In this document: positions 1-64,000 of the stretch, piece by piece
How the letters are laid out: every line of letters begins with the position of its first letter
Position numbering within the stretch: the first letter of the stretch is position 1
Source of the DNA: Brachypterus glaber
Taxonomy: Eukaryota; Arthropoda; Insecta; Coleoptera; Kateretidae
DNA length: 64,000 bases
Assembly (NCBI GenBank): GCA_958510825.1
Contig: OY294049.1
Location: forward strand, 29,769,415 to 29,833,414
Reading direction: 5' to 3'
The notes under the pieces: model-generated
What the model saw: only the letters and a program-made list of their open reading frames with translations
What the model was told of the DNA's origin: nothing
The model's database searches: none
Made by a program: the position numbers and the translations under genes

Positions 1-1560
1 CAGCCTGATCAATACAAGCTAATTGTACTTCTTGACATTAATGGAGCATTCGACAATATCTGGTGGCCCACTATTATCAACTCGCTGGCCGAGTCTAATG
101 TTCCAAACCATATTCTTAGTATCATTAAGAATTATTTTAAGGATCGGTTTTCCCATCTAGTATATGCTGGGGCAATGGTCACCAAACAACTGGAAAAAGG
201 ATGTGGCCAAGGATCGGTCATGGGCCCTCATCTTTGGAACGCTGGACTTAAAAAACTTCTGATGTCAATCCTGGGTCACGGAGAAATTATTGCATATGCT
301 GATGATCTTGCTTATGTTGTTAGTGCACCGACTAGAACTAGCCTGGAAAACAGAGCCAATGCGGACTTGGCGATTATCACAGATTGGGCAACTACTAACA
401 AATTGAAATTCTCCCATGATAAATCCTGCTACATGCTCTTTGGACCCAAATTGGTAAGAAAGCCAGCCATTCGTTTGTACAACAGAATTATCAAAAGAGT
501 TCAAGAGGCTAAGTACTTGGGATTTATTTTGGACATAAAACGTAACTTTTCTGCTCATATTAAATTTGCGGCTGATAAAGCCAAGAGTACATTTTTGCAA
601 CTCAAAAGTCTGACTAGATATCTCTACAATCCCCCTGATAATTCCCTTCGTACTATTTATGAACGTGCTACAATCCCCTCACTTATATACGGGTATGAAA
701 TTTGGGGAGCATACTCAACATACGCCAGAGCAACAACGGCTAACGGCTAACAGTGTTAGCGGAATATGTGCGAGGATAATCAGCGGGACGTACGCATCCA
801 CTTCTTACCAGGCCGCCTGCGTACTAGCCAAAATACCGCCTATGTCGATTACGCTAAGCGAGCTAAACGCTAAAAGGCTTCTCAGGAGGAGGCTTCATGC
901 TTCGCATGGTAACCTAAATTTGGAACCCGGTCTTCCGAGAACTGAAGCTCTAAGATCACTTTCCGCGGAAACAATTCGGCTTTGGCAGCTTACTTGGGAC
1001 GAGGCTTCTCAAGGAAGAGTAACCCATAGCTTTTTCCCCAGCATTGAGCGTCGAATGGCTTTGAATTTCATTCTGGATCGAGAAATTGTACAGATTTTAA
1101 CAGGGCATGGTAATTTCCAAAAGCATCTATACAGAGTCGGAAAAATAAATAGCGCTAACTGTCTTGAGTGTCTAGAGGAAGACAACCCAATCCACCGAAT
1201 TTTAAACTGTCCAAATTTCGCTAATGAAAGAAACACTATAAGCAACTTGGTAGGCGTTATAAGTATCAACTCTTTGGTACAGGATCTGCAGGAAATTGAT
1301 AGTCTGGATCTTCTCAAAAATTTTATTGCAGATGAATTTAGGGACAGAAGACAAGAACGCAATTGAACAGTAAGCTGTAAAAAGTATAGTGTGAGTGTGC
1401 CCGTGATTAAGTGCGCGAGTGCCGGGTGGGTATTAAAGGAGGGTTACGGTACCTCCTGCAGCTGCGGCTAGTCCGCACTGCAAATTTGTGGGTTTGGGCC
1501 TTGAATAAGGTATTGTACCAAACCGTGGCATTTGTATTCCATTGTATTAGGATTAATAAA
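1..1560 (+). pseudogene. 3' part of an R1-clade LINE (RT C-terminal half and 3' UTR)
   Basis: The left edge cuts into a non-LTR reverse transcriptase. Visible in order are motif A (LLDINGAFDN, near 30-60), the GCGQGSVMGP block, the catalytic AYADDL (near 295), the thumb, and a C-terminal CCHC-like knuckle CLECLEEDNPIHRILNC near 1165-1215, ending at a stop at 1364-1366. A frame change between about 690 and 730 splits the protein into 175-750 and 659-1366, so this copy is inactive. About 190 bases of 3' UTR follow, to an AATAAATAAA-type tail near 1560. The RT order and terminal knuckle fit the R1 clade as known from insects. The clade call is from motif memory and was not tested by phylogeny. 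Confidence 0.8.
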
Positions 1561-1702
1561 TAAAGATTGGGATTTCAAAAAAGGACAGGGTTACAGAGGA
1601 CTGAATAGACTGTGTACAGCTATTCAGGGGTGGTGGCCACCTTGGTTTTCCATGGTGGGAAAACCAAGGTGGGGTACCTTCAGTGCTGGGCTCCCCCTTT
1701 CC

Positions 1703-1742
1703 TTTTTTTTTTTTTTTTGTCTGTCTGTCTGTCTGTCTGTCT
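1703..1742. repeat. poly-T followed by (GTCT)n
   Basis: A run of about 16 T is followed by six GTCT units. It sits exactly between the end of one R1-like fragment and the start of the next. GTCT is the reverse complement of the GACA unit that makes up the large arrays at 53-64 kb. Confidence 0.9.
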
Positions 1743-2044
1743 GGGTACGGGATCATGTTCGTTTTTCACAGTGCTTCAGGTGCCTAAAGTTTGGCCATAT
1801 TGCTTCCAAGTGCGATGACTCAAAGCACAATCCAGCCTGTAAATATTGCCTGGATAAGCACCAGTCGAACACATGCCCTAATAAGGACAAACCCGATATA
1901 GCTGTCTGTACTTTGTGCACGTCATATAACAATATTAGGAACATGAGGGATGATGTTAAACATATCGTTGGATCTAACAGGTGTGGAGTTATGAAGAGGA
2001 GGTTGCACGAGCAAGTCGAAAACACGGATTACGAAACTAATTGA
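1743..2044 (+). pseudogene. C-terminal zinc-knuckle end of an R1-like ORF1 (Gag)
   Basis: The frame opens out of the GTCT repeat without a start codon. It encodes a Cys/His-rich segment with CFRCLKFGHIASKC, CKYCLDKHQSNTC and a further CTLC, which are the tandem CCHC knuckles of R1-type ORF1 proteins. It ends in TGA at 2042-2044, 16 bases before the ORF2 start. Everything 5' of the knuckles is missing, so the copy is 5' truncated at the repeat. The predicted role is RNA binding in the retrotransposition particle. Confidence 0.75.
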
Positions 2045-2060
2045 AACTACTTTCAATACT

Positions 2061-3692
2061 ATGGGCTCACTAAAATTTGGACAAGTTAACCTGCAAAAGT
2101 ATTTTACAGCCACCTCCGACATGATTACATCAGCTATCGACCAAAAAATTGACGTACTCATTATCCAAGAACCGTACAGGAAACGAGGAAATAAAGGAGC
2201 CTACTATATTCCACACTGTGGCAAATTCAAGATATTTGCTAGTACAGATAATGAGTTTAGAGCCGCGGTTATTCTACTCAATCCCACACTTGATGGACTA
2301 CTTGTCAAACAGCACACGTCTGACAAGCAATGTGTTGTCAAAGTCAGCTGTGGAAAGTTTCCACAGTTTACTGTTATTTCTGCATATTGGCCGCCTATCA
2401 ATTCTCAAAGAGATATTGCTCCGGACCTGAATGGACTCACTCAAGCACTCTTAGGAATCTCTGATTCACTTATATTGATAGGAATTGACACAAATGCTCG
2501 CAACATCCTGTGGAACTCAGACAGAAATGATGCTAGGGGTAACGAAATATCCGAATTTCTTTCGGAAAGACACCTACATGTTGTTAACCTACCTGGCTTT
2601 CCTCGAACCTTCAGTAATGTACATGGAACCAGTAATATAGACGTCACAGTAACAACAGACCTGGGAATGCATAAAATTACTGATTGGAAAGTACACTCTG
2701 ATAGTACAGGTAGCGACCATAGGTTAATAACTTTTAACTTATTTACAAACTCGGCATCTGGTCTTAGATATAAGTGGGTTAGAAGCAAAACTAATCTAGA
2801 CCGGAATCTTGCTCTGGAAATGGCAGTAAGAGGAATAGAAGAAATTGAAAATACCTTTCCCATTCAAGATATCGTAGCACTAGACGCAGCAGCTAATAAT
2901 TTCACAAAGCTTCTACAAAACATTACTGATACCTGTTTTCGTAAGAAAAAATGCTTTACATCCAAACCCACCTGGTGGAATGAACAAACGGAGGAGAGCA
3001 AAAGAAGACTTCATTCAGCCCGAAAAGCGTTTCAAAGAGCAAGAGAGGAAAGAGAAAGGCTTAGGGAAGCATACGAATCCGCCAAAGAGGCTCACTTATA
3101 TAAGATTGAGACAGTGAGACTAAAATCATGGAACAAGTTTGTTACCACTGAACTAAATACTTCCCCCTGGAGTCTTCCCTACAAGTTGACCACAAAAAAA
3201 CTAGGGTCCAAATTTATTGAGTCCACCATAGAGATTGAGAACGGACAGTACACAGAAGAACGAGAAGAGACTGCTAAGAGAATAATTGATAGATGGGTAA
3301 AAGAGGATAAAGCGGAAGAGGACACCGACCAACAGACCGAACTTAGGTTAAGGGCTAGATTTATTACTACAAATGAGGCAGACATTAGGGAGGTAACTAG
3401 AGAGGAGGTAGTCATGTTTATTAGAGCACTGAACAACAGAAAGACTCCAGGACCTGATAATATCCCAGTTGTGCTACTAAAAGTGCTTTGTCCAATTATA
3501 GATAACTTCTTGGCCAGAATATTTAATCACTGTTTGGAACATGGATATTTTCCCAAAGTATGGAAAGAAGGAAGAATTATAATGATAAGAAAATCAGGAA
3601 GCACAAAAGAAGGTATTGAAGGATGCCGACCTATTACTCTGCTTTCTTTTGTCGGAAAGCTACTTGAACGAGTGAATATTTTGATATTTTGA
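2061..3692 (+). pseudogene. R1-like ORF2: AP endonuclease plus start of reverse transcriptase, 3' truncated
   Basis: The 543-codon frame starts at ATG 2061. Residues about 1-225 are an apurinic-type endonuclease, with QEPY near 36, the LIGIDTNARN Asp/Asn block near 140, SNIDVT near 192 and the SDHRLI catalytic Asp-His near 218. A basic Lys/Arg-rich linker follows. RT blocks 0-2 start at about residue 440 (RKTPGPDNIP, then GCRPITLLSFVGKLLER). The frame then breaks off at about 3675 in unrelated AT-rich DNA, before the catalytic YADD. The piece at 1-1560 starts just beyond this break point in the RT, so the two do not overlap in protein space. Confidence 0.85.
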
Positions 3693-3848
3693 ACATATAA
3701 ATTTTTTTGACATTCTCCTCACTAATTAACCTCGAAATTTCCTAGTAATGACCTTGCAACGACCTTTGGATGCCTTTTAAGGGTAAGAAAACACCGGATT
3801 CGAACTCAGCGACCCCAAAAACTTATATATTTTTTTCAGATGTTTTCT

Positions 3849-4160
3849 CAGTTTGACCTTCAAATGACTTTGAAACTGACGTGATAGAGCTTGACCACCC
3901 TTAGCATCGGAATCAGCTACCTCAAAAACTTATTTATGATTTTTTTCAGATTTTTTCAACCACCTTTTCTCAGTTTGACCTTCATATGACCTTGAAACTG
4001 ACGTGATAGAGCTTGACCACCCTTAGCATCGGAATCAGCTACCTCAAAAAGTTATTTATGATTTTTTTCAGATTTTTTCAACCACCTTTTCTCGGTTTGA
4101 CCTTCAAATGACCTTGAAACTGATGTGATAGAGCTTGACCGACCTCGAAATCAGTGACCC
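3849..4160. repeat. 122-bp tandem repeat, about 2.6 copies
   Basis: The anchor GTTTGACCTTC recurs at about 3850, 3972 and 4094, which is a spacing of 122 bases. Each unit continues with ACCTTGAAACTGA and GATAGAGCTTGACC. Copies differ by a few substitutions. There is no coding content. Confidence 0.85.
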
Positions 4161-5150
4161 CAAAAACCCCTGGGTACCTGGGTCTGGTCCGGTGTTTTTT
4201 TCCATTCTAAATGTTGACCTGTGTAATTAATAATCAATAATTAATAATAATTATAATATAAAGTTTATGGAGGGACACCTCTAATTAATAGCTTAAATAT
4301 TTCACATTAAATTTGATTTAGTTTAGTTTATTAGTTTATACTCATTTTTGGACCTTTAAAAAGGTAGTTTATACATACTCAGAGTGTTATAATTACAATA
4401 AATTTAGATTATTTTTAATTTAATTCACAGATGGCAAAAGGCAATATTTTCTTTACTCTCCATCATGACATGTACATAATTTTATCCATAATAATAATCT
4501 TCCATTTTCTTTAGAAGGACGCAAATTGGAGGTCACTTCTAATACCTTTTTTTCACATTTTACGCCAACAGCCCATTTTTCTATCATAAAATAAACCAAA
4601 TTTAAATTTAAAAAATTTACATGGTAAATGACATTTATATACAAATATATACAAAGAACTTAAAGTTCTTAATATATTACATACTAATTTGTTTTTTTAA
4701 TAATTTTTATAAGATAAAGTTGTTCTTTTTTTTTACTTTTTTACTACTTTAATTTAACTTATATTTTACATTAATTTTAATTTTTTAAATTTACATAACA
4801 TAAATCACAGATATGATGATTTTTTTTATTTTACTTTTTTTTAGTATTTTACTTGAATTCATTATTTTACTTTAATTAAAATTTTACTCTAATTTAAATT
4901 TACTATACTATATATAAAATATATATTTCTATTTACTGCTCTACAGGCACATCCTACTAACATAGTATATACTATATAAGTATAAGTACAATAAATTAGA
5001 AAAAACGTAAAAAAAACGATCCATCTGAACGATTTTTTTATATTTGCCTAAATTGATTTAATCAATTTATGAAAAAAAATCAGGGGTCGGAAAAAGTTAA
5101 AATTTGCAAAAAACCAAAGTGGGACGTTTTTTGGCGAATTTGGGAAATTC
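4161..5150. other. AT-rich non-coding stretch
   Basis: Very AT-rich sequence with homopolymer runs and no convincing reading frame. I see no terminal repeats or RNA gene here. Confidence 0.6.
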
Positions 5151-5207
5151 TAAACTACCGTATAATACTATTCTAGCGCTTGCGCTGTGAATAGTATAAT
5201 AATAAAT
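5151..5207. repeat. GCGC-centred hairpin motif (copy 1)
   Basis: ACTATTC, then TAGCGC-TT-GCGCT, then GAATAGT forms a near-perfect palindrome in otherwise AT-rich DNA. A second copy with the same flank (CTACCGTAT... and AATAATAAAA) lies at 30205-30250 inside the Tc1/mariner element. Confidence 0.6.
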
Positions 5208-5309
5208 CATCAATTAATATCACCTAATTTTGTTGACTATTATACTGTGTACCAATTTATGATCCCACCATTCATTCACTTATTTTTGGCGCCCAAAACT
5301 ATTTTTTAT

Positions 5310-5600
5310 ACAGGGTGTCCCACTACTGTGGAAAATTTCAATAACTCATTTACTATAAGAGTTAAAGCAAACATTTTGAAACAAAAGTTACATGATATCA
5401 AGGGCTTCATAACGTAGGGGTGTATGTGACATTTGCTTTGATTTTGAGATTTTGAGCGTTTTAAATTTGGTTTGATAAGATAAACCTAAAACCATCAAAA
5501 TTTCAAAATCAAAAAAAAAATGTAATATACGCCCCTATGTTAAAAAGCCCTCAATGTGATAGTGCATTTAACGTAAATTATTCTAATTTATACAGAGTGT
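5310..5600. repeat. Hairpin-bearing repeat next to an ACAGGGTGTCC motif
   Basis: Starts at TATACAGGGTGTCC and ends near TATACAGAGTGTTCC. The interior pairs with itself: AGGGCTTCATAACGTAGGGG near 5400 faces CCCCTATGTTAAAAAGCCCT near 5535. This looks like a MITE remnant. No target duplication was found. Confidence 0.45.
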
Positions 5601-5817
5601 TCCATTTTTACCTTACACTACACTACTTTGTTATTTTTTAAATAGAATACTATATTTTTTATCACACTTTTAATAAAAACTTCAAACTCTTACTAATTTT
5701 GATAGGACATAATCCTGGTCTAAAGTTTATTAGTTATTCAGCAAGTTATGTATGAGTCACATACTCATAAAGCCATTTCATTGTCATTTTTGAGTCAGCC
5801 AGAACCAAATTACTACC

Positions 5818-5943
5818 ACGCAGTGCAGTTTGTAAATTAGAAAGTACAACCACCGAACTCCGCGTTGTCTTTGATGGCAGTGCAAAGAATTACAATCAAA
5901 AATCTTTGAATGATTTTCCTATGAGAGGCCCAAATTTACATCT
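5818..5943 (+). pseudogene. Fragment of a BEL/Pao reverse transcriptase
   Basis: One frame from 5831 reads through ESTTTELRVVFDGSAK and then SLNDFPMRGP. This is the characteristic block at the start of BEL/Pao RT (STTTxLRVVFDGSAK...SLNDxLMxGP). A small indel separates it from an upstream YYH-AV remnant in another frame. Only about 35-40 codons survive with no RT beyond, so it is a relic. It is too short for a routine ORF call. Confidence 0.7.
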
Positions 5944-6516
5944 AGTCATTTCAAACAGGGGCCTGCAAAACGGGGAGCCTTGTCATTGTTTTGCCCAAAA
6001 CTTTTTTCTGTATAAATATATAAAAAAGTAATACTTGTTGTATTATAACGTAAGATTAACCGTTTTATAGAGTTGAAATTTCACGTTTCAAAGACCAAAA
6101 ATTGAACACTAAAAAGTTAACAACCAAAATTTCAATGGTGCAGGGTAAATTTACATAAAAAAAAATAAAGAAAAAAACTTCAAATACATTTTTCTACAAC
6201 GGTTAATCTTAAGGTATTAAAACAAAGGTAAAAAAATAACTACATGAAAATGACATAAGATAATAGCCTTATTTAGCTTAGATCATATGAAAAAACCTCG
6301 TTGCTATAGCTCAAAGTTCCTGAGTTATTAAATAAGCGATTTTTTTAGCCCCTTTTAAAGCGGCATTTTTAGACATGTTTATAGCACATTTTTTTCATAT
6401 TTTCTGATGTAGATTTATATTATTTATTTATTGTACGGGATAACCCCCATTACTATGCAAATAATATTTTATTAAGAAAGTAAGTGACAATACCTACACA
6501 CTGTATACTGCCCTAA
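5944..6516. other. AT-rich, nothing recognised
   Basis: No reading frame, terminal repeat or RNA gene could be supported in this interval. Confidence 0.5.
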
Positions 6517-6629
6517 TAAGCTAGAAAGCAGTAGCTACATTTGTCGCATAGCGACGTTTTCACGTCAACTCTAATGTAATATTTTGAAAACGCTGCTATT
6601 GACAAATGGAGTTACTGCTTTCTAGCTTA
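6517..6629. mobile_element. 113-bp hairpin MITE
   Basis: Inverted ends of about 29 bases with one or two mismatches: TAAGCTAGAAAGCAGTA on the left is matched by its complement TACTGCTTTCTAGCTTA on the right, followed inward by a shared CATTTGTC. The right end lies one base before the next MITE. Confidence 0.75.
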
Positions 6630-6630
6630 G

Positions 6631-7092
6631 GGAACGTTTAAGTATTACGTAACAAAAAATGTGGCCTCACCCCCACATGTAACGCTGCGTAAAATTTTTT
6701 TACGTAACATTTTTTTTACAAAAAGTAAAGAAATTGAAAGGAAATTTTGCTTTAAGGTTTAAACCGGGTTTTAACCGGTTATTGCTTCCGTATTTTAACC
6801 AAAAACCGGTCTGAGGTAATTTCTGCAACCGGTTAACCGAAAACCGGTTATTACCTATGGTTTTCCATCTTTATTTTTTTACTTTAGAGGATTTAGTGAA
6901 CGCCGTGTGCTATAAAATTTGCAACGAATCCGTATCTTAGGCCTAGATCATTACCTAGATCCAATAATTATGTTATAAGTTTATAATTATTTAAGTGTTA
7001 CGTAAAATTTTTACTCAAACCCACCCCTCTCTGTTACGCGGTGTAACGTTTTCGAAACCCCCCCCCCAGAGCGTTACGTAATACTTGAATGG
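6631..7092. mobile_element. MITE with ACGTTTAAGTATTACGTAAC ends
   Basis: The left end GGAACGTTTAAGTATTACG faces GTTACGTAATACTTGAATGG at the right. The same terminal sequence (GCGTTACGTAATACTTGAACG) occurs at about 11697 and 20111, so this is a multicopy family. The right end is about 16 bases upstream of an ATP9 splice acceptor. Confidence 0.7.
6757..6862. repeat. AACCGGTT-rich nested repeat
   Basis: Several copies of AACCGGTT or close variants in both orientations lie within about 105 bases, inside the surrounding MITE. This is a palindromic small element. Function unknown. Confidence 0.5.
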
Positions 7093-7108
7093 TTTTTGCC
7101 TTTTTTAG

Positions 7109-7211
7109 TTGGATTCCTTAAATAATGACGAGAGTTTGGATTTGGAAAACACTCTTTGGAGTAATTGCATAATTGCTTCAGGACAGGCAACTGGGGTTGT
7201 AATTTACACAG
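7109..7211 (+). CDS. ATP9: ATP9-type P4-ATPase, exon A (actuator-domain end)
   Basis: The exon follows a TTTTTTAG acceptor and ends ACAG|gtaat. It encodes LDSLNNDESLDLENTLWSNC and then IIASGQATGVVIYTG. This matches the end of the actuator domain of class-2 P4-ATPases (ATP9A, ATP9B, Neo1), which are Golgi/endosomal phospholipid flippase-type pumps. The last G is completed by GT at the start of the next exon (phase 1). The exon is too short to appear as an independent ORF and was placed by splice sites and family order. Earlier exons (cytosolic N terminus, TM1-2, the rest of the actuator) are not in the window. Confidence 0.85.
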
Positions 7212-7235
7212 GTAATTTATATATTATTAATATAC

Positions 7236-8094
7236 GGGTAGTTCTCGAAATCGAAATCTCGAAATTCCTGTCCTTTCAGTTTTAACAAAAATGTGACCAA
7301 CTTTTATCGGTACGATTGTTTCCTTGCAAGCTCCATTATTGTGGCTACTAGTATCAGTAATAATTTCCGAATCATGTGTAAGTAAAAAAAATAAAAAAAT
7401 AATGTTCCGAAAATCATTCCCTCACTATGTCCCAAGCTCCAGATTAAAATACTTTCGGATTTTTAAATCAACAATTTCTCAAAAAAAAACTAATTGCAAG
7501 TTTGACTAATCGTTTAAAAATACAATATTTTTTTGAAATTATTATTTTGGAACAAAAAATAAGGACTAAAAAAATTATTTTTTTATGTGTCCCAACAAAA
7601 AAAATCATTCCCTCATATCTTTACTGACAGCCAATTTATGAACGCATTTTTAATCATGTGTGAACGCTTCCATTAGTTTTTGATTGTTGGCAGTACTGTT
7701 AATTTTTAAATATTGGCGAATTCATCTTGGGTGTGTTAGGGTTTCTGTTACAAAAAGCAAAGTAAAGTAAATTATGATTCTTCAACAATAAAACTTGTAT
7801 ATTTTTATAGAGAATCTTGTGATTTAAGTACAAGGTAATACCAATGTAAGAACAATATTTTGAAAATAAATAACAAGATTCTCTATACATGTTTTATTGT
7901 CGTCGTCATTCCCTCACTCTCAAGTTTTTTAACTACTTTCATAATTATCTTAAAACACATTTATTCTGGAGACCACTATATCATCAAAGTCTAGTAACAT
8001 AAGTACTATGAAATTCACAGAAAATAATAAATTAATTACAATGTTTTTTATTAATTTCTTAAGATGAAATTTTGGAATTTCCTGAGAACTACCC
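7236..8094. mobile_element. 859-bp DNA element with GGGTAGTTCTC ends and ATAC duplication
   Basis: GGGTAGTTCTC at the left is mirrored by GAGAACTACCC at the right. The 4-mer ATAC flanks both ends (7232-7235, 8095-8098). No transposase frame is visible, so it is non-autonomous. It lies in the intron between ATP9 exons A and B. It contains the hairpin at 7784-7898 and repeated ATTCCCTCA phrases. Confidence 0.7.
7784..7898. mobile_element. About 115-bp hairpin MITE nested in the 859-bp element
   Basis: ACAATAAAACTTGTATA...AGAGAATCTTGT on the left pairs with ACAAGATTCTCTATACATG... on the right. The arms are about 28-35 bases with a small loopout. Confidence 0.6.
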
Positions 8095-8233
8095 ATACAT
8101 TTTAAGCCAGGTTTTTAACCTAGCTGTAACTTTTACCAGTGAAATAGTCATGATAATAAAATTAACCTGACATTTACAGTTTTTTTTGTTTAAACATTAG
8201 ATATATTCTTTTGATGTTCTTGTACATCTTTAG

Positions 8234-8441
8234 GTCCAGAAACCAGATCTGTAATGAACAACTCTCAGCCACGTTCAAAAGTTGGCCTATTAGATATGGA
8301 GGTCAATACCATTACAAAACTGTTGTTCTGTGCTGTAATTGCACTATCTATGATTATGATGGCTTTGAAAGGGTTCAGTGGGCCATGGTATAGATATATG
8401 TTTAGATTTGTTCTTTTGTTTTCATACATTATTCCTATCAG
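8234..8441 (+). CDS. ATP9: ATP9-type P4-ATPase, exon B (TM3-TM4 region)
   Basis: Acceptor CTTTAG|G and donor CAG|gttagt. The exon encodes [20 protein letters not shown], then a hydrophobic helix, GPWYR, and a second helix ending FSYIIPI. This is the TM3-TM4 segment of the family. The P-I-S/L turn of TM4 is where P4-ATPases differ from ion pumps. The final AG is completed by T from exon C to give Ser (phase 2). Frame and length match the ATP9 order without gaps, which supports a live gene. Confidence 0.92.
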
Positions 8442-8627
8442 GTTAGTAAATAAATAAATAAATAACTTTATTGCCCAACAGACAAGCCAATTAAATGTAG
8501 TAAACATGTTAAGAATTCATCCACATCTTACAAGCAATGACTTTTTCTTTTTAAAATTGTTGAAAAAATTAAACTATAATCTTCTTTATTGTTGTGTTTT
8601 GTTCTTACTTTCAATCAGTTAATTAAG

Positions 8628-8850
8628 TTTAAGGGTAAATCTGGACATGGGCAAATCTTTTTACTCATGGGCGATTGGCAAAGATCCTGCTATGCTTGGT
8701 ACTGCTGTCAGATGTACGACAATTCCTGAAGAACTAGGAAGAATTTCCTATCTTTTATCGGATAAAACTGGTACTTTAACCCAAAATTCGATGGTTTTGA
8801 AAAGAATCCATCTTGGATCTGTAAGCTATGCAGCAGACAGCTTTGTCGAT
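8628..8850 (+). CDS. ATP9: ATP9-type P4-ATPase, exon C (phosphorylation site)
   Basis: The acceptor is the AG at 8626-8627 rather than the nearer CAG at 8617-8618, because only this choice joins [11 protein letters not shown] without a stop. The exon carries [20 protein letters not shown] with LTQN. The Asp of DKTGT is the residue phosphorylated in the pump cycle, and TIPEELG is diagnostic for the ATP9 group. Donor GAT|gtaagt, phase 0. The exon encodes the end of TM4 and the first part of the P domain. Confidence 0.95.
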
Positions 8851-8963
8851 GTAAGTTATACAATGTCATACATTTCTGAAAACAATAATCAGGACAATCT
8901 AAATTAATTAATATTCATATTTTGTTGTATTAGTTAGTATTACTATTTAGTACAACAAGCTTT

Positions 8964-9204
8964 TTACTGTCCGACAACATAACCTTGGCTAGCAGGGCAT
9001 CAGTAGGCGGAAAGAAATGCCTTGCCTCTCATTGGTGTTCTGTGGCATCTCCTAGCATACTACGATCCTAATAGTAATGAATTAGCTAGAAATTATTAAA
9101 AGCTAGATAAAGATAAAGAGGACAGGGAAAACTGTTTTAACTCAAAAAGTGTAAAACATATAAAATGTGATAATAAATCAACAGGTTATTTTGTCGGACG
9201 GTAA
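8964..9204. mobile_element. About 240-bp MITE with TTACTGTCCGACAA ends
   Basis: TTACTGTCCGACAACATAAC at the left is matched by the complement of GTTATTTTGTCGGACGGTAA at the right, with about 19 of 22 positions pairing. Internal sequence is non-coding. No clear target duplication. It lies in the intron between ATP9 exons C and D. Confidence 0.6.
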
Positions 9205-9378
9205 TTGTGTTTAATTTGGTTAAGAGTCTCTGATGTACAGTTTTAAAAACGATTTACTCTTAAATGTTAGTACCATTATGGTAGGTGTTTCGAATTTTGT
9301 CGTTTGTCCTGCTTATTAATTCCAAAATTAGTTAAATCATTTTGAACAATATATTAATATCTAAAAATAATTTTTTAG

Positions 9379-9975
9379 TTGAGCAATATATTAAAATACT
9401 TATTCAAATCATCAGGCGAAAGTTCAAACAGCGCTGTCACTAAAAAATTCCGAACTTCCGAAAACACTCGCATTAAGGACGCCGTTCAAGCTTTAGCTTT
9501 ATGTCACAACGTTACGCCCGTATACGAAACAAACGAAATCAACGACGAAACAGGCTCTGTGACATCAGAAACCGAAGCCGATCAACATATATCATCCCAA
9601 ATATCAGTTACCTACCAAGCTTCAAGTCCCGACGAAGTAGCTTTAGTCCAATGGACTCAAGATGTCGGTTTATGTTTGAGCAAGCGCGATTTAACGTCTA
9701 TGCAACTGAAGACACCTGATGGTAGACTTATAAACTACGCTATTCTTCAAGTGTTTCCGTTTACCAGCGAAACTAAACGTATGGGAATTATCGTGAAAGA
9801 TTTGCAAACCGGGGAAATTTTGTTCTACTTAAAAGGCGCGGATGTTGTTATGGCTGCGATAGTTCAGTACAGCGATTGGTTGGATGAAGAAGTTGGCAAT
9901 ATGGCTAGAGATGGATTAAGAACATTGGTCGTAGCTAGGAAAACGCTTACTGAAGAACAGTATTTAGATTTTGAG
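9379..9975 (+). CDS. ATP9: ATP9-type P4-ATPase, exon D (nucleotide-binding domain)
   Basis: Acceptor TTTTTTAG|TTG and donor GAG|gtaggt, phase 0 at both ends, 199 codons. It contains [12 protein letters not shown], then [26 protein letters not shown] and YLKGADVVM. These are the conserved nucleotide-binding (N) domain motifs of P4-ATPases; KGA contacts ATP. An acidic, Ser/Thr-rich insert (residues about 45-70) is where family members vary most. The codons after 9975 are intron. This is the longest exon of the gene in the window. Confidence 0.95.
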
Positions 9976-10036
9976 GTAGGTAGCTTAAGTCAAGGAATTC
10001 ATGTTATCTAAATTCAGTATTTTTCACATGTTTTAG

Positions 10037-10286
10037 ACTAAATATAATGCAGCCCGTATGTCAACTTCGGACAGAGTGGCTCTAGTAGCACAAGTAGTAG
10101 AATCTTTAGAAAGGGAGATGGAGTTGTTATGTATTACTGGTGTAGAAGATAAGTTACAAGATAATGTTAGGAATACTTTAGAGTTATTGCGAAATGCTGG
10201 TATCAAGATTTGGATGTTGACTGGTGACAAACTTGAAACAGCAACGTGTATTGCCAAAAGTTCGAGACTAGTCTCGAAAACACAAG
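10037..10286 (+). CDS. ATP9: ATP9-type P4-ATPase, exon E (P-domain, TGDK motif)
   Basis: Acceptor TTTTAG|ACT and donor CAAG|gtaaaa, leaving phase 1. It encodes [20 protein letters not shown], then [11 protein letters not shown]-type helices and [14 protein letters not shown]. The TGDK motif of the P domain coordinates the phosphorylated Asp, and EDKLQ is the conserved P4-ATPase segment before it. The intron to exon D is only 61 bp, unlike the large downstream intron. Confidence 0.95.
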
Positions 10287-10379
10287 GTAAAATTACTTAG
10301 TCGTTTAAGTTAGTGCGTGTCACGCATTTTTTATTTAAAAATGTATCTATACTAAACATTTTTACATAAATTTGCAGTC

Positions 10380-10860
10380 AAAGAGTCTCGCGACAGCTGC
10401 TCTAATGTCTATACCTTTTTCCGCGAAGCTTGTGCTTGATGAATAACCACACATTCTCAATGGGGTTTGCGTCGGGCAGTCTCTATCGATGTTTTCCTTG
10501 GCCCACGCGAGTCGTTTTTCTCTTTTTTTCACTCAACAAAGTTTTCTTTATTGTACTACGCCACTTAAGTCGTGAGCCCTGAGATGAGTACCAAACCTTT
10601 CTGCATCAGTTTCTTCGCCTCTTGGCGCAGCGTTCATTGAGGATTCCGCATAAACATGTTTAAAATCATTTTTTCGTGCTTAGCCGACACTTTTCCTGTT
10701 GAGCGAATTGTTGACGAATGTCCTCAACTTGCCTACATACTTCGCAGCCGCTGTAGGCGTTATTTTCGGACCTTTCAAAGGCTTTTGCGAATAGAAGAAA
10801 ACAGCCTCGAACCGTGAAGAGTACGCAGCACTCATGTATTTGTGTCAGTCCACCAAAAAA
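10380..10860 (-). pseudogene. Decayed Tc1/mariner transposase remnant
   Basis: On the minus strand a segment near 10410-10480 reads DANPIENVWLFIKHKLRGK. This is the PxxNPIENxW block around the last acidic residue of the Tc1/mariner DDE triad. A separate frame near 10490-10530 reads KRLAWAKENI, the block before the second Asp. The sequence between them is deleted and frames change, so the copy is dead. It is unusually GC-rich for this intron, which drew attention to it. It lies in the ATP9 intron between exons E and F. Confidence 0.65.
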
Positions 10861-11119
10861 TAAGGTTCAGAAAGAGTCTCTAAGTACAAAGCATTGTCCG
10901 TCAGGAAGTATACTATATTCTCGAAAAATGTAAAAAGTAGGCTTCTCTCTTACCGACTACACGTTATAGGTCATACGCTCTTTCTCGATCGACTGTAGTA
11001 CGCTAGTAAGTTTAAAGATATATTTTAATTTTCGGACAGAATAAGATATTTACTCAGGACCATTAAAATAAAGAAGAAGAGTATAATAATGCTCTCCTAA
11101 TTTGTTTTTTTTTATTTAG

Positions 11120-11328
11120 GTCTTCACATATTAAAAAAGGTTGTGACACGGACGGACGCTCATTTAGAGTTGAATGCTTTCCGAAGGAAACAAGACTGTG
11201 CTCTAGTGATAAGTGGTGAAAGTTTAGAAGTTTGTCTTTCTTATTATCAGCCAGAATTTATGGAGTTAGCCACTGCTGCTCCAGCTGTTGTTTGTTGCAG
11301 GTGCTCGCCGACTCAAAAAGCCCAAGTG
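11120..11328 (+). CDS. ATP9: ATP9-type P4-ATPase, exon F
   Basis: Acceptor TTTAG|GT completes the Gly begun by exon E. Donor GTG|gtaagt, phase 0. It encodes a variable lead, then [26 protein letters not shown] and [17 protein letters not shown]. [20 protein letters not shown] and [12 protein letters not shown] are ATP9-group P-domain signatures; the Lys of PTQKA is part of the catalytic site. The transposon-rich 23.8-kb intron starts here, with a foldback element only about 15 bases past the donor. Confidence 0.95.
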
Positions 11329-11343
11329 GTAAGTCGCTGCCTA

Positions 11344-12690
11344 TACCAGGTCCTTGACAAACTATATCTCCGTTATTAAAAAATATAGACATTTTTGCAA
11401 AAAATAGCATTAAATGGGAGCCATTGAAGATTTTATTGGCATATCCAAAACTACCCCTTATTTACACACCCTCTTGGAACCACTCCAAGTTTTTTTTTCA
11501 ATAGCACCCCCCCCCCCTATTTTTACTAAAGAATATGAAAGCACATTTCATTCTAAATTCAACCATATCTTATTTGTTTAAGGGGATCCAAAGTACAACC
11601 CCATCAGATTACAAGCTATATTTTTCAACAAAAAAATGGTATAGTAAAATAGCGTTACAGGAGGGGGGGGGTCGGGGTCCAAAATGATCTAAATTTGCGT
11701 TACGTAATACTTGAACGTTTCCAAAGTGCAAAATATCAGACTTAAAATTATTGGTTCTCCATAAACTTTTAATAGACCACTTCCGTGAATAAGCCTGTAT
11801 TACATTTTTTGTAATACCTTTATTAAATTAAATGGGAGCCATTGAAGATTTTATTGGCATATCCAAAACCACCCCTTGCTTACCCACCCCTAGATACTAC
11901 TTCCAACTTCTGTTTTTCAAATATCACCCCCCCGCATTTCATTCTTAATTCAACCATGTATTATAAGAGGTATCTTATTCTTTAAAGGGGCTCCAAATTA
12001 CTATTATTTACTAATAATAATGTCCCACAAGGTTTTAGACGGGCTATATTTCCCTTATTTAAAAAGATATTTTTTTTTTTTAAAAAATTAAATTAAATGC
12101 GAGTAGAATTGACGGACATATGCAAAACTACCCCTTATTTACCCACCCTCTTGGAACCACTCCAAGTTTTGTTTTTTCAATAACACCCCCCCCCCCCCTA
12201 TTTTTACTAAAGAATATGAAAGCACATTTCATTCTAAATTCAACCATATCTTATTTGTTTAAGGGGATCCAAAGTACAACCCCATGAAATCACAAGCTTT
12301 ATTTTTCAACAAAAAAAAATCCAAAAACGTACGTTAGATTATACCTAAAAGAGAACTGATTAATGTTTCCAAAAACAACCATTAATAACCCACTCTCCTG
12401 GAACCACCTGCAACTTTGTTCTAAATACCACCCTATTAAATAAGAATTTTTATTTGGAGCCCCTTAAAATATAATATACCACTTATAATACATGGTTGAA
12501 TTTAGAATAAAATATACTTTCATATTCTTTGATAAAAATGATTTGAAAAACAGAAGTTCGGCATGGTTTCAAGGGTCTGTGGTTGTGGATATGTCTATCT
12601 TCTTTGGCTCCCATTTAACGCTATTGTTTGCAAACATTTATATCTTTTCAAATAACGGAGATAAACCTTGTCAAGAACCTGGTGGGACAC
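11344..12690. mobile_element. 1.35-kb foldback element with internal near-tandem blocks
   Basis: The left end ACCAGGTCCTTGAC...TCTCCGTTATT is answered at the right by AATAACGGAGATAAACC... GTCAAGAACCTGGT. The next block inward, TTAAATGGGAGCC, recurs inverted as GGCTCCCATTTAA near 12604. Inside, a block beginning AAATTAAATGGGAGCC with C-rich runs recurs at about 11410, 11830 and 12090. No coding frame. A scrap of the ACGTAATACTTGAACG MITE family lies at about 11697. Confidence 0.65.
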
Positions 12691-12696
12691 CCGGTA

Positions 12697-13060
12697 TATG
12701 TATAGTGCGTGTCAAAAGCCCCTTTACTTTTGAATGGCTCAAGATATCCACTTGAAATTTGCAACACGTGCCTAAAATAACCCAAATAGTTTTTGGTATA
12801 TATTTAATATTTTTTGTGGACATGATGAAGGCAAGGGGCAAGAAATTATCTTTTTGAATAAAAAGGGGTCATGTTTATGAAATTCTTCATTCCACCATAT
12901 ACAATTTTTTATTTTTTTTTTAACATTTTTTTGTCAATTAAAATTTTTGCATTATAATTTGTGGAATTTTTGAGACTAAAGTTGGCCATTTTGGTATAAA
13001 CTATACACCATTGCAGTGCTAAATGATTGGGCTAAACGATTTTATATACATTTTTTCATA
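12697..13060. repeat. Half of a foldback family member
   Basis: Begins AGTGCGTGTCAAAAG with CTTTTGAATGGCTCAAGATATC-like sequence and a GTGGACATGATG block. It is related to the ends and interior of the element at 22790-23513. No matching right end nearby. Confidence 0.5.
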
Positions 13061-13508
13061 GATAATTTTTGTTTGTTTGTGACAGAGCCTTAAACTTGAA
13101 TTTTTTTAATTTTGCCGTTTTCACAAAAAGATAAGCCCAATTTTAAAATTGGTATACCTTTTTTTTTTGAGGAACTGAATTCAAACAAATGTTGGGAAAT
13201 CATTGTCTTCTAACTATTCTGAATATTTTGGTTTATAAAAATCTCAATTTTTCTTCGAACCTAAAAATATACACTGAAAAAAATGCGTTTTTATTTTATA
13301 AAATTAATTTATACAAAGAGGTTACGTTGTTACCGCCAAGCTCTAATTAGAAGTTTTATATTCATTAAGGTGTCTAGAATGATGTTCCAAAAAAATCACA
13401 GCCGCCATCGTCCGCCGAAGGGCATTTTTTCTTAAGGAAGTGTGGTTATATTTTAAACAAATATTAAAATTTTAAAATATTACTATTCTTGTTCTATTAA
13501 ATTATATG
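13061..13508. other. AT-rich, nothing recognised
   Basis: No frame or clear terminal repeat. A GC-rich scrap near 13395 (CCGCCATCGTCCGCCG) resembles sequence inside the MITE at 18112-18665. Confidence 0.4.
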
Positions 13509-13798
13509 TAGGTATATTTTCTTGCTTTTTAGAACACGTAATAAAAAATTCTTTTATTCCAACGTTTCGGCGTTTATTGTACAGACATTTTCAAGGATGA
13601 ATTAAAAAATAAATGTATAAATAAAATAAAGTAAAAATATTTGGACTTTTAAAAGTCAACTTGACAAATATATAAAATTAATTAAGGTGTACAGGTATAA
13701 GTGTTAATGAGTTAGTGAAAAGATTTATCTTAATATGTTTAGATATAAAGTGATTAAGTTTTGAGTATCCTTTCTAAAGTTTATAGTATTATTTGAAT

Positions 13799-15565
13799 TT
13801 AATTTAATGTGTCTAAAAATTTTCGTTTAAATTTATTTTTCTCCCTATCTAAAATTTTAACATTATCGAAGTCGAAAAAATGACCTTCATTGAAATGGTG
13901 AGTGCTGAGGGCTGTTTTATCCTTATAACAGATATTTTTACAACTGGATTTATGCTGTGATACCCTAGATTTGAGAATATTTTTTGTTTCACCTAAATAA
14001 AACTTTGTACAATTTTTGCAGTCTATTTTATAAATAAGTCCTGATTTTAAATTATCTGGGGTTTTGTCTTTTAATTTATTATAAAGTTGATTTATTGTAA
14101 AATCATTGTGGTTTGATATTACAATGTTTTCCTTTTTTAAAATGTTTGTAATTTTTAAACTTAAATTGGGTATTAAAGGTAATTTAAAATATTTTATATC
14201 GTTTGGATTTAATCGAGGATTATTATTTTGATTATTTTGTGTATTCTGACTTTGAAAAAGAATTGTATTAAGTAAGTTTAAAGGGTAACCATTTTCCAAA
14301 AGTATGTTTTTAATTTTATTTAAATTTTTATTGTGAAATTGCTGATCACTTAATTTTAGAATTCTATTTTTCAAAATTTTAACTGTATTAAATTTATATT
14401 TTTTATTTTGGAAGGAATCAAAATGTAAATATCGATTTGAACTGTAAGGTTTTTAGTACCAATCTGTTAATATAGAACCATTTTCCTGTCTTATTAACGT
14501 AATGTCTAAATAGTTTAGTTTTTTATTGTTTTCTTTTTCGAGAGTGAATTGAATTTTTTGGTTAAATGAATTAAATAAATTTAACACATTTTGCTCTTCT
14601 CCGTTAGGAATTATTGTAAAAATATCATCCACAAAGATTTTAAGACAAACAAAATTAAATTGCAAACCTCTAATTACTTCTTCTAAAATAAAATTCATAA
14701 CTATTGCAGCAAAAATTGGGGAGGCTGGGTTGTCCATTGCTGCTCCACATATTTGTTTAAAAAAACTCGCCATTGAAAGAAAAATAACCGCTGGCAAAAC
14801 AAAGCTCAACTAATCCTAAAAATTTATTTTTTGGTATATTTGTAAAGTCTTCTAAAATAACCCATTTATCATTAATAACTTTTAAAACTAAGTCTTTAGG
14901 GATATTACTAAACATAGAACAAACATCTAGGGATATCATAACATAATTATTTGGAATATCTATTACTAAATATCAAACCCCTGTTCAGAGTCCTGAACAG
15001 AATGGTTCTAATAAAATTAGCGAATTCAAATGAATCCTTTAAGTGATATTGAAATGTAGGTAGTAAATTGTTTAAAATGTCTGTCAAGTTTTTTGTAAGT
15101 ATCCTTATCAATATATGACCTTTTTTGAAGGGAACTAATTAGATCAATGTTTTTTGTCTGTAAAGAAGAAGTTGGGTCTTTTTGTAATTTAGTATAAGTA
15201 GTTGGATCATTGATTAATTCTTTCATTTGTGTTCTATATTCTGCTTTTTCCATAACAACGGTAACATTACCTTTATCCGAATTTGTTACAAAAATATCTT
15301 GGTGATTTTTTAAAAATTCCTTACATTCTTTAAATTTCTCCATAGCTGGTGATTTTTCTTTTTTCTGTTTAATTTGATGATTTTTAATAGCTCGAGATAG
15401 GTTTAGTCTTAAATTGTTTTTTTCGTCTTCGGTCCTTTCTTGGCTTTGTATAATATTTTCAGAGTCCGTTAGTATTTTTTTATATAAATTATTGTTTATT
15501 TCAGGTTTTATAGCAAAGGATGGTCCCAGTGATAAAAAATTGTTAATTTCTTCTGGTAGTTGATG
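13799..15565 (-). pseudogene. Penelope-like RT and GIY-YIG endonuclease, minus copy, broken
   Basis: Pieces in element order: 15343-15026 (N-terminal DKG segment, SDKGNVTVVM), 14939-14757 and 14809-14453 (RT with CGAAMDNPASP and KIFVDDIF), 14374-13799 (C terminus with GLIYKIDCKNC...FYLGET, the GIY-YIG motif). Breaks by comparison with the plus copy: a deletion of about 115 bp near 15090, a 40-odd bp insert at 14956-15000 holding a palindrome (CTGTTCAG/CTGAACAG), an extra T near 14760, and a CAA-to-TAA stop at about 14455. The Gly to Asp change in GAAMG also hits an RT-conserved residue. Clearly dead. Confidence 0.85.
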
Positions 15566-17600
15566 ATATACCAGAAAACCTAATTAGGGATTTAAAAAAT
15601 GGCCTGCAGAATATATACGAAAGAGAATTTCATAAAATTAAATTAACACAAATTCACAAAATAAATAATTTAAAATCTATAAACTTTAACAAAATTCCTT
15701 TGGGACAAAAATCTTGGTTAAAGAATTTAACGAATCATCAACTACCAGAAGATATTAACAATTTTTTATCACTGGGACGATCCTTCGCTATAAAACCTGA
15801 AATAAACAATAATTTATATAGAAAAATACTAACGGACTCTGAAAATATTATACAAAGCCAAGAAAGGACCGAAGACGAAAAAAACAATTTAAGACTAAAC
15901 CTATCTCGAGCTATTAAAAATCATCAAATTAAACAGAAAAAAGAAAAATCACCAGCTATGAAGATATTTTTGTAACAAATTCGGATAAAGGTAATGTTAC
16001 CGTTGTTATGGAAAAAGCAGAATATAGAACAAAAATGAAAGAATTAATCAATGATCCAACTACTTATACTAAATTACAAAAAGACCCAACTTCTTCTTTA
16101 CAGACAAAAAACATTGATCTAATTAGTTCCCTTCAAAAAAGGTCATATATTGATAAGGATACTTACAAAAAACTTGCAATTTATAGATCTGTTTCACCTA
16201 AAATTTATGGCCTGCCCAAAATCCATAAAAGCGGCCCTTTAAAGTTAAGACCTGTAGTTTCTTGTATTGATTCACCCACTTATTATACTTCCAAATTTAT
16301 AACAGACATTTTAAACAATTTACTACCTACATTTCAATATCACTTAAAGGATTCATTTGAATTCACTAATTTTATTAGAACCATTCATATTCCAAATAAT
16401 TATGTTATGATATCCCTAGATGTTTGTTCTATGTTTAGTAATATCCCTAAAGACTTAGTTTTAAAAGTTATTAATGATAAATGGGTTATTTTAGAAGACT
16501 TTACAAATATACCAAAAAATAAATTTTTAGGATTAGTTGAGCTTTGTTTTGCCAGCGGTTATTTTTCTTTAAATGGCGAGTTTTTTAAACAAATATGTGG
16601 AGCAGCAATGGGCAACCCAGCCTCCCCAATTTTTGCTGCAATAGTTATGAATTTTATTTTAGAAGAAGTAATTAGAGGTTTGCAATTTAATTTTGTTTGT
16701 CTTAAAATCTTTGTGGATGATATTTTTACAATAATTCCTAACGGGGAAGAGCAAATTAACCAAAAAATTCAATTCACTCTCGAAAAAGAAAACAATAAAA
16801 AACTAAACTATTTAGACATTACGTTAATAAGACAGGAAAATGGTTCTATATTAACAGATTGGTACCAAAAACCTTACAGTTCAAATCGATATTTACATTT
16901 TGATTCCTTCCAAAATAAAAAATATAAATTTAATACAGTTAAAATTTTGAAAAATAGAATTCTAAAATTAAGTGATCAGCAATTTCACAATAAAAATTTA
17001 AATAAAATTAAAAACATACTTTTTGAAAATGGTTACCCTTTAAACTTACTTAATACAATTCTTTTTTAAAATCAAAATACACAAAATAATCAAAATAATA
17101 ATCCTCGATTAAATCCAAACGATATAAAATGTTTTAAATTACCTTTAATACCCAATTTAAGTTTAAAAATTACAAACATTTTAAAAAAGGAAAACATTGT
17201 AATATCAAACCACAATGATTTTACAATAAATCAACTTTATAATAAATTAAAAGACAAAACCCCAGATAATTTAAAATCAGGACTTATTTATAAAATAGAC
17301 TGCAAAAATTGTACAAAGTTTTATTTAGGTGAAACAAAAAATATTCTCAAATCTAGGGTATCACAGCATAAATCCAGTTGTAAAAATATCTGTTATAAGG
17401 ATAAAACAGCCCTCAGCACTCACCATTTCAATGAAGGTCATTTTTTCGACTTCGATAATGTTAAAATTTTAGATAGGGAGAAAAATAAATTTAAACGAAA
17501 ATTTTTAGAAATGGTTCACATTAAATTAAATTCAAATAATACTATAAACTTTAGAAAGGATACTCAAAGCTTAAGCACTTTATATCTAAACATATTAAGA
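15566..17600 (+). pseudogene. Penelope-like RT and GIY-YIG endonuclease, plus copy, broken
   Basis: The N-terminal part reads from 15566 through NFLSLGRSFAI to a stop near 15973. A deletion of about 45 bp after CACCAGCTATG, relative to the minus copy, shifts the frame. The main RT frame is 16008-17069, with PKIYGLPKIHKSGPLKLRPV, CGAAMGNPASPIF and KIFVDDIF (the YVDD-like active site). A 27-bp in-frame deletion sits after NGEEQ near 16752, and a CAA-to-TAA stop at 17067 cuts off the GIY-YIG segment. That segment remains readable at 17270-17520 (GLIYKIDCKNC). The RT core is better preserved than in the minus copy. Confidence 0.85.
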
Positions 17601-17911
17601 TAAATCTTTTCACTAACTCATTAACACTTATACCTGTACACCTTAATTAATTTTATATATTTGTTGACTTTTAAAAGTCCAAATATTTTTACTTTATTTT
17701 ATTTATACATTTATTTTTAAATTCATCCTTGAAAATGGCTGTACAATAAACGCCGAAACGTTGGAATAAAAGTATTTTTTATTACGTGTTCTAAAAAGCA
17801 AAAAAATATACCTGCATTAAAATTTTATGCTATTTTTAATGTTTTTATTCAAATAACTAAATGATTTTTAATATTAAGTTATTATAAACATTTTTCACTA
17901 ACTTTAAAATA

Positions 17912-18059
17912 TAATTGGGCCCTGTTATGCAAAAAGCAACTAACCAAAAAATAAAAAGTAACATGCTGTCGTATACTGATCTAGATATGTCCATACTACA
18001 TTTCTAAAATATGTGAAATATTGTGGGTTGGTTTCATTTTGCATGACAGGGCCCAATTA
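17912..18059. mobile_element. 148-bp MITE with TAATTGGGCCCTGT ends
   Basis: TAATTGGGCCCTGTTATGCA at the left faces the inverted TGCATGACAGGGCCCAATTA at the right: 19 of 20 bases pair. Confidence 0.8.
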
Positions 18060-18111
18060 AGGGATTAATTTTATGTTTTTTCCCAAATAAATCGAAGTTA
18101 TTGGCTGAATT

Positions 18112-18665
18112 AAGGGATCATTCTGGTTTAGATGCTCCAAAAAAGGGCTATTTTTGTCAATTTTTTAAGAAGGTATTATTATAGATATTGATATTGAGCT
18201 TAATAAATACACTCTCGAAATACATAAAACAATCTTTTTTTTTTACTTCAATCACTTTTTTTACATAAAAATAACAGGCAAACGTAACTCCTCGAAAAGT
18301 AGATATGTCGCTGGCGGCATTGATATCTTGATAACGGCTCATCTAAAACGAAAACATCAAAAATATTTAGATTCAGTATGACTGTGGCTCTCGCGTATTT
18401 TATGGATATTAATATTTATTAATAAATAATAAAATGGCGGAGATTTCAAGAAAAAGAAATGAGGTTTTTCTTACTGTTTTTGGCAAAAAAAAATAGTAAA
18501 AATTAAAATTTTAATACGGTTATAAAATGCGTTGAAGCTATTTATGTGTAGAATATGTGGTTAAAATTTCATAAGGATCGGTTCAGTGGTTCCGGAGAAA
18601 TCACCGCCGCCGACCGAAAAAAACAAAATCAATTTTCTGAAAATTATAAACCAGAATGATCCCTT
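18112..18665. mobile_element. 554-bp MITE with AAGGGATCATTCTGGTTTA ends
   Basis: Perfect 19-base inverted ends (18112-18130 and 18647-18665). The interior is non-coding with a GC-rich CACCGCCGCCGACCG patch. Confidence 0.8.
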
Positions 18666-18988
18666 GAACTTTTTATACAGGGTTATTCACGGAAGTGGTC
18701 TATTAAAAGTTTTTTAAGAACGAATAATTTTAAGAATCTGATATTTTGTACTTTGGGGTTTTTGAATATGGCCAATCGATTAAAAATATTTTTATGCTTG
18801 TGCCACTTCCGGTTGTACCGGAAGTGGCACTTAATTTCGATTTTTAAATGGACCAACCTATATATTTTTTAAAATTCTCAATTAATTTTCTTTATTTTGA
18901 TTTTTAACACTTTACGTCTATCTCTGGTAGCTTTTGAGTTATTCAAGTTTTTAGCGAAAAATTAGTAAATTCAAGCATCCCCAAAAAA

Positions 18989-20072
18989 AATAATTGCTCC
19001 TTGATTTTTTAAAATAGAGAAAAGTTGTTTTGTAGTTTACTCAATAATACATACCCGAATTATCCTAAGCTAAAACAGAACCCAAAAATTTATACAGGGT
19101 GTCTCAGAAAGCAGGTCAAATCTAACAAATTTAAAATAGCCATAACAATTTTTTTTAAATTGCACTCTATAGTTTTTTTTATTTAGTTAAATAGAGAATT
19201 AAATTTCCTTTAAAATCAATATAGGTTACCCTATACCTAACATTAACCGTTTTCGAGTTATTTGCAAATTATTGTAAAAAAGCGTATTTTTGTAAATTTT
19301 TAAAGTTGTATTTACTCAAGTAAGCCGGTAAATGAAATTTCGTATTTATTTCGTTAACTTAAATATCGTGATAAATTAGAGTAAAATAATGGCAGATGCT
19401 TATTCTTACCCTGTTATTTTGGATTTATTTGCTATTTTTAGTGAAAATAATTAAATAATTAGTAGAACCTGCAGAAAATGAAATACAAAATATCCTGATT
19501 CACACAAATTTCTTCCAATTTACTCATCCACATGACTAAATTCCTGCAGATAGTCACGATTGGGAATTTCGTATTCAAGCATCCAAAGAATCTTAGAAAA
19601 GCACAAGATGCACGATTACAAAAAGAAAAAAGTACCTGATGATTTTCAAAATGTTTTAGTTAATGTCAAAAGGGACTTTACTTTTAAGGTTAATATTAAT
19701 GGTCCTTAAGGAAAATACCTAAATACAAATCGATTCATTTTACTGGCCTACTTGATTAACAAGTATAACAAATTTTAATAGAAATACGGCTTTTTCACAA
19801 TAATTTGCAAATGACTCTAAAACGTTTTAGAGTTATTTGCAAATTATATAGCGATCTCATTTTCTTTTTAAAGCAAATTTAAAAAACTTTAGGGTGCCAT
19901 TAAAAAAAAATTAGTTATGGCTATTTTAAATTTGTTAGATTTGACCTGCTTTCTGAGACACCCTGTATAAATTTTTGGGTTCTGTTTCGGCTTAGGATAA
20001 TTCGGGTAAGTATTATTGAGTAAACTACAAAACAACTTTTCTCCAATTTAAAAAATAAAGGAGAAATTATTA
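18989..20072. mobile_element. 1.08-kb element with about 150-bp inverted ends
   Basis: The left arm (TTGCTCCTTGATTTTTTAAA..., through TATACAGGGTGTCTCAG to about 19145) is repeated in inverse orientation from about 19915 to 20072. The ACAGGGTGTCTCAGAAAGC phrase is thus internal to the arms, not terminal. Non-coding. Long-arm foldback type. Confidence 0.8.
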
Positions 20073-20174
20073 TATTATATTATATAAAAGTCCAAAATGA
20101 TCAAAATTTGCGTTACGTAATACTTGAACGTTCCCAAAGTGCAAAATATCAGACTTTTAAAATTATTGGTTCTC

Positions 20175-20374
20175 NNNNNNNNNNNNNNNNNNNNNNNNNN
20201 NNNNNNNNNNNNNNNNNNNNNNNNNNNNNNNNNNNNNNNNNNNNNNNNNNNNNNNNNNNNNNNNNNNNNNNNNNNNNNNNNNNNNNNNNNNNNNNNNNNN
20301 NNNNNNNNNNNNNNNNNNNNNNNNNNNNNNNNNNNNNNNNNNNNNNNNNNNNNNNNNNNNNNNNNNNNNNNNNN
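20175..20374. other. Assembly gap (200 N)
   Basis: Exactly 200 unknown bases, so the true size is not known. It falls between a fragment of the ACGTAATACTTGAACG MITE family and the left arm of the next element. Confidence 1.
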
Positions 20375-22770
20375 CACGGTAGACAAATCAGTCAAACTGT
20401 GGCGTTATTAACAAAGATATCAACATGAAACTTTTACCAGTCAATATGGACCTAATTATCTTCAATTGACCCAAAACAAAAGTTTTCTACTCTTTTTTGG
20501 TTTTGAGCTAGAGCTCCACACATGCACTTTAAAAAGCATAACAATACTTTCAAATGCCAAAATTAAAAAAATTAACAATTTTTTCTTTATCATATGATAG
20601 TTTTTTTTCACTAAAAACAATAATTTTCGATTTAAATTCTTAGTTTTATAAAACCTTAAAAAGGGCAATTGCATAATGGAATGACCCCGCTATGGCAAAA
20701 GAGTAGGATGCCTTGAAATTAAATTTTTTAAATAAGTCGTATATGATGACAATAAATGTCAAATTTGATTTTACATTATAATCAAAAAATTAACAAAGCA
20801 AGATTTTTATAAAACCAAGTTTTGAATGCCAAAATGATAACTTTAGAAGTAAAGAAAGAAATTATTTTAACTTATGGAGAATGTGCTCGAAATTTAAGAG
20901 AAACAACGAGAAGAATAGTAGAAAGTTCCCCGATGATAGTAAATTATTTAAATTTATTAACTTGCTGCTTGATTTGAATCCATTTGAATCGTGGAAGACT
21001 CGCAAAGAATTAGAATTATTTGCTAATAATAGATTTTGTGAAATGGCATTTATATTCCCATGATTCTCTGAAGTTAGATGCGTAATTTTGACCTTTTTTC
21101 ATCAGAACTGGAGTGATTTGGGAAAACCTAAGGACTAACATGGATTTATTTGAAATATTGTACAAAACAATTCTAATAACACTGAAAATATTCTAGAAAG
21201 GCGTAATATTTTGTAGATGTATGGAATTTGACACAATGATGAGTTAATTAATTCAAATATCATAAATACGTCTTGCGTTTCGCATATTAATAAATAATAT
21301 TAATAATAACAATCAATTTGATATTTTAACTTATGAGAATTATTCTTAGTATCATTTAACTTTTAATTCCAACCAAAATGTACGTAATTAATTACATAAC
21401 AATAAATTAATTGACTAAATTGCCCATAATATGACAGTTTTTTTCCTTTTTTCTTCTGTATTTGGTGTAATTTTTGGTCTGGTTTGGTTCAAAAAAACAA
21501 AACAAACGCCTAAGAACAAAAGCGCTAAGTAGGACTAGATGAAGTGACCCTAATATGCAGGGCCGGACAGAGCCAGCCCGGGCCCCGGTGCATCTTTTTA
21601 CTCGGGCCTCCATTTTTTCAAAACATAATTGTCCCATCATTAAAGTCCAAATTTTTTTCAATTTTGATAGCTCTGGCGCCGCAGGCAATTTTTTTACAAA
21701 TTTTAAGCTTTTGCAAGCTTGAACTAAAAAAAATACGTAGGTAATTAGCCCTAGCGCCGCGGGCGAATTTTTTTACAAATTTTAAAACACTAGTAACAGT
21801 GCAATATTATTTTTTACAAAAATCCAAAAAGGCTTAAGCGCTGCCGCGGCGAAATTTTTTCTATTGCCCATTTGGAACGGGATCTACTTATTTGCTCATT
21901 TTGACGCCTTATCGATCTGGGGGAGTATAAATAAATAAACTGTTTATTAAAAACTTCTGTCGCCGGGCCCCCTTCGAGCCCGGACCCCGGGTAATCTGTA
22001 CCCCCTGCACCCCCCTGAATCCGGCCCTGCTAATATGAACCAGCTGCAACTTCATGCAACTGCGAGGGAAGGGGGTTCTTTACAAGCTAATTAATTATGT
22101 TTTTTAAAATCTCATAATTATAAAACATGTTTTATCATAAGTTGTCCAATAGGTTTTATAATAACTTGCTTTACCAATACTTTCATTATGATATAGACTT
22201 GACTTTGTAAAAAAAACTGCTAAGATTAATCTAAGATTAATCCAATCATACCAATTAAAAAATTTGATTGAGCGCAAAAAATCAAAATTTATTAGTAATT
22301 AAGTAATACACTCTGTAGTATAAAATACCCTAGTCCACAAGGTCCTTACTAAGTCTAAGTAAAAATCTAATTAATAACATTAGATTTGACATTTTTTATC
22401 GTGAACGTCAGATTTGCAAACATTTATTTTCATAGCATCCTCTCTTTTACATTAGCGGGGTCATTCCATAATGCACTTACCATTTTTTACCGTTTTCTAA
22501 AATTAAAAATTTAAATAGAAAACTATTGTTTTTAGTAAAAAAAACTATCATATGATAAAGAAATGATATTATTTTTTTAAATTTTGGCGTTAAAAAATGT
22601 TATTATGCTAAAAAAAAAATTCTGTTTGTTGCTCTAGCCTAAAAACAGAAAAAAGTACAACACTTTTTTCTGGCGTAAATTGAAGGTAACTAGGTCTATA
22701 TTGACTGGTAAAAAATATATTTTAATAGCTTTGATAATAACGCCACAATTTGACTGATTTGTCTACCGTG
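20375..22770. mobile_element. About 2.4-kb element with about 315-bp inverted arms
   Basis: The left arm 20375-20691 (CACGGTAGACAAATCAGTCA ... ATGGAATGACCCCGCT) pairs with the right arm 22454-22770 (AGCGGGGTCATTCCAT ... GATTTGTCTACCGTG). The left end may extend into the gap. The interior has no transposase frame and hosts the hAT-type MITE. A partial third arm lies at about 25925-26005. Confidence 0.75.
21558..22029. mobile_element. 472-bp hAT-type MITE with 8-bp target duplication
   Basis: Ends CAGGGCCGGA and TCCGGCCCTG are perfect inverted repeats. CTAATATG flanks both sides exactly (21550-21557 and 22030-22037). CAGGG ends plus an 8-bp duplication are the hAT hallmark. The interior is GC-richer than its surroundings and non-coding, so it needs a transposase in trans. 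It is inserted in the interior of the 20375-22770 element and is therefore younger. Confidence 0.93.
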
Positions 22771-22789
22771 GGACACCGTGTATATATAT

Positions 22790-23512
22790 ACAGAGCGGTC
22801 CAAAAGCCCCCCCCCCTCTTAACTTTTGAACCAGTTGAGATATCAACTTCAAATTTGGAACTTTTAATTAAGACAACTTAAACTATCTTTTAGCATATAT
22901 TTAATACTTTCAGCTCTTAAAATGTGGACACGGGGGCACATTTTTTTAAATGGAATGGGGGGTCGTGTAATACATCATTTTAAAGCTTATAAAATTCTCC
23001 ATTTAACTCCATATTTTTAAATATAAAAAAAAATTGTGTTTAAAATGGGGTTGAAAATGGGTATTAAATGTCAAAAATTCCTCTAAAAAAAACAAATATT
23101 TTTTTAAAAATGCCTAATTTCATCATAATAAAATGTTAATTATACTTTTAAACTAATTTTAGTTGACATAAATAAAAATTTATAAAAAAAAAACTTAAAA
23201 AATATGTTTTAGCACAAAAAATTAAAAAATCAAAACCTTAAAAAACATTTTTAAAAAATTTAAAAATGTTAGTTTAAATAGAGAATTTTATAAGCTTTAA
23301 AATGATGTATCACACGACCCCCCCTTTCCATTAAAAAAAATGTCCCCCCATGTCCCCCTGCCCACATTTTAAGAGCTGAAAATATCAAATATATGCTAAA
23401 AGATAGTTTAAGTTGTCTTATTTAAATTTAAGAGTTCTAAAAAAAAAAAGTCGATATCTCAACTCGTTCAAAAGTTAAAAGGGGGGGGGGGGGTGACTTT
23501 TGGACCGCACTG

Positions 23513-23513
<1 letters not shown>
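22790..23513. mobile_element. 724-bp foldback element with C-rich ends
   Basis: ACAGAGCGGTCCAAAAG plus a C run faces a G run plus CTTTTGGACCGCACTGT. Pairing continues inward for about 300 bases, with AGCTCTTAAAATGTGGAC against its inverse near 23375. Related pieces lie at 12697, 26040, 35050 and 42790. Confidence 0.8.

Positions 23514-23585
<72 letters not shown>
23513..23585. repeat. (TA)n microsatellite
   Basis: About 35 TA units with two TT or AT interruptions. A similar short TATATATA tract abuts the left end of the foldback element, consistent with insertion into TA repeats. Confidence 0.9.
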
Positions 23586-24679
23586 TGTTTTAAGATCATT
23601 ATCTATTTTTAAATTTAAACATATTCCTTTTTTTAGCTACATCGTTAAGCATCTTTTGTTTATCAAATACCTTCTAACATTGAAATTTTAATTTTTTATA
23701 ATTTGGATTTTCTGCTAACATTTGAGTTTTGATGAATAACAGGCATCTTGTCATAAAATCATAAAATGACCCAATTTGTCCTAAAATCGTCATAAAATAA
23801 AATTACTGTCATAAAAGTCATAAAATTTCATAAAAATACTCCTTTTTACTTTAGAGCGACCTGGGAGAGAAGTTTTTTTGTTTTTTTTTTCTGACATTTA
23901 GTTTGGTTTGCATGTAAAAGGTACAAAGACCCCTTAAACGAAATGAGTTGAAACTTAAATTACCGTAAATTATTATTTTTTTTTTGAAAATAAATTATTT
24001 TTAATATTTTCTTAAAATTGGTGTATGGGGGTTTTTAAGGTCGCTCAAACTGTATCTGTTCATACATTTTTTTTCTACACCCCCGGCGGACAGGGAGTAA
24101 TTATTTTTAAATATTTACAATATGTTTTAGTGTTTTTTCAGGTTTCTGAACTAAGCTCTGGAATAACTATTTTCTTACTTCATCCCGTGGGGGTCAATCA
24201 TTTTTCAATGTTTTCTTAAAAATTGGTATAAAAGGTTTGTTTGAGTTAAATTTGTTTTAACTTCACCTTTGGGGGGAAGGTGTTATAATTTTCAAACGAT
24301 TACAGTATTTTCGTAAAAACTGGCATATAGAGGTTTCCGAGGTCGCTGTTTCTGGTCCAACACTACCACCCCTCGGGAGTGCCGACGTCGACAGTTTATT
24401 TTAGTGGGTCAATCAAATTTTTACTACTTTCTTGTCCCCACGCTAAAAAAAATTTGTTCATTTTTTTTTTTTTAAGAATCTTACATATTCTAGTACTACT
24501 CAAATGGTTTTATTTGAAAACTTAAAATACATGTATTTTAAGTTATCAAATCAAACGTTATCAAATTTGATAACGTTGGTAATATCTTCTAAACATATAA
24601 CAATATCGTCTTTTTGCTCAGCCTGTTCGTAACTTGAACGTGTTTTATTGTTTTCTTTTTCAAAAATATTTTTGAAGTG
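23586..24679. other. Non-coding, weakly repetitive
   Basis: A loosely repeated phrase (TTGGTGTATGGGGGTTTTTAA and TTGGTATAAAAGG variants near 24018, 24216, 24318) is visible. No frame or clear transposon ends. Confidence 0.4.
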
Positions 24680-25549
24680 TTCTTTTATTTTTATTTATTT
24701 ATTTCAGCGTTACATTTTCTATTCGAATTTTGATTCATAATTTTACTCACAACTTTCCGTCTTTGATTATAGTATAAATACTATGATAATTCGTATTCAT
24801 ATTCCTCGCGTCTACGCTTACGAGTCTATCAGTTCTTTCAGGATTAGATGAACAAGACTGTTTTGCAGAATGATTGGCGTTTTGCTTTCTACGGCGTAAA
24901 CGATAGAATTTAGTGGCAGGATGTTGAGGGCCAGGAAGCTTTTGGTTAGATTCAAAAAGAAATTTGAAAACTTTGTAACAGACTCATCAAATTTGTTTTT
25001 ATCAAAATCGTCAAAATTTTCGTATTCAAAAAAAATGATTTTTCAATTCTCTACCCCTTTCGTTAATTTATTTTTCGATTATTTTTCAGTTTTTTGTATT
25101 GATGCAGTTTCTTGTGATGATGAAGTTTCTTGTGATGATGACGTTTCTGGGATTGGAATATTCTTATTAATTTTTAAATTTGCTTTATCTGCTAACTTTT
25201 TAACAGAATTTCGATTGGCTTGTACTACGTGGCTTTGGGATATATGAATTTTAAGTCCCCTATCGTTTTTAAAGGATTTTGGACATAGTGAACATTGTGA
25301 AGGTTTTAGGTTTTCTAATGTAGAATCCAAATCTTTACAGGTATCATTGAAAGAAGTAGATAACACGGATGATTCGTTTACTTCTAAATTTAAAACTTTC
25401 TGTGTGGAATATACTTGCGTATCTTTTGAAGGTGAAGCTTCTTTTTGATCTTGACTATTAATATTAAATCTTTTAATGAATAAAGAGGTTGCATTTCTTG
25501 GATATCCTATCAAAAATTTATAGTCCTCCTCATCACTTGACATTGACAC
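24680..25549 (-). pseudogene. ORF fragment with one C2H2 zinc finger, likely retroelement N terminus
   Basis: The minus-strand ORF 25549-25079 (156 codons) opens MSMSSDEEDY, then has a Ser/Thr-rich stretch, then a finger CSLCPKSFKNDRGLKIHISQ with SH (C-x2-C-x12-H-x4-H). It ends in SSSQET repeats. The GLxxHxxxxH form is typical of fingers at the N terminus of R2-like and related LINE proteins. Beyond the stop, other minus frames at 24680-24930 read QHPATKFYRLRRRKQN and a RREEYEYE-type segment, as in the linker of such proteins, but with stops. I cannot assign the clade. A captured host zinc-finger fragment is the alternative. Confidence 0.45.
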
Positions 25550-25924
25550 TTATATATATATAAGTATAAATGTAAAAAAAAAATAAATCTTGAAAAAAAA
25601 AACTATGATATACTATAATTCCATTCCCGTCTCCAATGTATAACATAAATAAAAACTTGCAAAAAATATATAAAATCTTCTTAATAATATTAGTGGTTAA
25701 TTTCTTGAATAAAATAGTAGATATAAAATGAGTATAAAATTTCAGTCAATCACTTTGACAATACCTCTTCAAAATATTAAATACTTTTTAACCAACTAAC
25801 TAAAAATAACAAATATTTTGCTATTATATTATTTTATTTAAAATAATAATTAAAATGACTGCTAAATATCCTGTTTCTTGAAAATAAAAGCTAGTAAAAA
25901 CTTTTATTAACATATGGTATGATA
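25550..25924. other. AT-rich, nothing recognised
   Basis: No frame, arm or RNA gene supported. Confidence 0.4.
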
Positions 25925-26408
25925 TGGTATAAATTTTATTTTGATAACTTTAGTAATAACGTCACAATACGAGTGATTTCTGTTAGGCGAATCACCCTGT
26001 ATATAACTACTCCATAATAGTATATATTTGATATGCTTAGGGGGCACAATGGAGACAGGTGGCAAGGGGGACATTTTTTTAAATGGAAAGGGGGTCGGGT
26101 GATACATCATTTTAAAGCTTATAATATTCTCTATTCCACTATATAATTTTTAATTTTTTAAACCCTTTTTTTAAGGTTTTCATTTTTCATTTTTGTTTGC
26201 TAAAAAATGTGATTTTTTAAGATTGTTTTTGTAAAATTTTATTTATATTATTTAAAATTAGTTTAAAAGTATAACTGATGTATTTGCATGATGAAATAAA
26301 CCATTTTTTAAAAATTGTTTGATTTTTTTTAAACACATTTTGACGAAAATCTCTAGTTTTGGGGCTTTAAAATAACCCCCAAAAATTGCTCAGAAAAAAT
26401 AAAAAAAA
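25925..26408. repeat. Partial copies of two foldback families, cut by the Ty3 element
   Basis: 25925-26005 resembles the arm end of the 20375-22770 family (GATAACTTTAGTAATAACG..., GAGTGATTT). From about 26040 the sequence follows the interior of the 22790-23513 family (ACATTTTTTTAAATGGAAAG, then CATCATTTTAAAGCTTATAA). The Ty3 LTR begins at 26409, and family sequence resumes on its far side at 35050. Confidence 0.6.
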
Positions 26409-26956
26409 TATTCCTCTCGGGGTTGAAAAAGGGTTCTTTTGGTGAGAATTAATACTTGGATCGGTTTTATTCAGAGTTCTTTTATTTTTCAGTTCTGTTA
26501 AAAATGCACAAATTAGAAATATGAACACACATTGTTATTAAAGTATTGCATATTTTTTTATAAAATGTATAACAAAAAAAATAATATAAAAAGATATTAT
26601 TAAGCGTGGCCCTAACCATGAAAATCACAGGTTTATTTCCAATTTAGAAAACCTTTAATCATACTACTGTAAATTCAGGACAGTTGTTCAATATTTATTT
26701 AATTTAAAGTTTTTAAAGGTAACCTACCTGTTAAAAATGCACCAGATCACTTAACAAATTAAAATGGTATGTTAATAAAATCACAAGGACGCAGTTTTAG
26801 TCTGAAAGCTTAAAAGATACTGACTTTATAATCGACAAATTAAATTCGATAAGCAATGGTTTGTTAAAAAAAAACGTTTGTGTTTTTTTTTATACACCGT
26901 ACTTTTACTCGATTATTTGGCGAAGGTGCAGACCTGAATTAAAATGATGTGTCTCA
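26409..26956 (-). repeat. 3' LTR of the Ty3 element
   Basis: On the element strand it starts TGAGACACATC and ends near GAGAGGAATA. It differs from the 5' LTR at about four bases plus A-run lengths, so insertion was recent. Confidence 0.93.
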
Positions 26957-26971
26957 TCACCCCCTCCAATC

Positions 26972-27355
26972 TCAAGATTCATTATAAAATTTAAGGTGGG
27001 ACGCGTGGAACATTCCCCTTTCTTCCTCCGAATTCGGGTAAGTGAGGATGTATGTAGCATAACTTACACACTTTTTTATCTTATAAGGTCCCTCGAATAA
27101 CAAAAAGAATTTCTTGGTTTGGTTATTTAACAGGGAGGATACTGGATTAGACTTTAAAAGTACTAAGTCATTTACTTTAAACTTGTAGTAAGGACGCCCC
27201 GGGTTCTTTGCCATACGTCGGGCTGCTTTAGATTCTAAAGCTTCTTTTGCTAAATACATAGTGACATGTGCATCAAGAAGTTTTTTTGAATTTGGTAACT
27301 GAAGTGTATCGGGCATTAATGCTCTACGCTCCAACGAGTATGTTTTGTGTGGCAA
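26972..27355 (-). pseudogene. Ty3 integrase C-terminal domain
   Basis: This 127-codon frame overlaps the end of the integrase core frame in a different register. It contains RRMAKNPGRPYYKFKVNDLV, FEGPYKI and HASHLKFY. That is the GPY/F-type module that follows the DDE core in Ty3 integrases. The part normally linking core and GPY domain (a W...N...H-T-G stretch) is shortened, which suggests a deletion plus frame change near 27340. Confidence 0.75.
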
Positions 27356-28337
27356 AATGACCTGAACAACCGACCTAATTCCCTCATTGTTCTTTCACTA
27401 TTATTGGCTTGCGCGTGTCTTACTGAGCAGTGGACAACTTTTACACCCAAGGATTTCAGTTTATTGGCCCACAATTCCGAGGTAAATTGTGTTCCATGAT
27501 CTGTTAGAATTCTTTTTGGCAATCCGAACTTTTCAAAATGAACTTTTAAATGATCTAGTATGGCCTTGCAAGTAGCCTTTTTTAAACAATAAAGGGAGAC
27601 ATATTTTGTAAACACGTCAACTACTACGCAAAGGTAAGTAACCCCCCCTCGAGATCTTGGCAAAGAACCATAAAGGTCTATTGCCAATAAATCGTTAGGG
27701 CCTGCAGGCAAAATGGCTTGGTATGCGGGACTTGGTAACATACTGACCTTTGATTTTTGGCAAATACCACAAGATTTCACAACTTTTTTGACGTCTGAAT
27801 GTATATGTTGCCACCATACTTCGTTTTTTAATACAGACCATGTTTTATAGACACCGAAATGCCCTGTAGCTTCATGAAAAGCTTTTACACATTTATCAAT
27901 AAGTGCTCTTGGAATACATAGCAAAGGTGGCTTCGTTTCCTCCTTACGCATGTATAGTATTTTGTTATAAATTGCGAACCTACACTGCGTATTAAAATCG
28001 TGATTAAGGTTTTCCCGGATAAGACTTAGTTTTGGGTCTTGTTTTTGCAAATCTACTATATTGCGAAGCTCATTACAAAAATCAGTAGGTAAAGAAAGGT
28101 TCATACTACATATACTGAAACAACGATCCTTAGGGGTTGGTAGTCTTATGTTGGGAAATCGAGAAAGAACGTCGGGGATAATATTTACTTTTCCAGGAAT
28201 ATACTCTATCTTGAAATTGTATTCTTGTAGGGCTAACCCCCAACGAGAAATACGGTTTGTTAGCAAACGACAAGTATTTAAATACCAGAGCGCTTTATGG
28301 TCCGTATAAATTTTAAATGAACGACCCAATAGGTAGG
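27316..28337 (-). pseudogene. Ty3 RNase H end and integrase core
   Basis: Translated from 28329, it opens with the RNase H tail (FKIYTDHKALWYL, then YIPGKVNIIPDVLSR). It continues with an HHCC zinc module (H152, H157, C187, C190) and an integrase catalytic core with D218 (LLAIDLYG), D277 (RILTDHGTQF) and E312 (NNSERTMREL). The D277-E312 spacing is the classic 35. The frame ends after HTKHTRWSVEH. Upstream it is severed from the RT part by the DNA element at 28340-30530. Pol was therefore intact in frame here before that insertion. Confidence 0.92.
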
Positions 28338-28484
28338 TACAGTATTAGTAAATGAAATAGACTATATCAACGCTCGCGTAAAATGTGTTTTGCACAAAAA
28401 GTACTGGGAACGCCACCGCGGCCGAGCACATGTGACGCAGAAAGGCTTCGAATCGGATATTTCTGCTTCAGTATTGTTTTGACC

Positions 28485-28610
28485 ATGGCGGCGGATTTAA
28501 GTTTTGCTGATCGCTGCAAAATTAAAGTTTTGCATGAACAAAACATATCCAAAAATAATATTGCAAATGCCGTTGGTTGCAGTGTAAGTATTACAACTAT
28601 TTTACTGTAA
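28485..28610 (+). pseudogene. N-terminal helix-turn-helix fragment of a transposase
   Basis: From the ATG at 28485 the frame reads MAADLSFADRCKIKVLHEQN, then ISKNNIANAVGCS, and stops at 28608-28610. The pattern (basic helix, then IANAVGCS) fits the first DNA-binding helix-turn-helix of Tc1/mariner transposases. The codons end at CAGT|gtaagt, a good splice donor with a TTTAG shortly after, so an intron is possible. No catalytic domain follows, so the copy cannot be autonomous. Confidence 0.55.
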
Positions 28611-29119
28611 TTTAGTCAAGACCTTAACAGTTTTTTAGAGAAACAAGTGCAACGTAGCCATATATAAAAAAAAACCTACAAAATATCGCAACTTATAGAC
28701 TACCAACAAAGATGTAGCCAAAGAATTATGTTTCAAATGAAATTTTTGCTTTTTATGTTGGCAATTAAAACAATTCCAGTTTTTACGAGTTGTTTTAATT
28801 AACAAAGACGATTGGTTTCTGAGGTTGATTTTATGAACCTTTTCTAAACCAATTTTAATTTCCAGTTGTCATAGAAAACATTAAAATATTGTTTTTACGT
28901 TTTTATAATATTTTTATGAAAGTAATCCCCTCAAAAACAAACCAGCCGTCTCGAATGAGCGAGAATACTTTCTCATAAAAATAGTTATGTCCAATTTCTA
29001 ATATTGGGGGGGGGGTGCGCTTGAGAGGGAGAGGAATTTTTTATCTTTTAGCTCTTTTTAAAATATTCTTCTATGGTGAATACTAAAAAAAGAAAAAAAG
29101 TAATGTCCAGAAACAATTT

Positions 29120-29345
29120 TTCAAATTTTGGAAAGGGGGGGTCATGAAAAAAATATTTTGTCTTATTTTATTTTAACTTTTAGGTGGTTTTTAAATTTTT
29201 CTTTTATTGAAATAATGAAAAAGTAATGTCCAGAAACAATTTTTCACATTTTGGAGAGGGGGGGGTCATGAAAAAAATATTTTGTCTTATTTTATTTTAA
29301 CTTTTAGGTGGTTTTTAAATTTTTCTTCTATTGAAATAATGAAAA
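29120..29345. repeat. About 120-bp tandem duplication
   Basis: GGGGTCATGAAAAAAATATT ... TAGGTGGTTTTTAAATTTTTC occurs twice in a row (about 29137 and 29260), nearly identical, inside the Tc1/mariner element. A degraded third unit follows. Confidence 0.85.
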
Positions 29346-30204
29346 AGTTATGTCTAGAAACATTTTTTTTACATTTTGGGGCGTTGGAAAAAATGATTAT
29401 AGCGTTTTTTGTGTAGTTTTATTCAACGTAGTTTTTAAATTTTTCCCCCAGACACCCACTTTGCGCCCTAACAAAAAAAAAATACCTTAAAAAAATGCTT
29501 TGTCCCTGACGGTTTCTGCTAAACTTGGCGCCTACTTTAAAAACAAATTGGCGCCTCAAAAATTAGCTTCGAGAAAAAAAGCCTTGACGGTTTCTAACGA
29601 ACTTTTTATTACATTTTCCAAAAAAAAAATAATAAAAAAAATAAATAAAAAAATATTTAATCAAAAACTTTAAAACGTTTTTTTGAATTGAATTGAATCG
29701 AATTAAAAACAAATAACAAAAAAAAAATAACAAAAAAAATTACATTTAAAAAAAGATCTTTTTTAAAAAAAGGTCTTTTTTAAAAAACGAAAAATTGAAA
29801 AAAAGTAATTAAAAAAAAAATAAAAATTTTCAATTTTTTTTTCATTAAATTTTCTTTTCACGAAAAACAAAAAAATTAAAAAAAATTAAAAAAATTGAAA
29901 ATTTTTTTTTTTAAATATTTTTTTTTGATTTTTTTTTAAATTTTTTGTTTTTTGAAAAGAAAATTTAATTTCTTTACTTTCAAAAACAATACGAATCTTC
30001 CCCTCTTGGAACTTGATTTTTTCTGAAAATTTCAAGTCGATCGGATTATTCGTTCTTGAGTTATCGTGTTCACAAAATTTGTGACATCAGACGGACAGAC
30101 AGACGAACATTTGAAAAAAAAGTTGCTTTTTTTTTCATGCAACAAATTTATATCCAAGAATATTTAGTTTAGGACGATTTTTGATTTGTTTTTGAAAATT
30201 CGAA

Positions 30205-30250
30205 ACTACCGTATATTATTCTAGCGCCGGCGCTGTGAATAATATAACAA
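30205..30250. repeat. GCGC-centred hairpin motif (copy 2)
   Basis: TATTATTCTAGCGCCGGCGCTGTGAATAATA is a palindrome related to 5151-5207, with the same CTACCGTAT left flank. Confidence 0.6.
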
Positions 30251-30532
30251 TAATAAAATTTACATAAAATATTAATCCCGAGATCGAGATTTTAAATCAA
30301 ATTCCCGTTCGTGGTTGTGATTGACCTCTCGGGATTGAATTCCCTAATCATAATTCATATTTTATTATAAAATATAAAACTTATTGACCTTGTAATTTCA
30401 AACAGCCAAAATCGGATGCAGAATGTTTTAGTACGTAGAGGGAGAAGGGCGTGGCGTAAAGCGGTGTCGTTCCCTAGTTCAACAGATCTTGGTAACGGTT
30501 CGCGTTGGTCATTTTCATTTACAAATAATGTA

Positions 30533-31611
30533 CGCCATTTACTTAGGGCAAATACTATAGCCAAACATTCCTTCTCAGAAATGGTATACAAACGTTCCCT
30601 ACTTAGTAAAATTCGACTGATTCGTGCAACAACTTTTCTTTCACCCCCTATAACTTGAAACAATTCCGCCCCAAGGCCATCGTCGCTCGCATCGGCCTGA
30701 ACACAAAACTCGTGCTCAAAGCTTGGATGGTAAAGTAGGATACTTTTTTGTATTAGTTGCTTCAAATCATTGAATGACTGTTGTTGAGCTTCGCCCCAAA
30801 CCCACTTACTATCTTTTCGTAACAAGTAAAATAAAGGTTCGGAAACAGTGGAAAAGTTTTTGCAAAAGGTACGGTCAAAGTTGCAAAGACCTAGGAATCC
30901 GCGCAATTGTTTACTATTTTTAGGGGCCGGGAAGTGTTCAACTGCTTCAATCCTTGCCGGGTCTGGGCATATACCCTCGCGGTTTAGTTTATAGCCCAAA
31001 AAATTTACTTCAGACTGAAAGAACTTGGATTTCTCTAAACGCACTGTAAATCCCACCTCCGCCAATCGTTTAAATACCATATGTAAATGATTAATATGTT
31101 CCTCAAATGAGCTAGAAACTATCAAAATATCATCTATATAAAATCTGAGAAAACCACGAAACTGTGGGCCAAATATTTTATCCATACAGCGGCTAAACGA
31201 TGACACTGCGTTTTTTAAACCAAATGGTAGAACTTTAAACACGTATGATTTTCCATTGTGAAGAAATCCCGTATATTGGCGGTCCTTTTTTCGTAGAGGG
31301 ATTTGCCAATATGCGTTGGTTAAATCGATGGTTGACAAATATTCCACCTTTTCCGGCAATGTTTTGAAGATATCTTCTAATGTCCCAGGCTTTTCGGAAT
31401 CTGGAATAATTTCCTGATTTAAACGCCTCGCGTCGAGGCATAATCTTACAGAACCGTCTCGCTTAGTAACGACGCATAAGGGATTGCTATACGCGGTTTC
31501 GGATCTTTCTATTATTCCCCATGCCTCCATAACGTCGATCTGTTTTTGTACCGCCTCTCTATACGCGACGGGTACCGGGTATGGTTTTACGAAAAACGGT
31601 TTATTATTACG
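30533..31611 (-). pseudogene. Ty3 reverse transcriptase and RNase H start
   Basis: The RT frame, open from about 31611, shows YSNPLCVVTKRDGSVRLCLD, the motif A STIDLTNAYWQIPL, VLPFGLKNAVSSFSRCMD, and the catalytic FYIDDIL. After the thumb and connection comes the RNase H entry VQADASDDGLGAELFQ and ISEKECLAIVFAL. At 30533 the frame runs into the Tc1/mariner element; the last 50-odd codons of the open frame (to 30355) are element sequence, giving a chimeric tail. An in-frame TAA at 31612-31614 separates RT from the protease side. Confidence 0.92.
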
Positions 31612-31687
31612 TTAGTGTATGTCATGCTCAAATATGTTTACCCGGCCCGGAATATCAGAAAATATTTGTTTATTATCTTCTATCAGT

Positions 31688-32356
31688 TCAAAAAAAAACT
31701 AAATTTTGTTTTTTAGTTAGATTCGGTAAATTTATTAGATCGTCCGAGTAAGTTGTAGTCTGTCCTAAGATTTGACAAACTCGATTGTTATTGTTAATTT
31801 TTAAAATGTTAGCTTTTATAGAGGGCAACGTTTCCAACTCGTGACGTTCCTTTATCTCCAATATCTTAATAATCTTAGACTTATCTTCTAAATATAAACA
31901 GTTTTGTTTGTAATCGATACTAGCATTAAATAATCTTAGAAAGTCTGACCCGATAATTACCGGATATATTAGATCCGGTATATACAAAAATTCAAAAATG
32001 AAAACATGATTATTTAATGAAAAATTGACTTGTGCCTGATGGGTAACTTTACGGTTTCGTGCTTTAAATGCCCCAGACACCTTAATGCCCGTTACGGGGA
32101 ACACCGGAATGGTGGGGTCCGCGAGGCTGATTTGTTCCCAAACCGTTTGGTTAAAACAACAAACGCTGCTACCGGTATCCACCAAACACGCAAACGTAAA
32201 ATCGCCAATGGCTATGTTAACAACAGGGCACCTCACCTCTGTAGGGACCCCCCCGTGGTCATAGTCACAGTCAGACAACAGGTCTGCTTGTGGGTTGTTA
32301 ACAGGTAATATGGTTCGTATGGAATGAGAAACCTCTAAGTCCGAACCAGTACTCAA
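31688..32356 (-). pseudogene. Ty3 protease
   Basis: This 222-codon frame begins 8 bases after the Gag stop. Residues about 54-66 read FACLVDTGSSVCCF, the aspartic protease D-T-G active site, and PVIIGSDFL near 130 is the second conserved block. A Cys/Asn-poor linker follows. The frame ends early after KKQNLVFF, in a run of T (A9 on the given strand near 31690). The sequence continues with recognisable pol linker in the next frame up to the TAA at 31612, so a homopolymer indel has probably broken it. Confidence 0.88.
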
Positions 32357-32364
32357 AGGCTTTC

Positions 32365-34455
32365 CTAGTTTTCCGCATCGTCTTCATTTTCCAGCACTAA
32401 AGCCGATACGTTGTAATTTGTACTAGGTTTTTTATTATGATGGTCTTTATTTGCAAAATAATTATTGGTATTATTATTTTTATTAAATGGGCGCCTATTT
32501 GTATTTAATTCAAATGATGACGACGCGTTATAATGATCCGCTAAACGCAGACGTTCCAGTGCATCAGTTATCGTACCTACTCCGATCAGGGAGGAAGAAA
32601 TGGTGGGACTATAGTGTCTGGAAATAATAGCAATCAAATCCATTTCCGTATAAGGAGGTCGTAAGTATCTCGCCTTTGCTACATTTACCAAAAAATATTC
32701 GGAATAAGAACCGGCAGATGAGTGGTATCGTCCCGCTTCCAGTTCCAATTTTATTTTTATTTGCTTTGTAGAGTTCCAAAAATTATTAAGAAATGCTGTT
32801 TTAAAATCTTCAAAGTTTATAAAAGAATATAGTAAGGCATCTGCCCAAAATTTCGCCTTGCCTTTAAATAAGGTATGTGCCCAAGATGGAAACATATTAA
32901 AATTAATTCCATAAGAGTTTACAGCATTTTCCAGCAATCTAATAAATTCCACTGGATGTATGGTATCGTTATCATGAAATTCTGGAACAATTTTATCGCT
33001 ATGTATTAGAATGTTATTTGGTTGTTGCGTAGGAAAATGATTGTTTGCAAAGGTAGCACTACTTTCACCCCCCTGTATACAATGATATGGTACACCATTA
33101 TTTCCAGCATCGCCCTGTATAGTATGAAGTGGCAAATTAGTATATCTAGAAGCACCATGTATCTGATGTGTTGGTAAGTTCACGTTTCTAGAGTCCCCCT
33201 GTATAATATTAGGTGGTAAATTAGTATATCTAGAAGCACCCTGTATATTAGGTGGTACGAAACTATTCTCAGAGTCACCTTGTATATTATGAAGTGGCAA
33301 ATTAGTATATCTAGAAGCACCCTGTATAATAATATTAGGTGGTACGTAACTATTTCCAGATTCACCCGGTATATCATGAAATGATAAGTTACTATTAGTA
33401 GCCTCCCCCTGTACATCACGGGATAGCAAAAGACCACTTCTCTGACCACTCGATAGTATACGGTTAGGAAGAGAACAACCTAATTGACTATTTGGAATAT
33501 TTTGTGATGGTAAAGTTAGATTTTTATTTTGATTAGTGCTTAAGTCATTTCTTATTCCACCCCGAATACCACGGTCCGAGAAAAAATCTGTGTTCCTATA
33601 AGCAAGAGGCAAGGGCTTCATTTGATTTTTTTCCTGCATGTTTTTATTTGAGCTATGTTTTTCAACACCCTGTATATCATAATATGGAAGCCTAAACTCA
33701 TTTGAATCCTGTAACCTGTCCAACGAAAGTGTTTTTTTACCACCCTGTATATTATGAGTTATAAAGTCAGTATCTTTACCAGAAAATTTAACTGAATGGG
33801 AGTTTTTGTCCGCCCCCTGTATATAATGACCTGCTGCAGAGCTACCTTGGTCATACCGCCCTAAAATTGGACTTTTTTGTGAAAGCAGGGCTGAATTACT
33901 AAGGACTGCATCATTTTTAGGGCCACGCTGTACATTAAATTTATTATTTAAATTTTGTTTACAAGAATAATCATTTAAATCTTTAGTATCCATCGTAGAC
34001 CTATTTTTATGCATTCCTCGAGTACAATTTATATCAGTTAACCGTTGAATGGCCAGTTTTACCACCTGATCTGACATATCGTCAACTTGTTGGTGATAAT
34101 GGTCATCCTCATGGTCAGTGTCATAAAAAGGAAATCTCCTACCTTTATTTTTGTAGCGCTCGTTCCTAGGTGATCCAGGCTCTGAAGAAGAAGAAAACTC
34201 AGCTTCTTTTTCTTGACTTAAATTTAGGGGGTGTTGTTGAGCGACATTTGACTGTAGTGTAGTTCTGGTAGGCTGCCGTTTAATAGTGCCCGTATTTGCG
34301 CAGGCAGTCGCTTCATCCTCTGTGTCCTGCTGAGGTGTAGCTGGCTTCTCCACGGCGTTTGATTTTTGTGATACTGCTTTCTTTGCCATATTACGGGTCT
34401 GCATTTTGGGATTTTCGTCGTCTTTTGGTGTTTTCGGTGAATGTTCTAAACCCAT
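32365..34455 (-). CDS. Ty3 Gag with a tandem IQG-repeat region
   Basis: Intact frame of 696 codons, long for a Ty3 Gag. Residues 1-130 are charged and disordered. Residues about 205-465 hold at least ten short units ending IQG or variants (IPG, VQG, IHG), densest at 350-462, where ASRYTNLPLHNIQG-like units repeat every 13-17 residues. Residues about 490-650 are the capsid-like retrotransposon Gag domain (PVEFIRLLENAV, KFWADALL, SYSEYF). There is no CCHC knuckle at the C terminus. It forms the particle core and packages RNA. The repeated DNA is the phrase ATACAGGG, discussed in the findings. Confidence 0.88.
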   Translation of the reverse strand: MGLEHSPKTPKDDENPKMQTRNMAKKAVSQKSNAVEKPATPQQDTEDEATACANTGTIKRQPTRTTLQSNVAQQHPLNLSQEKEAEFSSSSEPGSPRNERYKNKGRRFPFYDTDHEDDHYHQQVDDMSDQVVKLAIQRLTDINCTRGMHKNRSTMDTKDLNDYSCKQNLNNKFNVQRGPKNDAVLSNSALLSQKSPILGRYDQGSSAAGHYIQGADKNSHSVKFSGKDTDFITHNIQGGKKTLSLDRLQDSNEFRLPYYDIQGVEKHSSNKNMQEKNQMKPLPLAYRNTDFFSDRGIRGGIRNDLSTNQNKNLTLPSQNIPNSQLGCSLPNRILSSGQRSGLLLSRDVQGEATNSNLSFHDIPGESGNSYVPPNIIIQGASRYTNLPLHNIQGDSENSFVPPNIQGASRYTNLPPNIIQGDSRNVNLPTHQIHGASRYTNLPLHTIQGDAGNNGVPYHCIQGGESSATFANNHFPTQQPNNILIHSDKIVPEFHDNDTIHPVEFIRLLENAVNSYGINFNMFPSWAHTLFKGKAKFWADALLYSFINFEDFKTAFLNNFWNSTKQIKIKLELEAGRYHSSAGSYSEYFLVNVAKARYLRPPYTEMDLIAIISRHYSPTISSSLIGVGTITDALERLRLADHYNASSSFELNTNRRPFNKNNNTNNYFANKDHHNKKPSTNYNVSALVLENEDDAEN

Positions 34456-34498
34456 CGTATAATTCTCGTGCCAGGTTGGGTGTCAAGATGCGGTGAAA

Positions 34499-35049
34499 TA
34501 TTCCTCTCGGGGTTGAAAAAGGGTTCTTTTGGTGAGAATTAATACTTGGATGGGTTTTATTCAGAGTTCTTTTATTTTTCAGTTCTGTTAAAAATGCACA
34601 AATTAGAAATATGAACACACATTGTTATTAAAGTATTGCATATTTTTTTATAAAATGCATAACAAAAAAAATAAGATAAAAAGATATTATTAAGCGTGGC
34701 CCTAACCATGAAAATCACAGGTTTATTTCCAATTTAGAAAACCTTTAATCATACTACTGTAAATTCAGGACAGTTGTTCAATATTTATTTAATTTAAAGT
34801 TTTAAAAGGTAACCTACCTGTTAAAAATGCACCAGATCACTTAACAAATTAAAATGGTATGTTAATAAAATCACAAGGACGCAGTTTTAGTCTGAAAGCT
34901 TAAAAGATACTGACTTTATAATCGACAAATTAAATTCGATAAGCAATGGTTTGTTAAAAAAAAAAACGTTTGTGTTTTTTTTTTATACACCGTACTTTTA
35001 CTCGATTATTTGGCGAAGGTGCAGACCTGAATTAAAATGATGTGTCTCA
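34499..35049 (-). repeat. 5' LTR of the Ty3 element
   Basis: Counterpart of 26409-26956, 551 versus 548 bases. It would carry promoter and polyadenylation signals for the minus-strand transcript. Confidence 0.93.
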
Positions 35050-35140
35050 GGGTTATCTTATTTATGTGTTTTAAATTTTAACTTAATATCTCAAGCCGTT
35101 CAAAAGATAAAGTGGGGGGCCGACTTTTGACACGCTGTGT
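35050..35140. repeat. Right end of a foldback element interrupted by Ty3
   Basis: AATATCTCAAGCCGTTCAAA followed by a G run and CGACTTTTGACACGC is the terminal segment of the 22790-23513/12697 family. It ends less than 40 bases before the next ATP9 splice acceptor. Confidence 0.65.
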
Positions 35141-35177
35141 AGAATATACTATTGTGTAATTCTGTTTTGTGTTTTAG

Positions 35178-35537
35178 GTACAATTAATCCAAAAACACAC
35201 AGGTAAACGAACAGCCGCAGTTGGCGACGGTGGAAACGACGTCAGTATGATCCAAACAGCCGATGCCGGTATCGGTATTGAGGGTCGCGAAGGTAAACAA
35301 GCCAGTTTGGCGGGAGATTTCAGCATTCCTCAGTTCTCCCATTTAGCCAGATTACTGCTGGTCCACGGAAGAAGATCTTACAAAAGGTCCGCATCCTTGG
35401 CGCAGTTTGTCATACATAGAGGTCTTATTATCTCTACTATGCAAGCTGTGTTCAGTAGTGTGTTTTATTTAAGTTCGGTTGCTTTATATCAAGGATTTTT
35501 GATGGTTGGATATGCCACTGTTTACACTATGTTTCCG
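35178..35537 (+). CDS. ATP9: ATP9-type P4-ATPase, exon G (GDGxND hinge and TM5)
   Basis: Acceptor GTTTTAG|GTA and donor CCG|gtaagt, phase 0, 120 codons. It continues exon F directly and encodes [20 protein letters not shown] (the Mg-binding hinge of the P domain), [15 protein letters not shown], then [15 protein letters not shown] and TM5-TM6 around [20 protein letters not shown]. The match to the family is gap-free across a 23.8-kb intron. All catalytic motifs of the gene are therefore conserved despite the transposon load. The remaining exons (TM7-10) were not found to the right. Confidence 0.95.
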
Positions 35538-35689
35538 GTAAGTTTAAAAGCGATTTAGAAAGGAAATCAGAAAATATTCTTAAACACAAAGTTGATCCAG
35601 TTATCCGTATTTACACGGTCTTATGTAAAAGTAACAAAGGAACATATTTCCGGAAATAGAAAATAGCCCTAAGGCAGCTACGGCCCTTC

Positions 35690-36190
35690 TAATATGGACA
35701 TGATGAATGCACACTGGGCTTAAATATATTTTAAGTTAAATGGGATTAGCAACGCTAAAGTACAGTGGATTTCATTACAATAGGGTTCACACATCATAAA
35801 ATCATCAACAGTAAAATCGAAAAAAAGTCAAAAGTTATTAGTAAAGGTTCTTTGCCGATGGCCATGTTAAATATTTTAGATTAGTTTGATAAGGTGTTAG
35901 GTGAATTTAGTAGAATTTTGCCCGTAGAATTCGAATTCGATATGTTCTGTCTCACTTCGTTTAAAAGATATTGGCTTTTGAAAAAATTACTTTCAATTTT
36001 TGGCCATTTTTAAACAGTCATGGCAAAATTATCCAACATAATAGAACATTCTGGTTTGGTTTATGTTATAGATGAAACTTTTTTATTTTAAAATCTTATC
36101 TTAATGTTTCGAAATACCCATGTTTTTATATAAAAATAGTGGCTTTTTTAAATCTTGTTTTTGGAAAAAAAATGTTGATAGGCTGAGCAG
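35690..36190 (-). repeat. Inverted single copy of the 0.8-kb repeat unit
   Basis: Segments such as GGGTTCACACATCATAAAA, AGAATTCGAATTCGAT and AAAGATATTGGCTTTTGAAA are the reverse complements of the units at 44041-45912. The copy and the tandem array flank the BEL/Pao element in opposite orientation. Confidence 0.8.
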
Positions 36191-36685
36191 TGTTTTAATT
36201 GTCATTTTTAAATAATTCCTTTCTTAGTTTAAGTCTGTCGTAAAAAGTCCAAACCCAACTGGAACCACGATTAGTGTCGAAAAAAACTTTGTGCTAAATA
36301 TGGGCTAAAGATATATCTGTAGGGTTCAATAAAAATTGCCGTTATACAGCGTACAATATAAATAAAAAAATTCAAGCATTAGTATAAAAATATTTAAACA
36401 AAAAAATTGAAATTTCAAATACAGAATATCCAACTTCCATTTGTACATCCTGTCGGCATTCTCTACAAGACCGAGAAAAAGTTAAATGTTCCAGGGCCTG
36501 GAATAGGCCTTTGCCAATTATGCCAAATTTTTCTGAAATTTATCAAAACCAAAGTAAAAGGAGGGAAAAGGCACGTTGTTAAATCCTATATAAATAGAAA
36601 TAAATCTGCCAAACCAAGCAAAGCGTGTTAAATCCAATTAAATTCTCATTACCTAGCACTGCAGTTTTTTATTAATATTCCTCAT
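36191..36685. other. AT-rich, no confident gene
   Basis: An open frame at 36407-36631 (74 codons, Lys-rich end) has no recognisable domain. It is not supported as a gene. Confidence 0.4.
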
Positions 36686-37195
36686 TGTTGGGTTTTCGCT
36701 CAATTCCTTTATTTTTATTTAATTTATATAAAAAAACGCAGTTATTTTCTTTTATTTATTTATTGGATTTTTCATTAATCGCGATTTATTTAGTTATTAT
36801 TTAGGGGTAAAATAAGGGTAGATTTTACTTCGTTTATATTAGGGTTTTTTTCCCGCGTTTTATTTAAATTAATTTCCGCTAGTATTCAAAGTGGGGAACT
36901 TTTTTCCGCGCTTGCGCAAGAGAAACAATGGTGATAAAACCGGTAAACATGTGTTAAAACCTCTTCCGCTATAATTTTATTGTTAAGTGCTTTTTCCGCT
37001 AAAATTAAATGTGACAGACTTTTCAACGCACCAAGGAAGGCAGCAATCATCATCTGGGCCCAGATATTGCAGAGATCACCAAAGAAGAATCCAGATATAT
37101 CTACAGGTCAGATATCCAATTTTTTATACATGCATTTGATGGTTTTCGGTCTAGAATTAGCTTTTTTATACTATTTTCTATCGTAAACGCGCACA
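36686..37195 (+). repeat. 5' LTR of BEL/Pao element 1
   Basis: It differs from the 3' LTR by only a few substitutions and indels over about 510 bases, implying recent insertion. Confidence 0.95.
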
Positions 37196-37198
37196 TTT

Positions 37199-37216
37199 TG
37201 GTCCTTCGTGCCGGAT
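37199..37216 (+). promoter_or_regulatory. Primer binding site, BEL type
   Basis: TGGTCCTTCGTGCCGGAT starts with the TGG that pairs to a tRNA CCA end, 3 bases after the LTR. It has the TGGTCC..TCG form also seen in BEL element 2 at 49084. The tRNA was not identified. Confidence 0.7.
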
Positions 37217-37941
37217 TCTGTGTAGATTCATCTGTGGGTTTATCTCAAATTGAGAAATAATAGATAAAAACTGCATAATTTACTATTTTTCAAAAAGGTA
37301 TCGCTATCTTTGTCTGTTGCACAGGTCATGCGCATCGCTCTTTCTCTGTCACACCACACGCAACTCTACTAGGAAGATCAATATCGATTTATTGTTTCTT
37401 ACGCTAGACGGTGTGCCTCTCACTTGCACTTATTCCGTGTCTTATCTCGATTTAGCCGTTAAGGTGAGAACGCACTAAGGTATCCAGTTTATCCAAAGAT
37501 GGGACACATATGCTAGGGAGACACACCGAAATACGCAGTAACCGCATTTTATTTTTTTCGCTAAGTTTAAATATTTAAATATTAACGCTTGATATTGAAT
37601 TTAGTCACGCTTAGTTTTCACTCGCTTGTGTTATTCACACCGCTTAATTTTTGACTACTTGTGTCACGCTCATAATTTTGATTTTTTTGTCACGATTATA
37701 AATCTCAAACGCTTATTTTTCATTCGCTTGTGTTATTCACGCCGCTTAATTTTGACTACTTGGGTCACGCTTATTATTAGATTTAACTTTATTCGTTAAT
37801 ATCTAACGCATTTGGTTAAAAACTTTATAACCAGTTTTTGTATTTTACGCTAGATATATTGCAATTCTACGCTCATTTACGCTTTTTTATTTTTTGTGTG
37901 CATTAGCATATATACTTTCGTTGTACTTACGTCGAAACACC

Positions 37942-39468
37942 ATGCCTCCTACTACAGGTACAAGCACTGGTATGGCCACAATTCAGCGTGAGGCCGCTCT
38001 GAAAAAAATTCAGGATCACTTGGCGTTGGCCAACTTATCCAAAACGGAGGAATCTCTTCGTGGACGGTTAAGGATGGTCTATGAAGATGTTGATAAAATT
38101 CAACGTGACTTCCAAAAGAGTCACAACGCTCTTTTGTATAAGATGACAGACGCAGATGCAAATAGAGAGGAACAATATGCGATTCAAAAACAATTTGATG
38201 AGGCATATTATACCGTTAAATCTATTTGTTATGAATTTTTTGAAAATGATTTAAATAGATCCATTCATAATACAAGCACTTCTTCTAGTCCTAATGTCAA
38301 ATTGCCTAAAATCACGCTTACTGTATTTGATGGTAAGATAAAGAATTTTCCAACCTTCATAGATCTCTTTAACTCGCTTATCCATAGGAATTTGTCTATT
38401 GGCGAAATTGAAAAATTTTCCTATCTCTTATCTTCGCTAACAAGCGAACCCTTATCGCTTATTAAATCGCTAAGTTTAACTAGTAATAATTATGAAATCG
38501 CTTATAAAACGCTTGTTGACCGCTATTCTAATCAAAGAGCAATCGCCACATCTTGTTGGAGAGCTATAGATAACTTACCCAAGTTAACCTCTGATTCAGC
38601 CCCGGGATTACGTAATATGTTGGACACTTTTTCGGAAAATTTGGAGTCTCTAAAAACCCTAAATTTACCCGTACATAATTGGGACTTTATTTTGTTTCAT
38701 ACGCTTATTAAAAAATTAGACGCATCTTCTATTAAAAGATTTGAATTGCAATACGCTACTACGGATATTCCTTCTTACGCTCAATTAAAAACATTTTTAG
38801 AAAAACAGTGTACCGCTTTGGAAACTGTCTCGCTTTCTGTGTGCAAGGAACCCTCATCACAGACGCCTAATAAAAATAATAATAATACCGCAAAATTTGA
38901 TTCTAAATTTTATAAGCCAAAACCCGCAAATTTTTTTATTAATAGTGAAAATTCACAAAAATGTCTATGTTGCAACGGCGATCATAATATTTATCGCTGT
39001 CAAACCTTTTTGAACAAACCGCCTAAAGAAAGGTATTCATTGGCTAAACAAAATAAATTATGCATAAATTGCCTTTCTAGTTTACATAAATTTTCGAAGT
39101 GTAAAAGTCTATCACGTTGTAGTTACTGCACTCTTCCGCATCATTCACTGCTTCATTTCGATACAAAGTCCACGGAGCAACCTCTTGAAGCAGCCTGCGC
39201 TAACCCCTCCACTTTTAATGTCGCGATACCGAACACACATTTTAGTTCAATTGTTTTACCCACTGCTGAAGTAAAAATTTTGGACAGAGACGATAAAACA
39301 CGCCGAATTAGGATTTTGATTGACTCCTGCAGTCAGGCGAATTTTATCACAACTCAGTGCGCAAATATGTTAAGCTTAAATAAACTTGATTTTTCACAAA
39401 ATATTCAGTGTATCGGTAACGTGGCTACGGTAACAAAGGGCGCTGTTGCCTGTTCTATTCGACATTAA
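37942..39468 (+). CDS. BEL/Pao Gag and protease N-terminal part
   Basis: ATG at 37942 is chosen over the upstream open codons because the protein body (MPPTTGTSTGMATIQREAAL) starts here. Residues about 20-110 are helical. About 120-310 is the BEL Gag region (LPKITLTVFDGKIKNFPTFI, SLTSEPLSLIKSL). Two zinc modules follow: CLCCNGDHNIYRC and CINCLSSLHKFSKC, with CSYC after. The protease block reads RIRILIDSCSQANFITTQCA: the usual D-S-G is D-S-C here. Translation then runs 30-odd residues and stops just after the deletion junction near 39450. The protease is probably inactive; Gag looks intact. Confidence 0.9.
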   Translation: MPPTTGTSTGMATIQREAALKKIQDHLALANLSKTEESLRGRLRMVYEDVDKIQRDFQKSHNALLYKMTDADANREEQYAIQKQFDEAYYTVKSICYEFFENDLNRSIHNTSTSSSPNVKLPKITLTVFDGKIKNFPTFIDLFNSLIHRNLSIGEIEKFSYLLSSLTSEPLSLIKSLSLTSNNYEIAYKTLVDRYSNQRAIATSCWRAIDNLPKLTSDSAPGLRNMLDTFSENLESLKTLNLPVHNWDFILFHTLIKKLDASSIKRFELQYATTDIPSYAQLKTFLEKQCTALETVSLSVCKEPSSQTPNKNNNNTAKFDSKFYKPKPANFFINSENSQKCLCCNGDHNIYRCQTFLNKPPKERYSLAKQNKLCINCLSSLHKFSKCKSLSRCSYCTLPHHSLLHFDTKSTEQPLEAACANPSTFNVAIPNTHFSSIVLPTAEVKILDRDDKTRRIRILIDSCSQANFITTQCANMLSLNKLDFSQNIQCIGNVATVTKGAVACSIRH

Positions 39469-42208
39469 ACAAATGTTTCGTCAAATATTAATTAATCCCG
39501 CACATAGAAAATACCAAAGGATTCTCTGGAGATTTTCGCCGAAAGATGCTATTCAACATTACGAGCTTTCGACTGTTACATACGGGTGTAACTCGAGTCC
39601 CTTCTTAGCAAATCGCACAATTCTCAAATTATGTGAAGATGAAAAGGAATCTTTTCCGTTGGCATGCGACGTGGTAGCGGAACACATTTACGTGGATGAC
39701 ATCGCTTGTGGTAGGGATGACATAGATTCTTGTTTAAATTTACAATCGCAAATTATTTCTTTATTAAAGCGAGGGGGTTTTGAGTTACGCAAATGGGCCA
39801 GTAATGACGCAAGACTTTTAGAAAATATCCCAAGGGAATATACTTTACAGAATTCGCTAAATTTCGATGACAGCCCAGAATATATTAAAATTTTAGGGCT
39901 GCAATGGCAACCTTCATCAGACACCTTTTCTTATAAAATTAATTTACAAGATAACGCTTGCACAAAACGCACTGTACTTTCAGAAATTGCTAGAATTTTT
40001 GACCCTATCGGTTTTCTAGCACCACTTACCTTTTTCGCGAAATATTTAATTCAATATTTGTGGACACTTGGGTTGGATTGGGATGATCCCACCCCTCCTG
40101 AGGTACAGGCACGCTGGAATCAGTATAAATCTGAATTACCTCTTTTAGAAAATTTACAAATTCCACGTCAATTAGTTTTTGAAAATAAATATACTTCATG
40201 TGACCTCATCGGCTTTGGAGATAGCTCAGAGCGCGGTTATGCGTCGATAGTATATTTTAAATTTACGTTACCGGACGGTACTGCTAAAGTTTCTTTGGTT
40301 TCGGCTAAAATTAAAGTAGCTCCGTTAAAACGCATTTCCATACCTAAACTTGAGTTATGTGCCGCTGTTCTATTATCGGATTTGATAGAATATATTTTAA
40401 ATACCTATTCGAGTATTATTTCGGTTTCAAAAATATATGCTTTTACCGATTCAACAGTAGCGCTCTCTTGGATCCGGTCATCGCCGCATCGGTGGCAGAC
40501 GTTCGTCAGTAACCGAGTTAGTCACATTCAGAGTAAGGTTTCTCCCAATCTATGGTACCATGTAGGTACTGATGCGAACCCCGCGGATCCCGCAAGTCGT
40601 GGACTTTTACCCGCCGAGTTATTAAATAATAAGTTATGGTGGGCGGGGCCTGATTGGTTACAAAACCCCCCTGATACTTGGCCGCTAGATATTACCCAAG
40701 AAAATGACCTTCCTGAAGCCAAAATATTTACTTTTGCCGCCGCACTTGAACCAATCCTTTTGGATTCGCTACTGGAAAGATTTTCCAAACTTTCTAAAAT
40801 ATTGCGTATTTTAACTTATATTTTACGTTTTATTAATAATTGCCGTTTTCCGGACAAACGCAAAGTGGGACCCTTTCACGAGGAAGAACTTTATAATACA
40901 TTACTTATATTAGTTAAACACGTACAAAAAATCGCTTTTATGGATGATTTAAATAAAATGAAAAATAAAAATTTATTGTCTAAACCGCTACGCAAACTTA
41001 ACCCGTTTATTGATGACTCCGGTTTGTTAAGAGTTGGGGGTAGATTGACTCATTCTTTTGATCTAGATTATGATAGAAAATTTCCGCTACTATTGCCCCG
41101 CGATCATCGTCTAACTTACTTAATCATTGAAGATTGTCATAATAAAAATCTTCATGTTGGTTTGAACGCTTTACATTTTTTGTTACTACAGAACTTCTGG
41201 ATTCTTTCTCCGAAACGTGCTATTAGGCATTGCCTGTCTAACTGTTACCGCTGTTTTCGCGCTAAACCCGTCCCGCTACAACCCTTTATGGGTGATTTAC
41301 CTTCTTTTCGCATAAATCAGATAAAGGCTTTTAGTTGCGCATGCGCAGACTTTGCTGGCCCGTTTTTTGTCACTATGGGAAAGCACCGCGGCGTTAAAAG
41401 TCAAAAGGCTTACATTTGTGTATTTTTTTGCGCAGTAACCAAGGCAATTCATTTGGAATTGGCTTCGGATTTAAGCATGGAAGCATTTCTCGCGGCGCTA
41501 CGCAGGTTTATCGCACGGAGAGGAAGAATAACGCAATTTTTCACCGATAATGGAGGAAATTTTGTCGCCGCAAGACGCGAAATTTTATTTAACTTTCAGC
41601 AAGCAGCTGAACGCGAAAAAATTATTTGGAATTTAAATCCGCCTTCCGGTTCACATTTTGGAGGTCTATTTGAGAGTGGAGTTAAATCCGTTAAAACTCA
41701 CATTTATCGAGTCATTGGTCAACAAATTTTGACTTATGAAGAATTTTATACGCTTCTAGTACAAATAGAGGCCGTGTTAAACTCTCGCCCGATTTGTCCG
41801 CTGTCTAGTGATAGTTCGGATTTACAGTGTCTTACTCCTGGTCACTTTTTGACTCTTTCCCCGCTTACGGCCTTACCAGAGCCTGACTTTTCTTCTTTAA
41901 AGATTAGCCGTTTAAATCGTTGGCAGCTTTTACAACGCCTACACGGTGATTTTTGGAAACGATGGCATTCTGAATATTTATGTACGCTTCAGCAACGCGA
42001 AAAGTGGACTAAGCACACTGAAAATATTAAAGTTGGGGCTTTAGTTCTCATTAAGGACGAAAACTTGTCGCCTTTAGTGTGGCGCATGGGAAGAGTAGTA
42101 GAGTTGCATAGTGGCAGTGATGGAGTGTGCAGAGTAGTAACGCTTCGCACCGCAAATGGTCTGCGCAAGAGACCAGTTGTTAAACTTTGTCCTTTACCCT
42201 CTAATTAG
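39446..42208 (+). CDS. BEL/Pao RT (N-terminally deleted), RNase H and integrase
   Basis: Open for 920 codons from the deletion junction. It starts inside RT motif A (VLFDIKQMFRQILI), followed by TYGCNSSPFLANRTI and EHIYVDDIACG (active-site YVDD, about residue 82). RNase H is at about 255-395 (IGFGDSSERGYASIVYF, KLELCAAVLL, FTDSTVALSW, ADPASRG). Integrase is at about 535-900: zinc module with NLHVGLN and CYRCFRAK, ACADFAGPF, FTDNGGNF and HFGGLFESGVKS giving the D,D,E triad, then a C-terminal module (WRMGRVVELHSGSDG). The missing RT fingers (including the FDGSAK block) make it inactive, while integrase is complete. Confidence 0.92.
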   Translation: MPVLFDIKQMFRQILINPAHRKYQRILWRFSPKDAIQHYELSTVTYGCNSSPFLANRTILKLCEDEKESFPLACDVVAEHIYVDDIACGRDDIDSCLNLQSQIISLLKRGGFELRKWASNDARLLENIPREYTLQNSLNFDDSPEYIKILGLQWQPSSDTFSYKINLQDNACTKRTVLSEIARIFDPIGFLAPLTFFAKYLIQYLWTLGLDWDDPTPPEVQARWNQYKSELPLLENLQIPRQLVFENKYTSCDLIGFGDSSERGYASIVYFKFTLPDGTAKVSLVSAKIKVAPLKRISIPKLELCAAVLLSDLIEYILNTYSSIISVSKIYAFTDSTVALSWIRSSPHRWQTFVSNRVSHIQSKVSPNLWYHVGTDANPADPASRGLLPAELLNNKLWWAGPDWLQNPPDTWPLDITQENDLPEAKIFTFAAALEPILLDSLLERFSKLSKILRILTYILRFINNCRFPDKRKVGPFHEEELYNTLLILVKHVQKIAFMDDLNKMKNKNLLSKPLRKLNPFIDDSGLLRVGGRLTHSFDLDYDRKFPLLLPRDHRLTYLIIEDCHNKNLHVGLNALHFLLLQNFWILSPKRAIRHCLSNCYRCFRAKPVPLQPFMGDLPSFRINQIKAFSCACADFAGPFFVTMGKHRGVKSQKAYICVFFCAVTKAIHLELASDLSMEAFLAALRRFIARRGRITQFFTDNGGNFVAARREILFNFQQAAEREKIIWNLNPPSGSHFGGLFESGVKSVKTHIYRVIGQQILTYEEFYTLLVQIEAVLNSRPICPLSSDSSDLQCLTPGHFLTLSPLTALPEPDFSSLKISRLNRWQLLQRLHGDFWKRWHSEYLCTLQQREKWTKHTENIKVGALVLIKDENLSPLVWRMGRVVELHSGSDGVCRVVTLRTANGLRKRPVVKLCPLPSN

Positions 42209-42249
42209 TTTTTTTTTTGTTTAAATGCATTCGCATTTGGTGGGCGGAA

Positions 42250-42761
42250 TGTTGGGTTTTCGCTCAATTCCTTTATTTTTATTTAATTTATATAAAAAAC
42301 ACGCAGTTATTTTCTTTTATTTATTTATTGGATTTTTCATTAATCGCGATTTTATTTAGTTATTATTTAGGGGTAAAATAAGGGTAGATTTTACTTCGTT
42401 TATATTAGGGTTTTTTTCCCGCGTTTTATTTAAATTAATTTCCGCTAGTATTCAAAGTGGGGAACTTTTTTCCGCGCTTGCGCAAGAGAAACAATGGTGA
42501 TAAAACCGGTAAACATGTGTTAAAACCTCTTCCGCTATAATTTTATTGTTAAGTGCTTTTTCCGCTAAAATTAAATGTGACAGACTTTTCAACGCACCAA
42601 GGAAGGCAGCAATCATCATCTGGGCCCAGATATTGCAGAGATCACCAAAGAAGAATCCAGATATATCTACAGGTCAGCTATCCAATTTTTTATACACGCA
42701 TTTGATGGTTTTCGGTCTAGAATTAGCTTTTTTATACTATTTTCTATCGTAAACGCGCACA
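42250..42761 (+). repeat. 3' LTR of BEL/Pao element 1
   Basis: Near-identical to the 5' LTR. It is preceded by the purine tract and followed by the CTCAT duplication. Confidence 0.95.
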
Positions 42762-42766
42762 CTCAT

Positions 42767-44040
42767 CATGTTGCTCCGTATTAAACTAGATACTTTTAAA
42801 CTAATTTTAATTGATATAACTAAAAATTTACAAATAAAAAACTTAAAAATTCGCATTTTTTAGCAAAAAAAAATGAAAATTAAAAAAATATATATTTTTT
42901 TAATAAAAAATATACAGTTAAATAGAGCATTTTATCAGCTATAAAATAATGTTTCACACGACGACCCTGTCTGCTTAAAAAATATCCCCCCATGCCCCCT
43001 GTCCACATTTTAAAATTGTGATAAATTTAGATTTATCAATCAACGGGTTAAATCCAAAATAGTTTTTGTATAACATTTAAATGGCTTACAGTAAATTCAC
43101 AAAAATTAGATTATTATAACTTCTTAAAAATGTCATCACTAAGATGTTATTGTTCCCATAAAATTTTAAAGGGACCTAACGTGACAACATTTTCACGATT
43201 TACTCCAATTCGGTGTATATGGATTTAACCCAATTTGCTTGCCTGATCTACATGTATAAGTTTAATATGTAAGAACGGTAATGCCATTAGACGAGAAAAT
43301 AAGGAAACCGAATAGCCAAAGATGGAAACACATAGAGTATGCTGTAAAACTTGCCATGTGGAAATAGAAAAAGGAAAACGGCATGCAACAGGAGCAAGTT
43401 GTAACGTTTGTTTAAAAAAAAAAACTTGACCAAGAACTTGATAAATCTGTACTTTTCTTAAGCACTAAGGGCAAAAAAATAAGAGTCGCCTTAAACCCTG
43501 AGGCCCCCAAAAAAGTTTCATTTCCGGTTGAAAGCCTATACAACTTTCAAAATAACTCTGGAGCATCCACAAACCACATGTGGAAGGTACCTTATTCGAA
43601 CATGATCAGGTCGTAAATCCATTCCTAGTTTCTACATACAAAAAAATGCAACAAATTCTTAGGCTTAATTTTAAATGTATTTTTTTTTAAGTTTTGTTCT
43701 GTGTAATAAAAGAATTTATTGTCATTCGAATTTAAAAAGATTCATTACAGGCTCTTCCTATATAGAGATCACAGTACATGTACCTATACATTTATATAAA
43801 GTATGTAAAGTATGTTTGAAGGTTTAAGCAAAATAAAAATCTGACAAATCATTATTATTCAATTCAATTCTTGCCCCCCCCCCCCACCTTTTGTCGTTAG
43901 TCGGGCCCCCGATTCCTCGTCGACCCGAGGCCTAAGTACCCAGTTTGCCTCTGGGTATCACCCAAGTAAGCCATCAAGACTCTAACATTCTTCATGAAAA
44001 ACTCGGAAATTATCAAACTAAATTACACTTTTGACAAGTC
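42767..44040. other. Foldback fragment plus unidentified sequence
   Basis: 42780-43020 matches the interior of the 22790-23513 family in reverse order (CATTTTATCAGCTATAAAA, ATGTTTCACACGAC, CCCCTGTCCACATTTTAAA). At 43323-43424 a plus frame reads METHRVCCKTCHVEIEKGKR and then GASCNVC. This C-x2-C...C-x2-C pattern resembles the Cys-rich tail of piggyBac-type transposases, but it is too short to assign. An AATAAAAGAATTTATTG polyadenylation-like site lies near 43710. Confidence 0.4.
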
Positions 44041-45912
44041 GTAATGATACACTAGTTAACCTATGACACATTTTTTTTTTTCAAAAACAAGATTTAAAAG
44101 AGCCACTATTGTTATATAAAAACATAGGTATTTCTAAACTTTAAGATTCTGTTTTAAAATACAAAAGTTTCATCTATAATATAAACGAAACCAGAATGTT
44201 CTATTATGCTAGATAATTTTTTTATGATTGTTTAAAAATCGCCAAAAACAGAAAGTCGTTTTTTCAAAAGCCAATATCTTTTAAACGAAGTGCGACAGAA
44301 CATTTCTGCGATCGAATTCGAATTCTACGGGCAAAATTTTACTAGATCCACCTAACACCTTATTAAACCAATTTAAAATATTTAGCATGGCAATAGGCAA
44401 AGAACTTTTACTAATAACTTTTGACGTACATACTTTTTGATTTCACTGTTGGTGGTTTTATGATGTGTGAACCCTATTCTAATGAAATCCACTGTAGTTT
44501 AGTGTTGCCAATCCCATTAAACTTAAAATATATTTAAGTCTAGTGTGAATGGGGAACAAAAAAAGCACCAACAAAATTTTAATGCTGCAGGGCGATTCTT
44601 CATTTAAAACTTAACAAAAAAAAGTATTCTTCACTGAAACACCTAAATTTAATATTAAAGGAGTAATAGCCCTTTAAAAAGTAACATTTTTGGAGGCACG
44701 AAATTTTACTTCCTCTTGATTTTTTTTTTGAAAACGGTTACTTGTACAGTATTACACTACATTACTACTACAAGACATTTTTAATGTATATCGGAAATAA
44801 TCAAACTAAACTACACATTTTTTTTCCAGAAACAAGATTTAAAAAAGCCACTATTGTTATATAAAAACATGGGTATTTCTAAACTTTAAGATTTTGTTTT
44901 AAAATACAAAAGTTTCATCTATAATATAAACCAAACCAGAATGGTCTATTATGTTAGATAATTTTTTTTTGATTGTTTAAAAATCGCCAAAAATAGAAAG
45001 TTATTTTTTTAAAAGCCAATATCTTTTAAACCAAGTGCGACAGAACATTTCTGCGATCGAATTCGAATTCTACGGGCAAAATTCTACTAGATTCATCTAA
45101 CACCTTATTAAACCAATTTAAAATATTTAGCATGGCAATCAGCAAAGAACTTTTACTAATAACTTTTGATTTTACTGTTGGTGGTTTTATGATGTGTGAA
45201 CCCTATACACATTTTTTTCCAAAAACAAGATTTAATAAAGCCACTATTGTTATATAAAAACATGGGTATTTCTAAACTTTAAAATTTTCTAATGAAATTC
45301 TAATGAAATCCACTGTAGTTTAGTGTTGCCAATCCCATTAAACTTATAATATATTTAAGTCCAGTGTGAATGGGGAACAAAAAAAGCACCTAAAAATTTT
45401 AATGCTGCAGGGCGATTCTTCATTTAAAACTTAACAAAAAAAAGTATTCTTCACTGAAACACCTAAATTTAATATTAAAGGAGTAATAGCCCTTTAAAAA
45501 GTAACATTTTTGGAGGCACAAAATTTTACTTCCTCTTGATTTTTTTTGAAAACGGTTGCTTGTACAGTGTTACACTATATTACTACTACAAGACATTTTT
45601 TATGTATATCGGAAATTATCAAACTAAATTACACATTTTTTTCCAAAAACAAGAATTTAAAAATCCACTATTGTTATATAACAACATGGGTATTTCTAAA
45701 CTTTAAGATTTTGTTTTAAAATACAAAAGTTTCATCTATAATATAAACCAAACCAGAATGTTCTATTATGTTAGATTTTTTTATGATTGTTTAAAAATCG
45801 CCAAAAATAGAAAGTCATTTTTTTAAAAGCCAATATCTTTTAAACAAAGTGCGACAGAACATCTCTGCGATCGAATTCGAATTCTACTGGCAAAATTCTA
45901 CTAGATTCACCT
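44041..45912 (+). repeat. Tandem array of a roughly 0.8-kb unit
   Basis: The anchor TCGGAAATTATCAAACTAAA recurs near 44007, 44789 and 45607, giving units of about 780-820 bases. Each carries TATTTCTAAACTTTAAGATT, GAACATTTCTGCGATCGAAT, TTCGAATTCTACGGGCAAAA and GGTTTTATGATGTGTGAACC. The third unit is cut at about 45912 by the LINE 3' end. The second unit has a short internal duplication near 45205-45300. Non-coding. Confidence 0.85.
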
Positions 45913-48690
45913 AGATTCAGATTTAGATTCCTTTATTAATCTCAATATTACAAATACAATAATTATTCTATATAAATAAGTATAAAATTATAAACAATAT
46001 AAATAACAAAAATTCACAAGACAATTAAAATTATAATTAAAATTAATGTACAGTGTCAGTCCCAGTAAATTCTCCTAAGCTATAATAGCTTTTCTCAAGA
46101 ATAAATTGTTTCAGCCTTCTCTTAAAGAGAATATGATTTTGGAGTGACCTTAGGTCAGGAGGTAAAAAATTGAAAAGATAACTGCCCGCATGCTTTGGAG
46201 ATTTTCTATAGAAAGCTGTTCTATGACGGTGTATTACAAATAAATTACTACTTCTTGTGTCATGTTCATGTTCATCAGAGTGGGTGACAAAGCTCTCTTT
46301 GTTTTTATGCACATAAGAAAGTAAGAGGTATATACAGGTAAAAGTTAAGATTTGCTCACTTTTGAAAATGTTACGACAAGATTGTCTGTATTTTAAATTA
46401 AATACTAACAACAAGAAATTATTAAATACTAATCTTAAAATTCTTTTTTTGTGCTTTAAAAACTCTTGTGTAATCAGTAGATTGTCCCCACGCAACAATA
46501 TTGTAGCTAATAATGCTGTATGCTGTAGCATAGTATACACCAATGAGGTTCTTCTGAGGTAGGCTATTCTTAAGTGTTTTTAACGCATAAAAAGATTTGT
46601 TTAATCTTGAGCATAGCGAGTTCACGTGGTTACTCCAGTTTAAATTCTGATCAAGGGTGACGCCTAAAAACGTTTGAGTATCTGACAATTCTAATGGAAT
46701 ATCATTAAATTTAAAATTATGTGGGGGAGCGGTTTCCTTAAATTGAAATTAACGCAGACGGTTTTAGAAAAATTAATTATAGGCTTATTGCTAATACACC
46801 AGTTTTTAAACTCATTAAGAACCAAGTTTACATTTTCGTTAATTTCATCTGGTGTTTTTCCAGTTACAATTATAGATGTGTCATCAGCGTACAATATGAT
46901 CTTACCCCTTGATATAAATTTAACTAAGTCGTTGACAAACAAAATTAATATGAGTGGTCCAATAACGCTGCTTTGAGGAGTTCCAGTATCTAGCGTGTAA
47001 ATGTTAGAGAAAATATTCTTGTATTTCACTGAAATTTTTCTATTTCTTAGAAAAGACTGAAGGAAAGAGTTAAAGTTACCTCTAAAACCAAGACTATTAA
47101 GTTTTTTAACTATTATATCAATATTAAGGCAGTCGAGGTCTCTAGAGGGGTCAAAAAAGACCTACTACATATTCCTGTTTGTCAATGCTTTTCTGAATAA
47201 ATTGAACAAGTTCAATTGTTGCAGTTTCGGTGGAAAAACTGTCTAAAACCATGTTGTGATGAAGTTATAATTTTATATTTGTTGAGAAATGATAACATTC
47301 TATTGCAAATAATTTTTTCAATAATTTTTGAAAAAATGCTAAGCAGGGCTATGGGGCGGTAATTTGCTACATCCGATCTCCTTTTTTAAAAAGCATAAAT
47401 ACTGAAGATAATTTTAACATGTCCGGAAATTGACCAAAATTGACAAACAGATTGGTCAGTGCTTAAAATAGAAGCAAAGATGCCGGAGCATCTTTTTATT
47501 AGTTTAACAGGCACTTCATCATACCCCGTTGACTTTTTGTTAGTAAGGCCCATTATACCGCTATTTACTTCTTCCGGGGTAACCGGGGAAAAGTAAAAAG
47601 TATTACGTACATAGTCACCAGTAGTACCAGAGGTATCGTTTGTGGTGAGATAATTTTTTAGCAAATCCGCGACAACACTACTGAGATATTTTGCAAACGA
47701 ATTGGTAATATCAATCGAACTAGAATATATTTTATCAGCATAATTTAAAATAAATTTTTTCAGGCACAATTTTTCCAGTTTTTTTCTTTGACTATTTTCC
47801 AAATAGTTTTGTTTTTATTGGATGAGCATTTTATTAAATTACTATGATGGCTAATTTTCGCATTTAAAATAATTTTATTATGCCGTTTTTTTAATTTTTT
47901 ATATTCATTATTAAGAAAGTCACACGGATGTCTTTTGCACATAAGATTTAATCTCTTAAGATTACGAGAATTAGTGATAATTTCATTTGAAATCCAATTA
48001 TTAGAATTCTTTTTAGTAGTATTTATATACTTAGTAATTTTGGGACAGCACATGTCAAATACCAAGTAAAACTGTACCAAGAATAGGTAAAACAAAAATT
48101 AGAAGAAGAAGAAAATTTAACTACGTTAATATTAAAATTATGATTAAAAACTCTCTCAAAGTTTTGAATGCTGTTGTTATCTAACTGTCAACAAGTATTT
48201 TTTTTGTTTTTGGGTAATAATTTTTCATTTTTTTTTTGTATTAAAAATGGTGAGATGCTGTGCAGTATGGTCTGAAAGACCAGGATCTGCAACCAGACAA
48301 ACCGTGATTTCAAAATTCGTTATAAAATGATTAATACAAGTAGCGGATGAATTAGTTATCCTGGTGGGATCATTTGGTAAGCAAACAAGGTCAAAAGAAC
48401 GCGCTACGTCCATAAGTAAGGTGGACTCTTCATTTACTGTAAGAGTGTCAATATTCAGGTCTCTGCAAATGACGATCCTTTTGTATTTCTCCGTAATTTT
48501 GTTTACCAAGGTTAATAAATGCCTAAGTCAAATCAATCAAAGTCTTTTTTTGGAGACCTATAAATTACAGATATGCAGACCTCATTATTGTATACCACAC
48601 TACAGCATTCAAAAATTTGTTCAATACAAAGTTCTGTCATTTTGAAGACTACTAACTTGAACGACAGTAGCTAGATGCTAGTGTATAACC
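45913..48690 (-). pseudogene. Decayed LINE (endonuclease and reverse transcriptase, CR1/Jockey superfamily)
   Basis: On the minus strand, in order: endonuclease scraps at 48690-48225 (VCISVIYRSP; GLSDHTAQH), a linker at 48095-47386 ending VTPEEVNSGIMGL and KKSTGYDEVPVKLIK (RT block 1), RT at 47160-46691 (GTPQSSVIGPLILILFVNDL, LYADDTSI), block 46688-46422 (FLGVTLDQNLNWSNHV), and a C-terminal segment at 46543-46043 (HDTRSSNLFVIHRHRT, FKRRLKQFILEKSYYSLGEF). Every block is in a different frame, so it is long dead. The C terminus fits CR1/L2-like or Jockey-like groups and I cannot choose between them. The 3' end is at 45913, AT-rich. Confidence 0.8.
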
Positions 48691-48696
48691 CTCCAA

Positions 48697-49082
48697 TGTT
48701 GTCACCTTAGCCTGATATGGGCGCATATGGTGTTCAGTGACACAAAAAAGTCGGGTTTTTCGTTACCTAAAAAAACATCAATAGCATTTATTTTTGTTAA
48801 ATATTCATACTATTTTTGTATTTTGTAAAATACAAGTTGTATTATTTTAATTTCAAATGTTCGAGTATCTCCGATGCACGTCGCGACGCACACGACGCGT
48901 CGTGTGCGTGTTTCGTCACACGAAGCAGCCTTAACGGCAGAACAAAAAGAGTCTCTGCAAGAAAACATGTGTTTATTACCGATATTTAATAAATACCATG
49001 TAAAATTCAAATAAATACAGTCTGCTTAAAATTTAATGTGTTTAATTAGTGCAAGTAGTTAGACACACAACAACAAATTACA
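48697..49082 (+). repeat. Probable 5' LTR of BEL element 2
   Basis: Bounded by TGTTGTCACC and ATTACA, directly before a PBS. There is no second LTR in the window to confirm the left boundary. It contains a palindromic ACGCACACGACGCGTCGTGT segment near 48890. Confidence 0.55.
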
Positions 49083-49083
49083 T

Positions 49084-49101
49084 TGGTCCAATCGAACTGG
49101 A
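49084..49101 (+). promoter_or_regulatory. Primer binding site of BEL element 2
   Basis: TGGTCCAATCGAACTGGA has the same TGGTCC..TCG.nC.GGA layout as the PBS of element 1, and this fixes the LTR end just upstream. Confidence 0.65.
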
Positions 49102-49393
49102 TAGAAGCCAAAAATCAATAAAAAACGTCGAATTTATCGAAGAAAACGGACGCCAGAGTCCACGTTGTGTTGCATCGAGCGCTAGCCGGCGAAACTTCAA
49201 ACGGTCAGCCGACACTGATGTAAACAAGCCTGCTGCCGAAAGCAAAACTACCGTCAAAAGAAGAAACCCCGTAAGATACAAAAATCAGTAAATTTACACC
49301 AAAGTAAGTCCATTCCATTTTATCTTATCCTAATCTATTTTTTAAACATTTCTCAATTTGTTTACGATTATACAAAAAAAAATAATTTCTACA

Positions 49394-50551
49394 ATGGAAT
49401 ACGAAATTAAAAAATTGAAGGTTAAACGGGCTACCTATAAATCTGCTTTAACTAGATATGAAACTTTTTTGAACAATTTATCGAATGATAGCGATCCAAA
49501 TGATTTAGAATTCCAATTAGAGTCGAGATTAGAAAAATTAATACCGCTTTTAGATGATTTTCAAACTACACAATATGAGTTAGAACTTTTGGATGAAGCG
49601 GAACAAAACAATGACGAACGCGATATTTTTGAAACAAAATATTATAATATAATAGCTGCTATAAAAACTGAACTAAGAAAATTAACAAACAAAAATGAAA
49701 ATAAAAGCGTCAAAAGCGTTGCTAACACTGAAATATTTAATCCTATGAAAAATATTAAATTACCCACTCTTGATTTGCCAACTTTTAACGGAAAATATGA
49801 GTCATGGCTTGAATTTTATTATACATTTAATGCAATTATAGACAAAAATAACTTACTAACCGATGTACAAAAAATTTTCTACCTGCGTTCTTCATTAAAG
49901 GGTGAAGCTGCGAATGTTATCCAATCGTTGGAGGGCTCAGCAGCTAACTATAAAATAGCTTGGGATCTTTTAAGTGAGAGATATTATAACAAAAGGCTAA
50001 TAATACATAATCATGTCAAATCTTTGTTTGAATTACCTACAATTACATTCGAATCACATACAGCACTCAGAAATTTAGTTGATTGTATCAGAAAGCACCT
50101 ACGCGCATTAGAATCGTTAAAACAACCCACCAATACATGGGATACGATTTTAATTTACCTTTTTACTACCAAATTAGATCCTATTACAAAGCGAGAATGG
50201 GAATCAACAATCAATACAGAAGTTCCAAGCCTGGACGATTTTTTAACTTTTTTGACTAGTCGATGCCAACTTTTAGAAACCATACAAACAAAACCATTTT
50301 ATTCAAATAAACCTAATACAAATTACAATCAAAACAATCCAAAAAACACTAAAGTGACCAATCACGTCAGTGTTGATCATGCGCCAAATTGCATGTTTTG
50401 TAAATCCAATGATCATATTATATATTATTGTAACGAATTCAAAAATCTATCAATATATAACCGAATCAAAGAAATAAAAAATCTTAAACTGTGCCTAAAC
50501 TGTTTGAGATTTCAACATACTTTAGACAAGTGCACCTTAAGCTCTTGTTAA
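49394..50551 (+). pseudogene. BEL/Pao Gag with premature stop
   Basis: The frame from MEYEIKKLKV (ATG 49394) has 385 codons. It has a coiled N-terminal region, then LPTLDLPTFNGKYESWLEFY, LKGEAANVIQSL, and two zinc modules CMFCKSNDHIIYYC and CLNCLRFQHTLDKC. It stops with TAA at 50549-50551 directly after LSSC, but the same frame continues TCNKKHNTLLH. In BEL Gags this continues the knuckle, so one substitution created the stop. Beyond an Asn-rich stretch and a frame change, a protease block VLLDSGSQSHFITRNLF is readable near 50866-50916 with the normal D-S-G. The copy is inactive. Confidence 0.88.
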
Positions 50552-51169
50552 ACTTGTAACAAAAAACACAATACGTTGTTACATATTGATAATAATCATT
50601 CTAACACTACAAATGCCACAATAAATCCTAATCATAATACAAACAATTCACAAAATAATCAATATACAAACAATTTAAATCCAAAAAATAATATTTCACA
50701 AACCAATACAAGTCTAGCTAATGACACACCTAGTACGGTTACACATTCCACGATTCTAACAATGATATTACTGCACACAGTGTAATAAATAACAAAACCC
50801 AAATACTACTTTCAACTGCAGTTATAAACGTATTCGATAACTGTGGAAATTCTCATGAATGTCGAGTTTTACTGGATTCTGGAAGTCAGAGCCATTTCAT
50901 TACAAGAAACCTATTTTCTAAATTAAACCTAAAATCAAAACCTATAACTATGTCAATAAAAGGTGTTTGTCAAACAATATCTCCTATTAATGAAATAACA
51001 AATATTGAAATTTCTTCTAGATATACTTCTTATTTAAACAATATATCTTGTCTAATTACACTACCCGACATGATTTATATACTATTGATGAGATATATAG
51101 GGTCTAGAAGTATTTTTTCTCCTGATTTCAAATCCGTTTTTAGAATTCTTCCATCACATAACAATTTTG

Positions 51170-51612
51170 ATATACAGGGTGTTTTATAATAAAAATAGGC
51201 ATTTTTTTGAACGTCGGGAGATTTCACATTTATGAATATTTTTTTTCAAATTTGGTACACATGTTAAAAATTTGTGTGCTTTTCGAATATTTAAAAAAAA
51301 AATTAAATATCGATTGTTATTTGTTTTTTATAATAAAAAGTAAAAGCTTTTTCGTTGCCAAAATTTTAAAAGATGGAATTTTTCGATGTAACTAACAAAA
51401 AAACACTCTGTATTTATATGGCTTCAATTTGGTTTCAATTTTTTTTGAAGGACCTTCTGGAAGCGGCACAATATCAATTTTAAGTCAATTATGTCAGATA
51501 TTTTAACAGCGTTTTGCATACTTTAAGAACAATAAGTAGGCTTTGTACAAAAATTTGACGTTTTAAGTCAAGTTAAATGATTCAATCAATTAACTAGAGC
51601 ACCCTGTCAAAA
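51170..51612. mobile_element. Possible MITE bounded by ACAGGGTG/CACCCTGT
   Basis: TATACAGGGTGTTTTATAAT at the left and AGAGCACCCTGTCAAAACA at the right are short inverted ends. The interior is AT-rich and non-coding. Confidence 0.4.
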
Positions 51613-51934
51613 CATCTGCACTATTGTACACTAAAAAAAAAACATATAACATTTTTTATAGGGCTTAAAAAGAGCTTTTATTAAAAATATAATTTTTTGA
51701 AATCGGGTTATAAATATGTGAAATATGCTAAAAAAACAGGAGTTTTTATCCTATTTTTACCCCCTTACCCCCAATCGTTTACCCCCAAAATCTAATCATC
51801 GATAAGAAACAATATGCAAAATATCTGAAACGCAAAAGCGTTTGAAAACTTTTATATTTTAGAGGAACAGAATAGTGGAAATGGACTACACACTTTTTGT
51901 CACACTTCCTTTGCCTTTCCTCACCTCTAGCAAC

Positions 51935-52600
51935 TCCAGAACACTTCTGTGCGTTCGTATGTATTATTAAACACGTTTGCGCATAAATATGTTTCATAAA
52001 TCTTTACTGCGCATGATATATTTGTATATCTTTGCCAGAACATTTCTAAATATTCGTATGTATTATTAAACACTTTTGCGCATAAATATGTTCCACCAAT
52101 CCCTACTGCGCATGATATATTTGTATATCTTTGGAAAAACACTTTTGCGTATTCGTATGTGTTATTAAACACTTTTGCGAATAAATATGTTCCACCAATC
52201 CTTACTGCGCATGACATATTTGTATATGTTTGCCAGAACACTTTTAAGCATTCGTATGTATTATTAAACACTTTTGCGCATAAATATGTTCCACCAATCC
52301 CTACTGCGCATGACATATTTGTATATGTTTGCCAGAACACTTTTAATCATTCGTATGTATTATTAAACACTTTTGCGCATAAATATGTTAAATAAATCCT
52401 TACTGCGCATGACATATTTGTATATGTTTGCCAGAACACTTTTAAGCATTCGTATGTATTATTAAACACTTTTGCGCATAAATATGTTCCACCAATCCTT
52501 ACTGCGCATGACATATTTGTATATGTTTGCCAAAACACTTTTAAGCATTCGTATATATTAATAAACTCTTCTGCGCATACTTACGTTTGTCTAAGCAGTA
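51935..52600. repeat. 99-bp minisatellite, about 6.5 copies
   Basis: ACTGCGCATGA starts at 52006, 52105, 52204, 52303, 52402 and 52501: exactly 99 bases each. The unit includes CCAGAACACTTTTAAGCATT and TTTTGCGCATAAATATGTT. Because 99 is 33 codons, one frame on each strand stays open through several units; this is not evidence of a gene. Confidence 0.95.
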
Positions 52601-52990
52601 CTGCGCATCGTAACTGACCGACAATTTTTTTTGCTTGAAATGAACATAAATCATTATTAAAATTTGCAAAATACAAGGCTTTACCTATAAACTAATAAAA
52701 AGACTTCACAGTGGCGTTTATTTTGTTATTTTGCTAATATCTCCAGAAGTATTGGTGCTACGAAAAAAACGGTGTTTACCTTTTTTATGGTAAATTTTAT
52801 TACCTTCCTATACATGCCAAAATTATAATTGAACGATAAAAAATTTAAAAAAAATACCAAAAATTAACTTTTTTTTGGCCCCTTTGACCCCCTTCTCCCA
52901 TACCCACATACCCCAATTTCAATCCACGCCGAGATATTCACTACGCAAATATACCCTCCAAATTTAAAATCGCTACGATTTGTATTTCCC

Positions 52991-53030
52991 GAGTTATCGT
53001 GTTCACAGACCGACAGACAGACAGACATTT
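52991..53030. repeat. GTTATCGTGTTCACA motif followed by GACA repeats
   Basis: GAGTTATCGTGTTCACA is followed by GACCGACAGACAGACAGACA. The same 17-mer precedes a GGACAGACAGACG tract at 30058-30110. Confidence 0.8.
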
Positions 53031-53204
53031 TTTAACATGGTCTCAAAAGTCTTAAAAACTTCGAAAACGTCGAGAAATGTGAAAAAATCGGAAAAAAAAA
53101 TTTAAAAAAAATGTATATTTCAATACTTTTAATTTTAGAATTCTAAAATATAAAAGTAAAAACCGCAAGTCGATATCTCATGTAGAAATGGAGTTAGAAA
53201 GTTT

Positions 53205-53210
53205 ACACCC

Positions 53211-53255
<45 letters not shown>

Positions 53256-54864
53256 GGCAGACAGACAGATAGACGGACGGACGGACGGACGGACGGACGG
53301 ACGGACGGACGGACGGACGGACGGACAGAGACAGACAGACAGGGACAGACAGACAGAGACAGACAGAGACAGACAGAGACAGACAGAGACAGACAGAGAC
53401 AGACAGAGACAGACAGAGACAGACAGAGACAGACAGAGACAGACAGAGACAGACAGAGACAGACAGAGACAGACAGAGACAGACAGAGACAGACAGAGAC
53501 AGACAGAGACAGACAGAGACAGACAGAGACAGACAGAGACAGACAGAGACAGACAGAGACAGACAGAGACAGACAGAGACAGACAGAGACAGACAGAGAC
53601 AGACAGAGACAGACAGAGACAGACAGAGACAGACAGAGACAGACAGAGACAGACAGAGACAGACAGAGACAGACAGAGACAGACAGAGACAGACAGAGAC
53701 AGACAGAGACAGACAGAGACAGACAGAGACAGACAGAGACAGACAGATACAGACAGAGACAGACAGAGACAGACAGAGACAGACAGAGACAGACAGAGAC
53801 AGACAGAGACAGACAGAGACAGACAGAGACAGACAGAGACAGACAGAGACAGACAGAGACAGACAGAGACAGACAGAGACAGACAGAGACAGACAGAGAC
53901 AGACAGAGACAGACAGAGACAGACAGAGACAGACAGAGACAGACAGACAGAGACAGACAGAGACAGACAGAGACAGACAGACAGAGACAGACAGAGACAG
54001 ACAGAGACAGACAGAGACAGACAGAGACAGACAGAGACAGACAGACAGAGACAGACAGACAGAGACAGACAGACAGAGACAGACAGACAGAGACAGACAG
54101 ACAGAGACAGACAGACAGAGACAGACAGACAGAGACAGACAGACAGAGACAGACAGACAGAGACAGACAGACAGAGACAGACAGACAGAGACAGACAGAC
54201 AGAGACAGACAGACAGAGACAGACAGACAGAGACAGACAGACAGAGACAGACAGACAGAGACAGACAGACAGAGACAGACAGACAGAGACAGACAGACAG
54301 AGACAGACAGAGACAGACAGAGACAGACAGACAGAGACAGACAGACAGAGACAGACAGACAGAGACAGACAGACAGAGATAGACAGACAGAGACAGACAG
54401 ACAGAGACAGACAGACAGAGACAGACAGACAGAGACAGACAGACAGAGACAGACAGACAGAGACAGACAGACAGAGACAGACAGACAGAGACAGACAGAC
54501 AGAGACAGACAGACAGAGACAGACAGACAGAGACAGACAGACAGAGACAGACAGACAGAGACAGACAGACAGAGACAGACAGACAGAGACAGACAGACAG
54601 AGACAGACAGACAGAGACAGACAGACAGAGACAGACAGACAGAGACAGACAGACAGAGACAGACAGACAGAGACAGACAGACAGAGACAGACAGACAGAG
54701 ACAGACAGACAGAGACAGACAGACAGAGACAGACAGACAGAGACAGACAGACAGAGACAGACAGACAGAGACAGACAGACAGAGACAGACAGACAGAGAC
54801 AGACAGACAGAGACAGACAGACAGAGACAGACAGACAGAGACAGACAGACAGAGACAGACAGAC
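53205..54864. repeat. GACA-derived satellite: 4-, 10- and 14-bp tiers
   Basis: It begins with (GACA)n at 53209-53265, then (GACG)n to about 53325. A 10-bp unit AGAGACAGAC runs to about 54030, after which a 14-bp unit AGAGACAGACAGAC runs to the LTR element. A few 10/14 mixtures lie near 53940-54060 and 54305-54330. It lacks stop codons in several frames, which produces long spurious ORFs on both strands. Confidence 0.97.
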
Positions 54865-56005
54865 TGTAATAGGGTGCTGGTCCCAATTATAGCCAAAAAT
54901 ATTAATTATCTAAGGCATTAATTTAGAACCACACACTATTATTTGGAGGCGTATCAAATACAAATAGCTGTATAGTTGCTATTTGGGTAGCGTGCCACCA
55001 GTAATAATATTACATAATATTATCACAATATCATATATCATATGATAACAAATGTTAATATAATAATCTAATTACTATTTAATACTTATCTGACTTTCTT
55101 CGATGTTTCTTCGATGTCTTCATATATCACTAACTTTATATAGAAATGTGAAAGGTAAAAAAACTTCAAATATATTTTAAATTAATTAAAATATATCTTG
55201 CCAATAAAACAAAGGGATTAAACAACAATTAAAAGAATTTAATAAAAGAAAAATGAAAAGTTTAATACAAATAAAACAACAAAATATTTTAATTTGAAAT
55301 GAAAAAATTATGATTAAATAGCATCTTTACCCTTCAAATATTTCTATACTCGCGACTCTAAATTTTACTTTAAATTTTCACATATTACGTTAATTCTACA
55401 ACTTCCCTAAGACCCAACTTTACTAGACGACTACATATTTCCGAATCCCATTTTTGACCATAACTAAACACAGGCAAAACGTCCCTTCCCAAAGATGCTG
55501 ATATACCAGTCATAAAACTATAAACGAAAATATCTGAGGAGTTTTCTGCCAAAAAGTTATATTATTATAAAAATAATATTAATTGAAAAATTACTTTAAA
55601 TCACTGAAAATGAATTTAAATTTAATTAAGAGAAATGATTAAAAAAACTACTTCTACTTATTGATTGATATTGATTTTCATGACATTGCTTCGAAGTAGA
55701 AAAAACCATTTTTACAAACAATCCCTAACTATTGCCAGTATCTAAAACAACATCATTAAAGATATTCCCATATTTATTAATTAAGAAAACCGAATTAACC
55801 AATTAATTAGGCTAATAAAAATGTACACCCTTTTTATGTAAACGCCTCAATTACACAAAATGCAAGCTTCCCAAATACTAATAATATTAGCATCTGTAAA
55901 AATAAACAGCAAACCACCCGTTAAGAACAATGCTATGTCACGTTCAATAACCATACAAATAAAAATATAAATACTCAATATATAAAGGGTGACCACTCTG
56001 TTACA
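54865..56005 (-). repeat. 3' LTR of the Gag-macrodomain element
   Basis: TGTAATAGGG...CTGTTACA on the given strand. I saw three mismatches to the 5' LTR, near 55328, 55352 and 55869. Confidence 0.97.
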
Positions 56006-56008
56006 ATA

Positions 56009-56020
56009 CTCCCCCCTTTT
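56009..56020 (-). promoter_or_regulatory. Polypurine tract
   Basis: The complement of CTCCCCCCTTTT, i.e. AAAAGGGGGGAG, lies three bases from the 3' LTR. It is the expected plus-strand primer for reverse transcription. Confidence 0.85.
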
Positions 56021-59000
56021 AAAAAATCAGATTAATTTGAACAAAACTTTAAATTAATTGATTTAGATACTATTTATACAAAACAAAATGGCAATATAAA
56101 TCTTCTGAAATGGACATCATCTTCTTCTTTCTTCTATAATCTTCACTCCTAACTCCCATACTCGGACAATCCAATGCTAATTCTTCTTGAGACCTACTCA
56201 ATCAGTCTCTTATAATAAAAACCCATATTCAAATTAATGAACTACTTTAGAACCTACTCAATTCAATCCCAAGTAGCACAAAAATCTAAAGTGATTAATA
56301 TTATTCTTCTCTATTAGCATTACCATCATCTATGGAATGAATATGGAAAACAACCAAAACAAAAGAAAAAGAAACGGAACTGTAACAAAAAAAATTAATA
56401 CGTTCAAACTAAATTTTATTTCCCCAGTTTTCACGAGAAAACGGGAAAATATCAAGTGCCTGTCAAGAATCGGTGTATCAGTGTAACTTCAGTACAACTC
56501 CATAATAACTTCAAAATCCTAGAAAAACTTTTAACTTTACCCAACCTTTAAGGTAACTTCAGCAAGTGTAAAGTTTAACTACTAACTTCTTCTGATCACA
56601 TTGTCAGCACTTCCACAAGCTCCTGAAGTTTGGATACAACCAACAACCTTAACTTGACAAAAACTTCTCGTTATTCAAATATCTTTTCTCAACACAGAAT
56701 CATTATTGAAAAACCAAACCTAAAACTCATAAAAAACATTAGAAACAAAGCATTACTATTTATACCTAAAATTTAATTAATTCCTTAATAAACGCAAAAC
56801 TTTTCTCATAATAAAAAACACAAATGTATACACACAAAATACTAAGTTACTACCTGTAACGTTTACCTTAAGTTTCATTATTAATTTAAACTTAATTACA
56901 AACATTTGATTTCTTTATTTTAACTGTTTCATAAAACTCTATTCTAAACAAAACTTAAAACAAAACTTCAATAAACTTCAAAATATCGAATTCAAGTTCG
57001 TATTTGTGTTTGTGTTCGTGAGGTACCTCTTACTAAATATTACTAATGTACTAGTACTCTAATTAATTAATTAACTAATTAATCTTTAACACAACTATTC
57101 TTTATTCTCATATTTATTTACATATCTCTCAACTAGCATTCTTTGTGAATTTTACCTAAATAATTGTAACCGGTATTACGTAGATCTCACTTATTAAAAC
57201 ACTTTATGGTATTAAAGATAATTAAACATATTTTCATTAATAACAGAATTGTAAATTTTACCAAAAACATTACTTTTAACTTTTTTTTACTCAATAGAAA
57301 TAACAAAGTTGCTTAATTACGCAGCTACTCAACAAAATGATTACCAGGGTTATATTACTAAAATGATTTAAAATGTACATTGCTGCAAACATAAAAAAAA
57401 TTACCAAAATTCTACTTTAAAGTAACCATTCCTATTTGGTTATAATATAGATAAAAACTACGTTTTTTAAAAAAACTTTATACATTACGAAATAGTAACA
57501 AATAACTAGCACACAATTACGTGGATACGTAGTAACTGTTTTGTAACGAGATCGTTCTGCACTAAGTTACAAACATGTAACAAGATAGTAATTATTACCC
57601 TTATTTTTATTCCATATTGCAATTACAACGTAGCTATAGCGTTCCTGTAACTAGTCTTAATTTGTTTCAATTAGGATAATGATCACGTAACGATAACCAA
57701 AAATACTAGTTGGATTATTTATTCAATTCTTTATTGCCTAATTATTTTCCTATTCGTTTATTTATTATACTCAATATTTACTAATTTATTTACTAACTTA
57801 TTTATTTACTTATTTTACCTTACTTCTCTTATTTATGTACTCATATATGCATAGGTTTTTGTACCAATTCCTTTACTAATTATACCCAATATTTACTAAT
57901 TTATTTATCAAATTATTTTATTTCACTTATTTTACCTTATTTCTCTTATTTATGTACTCATAGGTTTATGTACCTATTCTTTTACTTATTATACCGGTAT
58001 ATACTTTTAAATTCAAAAAAATACTTCTATGGTATACCATACTAACACTTTTAGCTTCTGCTAAAAATTTCATTTCGACTGTATAATATAAAAAAAAATC
58101 TCATTTTAAAATTCCTAATTTGCTTAACTTTTGAAGCAAATGTATAAAAATATACCTATAAACTCAATAAAACCGCTTTTATAACTACTTAGACCTTTTT
58201 ATAATTCATTTCGAAATCTCTAAAAATTTTAAATACTTCCAAATATATTCCAATAAAACTAAATCAAATTATTACACTAATTAATCATTCCGACAAATTA
58301 ATAAATATATATTACGATATTTTCCACTCAAAACTTTTCAAAAGAAAACGTGTTTGTAACACTACAAATGATATAAGCTATACTTGATTAGTCCATATCT
58401 TATGGTTGTTAATCGGTTTAAAAATATAGCTACAATCTTTCATTTAGACTTCTAGGTTCAAATATTATTGCAAAATACTTTCATTGATAAAATAGTCTGT
58501 TTTAAACACAGGTTTCAGCTTCAAACCTTAAAAATTAAATCAATTCCTATTTTTCTAACTGAAATTTATGTAGATTACAAACTTTTCAAAAAACGTAATT
58601 ACTTAACTCATTATTACTTAAAAAAAAATAACTCGCTAACCCAAGAACTCATATACTAAAAATTTATTATAACCAAAGTAAACGTTTCTTATTGCGCTTC
58701 TTATTCTTATTACGTTACTGAAAAAATGTAATTTTATAAAAAAAACTCGTAAAACATAAAAAAATTAACAAAATTATGTGCAAAAGATAAATTTTAATTT
58801 CTATAATATTCATTTAGGCTTTTCTTAAAAAACTGAAAGTAATTTAACAACCAAAATTATCAAAACACTCAAAAATATTAAAAATAGTCAGTTATTGATA
58901 GCATCTTCAAAAAAAAAAAAACGACAACTTTTTTTAAAAACAAGAAATTACGCATTTTAATGCCCAAAACAAAACAAAATTTTGCATTAGCATTCATAGA

Positions 59001-60005
59001 CTTTTATTCAACCAATCATACGCACATTTATTCTCGGTGGCCACCTTAACATACAGACATAAAACATAACATATGCAATAATTAATACCTAACATTTGAG
59101 TACTATCGATAACTGCAAAATTAACTTCAAAAAACATTTATTTATTTTTTAAAAAAATAGGTCAAACTTTAAAAACTAATATTTTCTTGGAAAATATATT
59201 TAACTGTAACATATGCCAATTTTAAGCCTTTTTCTAACTAAATTTCTTCATAACTGCAAATATTAAAACTGTATTTCAAAACTACTCTCTGCACATAAAC
59301 TTTTAAAAACAAATTCAACATAATTATGTTTATTAAAATTAAAGAAAACTTCAGTGTCAAAAAAAAATATATTTAAAAAAAAAAACAAATGGCCTTTTTA
59401 TCTAAAAAAAATCTTAGCGAGTTGTCATGACAATTATACATAAAAATAGATCAGAAAATTAACTTTCAAAAATTATTCAATAATATTTACGCTAAACGTT
59501 AAAATAAGCTTTTTTAAGCTTAATGACGATAAAAACTATTTTTAACATGAAATTATGCTTTTCTCATTTGTAAAATATTAATACGTCTATTATCTTTCAT
59601 AATATATATATATATATTTATAATTTTCATTATACATTTTAAAAATACTTTACACAAAATATTGAATTAAAGGGTTTAAATGTACAAATTCTTGACCTGC
59701 ACAAAAAGGTTCACAGCACATGTTTTTACATGTTGTCAGTTAGGGCCTAAAATTAGTGACGCTTAGGATTTTGGGGTGAAAAAAAAAACGTAAATACTGG
59801 TTTGTATAAACAAAACTTTAAAATAAAGACAACAAATTCAAACAAATAATATTTTCGAAAATAACAAGGAAAAAACATATTTTCATAAATTTTCTGATCT
59901 TTTTTACTTAGAAAAATATCGTAATAATACAAAACTACGTTTCTACTCATATACAAAAACTTCGGTCTAGTTATTATAATTAAATTTCACCTTTTAAAAC
60001 AACAG
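56021..60005 (-). other. About 4 kb AT-rich internal region without pol
   Basis: No frame longer than about 70 codons, and no RT, RNase H or integrase motif on either strand. Parts are built from TTTATTTATTTACTTATTTA-like phrases (57730-57990). A short TATATATA tract lies near 59610. It sits where pol would be, so it is either a replaced segment or pol decayed beyond recognition. The latter fits poorly with the near-identical LTRs. Confidence 0.75.
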
Positions 60006-60206
60006 TTAGTACCTAATATAATGTTCATCTCTACCTGAAAATGTACCGCTAACTTCCGGATTTTGCGTAATTATATGTGATTCCTTTTCGGTATTAGTCC
60101 CATAATAATCCGACTCAAAATGTACTTGTTGGCTATTTAAATTACTATAAACTGATAATCTTGCTTTTAGCGGATATGAGAAAATCGTAATATTAACATC
60201 AACGTT
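60006..60206 (-). CDS. +1-frame continuation of the Gag-macrodomain ORF
   Basis: Starting one base past the zero-frame register at TTT-AAA-C (60210-60204), the minus strand stays open for 66 codons to a TAA at 60008-60006. The first residues read NVDVNITIFSYPL, which resembles the last beta-strand expected at the end of an OARD1-type macrodomain. The rest (YSNLNSQQVHFESDYYG, then SGTFSGRDEHYIRY) matches nothing I know. It has no ATG at its head and abuts the upstream stop, so it is either a single-base deletion in this copy or a +1 frameshift product. Confidence 0.55.
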   Translation of the reverse strand, partial: NVDVNITIFSYPLKARLSVYSNLNSQQVHFESDYYGTNTEKESHIITQNPEVSGTFSGRDEHYIRY

Positions 60207-61506
60207 TAAAAATATAACAAATCATTTCCTTTACTTTAACCCAATTAAGCTGATCCAAACCACATCCTATTCTTGGCAAACCCAAATATTTAACATTGTT
60301 TTTAATTACGTGATTTCTTAGTTCTAAAAGTGTCTTCCACAAAATTTCATATGTCGGCTTTTCGTATGAATACTTTTTCGTTACCAAATAATAAATAAAC
60401 CTATCATTATCCTTCAAAACTGCCAAACCGCCTGTACGAACTTTTTGATTTTTTAATTGATCTAATTTACCAAATTTTGACTTAAATTGAGTTGCAATTC
60501 CTTTATTCATAGCTAAATCTTCTGATACACAGTGAGCGAGAGAAACATTTTCCGGGCACAAAAATATGTCTTGGTACTTTTCCTTAATTCTATAATCGTC
60601 CGCTTTGAAATTAATTGATTTAAAATATTCGTAATTATCCTGATCTCTAATTTTGGTACCCTTTATGGTATTATCATATATAAAATTGTAAAAACCCAAA
60701 TTTCCTACCGGATTGTGCCTTTGAAATTTCCGCCTATCATAAAAATTATTGTACCTATTGCGTGTTTGATTATACCTAGGTTTAAAATTATAATTACTAT
60801 TAATATTAAAACCGTTTCTATCATTATTACTATTATTACCGCAAAATTCATTATTATTATTATAATTTATTTCATTTTGTAAAACAGATATTTTGAGATT
60901 ATCCTGAAATTCTATAAATTGATCGTGAAAAGTTTGTTTAATTAATCTAGTTCTAATTTCTAGTATATTCTCCCCAGCTTGCAATGCTTCATCGACGCTA
61001 AAAAATTTACCGCTACTAAGTATTTCATTAGCTAAAACTGTGTCTATACCTTCAAAAAACTGATCTAAGATAAGACGATTATAAACTACTTCATCATTGG
61101 GACACGATTTACCAGAAAACATTTTATTTGCCAATATTTTTAAACGAATTACAAAATTTGCTAATGGTTCATCATTTAAACGTATACAAGTGGACAGTTC
61201 ATTTTTAATATCAAAAAAATTAACCTTTTTCGTATAAATTCTACTAAAAAACTGTTTTAAATCTACCAAATTAGTGGGGCGTTCATTTTCTCGTAAAGCG
61301 TGAAAATAAACTAATGCCTGACCTCTTAATTTCAAAATAATTAAATCTATTGTTTCTTGCTCTGTCAAACTATTATTTTTAGCAACAATATCTACGGCAG
61401 TAAAAAATAATGAAAAATCGGGACCACCTGAAAAATTTTCTACTAAGTCAAAGGAAAAATTGCTCTTTTTCACTTGAGTCATCTTTTTGCAACATTCGCA
61501 ACACAT
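60199..61506 (-). CDS. Gag fused to a TARG1/OARD1-type macrodomain
   Basis: 435 codons, ATG at 61506, about 290 bases after the 5' LTR. The N terminus is Cys-rich (MCCECCKKM). Residues about 18-200 are a Ty3-type Gag capsid region (FSFDLVENFSGGPDFSLFFT, LRGQALVYF, FFEGID). Residues 213-265 are Asn/Arg/Tyr-rich and have no CCHC knuckle. Residues about 308-435 are a macrodomain: VSLAHCVSEDLAMNKGIATQ, FKSKFG, FIYYLVTKK, KPTYE, LGLPRIGCGLDQLNW. In the TARG1 family a Lys in the TKK turn and an Asp in GCGLD carry out ADP-ribosyl-ester hydrolysis; both are present (K377, D418). The ADP-ribose-binding loops (KGIA, PRIGCG) are kept. The zero frame stops one strand short of the domain end. Predicted: particle protein with ADP-ribose binding or removal activity. 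Confidence 0.88.
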   Translation of the reverse strand: MCCECCKKMTQVKKSNFSFDLVENFSGGPDFSLFFTAVDIVAKNNSLTEQETIDLIILKLRGQALVYFHALRENERPTNLVDLKQFFSRIYTKKVNFFDIKNELSTCIRLNDEPLANFVIRLKILANKMFSGKSCPNDEVVYNRLILDQFFEGIDTVLANEILSSGKFFSVDEALQAGENILEIRTRLIKQTFHDQFIEFQDNLKISVLQNEINYNNNNEFCGNNSNNDRNGFNINSNYNFKPRYNQTRNRYNNFYDRRKFQRHNPVGNLGFYNFIYDNTIKGTKIRDQDNYEYFKSINFKADDYRIKEKYQDIFLCPENVSLAHCVSEDLAMNKGIATQFKSKFGKLDQLKNQKVRTGGLAVLKDNDRFIYYLVTKKYSYEKPTYEILWKTLLELRNHVIKNNVKYLGLPRIGCGLDQLNWVKVKEMICYIFKR

Positions 61507-61776
61507 TTTGTTATAAAATAATTAAATAAATTTACCTTGGGGAAAAACAAATATCTATAGTCTAAAACAAAAATTAAAAATGACCGCAAGGAAATGGCTA
61601 AAAAACTTAACTTTAAAACCCACACAAAAAAACACTTATACCTGTTCGTACTTTTACGTAAAACTAACGAATCGGTTACCAAAAAAACAGAAATATGTGA
61701 AAACTGAAAATTCCTCATTAAAACGCAAAAAAAACTATAAAAACGTAAAAAAAATAAAACCCAGCGTTATTTAACG

Positions 61777-61794
61777 CGTTTCCGCTGTCCACCA
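61777..61794 (-). promoter_or_regulatory. Primer binding site-like sequence
   Basis: Read on the minus strand, it is TGGTGGACAGCGGAAACG, 3 bases after the 5' LTR. It begins with TGG as required to pair with a tRNA CCA end. The tRNA was not identified. Confidence 0.6.
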
Positions 61795-61797
61795 ATT

Positions 61798-62938
61798 TGT
61801 AATAGGGTGCTGGTCCCAATTATAGCCAAAAATATTAATTATCTAAGGCATTAATTTAGAACCACACACTATTATTTGGAGGCGTATCAAATACAAATAG
61901 CTGTATAGTTGCTATTTGGGTAGCGTGCCACCAGTAATAATATTACATAATATTATCACAATATCATATATCATATGATAACAAATGTTAATATAATAAT
62001 CTAATTACTATTTAATACTTATCTGACTTTCTTCGATGTTTCTTCGATGTCTTCATATATCACTAACTTTATATAGAAATGTGAAAGGTAAAAAAACTTC
62101 AAATATATTTTAAATTAATTAAAATATATCTTGCCAATAAAACAAAGGGATTAAACAACAATTAAAAGAATTTAATAAAAGAAAAATGAAAAGTTTAATA
62201 CAAATAAAACAACAAAATATTTTAATTTGAAATGAAAAAATTATGATTAAATAGCATCTTTACCCTTCAGATATTTCTATACTCGGGACTCTAAATTTTA
62301 CTTTAAATTTTCACATATTACGTTAATTCTACAACTTCCCTAAGACCCAACTTTACTAGACGACTACATATTTCCGAATCCCATTTTTGACCATAACTAA
62401 ACACAGGCAAAACGTCCCTTCCCAAAGATGCTGATATACCAGTCATAAAACTATAAACGAAAATATCTGAGGAGTTTTCTGCCAAAAAGTTATATTATTA
62501 TAAAAATAATATTAATTGAAAAATTACTTTAAATCACTGAAAATGAATTTAAATTTAATTAAGAGAAATGATTAAAAAAACTACTTCTACTTATTGATTG
62601 ATATTGATTTTCATGACATTGCTTCGAAGTAGAAAAAACCATTTTTACAAACAATCCCTAACTATTGCCAGTATCTAAAACAACATCATTAAAGATATTC
62701 CCATATTTATTAATTAAGAAAACCGAATTAACCAATTAATTAGGCTAATAAAAATGTACACCCTTTTTATGTAAACGCCTCAATTACACAAAATGCAAGC
62801 TTTCCAAATACTAATAATATTAGCATCTGTAAAAATAAACAGCAAACCACCCGTTAAGAACAATGCTATGTCACGTTCAATAACCATACAAATAAAAATA
62901 TAAATACTCAATATATAAAGGGTGACCACTCTGTTACA
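61798..62938 (-). repeat. 5' LTR of the Gag-macrodomain element
   Basis: 1141 bases, the same length as the 3' LTR. It should hold the promoter of the minus-strand transcript. Confidence 0.97.
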
Positions 62939-64000
62939 AGACAGAGACAGACAGACAGAGACAGACAGACAGAGACAGACAGACAGAGACAGACAGACAG
63001 AGACAGACAGACAGAGACAGACAGACAGAGACAGACAGACAGAGACAGACAGACAGAGACAGACAGACAGAGACAGACAGACAGAGACAGACAGACAGAG
63101 ACAGACAGACAGAGACAGACAGACAGAGACAGACAGACAGAGACAGACAGACAGAGACAGACAGACAGAGACAGACAGACAGAGACAGACAGACAGAGAC
63201 AGACAGACAGAGACAGACAGACAGAGACAGACAGACAGAGACAGACAGACAGAGACAGACAGACAGAGACAGACAGACAGAGACAGACAGACAGAGACAG
63301 ACAGACAGAGACAGACAGACAGAGCAGACAGACAGAGCAGACAGACAGAGACAGACAGACAGAGACAGACAGACAGAGACAGACAGACAGAGACAGACAG
63401 ACAGAGACAGACAGACAGAGACAGACAGACAGAGACAGACAGACAGAGACAGACAGACAGAGACAGACAGACAGAGACAGACAGACAGAGACAGACAGAC
63501 AGAGACAGACAGACAGAGACAGACAGACAGAGACAGACAGACAGAGACAGACAGACAGAGACAGACAGACAGAGACAGACAGACAGAGACAGACAGACAG
63601 AGACAGACAGACAGAGACAGACAGACAGAGACAGACAGACAGAGACAGACAGACAGAGACAGACAGACAGAGACAGACAGACAGAGACAGACAGACAGAG
63701 ACAGACAGACAGAGACAGACAGACAGAGACAGACAGACAGAGACAGACAGACAGAGACAGACAGACAGAGACAGACAGACAGAGACAGACAGACAGAGAC
63801 AGACAGACAGAGACAGACAGACAGAGACAGACAGACAGAGACAGACAGACAGAGACAGACAGACAGAGACAGACAGACAGAGACAGACAGACAGAGACAG
63901 ACAGACAGAGACAGACAGACAGAGACAGACAGACAGAGACAGACAGACAGAGACAGACAGACAGAGACAGACAGACAGAGACAGACAGACAGAGACAGAC
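62939..64000. repeat. 14-bp GACA-derived satellite, continuing past the window
   Basis: AGAGACAGACAGAC units, nearly perfect, with two single-base losses near 63325-63345. It is the same array as 54035-54864, split by the LTR element. Confidence 0.97.

Follow-up and report, generated by a model that had tools for sequence, protein, structure and literature searches.

We analysed a 64-kb window of Brachypterus glaber DNA, the window being the whole stretch under study. On its minus strand a single open reading frame (ORF) of 435 aa runs from an ATG at 61506 to a TGA at 60199. The first-pass annotation, made from the letters alone, had read it as a retrotransposon Gag fused to a TARG1/OARD1 macrodomain; the coordinates proved right, and the strand, which had not been given, is minus. 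Self-comparison of the window revealed a direct repeat (54865-56009 and 61798-62942, 99.65% identity). With their bounds judged by TG...CA ends, the repeats are two long terminal repeats (LTRs) of 1141 bp that differ at 3 sites (0.26%) and enclose a complete LTR element at 54865-62938. Because the LTRs differ at only 3 of 1141 sites, we conclude that the element was inserted recently, presumably roughly half a million years ago if insect-like rates hold.

The Gag-macrodomain frame is the sole long ORF of this element, and tblastn with the Gypsy and BEL proteins of the window and with proteins P0001-P0018 detected no pol within it. This corrects the picture of an ordinary Gag-Pol retrotransposon. 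The element appears to be a non-autonomous Ty3/Gypsy-type LTR retrotransposon, in which no pol in the order PR-RT-RH-IN was recognised. An 18-base string counted from the start of the primer-binding-site-like sequence is unchanged in four other copies (L011-L014) and has one mismatch in an old relic (L015). AGAC stands at both flanks of the element, a possible 4-bp target duplication that is ambiguous within the surrounding GACA-type repeat. Rfam at gathering threshold returned nothing within the 64-kb window. The features are collected in Table 1, where the DUF1759 frames are, we assume, of BEL/Pao type. Two further plus-strand frames in the window (9379-10011 and 35178-35558) match P-type ATPase and phospholipid-translocating ATPase models and probably belong to a single host flippase gene whose exons are scattered across a retroelement-rich region.

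Table 1. Features of the window and two loci of a second family elsewhere in the genome (positions are those of the window unless a contig is named).
Feature	Position	Strand	Remarks
RT-bearing element with inverted pieces	13799-17603		
Gypsy-type element	27316-34482	-	RT and integrase, weak gag match
Two DUF1759 frames	37831-42208 and 49346-51189	+	one followed by Pao-type pol
GACA-type microsatellite flank	53211..54864, continuing 62939-64000	.	surrounds the element
3' LTR, 1141 bp	54865..56005	-	ends TGTAACAG...CTATTACA on the minus strand
Polypurine-tract-like AAAAGGGGGGAGTAT	56006..56020	-	adjoins 3' LTR; by eye
Internal region, ~4 kb	56021..60005	-	stop-to-stop frames of at most 82 aa
Open frame out of register with the ORF	60006..60221	-	last TARG1 strand DVNITIFSY and ~50-aa tail
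Gag-macrodomain ORF	60199..61506	-	435 aa here; 500 aa in 28 of 38 open copies
TARG1/OARD1-type macrodomain, residues 300-434	60205..60609	-	last strand missing in window copy
Codon of D418	60253..60255	-	aligned with catalytic Asp125 of TARG1
Codon of K377	60376..60378	-	aligned with catalytic Lys84 of TARG1
Asn-rich linker, residues 196-299	60610..60921	-	CCHC knuckle absent
Ty3-type Gag capsid region, residues 16-195	60922..61461	-	44.5% identity to L010 Gag; PNMA weak
Primer-binding-site-like TGGTGGACAGCGG	61782..61794	-	3 nt past 5' LTR; by eye; TGG-type
5' LTR, 1141 bp	61798..62938	-	self-comparison of window; LTR ends read
Second-family locus L067	G000:C9:133501-136500		integrase then TARG1-class macrodomain
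Second-family locus L068	C2:34691001-34694500		integrase then TARG1-class macrodomain

Next, we compared the C-terminal part of the ORF with known structures. Using phmmer against the PDB, we found that residues 296-434 match chain 2lgr_A (E 2.8e-38) in a gap-free alignment over 139 residues, and that the top five chains are all C6orf130 or O-acetyl-ADP-ribose deacetylase 1 (TARG1), which we take to be the human protein. K377 and D418, proposed at first pass as the catalytic pair, fall on Lys84 and Asp125 in this alignment; the numbering uses an inferred 8-residue offset of the PDB chain. These are the residues named in the relevant passage of one paper (PMC9411070), and the corresponding passage of another gives the dyad as Lys84 and Glu125 (PMC7050489). 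The Pfam Macro model alone stayed just under its cut-off (20.7 bits against 22, E 4e-4). In NCBIfam the sole match was DarG, another ALC1-like member, at 42.7 of 250 bits, well below cut-off. By its sequence, the window macrodomain can be assigned to the TARG1 (ALC1-like) macrodomain hydrolases, and enzyme activity is predicted for it. A chance ORF is ruled out by the E value to TARG1 together with the dozens of copies described below.

The Gag part matched only weakly when taken alone. Similarity to PNMA, presumably a Gag-derived family, was below cut-off (E 0.003-0.006; residues 36-143 at E 0.0057), residues 1-290 as a single sequence had no PDB match at E ≤ 10, and the best chain for a two-Gag profile was Arc2, presumably from Drosophila, at E 0.12. 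Among 611 candidates, no database homologue of residues 1-230 was found at E ≤ 0.01. The match that carried the assignment came from the same genome. A pol-bearing Ty3/Gypsy element (L010), whose matching stretch is the Gag of another family without a macrodomain, is 44.5% identical to the window Gag over 191 aa (E 4e-55). Since the capsids are this close, the comparison settles, as far as sequence can, that the window Gag is Ty3-type, in agreement with the first-pass annotation.

The L010 Gag, 445 aa from stop to stop, consists of a capsid, an Asn-rich linker as in the window family, and two CCHC knuckles. Its pol encodes retropepsin (RVP), RT, RNase H and integrase across two overlapping frames; LTRs were not found within 10 kb around the locus, and the family is small, the matches scored comprising a single complete Gag locus plus fragments at two sites. 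In contrast, the window family ends its Gag with the macrodomain, and a CCHC pattern occurs in none of its 42 ORFs. The macrodomain thus stands, as had been proposed, where the knuckles of the related Gag sit. This position and the missing CCHC pattern are what would be expected if the domain were a nucleocapsid substitute that mainly binds nucleic acid in the particle, with enzyme activity incidental. However, the catalytic dyad is kept, and other retroelement proteins, described below, bear the macrodomain at places unrelated to nucleocapsid; we consider this explanation quite unlikely. In one copy (L003), linker residues 196-292 comprise 13 K/R, 11 D/E and 25 N. We also observed a Cys cluster at the Gag N-terminus (61483-61506, residues 1-8), which reads MCCECC in 35 of 38 open copies and might serve as a site for a lipid or a metal.

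We then examined how the window copy compares with other members of its family. We fetched 47 entries, representing 44 loci (3 fetched twice), and obtained 42 distinct longest ORFs. Thirty-eight of these have at least 475 aa, 28 of them 500 aa, and all 38 read the last TARG1 strand in frame, followed by a tail of ~50 aa, which a few ORFs have in truncated form. The frame of the window copy closes before this last β-strand. The copy is therefore damaged, by a real mutation or an assembly error, and without the last strand it may be inactive itself.

To see the family as a whole, we searched the genome (648 Mb, 842 contigs; best 97 of 1178 candidates scored). At least 99 stretches match the Gag-macrodomain ORF, and at least 55 begin no later than residue 14 and reach residue 434, and so cover Gag through macrodomain. 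Among the best 97 of the 1178 candidates, 43 of these 55 full-span stretches are stop-free, the window copy included, and 12 contain stops. Gag N-terminal sequence was found at no fewer than 75 loci (the 55 full-span ones and 20 broken ones). Macrodomain sequence accompanies it in 74 of these 75 or more, on the same or a neighbouring stretch, with two cases 16-20 kb away. The single exception among the matches listed is a decayed copy (C4:22407427-22408253) that has Gag without macrodomain sequence. The first-pass annotation had left room for a chance insertion of the domain into this copy alone, with other family members lacking it; the domain is instead general to the family, and a one-copy accident is ruled out by the dozens of copies across the genome.

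The copies also share the structure of the element. Four loci (L011-L014) were examined in 10-kb stretches that do not include the 3' LTR; over this part they align collinearly with the window element, at 92.8-97.1% identity in the 5' LTR and 93.6-95.4% in the internal region (longest piece of each). Their Gag-macrodomain frame spans 504-509 aa, and the next longest frame in the 10 kb, flanks included, 87-137 aa. Counting the window copy, all 19 loci inspected have a match to the LTR on the 5' side of the ORF; the match is complete at 9 loci and runs off the fetched sequence at 10. The LTR pair was seen in the window copy, and the 5' LTR in the others. Macrodomain sequence is already present in the old relic L015, which is 68% identical and has 22 stops. 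A pol-bearing partner was found neither by Gag nor by leader among the best candidates: the best 40 of 523 leader candidates all adjoin Gag-macrodomain copies, and the nearest other Gag is that of L010 (42%-44.5% identical). In two pairs of copies the longest ORFs are identical, and the members lie 7.1 kb (G000:C1:84098312/84105427) and 6.7 kb (C1:83606585/83613263) apart. An element without one of its LTRs measures 6.9 kb, and tandem copies with a shared LTR would have about this spacing.

Broken copies raise the question of whether the element is simply decaying, the macrodomain having once been needed and the present copies being relics of a finished burst. The lost C-terminal frame of the window copy would fit this, as would the 12 of at least 55 full-span stretches with stops and the further broken loci, at least about 20. 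Against it stand the recent insertion indicated by window LTRs with only 3 differences in 1141 sites, and the stop-free state of at least 43 of the 55 full-span stretches. We regard such a decay as improbable.

Next, selection was measured on the 38 open ORFs, with the window copy left out; choosing long frames favours intact copies. The equivalent of K377 is kept in all 38, and that of D418 is D in 37 and N in one. We found that dN/dS is lowest in the macrodomain (0.19; residues 300-445 of the other copies), followed by the capsid (0.30), the first 15 residues (0.51), the tail (0.99) and the linker (1.87). Counts of synonymous and nonsynonymous changes on a tree were 113 and 99 for the macrodomain (ratio 0.21, bootstrap 0.11-0.42), 63 and 97 for the capsid (0.39, 0.21-0.76), 18 and 109 for the tail (1.53, 0.63-5.81) and 7 and 92 for the linker (2.58, 1.06-10.08). 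The low macrodomain ratio arises partly because dS is high, especially in parts of the domain (0.089, with 0.062 in the capsid and 0.011 in the linker; 38 ORFs). Capsid, linker and macrodomain differ little in nonsynonymous rate (0.014-0.017 in 4 copies; dN 0.017-0.021 in 38). Non-coding divergence among the same 4 copies is 0.042-0.057 (4.2-5.7%), and nonsynonymous divergence is 1.4% in the macrodomain and 1.7% in both capsid and linker, each about threefold below the non-coding value. These data show that the ORF evolves under purifying selection, and the safe statement is that constraint on the macrodomain is about equal to that on the capsid. The very low dS of the linker (60610-60921) could reflect codon make-up or a cis-acting RNA signal.

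The origin of the macrodomain was addressed with a tree. We found one host TARG1-like exon of 107 residues and no further host TARG1 exons in the neighbouring 2.7 kb (L074). Compared with its best-matching named host-type proteins, this exon is 66% identical to that of Aquatica leii, 65% to that of Rhynchophorus and 63% to that of Agrilus, all of which we take to be beetles, and 61% to that of Anabrus, presumably a cricket relative. Two pieces, P0012 and the second P0001 domain, were set aside before a tree was built from 40 macrodomains. It placed the host exon within the insect TARG1 clade (97/97), outside which the retroelement rows fell; parsimony gave 5 label changes, at least 2 of them forced by strong branches, and several branches are long. 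Topology tests followed; apart from the all-retroelement clade, the groups tested were picked with the tree already known. A single capture behind all 10 retroelement rows was rejected (p-AU 0.006), as was a grouping of the window family with the host's own TARG1 exon (p-AU 0.027, on one 107-residue exon). The data are compatible with joining the window family to the insect TARG1 clade (p 0.50), and a shared origin with the integrase-macrodomain family described below gave p 0.24 with its Coccinella protein and p 0.37 when P0013 was added. These sequence comparisons support more than one uptake of the macrodomain by retroelements. Because the window macrodomain does not group with the host exon, recent capture from the host's own TARG1 gene is unlikely. 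The first-pass proposal of a captured TARG1-like gene stands, then, as regards a TARG1-class domain within the element, and is unlikely to hold as regards this host's own gene, whose exon falls in the insect TARG1 clade.

Retroelements can carry host genes, and a low dN/dS is by itself silent on whom a function serves. The macrodomain might thus be a host TARG1 copy lying beside Gag and kept for the host rather than the element. The dozens of dispersed copies with LTRs already make this unlikely, and the host has its separate TARG1-like exon, which does not group with the element macrodomain. We judge a domesticated or passenger gene to be highly improbable.

The search was extended with the TARG1-like protein of Aquatica leii (P0021), which led to a second retroelement family with nine loci among the matches listed. 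In L067 and L068 an integrase (PF17921, PF00665) is followed by a macrodomain (E 1e-7 and 5e-7), and in L068 the ORF after it matches Baculo_F (E 7.8e-15) and is Env-like. Five loci of 1.1-1.4 kb each (L069-L073) have the same macrodomain at 90-99% identity, some with broken frames, and two more lie on C99 and C10. All 7 fetched loci retain Lys and Asp; their 2 synonymous and 4 nonsynonymous codon columns are too few for a selection estimate. Database proteins provided further arrangements: RNase H-macrodomain-integrase (P0013), macrodomain-protease (P0014) and protease-macrodomain (P0035). P0017, P0018 and P0034 are protease-macrodomain-like by similarity to P0035, and P0033 has a retropepsin-like motif by eye. 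The macrodomain is therefore found in five arrangements in retroelement proteins, the window family included, three of them in database proteins. P0013 was not found in viral contigs. A protein of the ladybird Coccinella septempunctata (P0029) groups with the integrase-macrodomain family (93/81), also has, by eye, an Arg/Lys-rich motif after the macrodomain like that family, and may derive from a related element. Separately, a 78.8-kb contig of a viral collection (L001, IMGVR_UViG_3300010233_000005) holds a lone TARG1-like ORF of 173 aa, at 44% to the window macrodomain.

In the second family the macrodomain lies at the C-terminus of integrase, and chromoviruses carry a chromodomain at that same place. 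The macrodomain could accordingly be a reader or tether: by binding to ADP-ribosylated chromatin, or to PARP1 at breaks, it would guide the particle or the integration complex to such sites in a chromodomain-like manner. However, the window family has its macrodomain on Gag, not integrase, and the catalytic Lys and Asp, superfluous for a pure reader, are kept in both families. We think it unlikely that tethering is the main role.

Several RNA viruses use macrodomains as counter-defence enzymes. For the window family, a captured hydrolase working against host ADP-ribosylation appears the most likely explanation, and we favour an enzyme over a passenger because the dyad is kept, the domain is conserved and uptake was repeated. 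In such an element, Gag would form particles that package the element RNA, perhaps via the Asn-rich linker, and reverse transcriptase, protease and integrase would be supplied in trans by another element. The macrodomain might then act on the particle, the RNA or the cDNA, stripping ADP-ribose off Asp/Glu or nucleic-acid ends, or alternatively on host proteins at the target site, and would in this way undo a host PARP mark that would otherwise hamper transposition. According to a passage of PMC7050489, TARG1 releases ADP-ribose attached to Asp/Glu as well as to nucleic-acid ends. A Gag particle engaged in reverse transcription would offer substrates of both kinds. The relevant section of PMC7712786 describes a tendency of mobile elements, many of which belong to the gypsy superfamily, to increase in parp-1-null Drosophila; its authors consider that the cause may be indirect, and some entries in their list were not significant. 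We hold with roughly even confidence the full reading, namely a non-autonomous Ty3/Gypsy-type element whose Gag has a TARG1-class macrodomain in place of its nucleocapsid knuckles and erases host ADP-ribose marks.

The repeated uptake of TARG1-class domains at five places in proteins suggests a wider idea, which we put forward tentatively and with somewhat less than even confidence. Hosts may ADP-ribosylate Gag, integrase or RNA/cDNA ends against transposons, and the particle of the window family would carry its own ADP-ribose eraser. If this is true, an insect anti-transposon defence by ADP-ribosylation would be new. Here selection keeps a macrodomain that has become part of a selfish element's capsid protein, and other retroelements have the domain at other positions. 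This suggests that ADP-ribose removal benefits such elements and that retrotransposons are under pressure from ADP-ribosylation. The finding also offers a testable handle, with the domain, its catalytic dyad, the host PARP set and a natural zinc-knuckle control element.

Finally, we compared the family with known systems. The domain itself resembles TARG1/OARD1/C6orf130 (ALC1-like) without gaps and with both catalytic residues, but it is fused behind a retrotransposon Gag and, in other copies, has an extra tail of ~50 aa. Insect endogenous retroviruses (errantiviruses) with F-type Env resemble the second family, in which L068 has integrase and a Baculo_F-like ORF (PMC12992720); the main text of that paper contains no word beginning 'macro'. 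Among the matches listed from open-access papers other than preprints, judged by title and the opening of the abstract, no Gag-macrodomain or integrase-macrodomain element was found. In plants, TR-GAG elements are LTR elements with a single Gag ORF, thought to be mobilised by proteins made elsewhere, according to the relevant passage of PMC8704663. The window copy shares their LTR pair and single Gag ORF; they differ in that the Arabidopsis ATCOPIA63-related copy has a 562-aa GAG for which that passage mentions no extra domain. Epsilon-like endogenous retroviruses of ray-finned fish contain macro-domain ORFs (Basta et al. 2009, as cited in a passage of the review PMC4977317) and are likewise LTR retroelements with an acquired macrodomain gene. 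By that description of the elements, the fish genes are additional ORFs in vertebrate retroviruses, whereas the window element is a Ty3-type Gag fusion with pol unrecognised. Macrodomain uptake in fish retroviruses and Gag-only LTR elements in plants are thus known precedents. Together, these comparisons indicate a retroelement with a captured cellular gene that is apparently new in its fusion, its host group and its recurrence.
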